A stretch of 20,304 bases of DNA from Lachnospiraceae bacterium OF09-6 (GTDB lineage Bacteria > Bacillota > Clostridia > Lachnospirales > Lachnospiraceae). Position numbers and translations under genes: made by a program. Numbering within the stretch: the first letter of the stretch is position 1; each line of letters begins with the position of its first letter. Location of the stretch: the NCBI GenBank assembly GCA_003435055.1, contig QUMM01000040.1, forward strand, positions 1 to 20,304, in the 5' to 3' direction. The notes beneath the pieces are model-generated. The model was given only the letters and a program-made list of their open reading frames with translations, was not told the origin of the DNA and did no database searches. This document shows, piece by piece, positions 1-20,304 of this stretch.

Positions 1-234
1 ACGCATGCTTTTTATCCCATAGAGATACTGAATGAATGGTATCTTTATCAGCATGACGGGATCCATACTGGGACGACCGTTATCCGGACAGTATTTTTCT
101 TCAACCAGATCATAAATAAAGTTCCAATTGATTGCTTTATCAATCAATCGCAGCATATGGTTTTGAGGTACCATGTCATCCATGGAAAACATCATCATTT
201 GTTCTCTTTTTTTATCTGTATTTTTCGTCATCAT
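1..234 (-). CDS. IS1182-family transposase, N-terminal part (cut by window edge)
   Basis: This is the first 78 codons of a transposase that runs off the left edge of the window. The translation starts MMTKNTDKKREQMMMFSMDD and continues through NHMLRLIDKAINW, DLVEEKYCPDNGRPSMDPV and IQYLYGIKSMR. That pattern (a start near 'Mvp.nHllR.id', then 'y...GRPs.dPv.l.k...lqylyg') is the DUF772 N-terminal domain of IS1182/IS5-like DDE transposases. The catalytic DDE residues would lie outside the window, so intactness cannot be judged. Two adjacent ATG codons (232-234 and 229-231) are possible starts. A hairpin sits directly upstream at 242-278, a usual feature that keeps outside transcripts from expressing a transposase. 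The gene lies downstream of, and in the same direction as, the sugar operon. Confidence 0.85.
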   Translation of the reverse strand, partial: MMTKNTDKKREQMMMFSMDDMVPQNHMLRLIDKAINWNFIYDLVEEKYCPDNGRPSMDPVMLIKIPFIQYLYGIKSMR

Positions 235-241
235 AAAGAAC

Positions 242-278
242 ACCGCCCTTCTGATATTTATTATATCAGAAAAGCGGT
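242..278. other. Hairpin in the transposase leader
   Basis: The outer arms are ACCGC (242-246) and GCGGT (274-278). The inner arms are CTGATAT (251-257) and ATATCAG (263-269). The structure ends eight bases upstream of the transposase start. It could sequester the translation start region in read-through transcripts; that role is inferred from other insertion sequences. Confidence 0.5.
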
Positions 279-290
279 TCCAACAATAGC

Positions 291-314
291 AAAACCCTGC
301 AAAAGCAGGGCTTT
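291..314 (-). terminator. Probable terminator after the system 1 operon, or part of the IS end
   Basis: A CCCTGC/GCAGGG stem (295-300 with 305-310) is extended by AAA/TTT pairs across one mismatch, with an AAAA loop. Read on the minus strand the stem is followed by TTTTGCTATT, a short U-tract. It could end transcripts coming from the hydrolase gene. It is also close enough to the transposase to belong to the insertion-sequence end; the other IS end is outside the window. Confidence 0.5.
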
Positions 315-327
315 GTCTACAGTCTGA

Positions 328-354
328 CAGAAACATGATTTTATCATGCTTCTG
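328..354. other. Strong hairpin between the IS and the hydrolase gene
   Basis: A near-perfect 12-bp stem pairs 328-339 with 343-354 around a TTT loop, with one A-C mismatch. On the plus strand it is followed by CCTTTTTTATT, the form of an intrinsic terminator. No plus-strand gene lies upstream in the window, so it may be an old terminator, part of the IS terminal region, or an mRNA 3'-end stabiliser for the minus-strand operon. Confidence 0.45.
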
Positions 355-371
355 CCTTTTTTATTATTGTT

Positions 372-1805
372 TTATCCGTTTTCGTACCTGTCTTTCAGTT
401 TTTTCTCTGTCTGCCTGATAAGAATTTCACCATCTTCTTCCAATAACCATCCACTCTCTACCTGCTTTGATATATATGTTGTAAAACGATTCATGTAATC
501 CGGCACCGAAGTATAATGCTGATAAAATTCTTTTTCCGACATCCATTCGCAAAATCCGATGGCCTCTGTCTCTGGTCGATCACCGTTTGCTCTATATTTT
601 GCTACTGGAAGATCGAGAAACGGACTTCTTAGTCCTCCTTGTACATTTCCATACTGATCGTAGCGCAAATGTCCTTCCGAATCTTTTCGAAACAATTTTG
701 CCTCCTCCGGTACAATTCTATATTCTACCCAGATATGAAGCTTTTCTAATAAAGCGGTAATATAACATCTGAGCGGAAAACGATTCAGCTCCTGTCCCTT
801 CTCCAGTTCCAGCACAGGTGGTGTCCCACCTGCCTTTTTTATATCATTATTGCAGATGATAACCGGACATTCTATATCATAATGTGGCGCTCCGCCCACT
901 TCATAATACCGACATTTGTTTTGTTCTGTATTTTCATTTTCAGGAATATGATCTTTCACATCTCCTGCCTGAAAATTCTTGAACAATTCATAATCCCCTT
1001 CACTGGTGATTCCAAGATATGGCACATCTGTCTGAAATGCTTCCCGATAGCCAAAATGAAGTGGCAATGTATCTTGTCCGACCGGTCTGGAAAACTGTAC
1101 GCCAACCAAATTGATAAAACCGTCAAAAATCTTTTTCTTTCTTGTAAGCTCATAAAAATTCGCCAGGTAGGTATTCAAATATGCCCCACTTTGACTCTGT
1201 CCACTCAAATATAATCTTTTTATTCCAAATGATTTCAGTGGACTGTCTGCCCCATACCAGAGTGCTTCTGCTATTTGCGTCAGAATATCCCAGAATGCCC
1301 CTTCCTGCATTTGGACTTTTCCATTCTCTTCCACTTGCGGCCATTGCAGGCTCTCATACCGTTTTTCATCAAATAACTTTAATGCCTGTACATTCACTGG
1401 TTTGCTGGTAATACCCACATATGCATGTCCATTTTTCACGCACCATGCATAGATCCGCTGCCATAGGTCTTCAAAATCAAAATTATTTGTTGCATTTAGT
1501 ATGTCTACGTACACTCTGCCAGAAAACTGTTCGCTGCGCACTGGGCGCCGTACAAGAATGCGATTTTTGTAATAAGATGGTTGTTGTTCTATATCCAGCA
1601 GGTCTTTCTCTCTTTTATACACAGCAGCCAGCCCTGTCACAAAGAACTCTTCTTCTACATAACCATATTCTGCCAGATCCATTGGCACTCTACTATGTTT
1701 CATTGTTCCAAATGGAACAGAACATTCGGTAACAGGTACTGCCTCTCCAAAAGAGGCCATTGGCATTTCGTCATACCAGTCGTATACCTTTTTGCTTATA
1801 TTCAT
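372..1805 (-). CDS. Alpha/beta hydrolase domain protein (Abhydrolase_10-like)
   Basis: The product is a 477-residue protein with no signal peptide or membrane segment, so it should be cytoplasmic. It has the nucleophile elbow GQSQSG at residues 202-207, a candidate acid in TSEGDYEL (Glu269/Asp271) and a candidate His308 in GAPHYD. Near the C-terminus GGLRSPFLDLPVAKY (390-404) matches the 'GGxRxPxxDvPxAxY' block typical of the alpha/beta hydrolase domain family PF20091. Members of that family are poorly characterised; an esterase-type reaction is the expected chemistry, and the substrate is unknown. It is the last gene of the system 1 operon, nine bases after the URO-D-like gene. Its own ribosome-binding site is weak, which suggests translational coupling. 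Its location suggests that it removes an ester group from an imported compound; this is inference. Confidence 0.75.
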   Translation of the reverse strand: MNISKKVYDWYDEMPMASFGEAVPVTECSVPFGTMKHSRVPMDLAEYGYVEEEFFVTGLAAVYKREKDLLDIEQQPSYYKNRILVRRPVRSEQFSGRVYVDILNATNNFDFEDLWQRIYAWCVKNGHAYVGITSKPVNVQALKLFDEKRYESLQWPQVEENGKVQMQEGAFWDILTQIAEALWYGADSPLKSFGIKRLYLSGQSQSGAYLNTYLANFYELTRKKKIFDGFINLVGVQFSRPVGQDTLPLHFGYREAFQTDVPYLGITSEGDYELFKNFQAGDVKDHIPENENTEQNKCRYYEVGGAPHYDIECPVIICNNDIKKAGGTPPVLELEKGQELNRFPLRCYITALLEKLHIWVEYRIVPEEAKLFRKDSEGHLRYDQYGNVQGGLRSPFLDLPVAKYRANGDRPETEAIGFCEWMSEKEFYQHYTSVPDYMNRFTTYISKQVESGWLLEEDGEILIRQTEKKLKDRYENG

Positions 1806-1814
1806 CTTATTCGC

Positions 1815-2900
1815 CTATTTCCATTTTAATAATTTGTTTAAAATTTGTTTCTGAATTTCCGGATCACTTTCACTGATACACAGATAGATCCCTTTTGGAC
1901 TCATTGCATCCATAAAGTCATCCAGTTCAGATACTTGCAGATCAACTACTACACTTCTTCCAGCATCCTGGATCTTTTTAATCAACGGACACCACTGCAT
2001 AATTGGTATATTCAACCCCATTCCCTGTACCCACTGGATCGCCTGAATCTCATCGAGTTCCAATAAGATATCCAGATGCTTGGCCACACCTGCGCCATCC
2101 AGATGGAAAATGTTGTGTTTAAAAAGCGAAATCTCATCTTTAATATAAGGAAGCTCAAATTCATTGAAAAAGTCTTTTGAGATCATAGCACCAAAATCAC
2201 AGCTCGGAATATGCATTCCTTCATAAGATGGAATATTCATCCATGTTACAGATACTTGATTATGGTCCTTCAACATTTTGTCAAATTCACGCATTTGATC
2301 GTTAAACGATACTGTACATCTCTTTAACAATTTATCTACAAATTCCGGATCATCATATAAATCCAGGCACAAATTCTGGCTTCCCCTGAATCCAGCTGCC
2401 ACATCCATTCCCGAATGCATATCCGTATAGCCTACCATAAACTTATTTTTGCACTGGTCAAATGCACAGTTCATCAGCTCCATCATTTTTTTATAATATT
2501 TCGAATCTTTGCGGAAATAGATCTTATCCAGATCAGACTCATCTTCCACACATTCCTGAAGCCAGGATGTCACATCTCCAAATATCAGTTTCCCACCCAT
2601 AGTCGCCCCGTAATAATTCGGTCCCAGATTCGGGAAAAACATTGGGAATGTTTCGCCTAAGAAGCTGGAATGTTCCAAAGATTTTACAAACTTTCCAACC
2701 TGATATTCCACATCAAACCATCGCTCTTCCAGTGTATTCCATTTGGACAGATCATCTATGATATTATATTCTGCATTATGCGCTGAAAAACGGACCGGTA
2801 CACGATCAATGATTTCATGATCATACCAAGCATATACTCGTTTCATTGAATCTACAAAATCAGGTTTTGTTTCCAGTTCCATATCCCAAAATTTCGTCAT
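1815..2900 (-). CDS. URO-D/MtaA-superfamily protein, function unknown
   Basis: The product has 361 residues and resembles the uroporphyrinogen decarboxylase/cobamide methyltransferase fold. Supporting blocks are WYDHEIIDRVPVRF (25-38), a central region with MHSGMDVAAGFRGSQNLCLD (161-180), FHLDGAGVAKHLDILLELDE (265-284) and AIQWVQG (287-293). In MtaA/MtbA-type methyltransferases zinc is held by an HxC...C motif. Here the matching site reads His266-Leu-Asp268, with Cys341 at about the expected distance, so one Cys is replaced by Asp. No corrinoid protein gene is nearby. It is not the haem-pathway HemE: no haem genes surround it and its sequence blocks differ. It sits between the permease (12 bases upstream) and the hydrolase. 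A GGGGG ribosome-binding site lies eight bases before the ATG. A methyl-transfer or decarboxylase-like role on an imported carbohydrate is speculation. Confidence 0.75.
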   Translation of the reverse strand: MTKFWDMELETKPDFVDSMKRVYAWYDHEIIDRVPVRFSAHNAEYNIIDDLSKWNTLEERWFDVEYQVGKFVKSLEHSSFLGETFPMFFPNLGPNYYGATMGGKLIFGDVTSWLQECVEDESDLDKIYFRKDSKYYKKMMELMNCAFDQCKNKFMVGYTDMHSGMDVAAGFRGSQNLCLDLYDDPEFVDKLLKRCTVSFNDQMREFDKMLKDHNQVSVTWMNIPSYEGMHIPSCDFGAMISKDFFNEFELPYIKDEISLFKHNIFHLDGAGVAKHLDILLELDEIQAIQWVQGMGLNIPIMQWCPLIKKIQDAGRSVVVDLQVSELDDFMDAMSPKGIYLCISESDPEIQKQILNKLLKWK

Positions 2901-2912
2901 TTCTTTTTCCCC

Positions 2913-3860
2913 CTATGATGCTTTATTTTTGGTTCGAATATCCACTGCCACTGCTGCCAGTAACACTAGACCCTTTACCACTCTCTGCCAATATTCATTA
3001 ATATTCATCATCATCATTCCATTAGCCAGAACACCCATGAATATAACACCAATAATTACTTTTGTAATTTTTCCTTCACCACCACTAACGCTGACACCGC
3101 CTAATACTACTGCTGTGATGATATCCATCTCATATCCGTCACCGGCACTTGGCTGCCCGCTGTTTACTCTGGACATCAATATGAGTCCTGCAAGACTGCC
3201 AAAAAATCCTACTAGCATATAAATTTTATAAATTTCTTTTTTTACATTTACACCAGATAATCTTGCAGTCTCAGCATTTCCACCGATTCCATAAATTTTT
3301 CGACCAAATACCATTTTATTTAAAATAATGTAACCGATGATAAATACGATCACCATAATGATCATAGAAATCGGAATAATTCCAATACTTCCCTGTCCCA
3401 GAACTTTAAATGATTCCGGAAGTCCATAAACCGGCATTCCTCCTGTTACCAGATATACCGCACCCCTGAGACTGATCTGTGTTCCAAGTGTTGCAATCAT
3501 TGCCGGAATTTGTAGATAATTGATACAGGTTGCATTGATCACTCCAATGATCACTCCCAGCGCCAGTGATACTACAGATGCCAGAATGATTGGCTGCCCA
3601 TTGCTCATCATGAGCGCTGCAACTGCTGAAGTAAATCCAATTACGGAACCAATAGATAAGTCAATTCCTCCTGTTAAAATAACCATAGTCATACCAACCG
3701 AACAAATTCCAGTAATGGAAATCTGTCTTGCAATATTCGCAAAATTTTTTGCGGATAAAAAAGATTTTGTTACAACTGAAAAAAATATAATCATTGCAAT
3801 CAGGGTCAGAATGATTCCCATATCTCCCCAGTTTACTTTCTTTCCTTGTTCTTTCTTCAT
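2913..3860 (-). CDS. Ribose-type ABC sugar permease (system 1)
   Basis: This 315-residue, very hydrophobic protein is the membrane subunit of a CUT2 (ribose/xylose/galactose-type) importer. It shows the RbsC-family block VILTGGIDLSIGSVIGF (60-76) and the late 'GGEGKI..VIIGVIFMGVLANGM...YWQRVVKGLVLLAAV' region before the C-terminus. About eight to ten membrane helices are expected. In CUT2 systems two copies of one permease pair with the double-domain ATPase, which fits the single permease gene here. It follows the ATPase gene after 33 bases and has a GGAG-type ribosome-binding site. The substrate cannot be read from the permease. The binding protein, ATPase and permease order is the standard one for this family. 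Confidence 0.92.
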   Translation of the reverse strand: MKKEQGKKVNWGDMGIILTLIAMIIFFSVVTKSFLSAKNFANIARQISITGICSVGMTMVILTGGIDLSIGSVIGFTSAVAALMMSNGQPIILASVVSLALGVIIGVINATCINYLQIPAMIATLGTQISLRGAVYLVTGGMPVYGLPESFKVLGQGSIGIIPISMIIMVIVFIIGYIILNKMVFGRKIYGIGGNAETARLSGVNVKKEIYKIYMLVGFFGSLAGLILMSRVNSGQPSAGDGYEMDIITAVVLGGVSVSGGEGKITKVIIGVIFMGVLANGMMMMNINEYWQRVVKGLVLLAAVAVDIRTKNKAS

Positions 3861-3893
3861 GATGCTACTCCTGCCCTCCCTAAAATACTGTCA

Positions 3894-5381
3894 CTATCTT
3901 TCCACAGATGCCAGTTCCAGAATTTTCTTCTGGGTCATAGTGTCTCTGTCTACTTCTCCTGTGATTCTTCCTTCTGCCATAACCAGAATTCTGTCACTGA
4001 TGCCCATCAGTTCCGGAAGTTCTGAAGAAATGACAATAATGGTTTTTCCTTCTTTGGCCAGCATATTGATTAACTGATAGATTTCCTGTTTTGCTCCAAC
4101 ATCAATACCACGCGTTGGTTCATCAAAAATAATCACATCGCAGTCCATCAGCATCCATTTTGCAACAATGACTTTCTGCTGGTTTCCACCACTTAAATGA
4201 GAGATCAATTGTTCTCTTGTCGGTGTCTTTACTTTTAGTGTCACAATTTGCTGATCACATACTTCTGTCGCATTTTTATTATTGATCAATCTACTTTGTG
4301 CCAGTTCCGGATAATAGGAAAATAACAGATTATCTTTTACTGACATATTTAAAAATAATCCTAACTGCTTACGGTCTTCCGGTAGATAAGCAATCCCTTC
4401 TTTGATCGCATCCGCAGGAGAAGTGATATGAAGCAATTTTCCATTCAAATAAATTTCTCCCTTTTCCATCCGGTCTGCTCCAAAAATTGCTCTGGCGGTC
4501 TCTGTCCGACCGGCTCCTACCAGTCCGGCAATACCCAGACGTTCTCCTCTTCTGACCGAAAATGAAATATTTTTTAATAAAGAGGTGGTCACTCCTTTTA
4601 CTTCCAGAGATACTTCTCCCAGTTCTTTTTCCACCTGGGGATAAGTATCACTGATTTCTCTGTTTACCATTTCTTTTATCAATTCATCTTTGGTAGTATT
4701 AACTACAGCCTTAGTGGAAATATAATGTCCATCTCGAAAAACTGACACTTTATCGCAGATCTGAAAAATCTCTTCCATACGATGAGATATGTACAATACT
4801 GCCAATCCTTCGTCTTTCAGTTTTTTTACAATGTCAAACAAATATTTCAATTCATTATTAGTTAATGGTGCTGACGGTTCATCCATGATAATCACTTTTA
4901 CCGTTCTGGACAAAGACTTTGCAATCTCTACCAGCTGCTGATATCCAACCGTCAGATTCTTTACAAGTTCTGCTGGATCAATGGCTACGCCAAGATGCTC
5001 CAGAACTTCACCTGCATCTTTCTTCATTTTCTGATAATCGATAAATGGTCCCTTTTTCGGGAAACGATTATAATAAACATTTTCTGCAACTGTCAGATAT
5101 TTCAGGAGATTTAATTCCTGATAAACTGCCGTGATTCCCATTTCTATTGCTTTCTGAGGAGAATTATCTATCACTTCTTTTCCTTCAAAAAACATTTTGC
5201 CTTCTGTTGGTGAAATCGCACCTGTCATAATTTTGATCAGAGTAGATTTTCCTGCGCCATTTTCTCCTACAATTGCATGAACTTCTCCAGAATAGAAAGA
5301 AATAGAAACCTGATCAAGGGCTACAACTCCAGGATAACGTTTGGTAATCTCTTTTAATTCTAAAATCGGCTTCTTTTCCAT
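3894..5381 (-). CDS. Double-domain sugar ABC transporter ATPase (system 1)
   Basis: This 495-residue protein carries two ABC cassettes, as in RbsA, MglA and XylG. The first has Walker A GENGAGKST (39-47), YQEL as Q-loop (87-90), a signature region LTVGYQQ (143-149), Walker B IIMDEP (164-169) and an H-loop His200. The second has the degenerate Walker A GLVGAGRTE usual in this family, a clear LSGGNQQK signature and Walker B VIIFDEPTRGIDVG. The first signature (LTVGYQQ rather than LSxGxQQ) and the altered second P-loop are family-typical, so ATP hydrolysis is probably unequal between the sites. The length equals the usual family length of about 500. It follows the binding-protein gene after a hairpin-bearing gap and precedes the permease. 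Confidence 0.95.
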   Translation of the reverse strand: MEKKPILELKEITKRYPGVVALDQVSISFYSGEVHAIVGENGAGKSTLIKIMTGAISPTEGKMFFEGKEVIDNSPQKAIEMGITAVYQELNLLKYLTVAENVYYNRFPKKGPFIDYQKMKKDAGEVLEHLGVAIDPAELVKNLTVGYQQLVEIAKSLSRTVKVIIMDEPSAPLTNNELKYLFDIVKKLKDEGLAVLYISHRMEEIFQICDKVSVFRDGHYISTKAVVNTTKDELIKEMVNREISDTYPQVEKELGEVSLEVKGVTTSLLKNISFSVRRGERLGIAGLVGAGRTETARAIFGADRMEKGEIYLNGKLLHITSPADAIKEGIAYLPEDRKQLGLFLNMSVKDNLLFSYYPELAQSRLINNKNATEVCDQQIVTLKVKTPTREQLISHLSGGNQQKVIVAKWMLMDCDVIIFDEPTRGIDVGAKQEIYQLINMLAKEGKTIIVISSELPELMGISDRILVMAEGRITGEVDRDTMTQKKILELASVER

Positions 5382-5411
5382 AATAGTTCCTACCTGTTCC
5401 TTTCAGAAATA

Positions 5412-5437
5412 ATGGAGACCGCTTTCGCAGTCTCCAT
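5412..5437 (-). promoter_or_regulatory. Intercistronic hairpin between binding-protein and ATPase genes (system 1)
   Basis: ATGGAGAC (5412-5419) pairs with GTCTCCAT (5430-5437). The stem is topped by GC/GC pairs and a four-base loop, with a single C-A mismatch. Read on the minus strand it is followed only by TATTT, too weak for a full terminator. The probable role is partial attenuation or protection of the upstream binding-protein message, so that more binding protein than transporter is made. That role is known from other binding-protein operons and is inferred here. Confidence 0.65.
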
Positions 5438-5450
5438 CTTTTTCCCTGTT

Positions 5451-6431
5451 TTATTTCGCAATATCATAATCGGAGACATTTTCAATGGTTACTTGTTTCA
5501 TATCATATACAACCTGTTCTTCAATTGGTCCATTTGCCAGCACTTCTTCTACAATATCAAATACCTGATTTCCTTTTTCGCCTGGCTGAATATCTACCGT
5601 ACCTTTGTACATCGTATCTTCAGAAATCAGTTTCAGCGCTTCATCCAGTGCATCCAGACCTACGATACAAGTATTATCAGCAGTATGTTCTTTATGCTGG
5701 CTGCATGCTTCATATACACCAAGTGCGCTGGAATCGTTAATGCAAACATAAACACTAATTTCTGGATTTGCTGTTAAGGCAGTCTCTGCAATCTGATATC
5801 CTTCATCTGCATTTGCTGCATTCTGTTCGGATACAAATACGATTTCTTTATCTCCAGTATAAGTTTCTTCCAGACCAGCTTTTAATCCGTCTGCCCGGTC
5901 AATAACAGATTTGATCAGGTCATATCGTCCTACTGCTACTTCGATCTTTCCATCGTCATCCAGGATATCATCAATAGTACCGTCTTCTTCTTTTGCATTT
6001 AACCATTCCCCGGCGATCTGTCCACCCATACGTCCGTATTCTGTTTCATCAATACCGAAAAATGCATCAGATCCTTCTACTTCCTGATCTAGGGAAATTA
6101 CAGGGATTCCTGCTTCCTGTGCTTCTTTTACTGCATCTTTCGGTGCTTCCTGGTCAACCGGACTGATGATAATCGCATCTACTCCCTGTGAAATAAAATC
6201 CTGAATCTGATTAATATGTTTGGCAGGATCTGCTGCCGCATCTGCAACAATTAAATCAATTCCTCTTTCATTGGCAGCTTTTTTCATTCCATCTACAATG
6301 GATACAAAATAAGCATTTTCCATACTCTGTACGGTATATCCAATCTTTAATCCTTCGTCTGCAGATACCGTAGCCATCATTCCCCCAACCATTGTACAGA
6401 CCAATACTGCTGCTAACACTTTCTGTTTCAT
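5451..6431 (-). CDS. Secreted sugar-binding protein of ABC importer (Peripla_BP_4, system 1)
   Basis: This 326-residue protein belongs to the RbsB/Peripla_BP_4 family. It has an N-terminal signal peptide (MKQK, a hydrophobic stretch, then TVSA-DEG as a probable signal peptidase I site). The mature part starts LKIGYTVQSMENAYFVSIVDGM, the usual first strand and sugar-contacting loop, and later shows ISQGVDAIIISPVD and VDIQPGEKG blocks. The start is fixed by an AGGAGG ribosome-binding site a few bases upstream. There is no lipobox cysteine after the hydrophobic core, which is unusual for a Gram-positive importer. It is the first gene of the system 1 operon behind its own promoter and lies directly downstream of the three-component regulator. 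The ligand is not predictable by eye; a pentose or hexose is expected from the family. Confidence 0.93.
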   Translation of the reverse strand: MKQKVLAAVLVCTMVGGMMATVSADEGLKIGYTVQSMENAYFVSIVDGMKKAANERGIDLIVADAAADPAKHINQIQDFISQGVDAIIISPVDQEAPKDAVKEAQEAGIPVISLDQEVEGSDAFFGIDETEYGRMGGQIAGEWLNAKEEDGTIDDILDDDGKIEVAVGRYDLIKSVIDRADGLKAGLEETYTGDKEIVFVSEQNAANADEGYQIAETALTANPEISVYVCINDSSALGVYEACSQHKEHTADNTCIVGLDALDEALKLISEDTMYKGTVDIQPGEKGNQVFDIVEEVLANGPIEEQVVYDMKQVTIENVSDYDIAK

Positions 6432-6483
6432 TTTGAAATCCTCCTGTTCTTTATTCTGCCGCTCAGATGTTTTTCATGTCTAC

Positions 6484-6512
6484 ATTATATAAAATAGCCA
6501 TATTTCAAACAA
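6484..6512 (-). promoter_or_regulatory. Promoter of the system 1 transport operon
   Basis: Read on the minus strand, a -35 box TTGTTT (plus positions 6507-6512) and a perfect -10 box TATAAT (6484-6489) are separated by exactly 17 bases. Transcription would start near 6477, about 45 bases before the binding-protein start codon. The weak -35 fits a promoter that needs an activator, and the likely activator (the YesN-type regulator) is encoded just upstream. Confidence 0.65.
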
Positions 6513-6575
6513 TTCACTATTCTCCGAAAAACTTTTTGTTTTCTACAATCAGCATTGTTCTCATATGGCTTTTTT
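6491..6575. repeat. Inverted repeat flanking the -35 region of the system 1 promoter
   Basis: AAAATAGCCATAT at 6491-6503 recurs on the opposite strand at 6563-6575 as AAAAAAGCCATAT, 12 of 13 bases identical. The arm centres are about 72 bases apart, roughly seven helical turns. One arm lies in the promoter spacer and the other ends at the stop codon of the response-regulator gene. It could be a pair of regulator sites or chance in AT-rich DNA. Confidence 0.35.
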
Positions 6576-8081
6576 CTAAATTCTTATATTCTTCTTATAT
6601 TGTCCGGTAGTCACACCGGTATATTTTTTGAATAACACACTGAAATAAGATACATTCTCATATCCCACTCTCTGCGCTATTTCCTGAGTCGTATAATTAC
6701 TGTATAACAGCAATTTCTGTGCAGCTTCCATTCTTACATCAATCAGATAATCGGAAAAGTTCGTTCCTGTTTCTTCTAAAAATAGTTTGCTGAGATAATT
6801 AGCACTGATTCCCAGTTCTTTTGCAAGCTCTGAGATTCTCAAATCTGATTGCATATATCTCTCGTCCACATACTGTCTGGCTTTATATGCTACGGTTTTT
6901 CCGGAATTGTCCTGTTCTTCTCTTACTTCTTTTGCGGTCTCAACAGCTGCTTTTTCAAAGTTTTCCATGGCTTCATTCAGATTTTTGCAGGACAATACAT
7001 CCGTATACAATTTCTGAAAATACTTCTCATCTACTTCCAGTTTTTTTATTTTATTATGAAGTCCTTCATAAATAATACTCAGAGAATAGGCCATGTTTAA
7101 CAGGGAATTATTTCCGAAATTTCTCAGTCTTTCTTTGAGCTTTCTGATGCATTCCGGCACATATTCTACTTTTCCAAGGCTGATGGCATTCACAATATTA
7201 TGCAGCAACATTTTGTTCATCGCATTATTTTGATTCTCGTATTTTCGAATATCCTTTCTCTCCAACGTTCCACCAAACTCTTCACAGAACTGATACTCTC
7301 GCAGCTTCTTTATATCATCATAGGAATGATATAATTCTGAAGCCAGTGACACCTCACGGCCAATTAATACCGTTATTCTGCATCCGGTCTCATCCCATAA
7401 TCTCTTCCTGATTTCTTCCAGAAATTCTTCTCTTTTCTCTTTCAGCTCTTCTTTTGCGCAACATGCAGTCAACAGATGGGCCGCCTTAAAATCAATGGAA
7501 TAAAATCCTCGTTTCTGTACACATTCTGAAATAATCTTTTCCACATTTGGCAATTCATTTGCAATGCAGTCTGGTACTATTTCCAGCATATTCCAGTCCT
7601 GATTTGCCAAATCTGCAAACGCATCATCTAAGTCCTGTTCCTGACATTTGCCATGAATACATTGATTCAATACTTCTTTCCACTGTATTTTCAAGTATTT
7701 ATCCTGCTCCTGTAATCTGCCCTTAGCCTTATCCATCACTTCATTAAGCTGTTCCAGGTCTACAGGTTTTAACAGATAACCTACAGCTCCATATTGCAGT
7801 GCCTTTTTTACATAATTAAATTCCTCATAAGCCGTAAGTATCACTATCGGAAAATCTGGATTCTGCTTATGTATTTCTTTCAATACTTCCAAGCCGTCTT
7901 TCTTACTCATTCGGATATCTGTCAGTAAAATATCTGCATTCGTTTTTTTTATTCTGTCCATGACATATATTCCGTCATTCACTGCCGCAACAACAGATAT
8001 ATCCATTCCAGACCAGTCAATTCCCCTTGACAGTCCTTCCAGTAATATTTCATCATCTTCTGCAATGACTAATCTGTACAT
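6576..8081 (-). CDS. YesN-type response regulator with AraC DNA-binding domain
   Basis: This 501-residue cytoplasmic regulator begins with a receiver domain (about residues 1-120). The acidic pair Glu8/Asp9-Asp10, phospho-acceptor Asp55 in ILLTDIRM, Thr83 and Lys105 in LLKPVD are all present, so phosphorylation should work. A roughly 250-residue middle segment has no clear motif. The C-terminal 105 residues form an AraC-type double helix-turn-helix (ISELAKELGISANYLSKLF, then TTQEIAQRVGYENVSYFSVLF). It overlaps the kinase gene by 13 bases, so the two are probably translationally coupled. The nearest downstream promoter is that of the system 1 transporter operon, its most likely target. The length is normal for this family. 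Confidence 0.94.
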   Translation of the reverse strand: MYRLVIAEDDEILLEGLSRGIDWSGMDISVVAAVNDGIYVMDRIKKTNADILLTDIRMSKKDGLEVLKEIHKQNPDFPIVILTAYEEFNYVKKALQYGAVGYLLKPVDLEQLNEVMDKAKGRLQEQDKYLKIQWKEVLNQCIHGKCQEQDLDDAFADLANQDWNMLEIVPDCIANELPNVEKIISECVQKRGFYSIDFKAAHLLTACCAKEELKEKREEFLEEIRKRLWDETGCRITVLIGREVSLASELYHSYDDIKKLREYQFCEEFGGTLERKDIRKYENQNNAMNKMLLHNIVNAISLGKVEYVPECIRKLKERLRNFGNNSLLNMAYSLSIIYEGLHNKIKKLEVDEKYFQKLYTDVLSCKNLNEAMENFEKAAVETAKEVREEQDNSGKTVAYKARQYVDERYMQSDLRISELAKELGISANYLSKLFLEETGTNFSDYLIDVRMEAAQKLLLYSNYTTQEIAQRVGYENVSYFSVLFKKYTGVTTGQYKKNIRI

Positions 8082-9895
8082 GATTCCATCCCCATTTCGA
8101 TTCGGATTGTTAATTCTGTTCCCATATTTTTCTTACTTTCAATCAACATCTGATATCGTTCTTTAAAAAATAACCGAAGTCGTTCATCCACATTTACCAC
8201 GCCATAGCTGTCACGATTTTCCATTCTATGTTCCAAGGAAGCAGTCTGTAACTGTCGCAGTGTTTCTTTCTCCATTCCCACACCATTATCCTTTACTCTT
8301 AAAATTAATACATCATCCTGAAGGAAACACCATACAAAAATCATTCCACCATATTCCTTGGGTTTGATTCCATGATAAATGGCATTCTCCACCAGTGGCT
8401 GCAGAATCAGTTTTGGCAAAATAATCTTTCTCGCAGCCTCTTCCAGATAGATTTCATATTCCAACTTTGATCGATATCTCAGTTTCTGTATAACCAAATA
8501 GCTACTGACATTTTGGATTTCTTCATCTAGTGTGATCATATCATTTCCTCTATTCAGTCCTGTTTTGAAAAAGCTGGTAAGTGATTTTAACATCAGTTCT
8601 GCATCTTCCAGCTTTTTCATGCGGATCAACCACATCAGTGAATCCAGTGTATTATATAGGAAATGCGGATTAATCTGTGCATTTAACAGCATCAGTTCAT
8701 ATCCCCGCCGTATCTCCTGTTCTTCCACAATCTCATCCATCAGATTGTGAATATCTGTGACCATTTTATTAAACTGCGCACTTAACTCACCAATCTCATC
8801 ATTTGTTATTTTAGAAACTTCTACATCAAACTGTCCTTTCTGCAGTGCTTCCGCATTTTCCTTTAATTCCAGAATCGGTCTGGTTACATAATCCGCTATT
8901 CCTCTTGAAATGAAAAATACGATGATCAAAAGTGCCACTGTTAATAATCCGTATACAAGAATACTGATATATAATGTATGGAAAAAATCTTTGTCCGGAA
9001 TAGCATTCACCAGTATCCAGTTGTTCGCATTCAGTTTTTGATAACACAATTCATAGTTTTTATAATGTACCAGATCTTTATTTGGAAAATCATTTTCCCA
9101 ATAAGCGATCCCTTTTACACATTGCTGTGCTATCGGTAATTCTGTTGCTATCCCGCCTGTTCCAATTAAAGAAATTGTCTCACCCTCATATTTTTTTACT
9201 ACAGCATTCTCGATTTTCAGTTTGTTATAAGTACTGGTATTATACAAAAATGTTATCCCATTCCAGTTTGTTTCCCGATATAATATCTGGTCCACACAAG
9301 TCTCTACCAGCATTACTCCTAAAACCTTTCCCGTCATATGATCTTTGACCGGTTCTGCAACAGAAATAAAATGTTCCTGAAATGTATTTACTACTTTCGA
9401 CTTATTATACAATTCAATCCATGCCATATCAGACGACTCTGCAGCTGCATGGTACCATTCTTCTTTTACAAAGTTTTTGTCCTGAAATGACAGCGGACTG
9501 CTCTTATAAACATTTCCATTTCCCCCCAGAATATATACCTGAATGTGATCATCAAAATAAGATGCTTTTTTCATCAAAGCATTGCTGATCTCTATTTCCT
9601 GTTCATAATTTTCATTTTTTTCTTCTGACAATATATTCAAGATTTCTCTGTCATCTCCCACTGTCTGACAGATCTGCATGGTTTCTGTAAGAAGCTTATC
9701 CAGCTGCTGTGCATTTTTTTCCATAACCGCTATACTGTTCGCTTTTTTTGTACTAATCTGATCTCGAATCAGTACATACCCGAAAAATCCTTCCAAAATC
9801 AATATAGGAATCAGCATACTGATACACATATAATAAAAAAAACGGTCTTTTATTTTTTGTGGTTTCAATAATTTATCTATTCTCAACCTCTTCAT
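8069..9895 (-). CDS. YesM-type sensor histidine kinase
   Basis: This 608-residue membrane kinase has a first helix at about 19-42, an extracytoplasmic region of about 260 residues (Cache-like by layout) and a second helix at about 308-332. Next come a HAMP region (to about 385, including PILELKENAEALQKGQFDVEV) and the His_kinase domain with phospho-acceptor His411 in the NAQINPHFLYN block. The ATPase domain shows the N box LVENAIYHG (501-509) and the G box VKDNGVGM. This is the LytS/YesM class that normally pairs with YesN-type regulators, encoded here immediately downstream. The gene begins inside the end of the sensor gene (23-base overlap), with an AAGG ribosome-binding site in that gene. 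Its extracytoplasmic part probably contacts the anchored sugar-binding sensor rather than sugar directly; this is inferred from XylFII-LytS. Confidence 0.94.
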   Translation of the reverse strand: MKRLRIDKLLKPQKIKDRFFYYMCISMLIPILILEGFFGYVLIRDQISTKKANSIAVMEKNAQQLDKLLTETMQICQTVGDDREILNILSEEKNENYEQEIEISNALMKKASYFDDHIQVYILGGNGNVYKSSPLSFQDKNFVKEEWYHAAAESSDMAWIELYNKSKVVNTFQEHFISVAEPVKDHMTGKVLGVMLVETCVDQILYRETNWNGITFLYNTSTYNKLKIENAVVKKYEGETISLIGTGGIATELPIAQQCVKGIAYWENDFPNKDLVHYKNYELCYQKLNANNWILVNAIPDKDFFHTLYISILVYGLLTVALLIIVFFISRGIADYVTRPILELKENAEALQKGQFDVEVSKITNDEIGELSAQFNKMVTDIHNLMDEIVEEQEIRRGYELMLLNAQINPHFLYNTLDSLMWLIRMKKLEDAELMLKSLTSFFKTGLNRGNDMITLDEEIQNVSSYLVIQKLRYRSKLEYEIYLEEAARKIILPKLILQPLVENAIYHGIKPKEYGGMIFVWCFLQDDVLILRVKDNGVGMEKETLRQLQTASLEHRMENRDSYGVVNVDERLRLFFKERYQMLIESKKNMGTELTIRIEMGMESCTD

Positions 9896-10817
9896 ATTTG
9901 ACTACCTTAAATTCAAGACTCCCTTTCACATTACTACTTTTTCCTTCCAGATCATTCATAATTCGATCCGTCAGTTCTGTTCCGGCATCTGTATCCACCT
10001 CTATGATTGCTTCTATTTTTCCTGTCTGAACTGCTTTTTCTGTATCTTGTGTTCCACCAATGGCTACAACCGGAATTTGCAGGTTTAATGTTTCCAGGGC
10101 TGCAATAGCACCCATCGCTGTATCATCATCATAAGCCATAATTGCATCAATCTGTTCTTTTTCGTCAGCCAGATAAGATACTACAGCATTGTAAGTATCA
10201 ATTCGTTTATCCAGATTTCGCATGACATACCCGATTTCCAGATTATCATATTCACAAAGCTTTTTTCTAAATCCAATTCCCTTCTTTTTCGTCTCGGAAA
10301 AGGCATTGTCCGACTGTAATTCCAGAATTCTTCCTTCTTTTGTTCCCATGTATTCTGCCATTAATTCTGCCGCCACACTTCCCTGCCCATAAGAATCTGT
10401 CTGAATTTTCCAATAAATATTCTTCTCATCCAATCCGAATACTTCTCCACAAAATAAAATTATTTTTGTTTCCTGTGCTGCCTTTTCCAGTATCTCTTTT
10501 AATCCAACACTGTTTCCAGGCATAACCACTAAATATCGAGGCTGATAATTCATCAACTCCTCAATATCTTTTTTCTGCTGCTGAATACTTCCACCTGATG
10601 TTCTCCAGACTGTACTTATTTTTTCATTCTCACATTCCTGCAATATATTCTTTAAAGCAATGGTATTCCATGCATTATTCACATCTGGGAAAGAAATTCC
10701 CACCATAATACTTTCCTTCGTTTCTTTATTCTGATAATTCTTCAGAACTCCAAACAGCACACAGCATACTATAATCATAACTATAATAATAATTTCATTT
10801 TGCAGCTTTTTCTTCAT
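9873..10817 (-). CDS. Membrane-anchored sugar-binding sensor protein (XylFII-like)
   Basis: This 314-residue protein has a single N-terminal membrane helix (about residues 8-26, IIIIVMIIVCCVLFG) followed by a Peripla_BP_4 sugar-binding domain facing outside. The domain starts MVGISFPDVNNAWNTIALKN and contains QPRYLVVMPGNSVG, LQSDNAFSETKKKGIGFRK and AIMAYDDDTAMGAIAALE, the usual landmarks of ribose/galactofuranose-type binding proteins. There is no cleavage site or lipobox, so it should stay anchored rather than shuttle sugar. It overlaps the histidine kinase gene by 23 bases. In Clostridium beijerinckii a protein of this design (XylFII) binds xylose and signals through LytS to YesN, and the gene order here is the same. 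The ligand in this case is unknown. A GAGAGG ribosome-binding site supports the start. Confidence 0.9.
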   Translation of the reverse strand: MKKKLQNEIIIIVMIIVCCVLFGVLKNYQNKETKESIMVGISFPDVNNAWNTIALKNILQECENEKISTVWRTSGGSIQQQKKDIEELMNYQPRYLVVMPGNSVGLKEILEKAAQETKIILFCGEVFGLDEKNIYWKIQTDSYGQGSVAAELMAEYMGTKEGRILELQSDNAFSETKKKGIGFRKKLCEYDNLEIGYVMRNLDKRIDTYNAVVSYLADEKEQIDAIMAYDDDTAMGAIAALETLNLQIPVVAIGGTQDTEKAVQTGKIEAIIEVDTDAGTELTDRIMNDLEGKSSNVKGSLEFKVVKYEEVENR

Positions 10818-10852
10818 GATATCCTCTCACAATTTGATTCTTCTTATTTTCA

Positions 10853-10880
10853 ATTTTACATCATACGCTTCTACTTTAAA
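10853..10880 (-). promoter_or_regulatory. Possible promoter of the three-component regulator operon
   Basis: On the minus strand TTTAAA (10875-10880) and TAAAAT (10853-10858) are separated by 16 bases. The predicted start lies about 30 bases before the sensor start codon. The match is moderate only. It sits back to back with the better EamA promoter in the same 153-base divergent gap. Confidence 0.4.
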
Positions 10881-10907
10881 ATGCATATTTTATTTTTTGT
10901 CTGGGTA

Positions 10908-10936
10908 TTGCCTGTCATTGGCTGCCGTAGTATACT
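10908..10936 (+). promoter_or_regulatory. Promoter of the EamA transporter gene
   Basis: TTGCCT (10908-10913) and TATACT (10931-10936) are separated by exactly 17 bases, a good housekeeping-type promoter. Transcription would start near 10943 and give a leader of under 30 bases before the ATG at 10971. This rules out the longer reading frame that begins at 10800. Confidence 0.7.
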
Positions 10937-10970
10937 GACATCTGGAAATGATATAGAAAGTGTGGTAAAT

Positions 10971-11849
10971 ATGTCTGAAACAAACAATAACAATTATGTA
11001 AAAGGTATCCTGTTCATCCTTCTGGCCGCTGTTGGCTTCGGATTTATGAGCTTCTTTGTACGCCTGTCGGGCGATCTGCCTTCTGTGGAAAAGAGCTTTT
11101 TCCGTAACCTAGTAGCTGCGATCTTCGCCGCCGGTGTCCTGATTCGTAACAAAGTTCCTCTTACTATAAAAAAAGAATGCCGTTTTCCTTTATTTATTCG
11201 CTGTGCGTTCGGAACCACCGGCATTCTCTGTAACTTTTATGCTATTGACCATCTTCTGCTGGCCAATGCAAATATTTTAAATAAGCTGTCTCCGTTTTTT
11301 GCTGTAATCTTTTCTTATTTTATCTTAAAAGAAAAAATCAAACCGCTGCAGATCCTTTGCCTGATCCTGGCATTCTTCGGATGTCTGTGCATTGTAAAAC
11401 CGGGACTCACAAACGTATCTGTATTTCCGGCTCTGATGGGCGTCTTTGGTGGCCTGTGTGCAGGCCTGGCCTATACCATGGTGCGTAAAATGGGAATGCA
11501 GGGTGTAAAAGGACCTGTGATTGTATTTTACTTTTCTGCCTTTTCCACATTGATTGTAATTCCATGGATCGCCACCCATTTTGTAATGCCGACTCCTAAA
11601 CAGATTCTGATCCTGATTGGAGCAGGACTGGGAGCCGCCTGCGGACAGTTCTCCATCACCGCTGCCTATAAATGTGCACCGGCACGGGAAATCTCGATCT
11701 ACGATTACAGCCAGATTATCTTCGCTGCGATTCTGGGATTCCTGTTCTTTGGTGAGATCCCGGATGTACTGAGTTTTGTGGGTTATATATTTATCATTGG
11801 AGCATCCCTGTTTATGTTCCTGTATAATAAGCGCAAGGTTTCAATATAG
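10971..11849 (+). CDS. EamA/DMT-family transporter
   Basis: This 292-residue membrane protein belongs to the drug/metabolite transporter superfamily and has two EamA repeats and about ten helices. The first repeat begins GILFILLAAVGFGFMSFFV; the second has GVFGGLCAGLAYTMVRKM. The end of the second repeat, with ISIYDYSQIIFAAILGFLFFGEIPD, is the classic EamA 'y...v.aallg.l.fgE.p' pattern. The frame is open back to 10800, but that start would lie inside the opposite-strand sensor gene and upstream of the promoter. The start MSETNNNNYVKG is therefore chosen, although its ribosome-binding site is weak. The substrate is unknown; relatives export amino acids, nucleobases or other metabolites. It is the only plus-strand gene, and its codon choice looks richer in C/G-ending codons (CTG, GGC, ATC) than its neighbours. 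It is not obviously part of either sugar system. Confidence 0.9.
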   Translation: MSETNNNNYVKGILFILLAAVGFGFMSFFVRLSGDLPSVEKSFFRNLVAAIFAAGVLIRNKVPLTIKKECRFPLFIRCAFGTTGILCNFYAIDHLLLANANILNKLSPFFAVIFSYFILKEKIKPLQILCLILAFFGCLCIVKPGLTNVSVFPALMGVFGGLCAGLAYTMVRKMGMQGVKGPVIVFYFSAFSTLIVIPWIATHFVMPTPKQILILIGAGLGAACGQFSITAAYKCAPAREISIYDYSQIIFAAILGFLFFGEIPDVLSFVGYIFIIGASLFMFLYNKRKVSI

Positions 11850-11869
11850 TAGTGAATGACGATATAAAA

Positions 11870-11905
11870 AGGCTGTGATACTAACCTCTAATAGTATTAC
11901 AGCCT
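11870..11905. terminator. Bidirectional intrinsic terminator
   Basis: A 13-bp stem (11870-11882 with 11893-11905, one G-T pair) has AGGCTGT and ACAGCCT as its outer arms. On the plus strand it is followed by CTTTTCTT, ending the EamA transcript. On the minus strand it is followed by TTTTTATAT, ending the system 2 operon after the kinase gene. Confidence 0.85.
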
Positions 11906-11912
11906 CTTTTCT

Positions 11913-13409
11913 TCAGGCAAGAATTTTCTCATCTTCCATAATATATTTCATTCCTGAATAAATTCGTTTGTAAATCATATATTTTTTTTCGCATAATGTA
12001 ACCATTTCCTTATCTGGTTCAAACCTTTCTTCCACAGTAATGGTATTGTCTGCCATTCCTGAATAGTCTCCATGACAGCTCTCACAAAAAGCTGCCAGCA
12101 ACGCTACTCCAAAAGCGGCTCCAATCATACCTCCCATTCTTTCAATAGGGCAATTCAATACATTTGCCATAATTTGCATCCAAACTCTACTATTAGCTCC
12201 TCCGCCAACGACTTTTATGCTTTTCTGATCCGTCAATTGCAGGTTCATTTTTTCTGCCAGTTCTTTTATTCCAAAACACATTCCTTCCAACAGCGAATAA
12301 GTCAAATCTATAGGATCGTTTTCGAGACTCATTCCAATAAATGCACCTCTTAAAAGTGGATCAGCATAAATTGTTTTTTCACCGGTCATATGCGGATAGA
12401 AAATTGTCATATTAGATCGTTCTTTTTTCAAATCCACAATTTGATCTATATACGAAAAATCTTCTTTTCCAAGTATCTTTTTTGTCCACCAGGATAACGT
12501 ACTACCATTAGACTGTACTGTTCCCTGAACCAAGCCATAATATTTGGTATTATCAAAAGAAAACAGTATTCGTTTCCCATACTCACTGCTTCTCTCTTGT
12601 TCATCCGGTATTACCAATACACCAGAAGTTCCCAGTGAAATCAGTGGATATCCCATAACAAGACATCCTGTTGATAATGCCATTGCTGAATTATCTCCCG
12701 TTCCTGCAAGAACTTTTACGCCCTCCGGTATTCCCGTTAATTCCATAATATTTTTTTTCACAGTTCCGGTAATCTCAGCACTTCCAAATATTTGCGGATA
12801 AACATCTTCTGATAGCCCCAGCAACTTTCGCATCTCTTCTGACCATTTTCTATTCTTTATTTCGTAAAGGCATGATGTTGAGGCCTCACAATAATCTGTA
12901 CTATACGTTCCGGTCAGGCAATATACCAAATAGTCTGGCCCTATCAAAAATTTTTTTATTTTTTTGTAATTTTCTGGTTCATATTTTTTCAGCCAATATA
13001 AATTCGCTGCAGGACTTCCTGTTGATATCGTTCTTGACAAATACTCTCCATCCTGAAACTGAGCAATTTTTTCTTTCATCTGAGGGATCAATTCTTTTGT
13101 TCGGAGATCATTCCACATCATGGCTGGACGTATGCAATTACCGTCCTTATCAAGAATAGTCAGTGTATGCATCTGTCCTGTGACACCTATACTATGTAAT
13201 TGATTTACATTCTGGTTTTCTAATACTTTTTTTATTCCGTTAATCATGCCGGCAAACCAATACTTCTGATCAATTTCATACCATCCATCTTCTTTCACTG
13301 ATAAGTGATATTCTTCTCTCACCTGTGATAATACATGATATTCTTCATCAATTAACACTATTTTCATTGCCGATGTACCAAGATCAATCCCAAGATATAA
13401 TCGTTTCAT
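11913..13409 (-). CDS. FGGY-family sugar kinase, xylulokinase-like
   Basis: This 498-residue kinase shows the N-terminal phosphate-binding block LYLGIDLGTSAMK, GVTGQMHTLTILD (about 75-87), MMWNDLRT (about 97-104) and the catalytic Asp239 in GTGDNSAMAL. A second ATP-site block SLGTSGVLVI follows. GQMH, WND and the GDN motif are the xylulokinase (XylB) pattern within the FGGY family, so a ketopentose or related ketose is the likely substrate. A Thr follows GQMH where XylB often has Gly. An in-frame GTG nine bases upstream (13418) is possible, but the ATG matches the family start. It follows the aldolase gene by 32 bases and ends the operon. Next to an aldolase of the ketose-bisphosphate type, the product may be a ketose phosphate cleaved by that enzyme rather than xylulose 5-phosphate for the pentose pathway; this is inference. 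Confidence 0.88.
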   Translation of the reverse strand: MKRLYLGIDLGTSAMKIVLIDEEYHVLSQVREEYHLSVKEDGWYEIDQKYWFAGMINGIKKVLENQNVNQLHSIGVTGQMHTLTILDKDGNCIRPAMMWNDLRTKELIPQMKEKIAQFQDGEYLSRTISTGSPAANLYWLKKYEPENYKKIKKFLIGPDYLVYCLTGTYSTDYCEASTSCLYEIKNRKWSEEMRKLLGLSEDVYPQIFGSAEITGTVKKNIMELTGIPEGVKVLAGTGDNSAMALSTGCLVMGYPLISLGTSGVLVIPDEQERSSEYGKRILFSFDNTKYYGLVQGTVQSNGSTLSWWTKKILGKEDFSYIDQIVDLKKERSNMTIFYPHMTGEKTIYADPLLRGAFIGMSLENDPIDLTYSLLEGMCFGIKELAEKMNLQLTDQKSIKVVGGGANSRVWMQIMANVLNCPIERMGGMIGAAFGVALLAAFCESCHGDYSGMADNTITVEERFEPDKEMVTLCEKKYMIYKRIYSGMKYIMEDEKILA

Positions 13410-13441
13410 ACTCAACACCCAACATTTTTATTTGCGAACCT

Positions 13442-14278
13442 CTAATGTTCATTAATCATCATTACCAGTTCTTTTGCTTTATTAGCCACATGATTTACAG
13501 CATCTATACTTAAATGTATTACATCATGTTCATTATGATTTGTTTCATATGCTTCTCCAAAGGTTCCGATAAATTCTTTACGCAAATCCGAGCCATAATT
13601 GATTTTAATCAATCCATGTTTTTTTGCTTCCCATATAATTTCTTTTGAAATCCCGGATCCGCCATGCAACACCAATGGCACTTTCGATATCTGATTGATT
13701 TTTTCCAACAACGGAATATCTATCTGAGGATTCAGACAAAGTCCATGTACATTTCCCACCGAAACAGCCAGTAAATCGCATTCTGTTTTGCTTACATATT
13801 CTGCAACCATGTCCGGATCTGTTTTGCACTCCCCTTCATTTACAATGTCTTCTTCTTTTCCACGAAGTGCCCCCAGCTCTACCTCTACCGGAATTCCATA
13901 AAAATGGCAATATTCTGCTGCTCTTTTTGACTCACGAATGTTTTCTTCAAAAGGAAGATGTGACATATCTATCATAATAGATGTAAAACCAGCATCTACA
14001 CACGCCTTTACATCTTCAAATGACTTTCCGTGATCCAAATGCAGTCCAATCGGTATTTCCGATTTTTTCACTGCATCCTTCGCAATCATTGCAATTACAT
14101 ACGGGTTAGATAGCCTTAAATTGTTTGACGATATCTGAATATATCCTGGAAGATTGGCTTCCATTAATCCATTTGCAATTGCGTATGTCATTTCCAGATT
14201 CGTTGTGTTAAAAGCCGGAAGCACATACCCATTCTTCTTTGCATATGCTACTAAATCAAACCCATTCACTAATTTCAT
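13442..14278 (-). CDS. Class II ketose-bisphosphate-type aldolase (FbaA/KbaY/GatY family)
   Basis: This 278-residue zinc aldolase has catalytic Asp82 and zinc ligand His83 in GLHLDHG, VEVELGALRG (131-140, with Glu134), zinc ligands His178 (GNVHG) and His205 (LHGGSG), and the phosphate-binding INYGSDLR. Family members cleave ketose phosphates to dihydroxyacetone phosphate plus an aldehyde. It is more like tagatose-bisphosphate/sugar-alcohol aldolases than a housekeeping FBP aldolase by context (inference). Two starts are possible: the ATG at 14282-14284 lies right against the GGAG (14286-14289), while the ATG at 14276-14278 is seven bases away, so the latter is chosen. It sits between the permease and the kinase, which suggests that the imported sugar is phosphorylated and then cleaved here. 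Confidence 0.88.
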   Translation of the reverse strand: MKLVNGFDLVAYAKKNGYVLPAFNTTNLEMTYAIANGLMEANLPGYIQISSNNLRLSNPYVIAMIAKDAVKKSEIPIGLHLDHGKSFEDVKACVDAGFTSIMIDMSHLPFEENIRESKRAAEYCHFYGIPVEVELGALRGKEEDIVNEGECKTDPDMVAEYVSKTECDLLAVSVGNVHGLCLNPQIDIPLLEKINQISKVPLVLHGGSGISKEIIWEAKKHGLIKINYGSDLRKEFIGTFGEAYETNHNEHDVIHLSIDAVNHVANKAKELVMMINEH

Positions 14279-14300
14279 TGCCATTCTCCTTTTTTAACTT

Positions 14301-15263
14301 TTACTTTTTTCTTGCTGCAAAAAATGTTCTGAAAAATCCGGCAGATACTGCAAGGAACAATACTACACCCTGGATAAATGTCTGCCAGTAAGATGATACT
14401 GCCAGTAAATCCAGACTGTTCTGCAATAAACCAATAATAAATACACCAAGGAAACATCCTATGATTGTTCCTTTTCCTCCTCGTGTTACACTTGCGCCCC
14501 CCAATACGCAACAGGTAATGCATCTGGTATCAAGTCCCTGTGCGATAGATACTGCCACTGAATTCATACGACCCGTTACAATAATTCCTGCTACTGCACA
14601 CAAAAAACCAGCTAACATATATACTGCTATGATTATTTTATTGTTATTGACACCAGCCACTTTAGTCGCCATCGGATTGCCACCAACTGCATATACCGTG
14701 CGCCCAAAACATGTCTTATGTAATACAACGAAGAAAATAACATATAGTAAAATGGTCCACCATACTGACATCGGCAAATTCAGGAACTTACTTGCACCAA
14801 TATTCAGATATGTCTGTGAGAATCCTGTCAATGGTGCTCCCTGTGCCAGTCCCAGATGCATACCTCTTGCCATCTGTTCCACTGCCAGCGTTGCAATCAA
14901 CGGAGGAATATTCAATTTTGTCACGGCCAGTCCGTTTACAAGTCCTACCAACATTCCGACTAAAATACAAACCAGCACAGATACAAACCACGGATATCCT
15001 TTGACCATCAGAGAACATCCGATATACGCTGAAATCGCAAGCGTTCCACCAACTGACAGATTAATTCCTCCTGTCAGAATTACAAGCAGCATACCAATAG
15101 ATACAATTCCATAGGTACTGACATACTGTATAATATTTGTAATATTTGAAAATGTAAGGAAATATGGTGATGCGATGGACATTCCTACAAAGAAAACAAC
15201 TATAATGCCAAGTAGCACTGCATATTCTGATAAAAATGATGATACTGAATTATTCCTCTTCAT
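14301..15263 (-). CDS. Ribose-type ABC sugar permease (system 2)
   Basis: This 320-residue, highly hydrophobic CUT2 permease has the block VILTGGINLSVGGTLAISA (about 61-79), a central GRTVYAVGGNPMATKVAGVN loop, and the C-terminal GGASVTRGGKGTIIGCFLGV...YWQTFIQGVVLFLAV region typical of RbsC-like proteins. A GTG at 15270-15272 would add three residues but overlaps the GGTGG ribosome-binding site, so the ATG at 15263 is preferred. It lies 19 bases after the ATPase gene and 22 bases before the aldolase. It is related to the system 1 permease but clearly diverged from it, so it is not a recent duplicate. Confidence 0.92.
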   Translation of the reverse strand: MKRNNSVSSFLSEYAVLLGIIVVFFVGMSIASPYFLTFSNITNIIQYVSTYGIVSIGMLLVILTGGINLSVGGTLAISAYIGCSLMVKGYPWFVSVLVCILVGMLVGLVNGLAVTKLNIPPLIATLAVEQMARGMHLGLAQGAPLTGFSQTYLNIGASKFLNLPMSVWWTILLYVIFFVVLHKTCFGRTVYAVGGNPMATKVAGVNNNKIIIAVYMLAGFLCAVAGIIVTGRMNSVAVSIAQGLDTRCITCCVLGGASVTRGGKGTIIGCFLGVFIIGLLQNSLDLLAVSSYWQTFIQGVVLFLAVSAGFFRTFFAARKK

Positions 15264-15282
15264 TTCTTCCACCTCTGTTCTT

Positions 15283-16770
15283 TTAGCTTATCATGGATAA
15301 CAGCTGTGCCTTATTAATGTCACTTGCAGAAACACTTCCTTTTATTTCTCCACTGCGCAAAACAATGATATCCGTACATACTGCTAATAATTCTTCCAGT
15401 TCGGATGAGAAAATAAGTACCGCTACACCGCTATTGGCCATGTCAATCAAAATATTGTATATTTCCGTTTTTGCATATACGTCCACACCTCTCGTTGGTT
15501 CATCTAATATAAACAAATCCGGTTTACTTTCTACACATCTTCCGATAATAACCTTTTGTTGATTTCCTCCACTTAAACTTTCTACCTTCTGTTTATCTGA
15601 GGTCATCTTTACAGTCATTTCTTTTGCAATTCGCAGACTTTCCGCTGCCCGTTCTTTCTCTTTTATAAATCCCAGCTTTGTTGAAAATTTAGACAAAACT
15701 GACAAGGTAATATTTTCACTAATCGACATTAATGGTGCAAATCCTTCAATTTTTCGATCTTCTGTCACAATTGCAACATGTCGTTTCATCATTTCTACAG
15801 GCTTCGGCTTTACTATCTTCTCACCTTTATAAATAATTTCACCACTGTCAAAAGTATCCAGTCCATAAATAGCTCTTGCTATCTCAGACTTTCCTGCTCC
15901 AAGTAGTCCGCATACACCAAGAATCATACCAGAATGTGCAGTTAGATTAATATTTTGGAATTTACCGGCACTGCACAGATTTCTTAATTCCAGGACTGGT
16001 GTTGCATTTTTTTTGTTTTCCTGTTTAATCCGTTCTTTTTGAACAGCATTTTTACCCATCATTGCAATAATCAGTTCTTCTTTTGTGACTTCTTTTGTAA
16101 GGAATTCGCCATTATTTTTAGCATCCTTTAATGCAATTGCACGATCACTGATCTGAAGCACATCTTCAAGGAAATGAGAAATGAAAATGAATGATACCCC
16201 TTTCTTCTTCAGGGTTGCCAGAAGCTTGAAAAAAATCACCTTTTCTTTTTCGCTTAAAGAAGATGTCGGTTCGTCCAGAACCAGCACTTTTGAATTTAAA
16301 GTCATTGCCTTTAATATCTCAATGATCTGTTTTTCTGCAGCTCTTAAATCTCCTACTCGATCTGTAGCTCTGATATCAATCTCAAGCTGGTCAATCAGTT
16401 CCTGCGCTGCTTTGTATATTTCTTTTGAATCGTAAAAGCCAAATTTATTTTTCTTCAAATGTCCTACGAATATATTTTCAGCAACTGTCAGATCCGGACA
16501 TACATTTAATTCCTGATGTACAAAACGAATTCCCAGTTTTTCTGCATCCTGTGGAACATTAATTTTCACATTTTTTCCTTCAAAAAAGATCTCCCCACTG
16601 TCAGCACGATAAATGCCATTCAGGATTTTAATTAATGTGGATTTTCCAGCACCATTTACTCCAAGTAATGCACAAGTTTCCCCTTCATACAAGGTAAAAT
16701 TCACATGATCCAGTACCACATTATCTGAAAATGTCTTAACAATGTTTTTCATTTCAATGATCGGTTTCAT
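15283..16770 (-). CDS. Double-domain sugar ABC transporter ATPase (system 2)
   Basis: This 495-residue ATPase has two cassettes. Cassette one has Walker A GVNGAGKST, VHQELN as Q-loop and Walker B VLVLDEPTSSLSE. Its signature region reads VGDLRAAEKQIIEILKA, degenerate as is common in this family. Cassette two has GLLGAGKSE as P-loop, LSGGNQQK as signature and LFILDEPTRGVDVYAK as Walker B. It is the RbsA/MglA/XylG type that powers CUT2 importers. It follows the binding-protein gene across a 111-base gap that holds a long hairpin, and it has a GAGG ribosome-binding site ten bases before the ATG. Identity with the system 1 ATPase is only partial, with the same length. Confidence 0.94.
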   Translation of the reverse strand: MKPIIEMKNIVKTFSDNVVLDHVNFTLYEGETCALLGVNGAGKSTLIKILNGIYRADSGEIFFEGKNVKINVPQDAEKLGIRFVHQELNVCPDLTVAENIFVGHLKKNKFGFYDSKEIYKAAQELIDQLEIDIRATDRVGDLRAAEKQIIEILKAMTLNSKVLVLDEPTSSLSEKEKVIFFKLLATLKKKGVSFIFISHFLEDVLQISDRAIALKDAKNNGEFLTKEVTKEELIIAMMGKNAVQKERIKQENKKNATPVLELRNLCSAGKFQNINLTAHSGMILGVCGLLGAGKSEIARAIYGLDTFDSGEIIYKGEKIVKPKPVEMMKRHVAIVTEDRKIEGFAPLMSISENITLSVLSKFSTKLGFIKEKERAAESLRIAKEMTVKMTSDKQKVESLSGGNQQKVIIGRCVESKPDLFILDEPTRGVDVYAKTEIYNILIDMANSGVAVLIFSSELEELLAVCTDIIVLRSGEIKGSVSASDINKAQLLSMIS

Positions 16771-16793
16771 TCTTACTCATCCTCATCCAAAGA

Positions 16794-16828
16794 TGGCCTA
16801 AAGACTTTTTCAGTAAGCCTTCAGGCCA
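16794..16828 (-). promoter_or_regulatory. Intercistronic hairpin between binding-protein and ATPase genes (system 2)
   Basis: A 14-bp stem pairs 16794-16807 with 16815-16828 around a seven-base loop. The outer arms are TGGCCT and AGGCCA, and there are two G-T pairs inside. No U-tract follows on the minus strand, so it is not a plain terminator. The same place in system 1 also holds a hairpin, which suggests a shared device for raising binding-protein output. Confidence 0.7.
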
Positions 16829-16881
16829 GTTTTTATTTTTCAACACTGCAGAGACTCCGGTTTCCTGTATCTGTATTCTCC

Positions 16882-17862
16882 TTATCTTACAAGGTCTCCC
16901 CACAATGTCTCTGTTCCGAATGAATCAATATTGGCACAGGTAACTACATCACCACCATAGTTATAAGTTGGATCCAGTTCTTCGCCTTCATAGTAAGCTT
17001 TAATCTTTGTAACTACATCTGCGCCAAGCGTAATTGGATACTGTGAATATACACCATCACATGTTTTGTCACGAATCATATCCAACACAAAACCCTCCCC
17101 ATCTACGGAATATAATCCCACATGATTGTCTTCTCCCACTTTTCCTGTATATCCTGCTTCTGTAATTGCTGCATAAGCACCCTTCAGCAGCGCATCTGTA
17201 TCAAGGAAAATTACATCAATATCCGGGTTGCTCTCCAGATAATTCTTTACTACAGACATTGCAGCTTCTTCACTATATTCACCTGCTGATGGATCACCTA
17301 CCAGTTCAATGTTTTCGTATTCTGCAATCGTATCTTCCACGCCTGCAGTTCTGTCGATAGTTGGTTGATCAGAAAGTACACCCTGCACAATCAAAAGCTT
17401 GAAATCCTCACCATAGTCTTCAATCATCTGCTTTGCCATGTCTACACCAGCCTGATAATTATCAGTTGTTAACATGGATACCACGTTTCCGGATCCTTTT
17501 CTATCAATACAAAATACCGGAATACCCTGTGCATTAATCTGATCTACGGTAGGTCCGATAGTATCTTTTTCAATTGGAGAAATGACAATGGCATCAGCTC
17601 CTGTTGTAGCCTGATTGATCAACTGACTCATCTGTAATTCTGTATCTCCATTTGGATCCAGTGTAATGGCCTCATATCCATACTCTGCACACTGATCTTC
17701 AAAACCTTTCATACAAGCTGCCCAGAATGTTGAAAACATCTGTGGGATCGAATAAGCAAGTTTTAAAGACTCCGCCTCTTCAGCCATTACTACATTTCCT
17801 CCTGCCAGTGACATAGCTAATGTAGTTGCTACCAGACCTGTTACTAAATTCCTCTTCTTCAT
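16882..17862 (-). CDS. Secreted sugar-binding protein of ABC importer (Peripla_BP_4, system 2)
   Basis: This 326-residue protein has a signal peptide (MKKRN, a hydrophobic core, then VVMA-EEA as a probable signal peptidase I site) and no lipobox cysteine. The mature part begins LKLAYSIPQMFSTFWAACMK and includes NQATTGADAIVISPIEKDT, a GIPVFCIDRKG strand, VIFLDTDALLKGAY and the C-terminal ITLGADVVTKI region, all typical of RbsB-like proteins. A GGGAGG ribosome-binding site fixes the start. It lies 38 bases after the dehydrogenase gene and before the hairpin and ATPase. The Phe/Trp-rich first loop (MFSTFWAACM) differs from that of the system 1 protein (MENAYFVSIV), so the two systems probably take different ligands. 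The ligand is not known. Confidence 0.92.
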   Translation of the reverse strand: MKKRNLVTGLVATTLAMSLAGGNVVMAEEAESLKLAYSIPQMFSTFWAACMKGFEDQCAEYGYEAITLDPNGDTELQMSQLINQATTGADAIVISPIEKDTIGPTVDQINAQGIPVFCIDRKGSGNVVSMLTTDNYQAGVDMAKQMIEDYGEDFKLLIVQGVLSDQPTIDRTAGVEDTIAEYENIELVGDPSAGEYSEEAAMSVVKNYLESNPDIDVIFLDTDALLKGAYAAITEAGYTGKVGEDNHVGLYSVDGEGFVLDMIRDKTCDGVYSQYPITLGADVVTKIKAYYEGEELDPTYNYGGDVVTCANIDSFGTETLWGDLVR

Positions 17863-17900
17863 TTGTAAATTCCTCCCTTTTTTATATAAATTTTTAGGTT

Positions 17901-18913
17901 CTAATTATAAAAACTGACAATCAGTTTGTTGTTTGTTTTTCCGTCTGCAAAATCTCTGTATAAATCCGGTGCTTCATCCAGACTAACCACTTTTCCTACC
18001 AACGGACGTAAATCTATTGCGCCACTTTCCAGCATTTTAACTGCCTGTCCCAAAGTTTTTTCCAATGCGTAAGAACCAATGATCTGAATATCCCTGAAAT
18101 AAATATCAAATGGATCTATTGCAATTTTACTTCCAGTCGGACATGCTCCAAAAACAATCATTTTACCGGAATATTTCACAAGCTTGATTCCCATTTCCAC
18201 GCATTTGGGAACTCCTGTTGCATCAATTACTACGTCATATCCTTCAGGTTCTATTTCTTTCAATGTTTGCAAAATATTTTCATCTGATTTTAGTACCGCA
18301 TCTGCTCCCAGCTCTTTTGCTTTCCTTAACTGTTCTTCTTTAATATCAATTATTGTCACTTTTGCTGCCCCACGCTTTTTCGACATCATCATCTGCATCA
18401 GACCAATGGTTCCTGCTCCCATAATCAAAACGGAGGCACCAATTGGAATCTCATATTTATTATGACTGTTAATGACACAGCCCAAAGGTTCTGCATGGAT
18501 GCCTGTACAAAATCAATATCTCCAATATGGAACACACATTTTTCCGGTACTGTTACATATTCTGCAAATGCTCCATCCCTGAGACTTCCAAGCACTGAAA
18601 GATCTTTACAATGTATCTGATGGTTACTTTTACAAGCGTCACAATTTTCACAAAAAATGTTCGGATCAGCTGCTACTCGATCCCCTTCTTTAAAATGAAT
18701 AACATCTTTCCCTGTTTTTTCAATTACACCGGAAAATTCGTGTCCCGGAATTACTGGATATTTCTGGACATGTCCGCCTTTTAAGATATGAACATCTGAG
18801 CCACAAAATCCACAGGCAGCCACTTTAATTAATACCTCATCTGCTTTTGGTTCCGGTTTTGGAACATCTTTTAAGTAAACCATATTTTCTTTTTCGATAT
18901 AAAGTACTTTCAT
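17901..18913 (-). pseudogene. Zinc-dependent polyol/threonine-type dehydrogenase, one-base frameshift
   Basis: Two adjacent frames together make one medium-chain dehydrogenase. The first gives residues 1-140 with catalytic-zinc ligands Cys37 (GFCGSD) and His58-Glu59 (GHE), and structural-zinc Cys88, 91, 94 and 102. The second continues with EPLGCVINSHNKY, the NAD-binding GAGTIGL and the C-terminal domain to the stop at 17901. The family-typical 'MAEPLGC' is broken at 18494-18493: the DNA reads ATGCAG where ATGGCAG would restore the frame. Adding one base gives 337 residues, the normal length for sorbitol/butanediol/threonine dehydrogenases. Without it the protein stops at 18425 after 162 residues. 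Either the gene is inactive or the base was lost in sequencing. As the first gene of the system 2 operon it would oxidise a polyol to a ketose ahead of the kinase and aldolase. Confidence 0.85.
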
Positions 18914-18930
18914 TTTTGTTCCTCTGCTTT

Positions 18931-18959
18931 TGTTTGTTTTTTGTTCGTTTATGTGTTTG
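18931..18959 (-). promoter_or_regulatory. Operator-like phased repeats in the system 2 leader
   Basis: On the plus strand TGTTTG (18931), TGTTCG (18942) and TGTTTG (18954) recur with 11- and 12-base spacing. They cover the predicted start of transcription and the leader before the ribosome-binding site. A nearly identical element is found before the 2-hydroxyacid dehydrogenase gene at 20218-20237. Direct repeats of this kind, one per helical turn, resemble DeoR-family operators; no such regulator gene is in the window. Confidence 0.55.
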
Positions 18960-18966
18960 TGTCAAC

Positions 18967-18995
18967 ATATTATCATGTTCATTTTGTTTTTTCAA
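18967..18995 (-). promoter_or_regulatory. Promoter of the system 2 operon
   Basis: Read on the minus strand, TTGAAA (18990-18995) and TAATAT (18967-18972) are separated by exactly 17 bases, close to the consensus. The predicted start is near 18960, giving a leader of about 47 bases with the repeated TGTTTG elements in it. Confidence 0.7.
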
Positions 18996-19040
18996 CTGTT
19001 TATTTGTACAAAATCATTTTTATTTTTTGGATAATTTAAA

Positions 19041-19072
19041 CAAAAAATGTCCCGGCAAAAATGTCGGGACAT
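19041..19072 (-). terminator. Intrinsic terminator after the 2-hydroxyacid dehydrogenase gene
   Basis: ATGTCCCG (19047-19054) pairs with CGGGACAT (19065-19072) around a ten-base loop. On the minus strand the stem is followed by TTTTTTG. It lies 17 bases past the stop codon and separates this gene from the system 2 operon. Confidence 0.88.
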
Positions 19073-19089
19073 CTCTCATATGACTACAT

Positions 19090-20202
19090 TTACGGGATTA
19101 ATTTAATTTTATCCTGCACACTCTTTTTCCAATCTTTGAAAACTTCCATTTCCAGAACTTCTGGATTAAGAACACCAAATTCAGATACATCGTGGATTAC
19201 ATTAGCAGTTCTCTGGAATACAAATTTCCAAGAATTAATAACCGCATCTCTGGTACTTCCTGCCAGATGAGCAGATAATGTGATATTATCCAGTTTACGA
19301 ATCGGATCATCTGCATCTAACGGCATTTTAGGATATACATCTGTTGCTGCACCTGCTATGCGATGCTCCTGCAATACTTTTACCAATGCATCATAGTCTA
19401 CCATTGACGCACGTGCTGTATTAATAAAATATGCTGTTGGTTTCATCATCCGGAACTGTTCTTCACCAAATGTGTGATAATTTTCTTTCGTCTGTCTTGC
19501 GTGAATGCTGATGAAATCCGATTCCCGACACAACGTTTCCAGATCTACCTTTGTTACATTCCATTTTTTCATATTCTCTTCTGAAACAAATGGATCTACA
19601 GCAATAACATTTACATGGAATCCACTAAGTTTTTCTGCCATAAGCTTTCCAATATAACCAAACCCAAATAATCCAATTGTTTTTCCGCAAAGATCCGGCA
19701 TAATTGCATTGTTAGAATATATAGCCGTCAATCCCCCATTTTTCATCAGTGCATGCTGTCTGGCAATATTGCGTGACTCAGCAAGCATCAGGCCAATTGC
19801 ATAATCTGATACGGCATTTGCATTTCGGCCGGCAGCATTTACTACAAGAATTCCTCTTTCCGTTGCAGCTTTTATATTTACATTTTCCGTTCCAGTTCTC
19901 GATATGCCAATTACTCTTAAATTATCAAAAGAATCCATCATCTTTGATGATATAGGTGAAAAAGACACTGCTAACACCTCTGTATCCTTATTATCAAGAT
20001 AAGCCGGGACAATCGGTTCCGGTTCCGGACCAAACTGTTCCAGACGGTAAATATTCTTTATAAAATCCACTTCCGGATCAGGATCCGTATATTCTCCTAT
20101 TACAACTGGCTCATCTGTGAATTTCTTTGCAAAATCCTCAGAATACTCAATTTGCTCTTTGTAATTTTTGTAAAGAGCATCATACATACATAATACCTTC
20201 AT
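19090..20202 (-). CDS. D-2-hydroxyacid dehydrogenase (phosphoglycerate dehydrogenase-like)
   Basis: This 370-residue cytoplasmic NAD-dependent enzyme has NAAGRNANAVSDYAIGLML (122-140), a Rossmann motif GFGYIG (180-185) followed by Asp203, and INTARASMVDYDAL (260-272) with catalytic Arg264. The catalytic His312 lies in SAHLAGST. The position that normally holds the catalytic Glu (the DVF..EPL block) reads DVYPKMPLD, so Met293 replaces it. The N-terminal segment of about 70 residues is a little long for the family. An AAGGAGG ribosome-binding site six bases before the ATG fixes the start. It has its own promoter and terminator and shares an operator-like repeat with the system 2 operon, so it is probably co-regulated. 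The substrate is unknown; a hydroxy acid or keto acid from the sugar pathway is likely. Confidence 0.88.
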   Translation of the reverse strand: MKVLCMYDALYKNYKEQIEYSEDFAKKFTDEPVVIGEYTDPDPEVDFIKNIYRLEQFGPEPEPIVPAYLDNKDTEVLAVSFSPISSKMMDSFDNLRVIGISRTGTENVNIKAATERGILVVNAAGRNANAVSDYAIGLMLAESRNIARQHALMKNGGLTAIYSNNAIMPDLCGKTIGLFGFGYIGKLMAEKLSGFHVNVIAVDPFVSEENMKKWNVTKVDLETLCRESDFISIHARQTKENYHTFGEEQFRMMKPTAYFINTARASMVDYDALVKVLQEHRIAGAATDVYPKMPLDADDPIRKLDNITLSAHLAGSTRDAVINSWKFVFQRTANVIHDVSEFGVLNPEVLEMEVFKDWKKSVQDKIKLIP

Positions 20203-20217
20203 TTTCTGCCTCCTTAT

Positions 20218-20237
20218 TGTTTGTTTTTTGTTTGTTT
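20218..20237 (-). promoter_or_regulatory. Operator-like phased repeats before the 2-hydroxyacid dehydrogenase
   Basis: On the plus strand TGTTTG at 20218 and 20229 (11 bases apart) form a 20-base block that matches 18931-18950 at 19 of 20 positions. The block lies between the predicted transcription start and the ribosome-binding site, as in the system 2 leader. Confidence 0.55.
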
Positions 20238-20252
20238 TTAGTCTTCTTTTTT

Positions 20253-20282
20253 ATCATAATTTATTTTATTTTTCACATTCAA
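20253..20282 (-). promoter_or_regulatory. Promoter of the 2-hydroxyacid dehydrogenase gene
   Basis: On the minus strand TTGAAT (20277-20282) and TATGAT (20253-20258) are separated by 18 bases. The predicted start near 20246 is about 44 bases before the ATG. The rest of 20203-20304 is AT-rich leader with no gene seen. Confidence 0.55.
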
Positions 20283-20304
20283 TACACATTTTATTACAAT
20301 TTAC

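Follow-up and report, generated by a model that had tools for sequence, protein, structure and literature searches.

A URO-D-fold protein encoded behind a CUT2 sugar importer in a Lachnospiraceae bacterium, and its possible role in the demethylation of methylated sugars

The window analyzed here is a stretch of 20,304 nucleotides from Lachnospiraceae bacterium OF09-6 (contig QUMM01000040.1), in which a minus-strand operon encodes, in this order, a binding protein, a double ATPase and a permease, followed by a URO-D-fold protein (hereafter URDL) and a PF20091 hydrolase (Table 1). The first three genes encode a CUT2 importer, with Peripla_BP_4, a two-domain ATPase and BPD_transp_2 all detected in the Pfam scan, and upstream of the importer, the operon reaches the genes for a sensor binding protein, a histidine kinase and an AraC-type regulator. 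The gaps between the permease and URDL genes and between the URDL and hydrolase genes are 12 and 9 bases, respectively, suggesting a single transcript; the placement of a URO-D-fold protein and a PF20091 hydrolase behind a ribose-type (CUT2) importer, as proposed in the preliminary description of this locus, is confirmed. The terminator-like pattern found 3' of the hydrolase gene occurs at 13 sites within positions 1-12000 of the window, compared to 6.9 expected. A transposase gene begins directly after the operon. The importer binding protein is 65-78% identical to those encoded in the loci L001, L003, L005, L007 and L009; an assignment of the sugar from this protein was rejected because all listed NCBIfam sugar models scored far below their cut-offs.

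Table 1. Genes and other features of the operon region (positions in the window)
Feature	Position	Strand	Basis and remarks
Two terminator-like stem-loops, 3' of the hydrolase gene	242..315	minus	Pattern scan
PF20091 (Abhydrolase_10) serine hydrolase, 477 aa	372..1805	minus	Pfam match, 330.1 bits vs cut-off 23
URO-D-fold protein URDL, 361 aa	1815..2900	minus	H266-x-D268-G269 at the HxCG of MtaA-type proteins
CUT2 permease (BPD_transp_2)	2913..3860	minus	Domain match
CUT2 double ATPase	3894..5381	minus	Domain-model matches
Secreted sugar-binding protein (Peripla_BP_4)	5451..6431	minus	Pfam domain match
Response regulator with AraC-type DNA-binding domain	6576..8081	minus	Domain match; position kept in relatives
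Membrane histidine kinase (His_kinase, HAMP)	8069..9895	minus	Domain matches
Sensor-type sugar-binding protein (Peripla_BP_4)	9873..10817	minus	Domain match; 23-base overlap with the kinase gene

By sequence comparison, URDL represents a large, uncharacterized family of its own, with 1,584 mostly unnamed proteins retrieved in a homolog search at E <= 0.001. The window protein scores 11.3 bits against PF01208, below the cut-off of 23.9, and the best of seven scanned homologs reaches 21.6 bits, so that membership in the Pfam URO-D family was rejected. A confident structure model predicts the URO-D TIM-barrel fold across the whole chain. URDL differs from the heme-pathway enzyme uroporphyrinogen decarboxylase (HemE) in sequence (11% identity), in its sugar-transport context and in scoring under the PF01208 cut-off. 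PDB sequence searches with URDL, as a single sequence and as a profile, yielded no relevant match.

The preliminary description had called this protein MtaA-like, which holds for the fold but not for the motif. In MtaA/CmuA-type methyltransferases, HxC and a second, C-terminal Cys form the zinc site, the two Cys binding the metal in MtaA. By comparison with the Methanosarcina mazei methylcobalamin:coenzyme M methyltransferase (MtaA type; PDB 4ay7/4ay8), the motif Cys is replaced by Asp (D268) in 98 of the 98 aligned URDL sequences, and C341, the guessed equivalent of the second Cys, is present in 74 rows (W in 18), so that the candidate assignment of URDL as an MtaA-type zinc enzyme was rejected. 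Many Asp, Glu and His residues are invariant in the alignment and C234 is found in 88 of the 98 rows; a metal site of other make-up may exist. A closer counterpart could be the UroD-superfamily corrinoid methyltransferase I proteins (MtvB, OdmB, VdmB, CdmB), to which URDL is likened by fold class, not by direct alignment; the modeled URO-D fold agrees with this class, in which zinc is not obligatory. CdmB is reported to be a corrinoid methyltransferase I with human UroD as its nearest fold and with no need for zinc (PMC13222342).

The hydrolase is predicted to contain an intact Ser-acid-His triad, with the nucleophile S204 in GQSQS, the acid E269 (or D271) and H308; S204 and H308 are invariant, and E269 nearly so, in a 57-row alignment. 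Its AF2 model (pLDDT 93.1) retrieved alpha/beta-hydrolase esterases in the Foldseek search, whereas the PDB sequence searches, with the single sequence and with a profile, gave no relevant match, and no paper on PF20091 was found in a literature search that covered few subscription journals. Of eight further regions with PF20091 genes that were fetched, the four scanned for candidates (L092, L094, L096 and L097) have a gene for an apiosidase-like glycosidase nearby, Pfam-confirmed in each; the L094 region also encodes an FGGY kinase and a split transketolase. The hydrolase of L096 is only a fragment, with the glycosidase two called ORFs away.

To the best 80 of 121 URDL loci, which were collected for comparison, the URDL profile matched throughout (L003 was also checked by tblastn). 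None of the 80 contains a PF20091 relative (phmmer on called ORFs; tblastn and profile in six frames, 1.25 Mb). Searches for PF20091, RACo, B12-binding and MtaB proteins were extended to 37 genomes from among those of the 80 loci, selected to favor longer contigs and taxon spread: PF20091 is present in one of these, on a different contig, and missing from 36. It is encoded in 6 of the 299 genomes of a Lachnospiraceae sample. One further species probably has the two genes together, as a longest contig of 14,202 bases is recorded both for the URDL homolog P0003 (70% identity) and for the hydrolase homolog P0125 (51% identity). Thus, URDL and PF20091 are not a conserved pair, and given their rare linkage, the two-enzyme pathway suggested in the preliminary description, which was made dependent on such linkage, does not stand as a general one. 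In two orthologous operons, the slot of the hydrolase is taken by unrelated hydrolases, GDSL (L001) and creatininase-type (L003). This would agree with a variable de-blocking step without being proof of one; the window hydrolase has the look of a local addition.

Neighbor counts refer to 76 loci (75 and the window), L003, L027, L036, L040 and L042 being outside the counts as the anchor ORF was not called. Three genes on each side are available in 48 of the 76, and because many loci are short, a missing neighbor may lie off the contig; neighbor clusters were named from one scanned representative and not from each member. With sugar-transport membrane proteins defined by the BPD_transp_2, CUT1 permease, MFS Sugar_tr and RhaT clusters, and binding proteins excluded, 40 loci including the window encode such a protein at most three genes from URDL and on its strand, 28 of them right next to it; none was recognized within this distance in the other 36. 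The binding-protein cluster also includes LacI-type regulators: by a strict regular expression, 6 of 48 are of this kind, and others are apparent by eye (e.g. L014, L015, L023, L031 and L047). Loci with a sugar-transport neighbor carry the titles of Bacillota, Bacteroidota, Verrucomicrobiota/Kiritimatiellota, Spirochaetota, Chloroflexota and Synergistaceae.

In 8 of the 9 Clostridial loci compared, URDL directly follows the CUT2 permease; the ninth, L011, encodes another importer type. Compared to CUT2 ribose/rhamnose-type systems with binding-protein/kinase/AraC sensing, the window contains all three importer and all three regulatory parts, the difference being URDL directly after the permease, here and in the relatives. 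The Faecalicatena orotica locus (L007) continues after URDL with genes for rhamnulokinase (TIGR02627) and L-rhamnose isomerase (PRK01076), both above these cut-offs, although each scores too low for a second, identically named model. RhaT precedes URDL in L008 and, by clustering, in L029; AraA, ribulokinase and AraD-type genes are found near URDL in other loci, and GH95, GH127 and GH36-type genes in some. With sugar genes that vary to this extent, the family as a whole is unlikely to share a single substrate. Methylthioribose was considered and rejected: the relevant neighbor in L062 is below the cut-off for two MtnB models and above it for an L-ribulose-5-phosphate 4-epimerase subfamily model.

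Corrinoid components are far less common in the neighborhoods than sugar transport, with a B12 protein or RACo within seven genes of URDL in only 7 of the 76 loci. Corrinoid proteins adjoin URDL in L054, L059, L072 and L076, and in L022, genes for MtaB, a corrinoid protein and RACo lie directly 3' of it. Among the window proteins scanned, none was recognized as a corrinoid protein, as RACo or as a second methyltransferase, and none of the corrinoid or RACo clusters is present in the Lachnospiraceae-type loci. At the genome level, RACo is encoded in 32 of the 37 URDL genomes (two of the five without it, G012 and G021, are 4.9 and 6.6 Mb) and B12-binding_2 in 35, a count that includes MetH-sized proteins.

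In background samples, with taxon names inferred from the titles of the loci whose genomes served as sample centers, RACo was found in 6/117, 13/150 and 1/295 genomes and in 175/299 of the Lachnospiraceae sample; in three of these samples, it is carried by 3/114, 12/149 and 172/296 of the genomes without URDL. All three URDL-positive genomes in the family of G016 (an Akkermansiaceae MAG) encode RACo, against 3 of the 114 others (Fisher p 8e-5, kinship ignored); one of the three has a divergent URDL match (G386, 236.8 bits). Five of the seven Bacteroidota URDL genomes encode RACo, compared to 1/295 in the class of G013 (a Bacteroidetes MAG), which was scored for RACo alone and where the single positive is G013 itself. 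Within the Lachnospiraceae sample, co-occurrence was rejected as evidence: RACo in all three genomes with a close URDL match is uninformative (p 0.2, kinship ignored) because 175 of the 299 carry it. At E <= 1e-10, the URDL alignment has matches in 26 of these genomes, only 3 of them close; loci L098-L127 from this search are outside the neighborhood comparison. Shared anoxic, methanol-rich niches may also account for the co-occurrence of URDL and RACo.

Because its relatives often adjoin sugar importers and their genomes mostly encode B12 methyl-transfer machinery, URDL may strip methyl groups from sugars. We tentatively favor, at somewhat less than even confidence, the possibility that URDL removes the methyl groups of imported methylated L-sugars as a corrinoid-dependent methyltransferase, with the hydrolase as an add-on. 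Under this scheme, the sensor-controlled importer would take up an O-methylated L-sugar of the rhamnose, arabinose or fucose type; URDL, as a methyltransferase of the URO-D superfamily that lacks the H-x-C zinc motif and possibly any metal, would transfer the ether methyl to a corrinoid protein with its gene at another place in the genome, with H266 and D268 potentially serving as acid/base at the sugar oxygen. RACo would maintain the corrinoid protein in the active state, a second methyltransferase would hand the methyl on, probably to tetrahydrofolate, and the freed sugar would enter an isomerase/kinase route. The window hydrolase might take an acyl group off the same or a co-occurring sugar. 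As with MtvB, OdmB, VdmB and CdmB, some URDL relatives have corrinoid proteins or RACo nearby; unlike theirs, the URDL neighborhoods contain sugar importers and sugar genes instead of aromatic or haloalkane genes, and no corrinoid gene was recognized in the window. The modified-sugar pathway of the preliminary description is accordingly supported in part: its methyl half by the sugar-related and occasional corrinoid neighbors and the RACo co-occurrence, its ester half only weakly.

It is unlikely, although less so than the alternatives that follow, that URDL is a sugar-modifying enzyme other than a methyltransferase, with a TIM barrel re-used to isomerize, dehydrate or decarboxylate an L-sugar or sugar acid, and with an ecological link to corrinoids. 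The excess of sugar-transport over corrinoid neighbors, the absent H-x-C with many invariant Asp, Glu and His residues, which fits sugar acid/base chemistry, and the separate family under the PF01208 cut-off all favor such an activity, but the corrinoid proteins directly adjacent in four loci, the MtaB-corrinoid-RACo set in L022, the co-occurrence with RACo in groups where RACo is rare, and the fact that L007 already has a kinase and an isomerase next to URDL argue against it.

It is improbable, in our view, that URDL acts in a corrinoid system as its second methyltransferase or as an accessory, with a PF01208 neighbor or MtaB as the substrate-specific enzyme. In 18 of the 76 loci, a same-strand PF01208-cluster protein is indeed encoded at most three genes from URDL, MtaB is found in 9 of the 37 URDL genomes, and URDL precedes MtaB in L022; however, the eight Clostridial loci with URDL directly after the CUT2 permease contain no recognized methyltransferase partner, and genome G001 has its own methyltetrahydrofolate:corrinoid methyltransferase (L160, above cut-off). 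Slightly less probable still is a plain rhamnose/arabinose-type importer joined by chance to two unrelated passengers, the hydrolase coming from an apiose/pectin route, as the lack of PF20091 in nearly all URDL genomes, its apiosidase-associated regions elsewhere (with the L094 kinase and transketolase) and the adjoining transposase gene might indicate, given that the short gaps suggest one transcript and that URDL, following the CUT2 importer in almost all Clostridial loci compared, is no passenger.

Plant pectin (rhamnogalacturonan-II) and algal and bacterial glycans contain methylated sugars. Our literature search, which covered few subscription journals, found no description of the URDL family or of corrinoid sugar demethylation. 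The sole sugar demethylation that it found in print is the P450 route by which marine bacteria oxidatively demethylate 6-O-methyl-D-galactose (PMC10033563). Methoxy-sugar demethylation would be common to both routes, but the P450 monooxygenase makes formaldehyde, whereas the URDL route is proposed to be oxygen-independent and corrinoid-based. It is possible, if somewhat doubtful, that URDL is the founding member of a family of corrinoid-dependent O-demethylases that extends across phyla, acts on methylated sugars and lacks the usual zinc motif. If so, this activity would provide a function for the URDL proteins and explain the use of methylated sugars by anaerobes, with oxygen-independent release of methylated rhamnose-, arabinose- and fucose-type sugars from plant, algal and microbial glycans; both the sugar and the methyl group would enter metabolism, joining glycan breakdown to C1 metabolism.

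The gene block that encodes URDL, the URO-D-fold protein of the window, is detailed in the table below; the intergenic gaps from the secreted binding protein to the hydrolase are 69, 33, 12 and 9 bases, and terminator-like stems follow the hydrolase gene. The preliminary description had the coordinates and gene types right, and the genes it named as an importer operon stand, but it overlooked the regulatory half. Its assignment of URDL to the URO-D superfamily holds as a resemblance, although it overlooked that the similarity falls below the Pfam threshold.

Genes and operons of the window discussed in the text
Feature	Coordinates	Strand	Remark
Sensor-type sugar-binding protein	10817-9873	minus	first gene of block
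Histidine kinase	9895-8069	minus	
Response regulator, AraC-type domain	8081-6576	minus	
Secreted sugar-binding protein	6431-5451	minus	
Two-domain ATPase	5381-3894	minus	
Permease	3860-2913	minus	
URO-D-like protein (URDL)	2900-1815	minus	
PF20091 hydrolase	1805-372	minus	last gene of block
Transposase gene start (PF05598)	1-234	minus	directly past terminator-like stems of operon
Second CUT2 operon	11913-20202	minus	
Alcohol dehydrogenase gene, two overlapping frames	17901-18913	minus	ADH_N 18425-18913, ADH_zinc_N 17901-18485

The second ribose-type (CUT2) operon encodes a 2-hydroxyacid dehydrogenase, a zinc alcohol dehydrogenase, a binding protein, an ATPase and a permease, along with a class II aldolase that passes the PRK07998 cut-off and a XylB-like FGGY kinase that narrowly misses its own, and is probably another polyol or ketose route. 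The split of its alcohol dehydrogenase gene is either a frameshift or a sequencing error.

When one genome per species was scanned and the best 80 of 121 loci were kept, URDL was found in Bacillota, Bacteroidota, Verrucomicrobiota, Acidobacteriota, Chloroflexota, Spirochaetota and other groups. The sensor-kinase-regulator-binding protein-ATPase-permease-URDL block is conserved in five Clostridial loci (L001, L003, L005, L007 and L009). Because the secreted binding proteins of these loci are 65-78% identical to that of the window, whereas the sensor proteins show only 27-37% identity, sequence comparison suggests that all six operons import the same ligand. In F. orotica (L007), the genes after URDL encode a rhamnulokinase (over the TIGR02627 cut-off, under that of PRK10640) and an L-rhamnose isomerase (over the PRK01076 cut-off, just under that of TIGR01748); the ligand of the Clostridial importers is therefore probably a source of L-rhamnose or a near analogue.

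Sugar-related genes recur around URDL more broadly: counting the window, 40 of 76 loci encode a sugar-transport membrane protein on the strand of URDL no more than three genes away, and in 28 of these its gene is the immediate neighbor. The neighbors include RhaT (in L008 and, by clustering, L029), an MFS sugar transporter (8 loci), AraA, ribulokinase and AraD-type genes, and glycosidase-type genes (GH95, GH127 and GH36); in several other loci, a LacI-type regulator, recognized by eye, adjoins URDL in place of the transporter. A LacI-type regulator, again by eye, lies at or near URDL in Spirochaetes and Acidobacteria loci (L014, L015, L023, L031, L046 and L047), and in the acidobacterial loci the three genes to either side of URDL include no sugar-transport membrane protein on its strand. 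In five Verrucomicrobiota loci (L065, L071, L073, L077 and L080), the gene directly 3' of URDL encodes a protein of 469-518 aa, and four of the five continue with a gene for a protein of roughly 950-1000 aa; the single representative scanned of each (L073 and L077, respectively) had no Pfam match.

The importer with its own sensor system, the adjoining URO-D-fold enzyme and the recurrent sugar context are in place and, among relatives, corrinoid methyl-transfer parts are frequent in the genome and sometimes lie next to URDL. We tentatively propose that URDL is a corrinoid-dependent demethylase of an imported O-methylated L-sugar. The enzyme would transfer the methyl group to Co(I) of a corrinoid protein, presumably encoded elsewhere in the genome, while H266/D268 would donate a proton to the departing sugar oxygen, and the freed sugar would pass to an isomerase and a kinase. 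The main rival, namely that the URO-D barrel hosts a sugar enzyme other than a methyltransferase, is considered somewhat less likely. Corrinoid parts are found within seven genes of URDL, on the same strand, in 7 of 76 loci. Corrinoid proteins directly adjoin URDL in L054, L059, L072 and L076, and the genes 3' of URDL in L022 encode MtaB, a B12-binding protein (in two frames), RACo and CobW; in L011 RACo precedes URDL by seven called genes, and in L063 it follows by two.

Elsewhere in URDL genomes, a corrinoid-MtaB-RACo cluster shares a contig with URDL in an Acidobacteriaceae MAG (G020), ~28-33 kb away, and in two Bacteroidota where URDL follows RhaT (G008 and G021), a PF01208 protein and a corrinoid protein are encoded beside a LacI-type regulator (by eye). 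The genome of the relative G001 encodes a corrinoid protein beside a methyltetrahydrofolate:corrinoid methyltransferase (L160, over the cut-off), and two similar pairs were recognized by eye (L161 and L167); corrinoid partners therefore exist in this genome.

The PF01208-cluster neighbors of URDL in Chloroflexota (L050, L052, L059, L061, L072, L076 and others) contain HSDG/HTDG, not HxCG, and a conserved His aligned to the second Cys of 4ay7; they are a second unusual URO-D motif variant in sugar loci. DUF1638 (PF07796) directly adjoins RACo in L130:9431-10168, the L128:8083-8823 protein being alike by eye only, and is possibly a component of the corrinoid system. One cluster of the acidobacterial genome G022 (L129:3414-11583) combines a corrinoid protein and RACo with five URO-D-like proteins (phmmer).

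Of the 37 URDL genomes searched, 32 contain RACo and five lack it; among the Bacteroidota, it is found in five of seven (G008, G010, G013, G017 and G018; not G012 or G021). In the family of G016, an Akkermansiaceae MAG, RACo is present in 6 of 117 genomes, including all three that encode URDL (Fisher p 8e-5). The order of G020 has RACo in 13 of 150 genomes (12 over the cut-off), its single URDL genome, G020, among them, and the only carrier among 295 genomes in the class of the Bacteroidetes MAG G013 is G013 itself. Some genomes of the background samples carry RACo without URDL. With RACo found in 175 of the 299 genomes of the Lachnospiraceae sample, co-occurrence is uninformative for the window's own group.

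The hydrolase is a clear PF20091 (Abhydrolase_10) member with an intact Ser-acid-His set and an alpha/beta-hydrolase fold, Foldseek TM-scores being low (0.18-0.33 by query length among the 50 matches listed). Its gene is not coupled to URDL: the 80 URDL loci contain no PF20091 relative, and the family is present in 1 of 37 URDL genomes and 6 of the 299 Lachnospiraceae-sample genomes. The URDL-hydrolase pair is probably present in one further species (homologues P0003 and P0125, both with a longest contig of 14,202 bases). The slot 3' of URDL is taken by a GDSL esterase (L001) or a creatininase-type amidohydrolase (L003) in orthologous operons; we read it as variable, perhaps serving acyl-group removal. 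An apiosidase-like glycosidase is encoded near PF20091 in four of eight fetched regions (L092, L094, L096 and L097), from Lachnospiraceae-sample genomes and a Treponema, and this neighborhood is a possible lead to PF20091 function. L094 additionally encodes a split transketolase and an FGGY kinase, a gene set reminiscent of the apiose catabolic pathway.

The importer, regulators and hydrolase are of known kinds, and URDL is an uncharacterized branch of a known superfamily. We found no description of its context in the literature searched, including passages of PMC10418091, PMC12915777 and PMC13222342; the sugar demethylation that these searches did bring up (PMC10033563) is P450-based and oxidative. 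If the corrinoid-dependent demethylase reading is true, URDL would represent a known type of system with a new substrate class.
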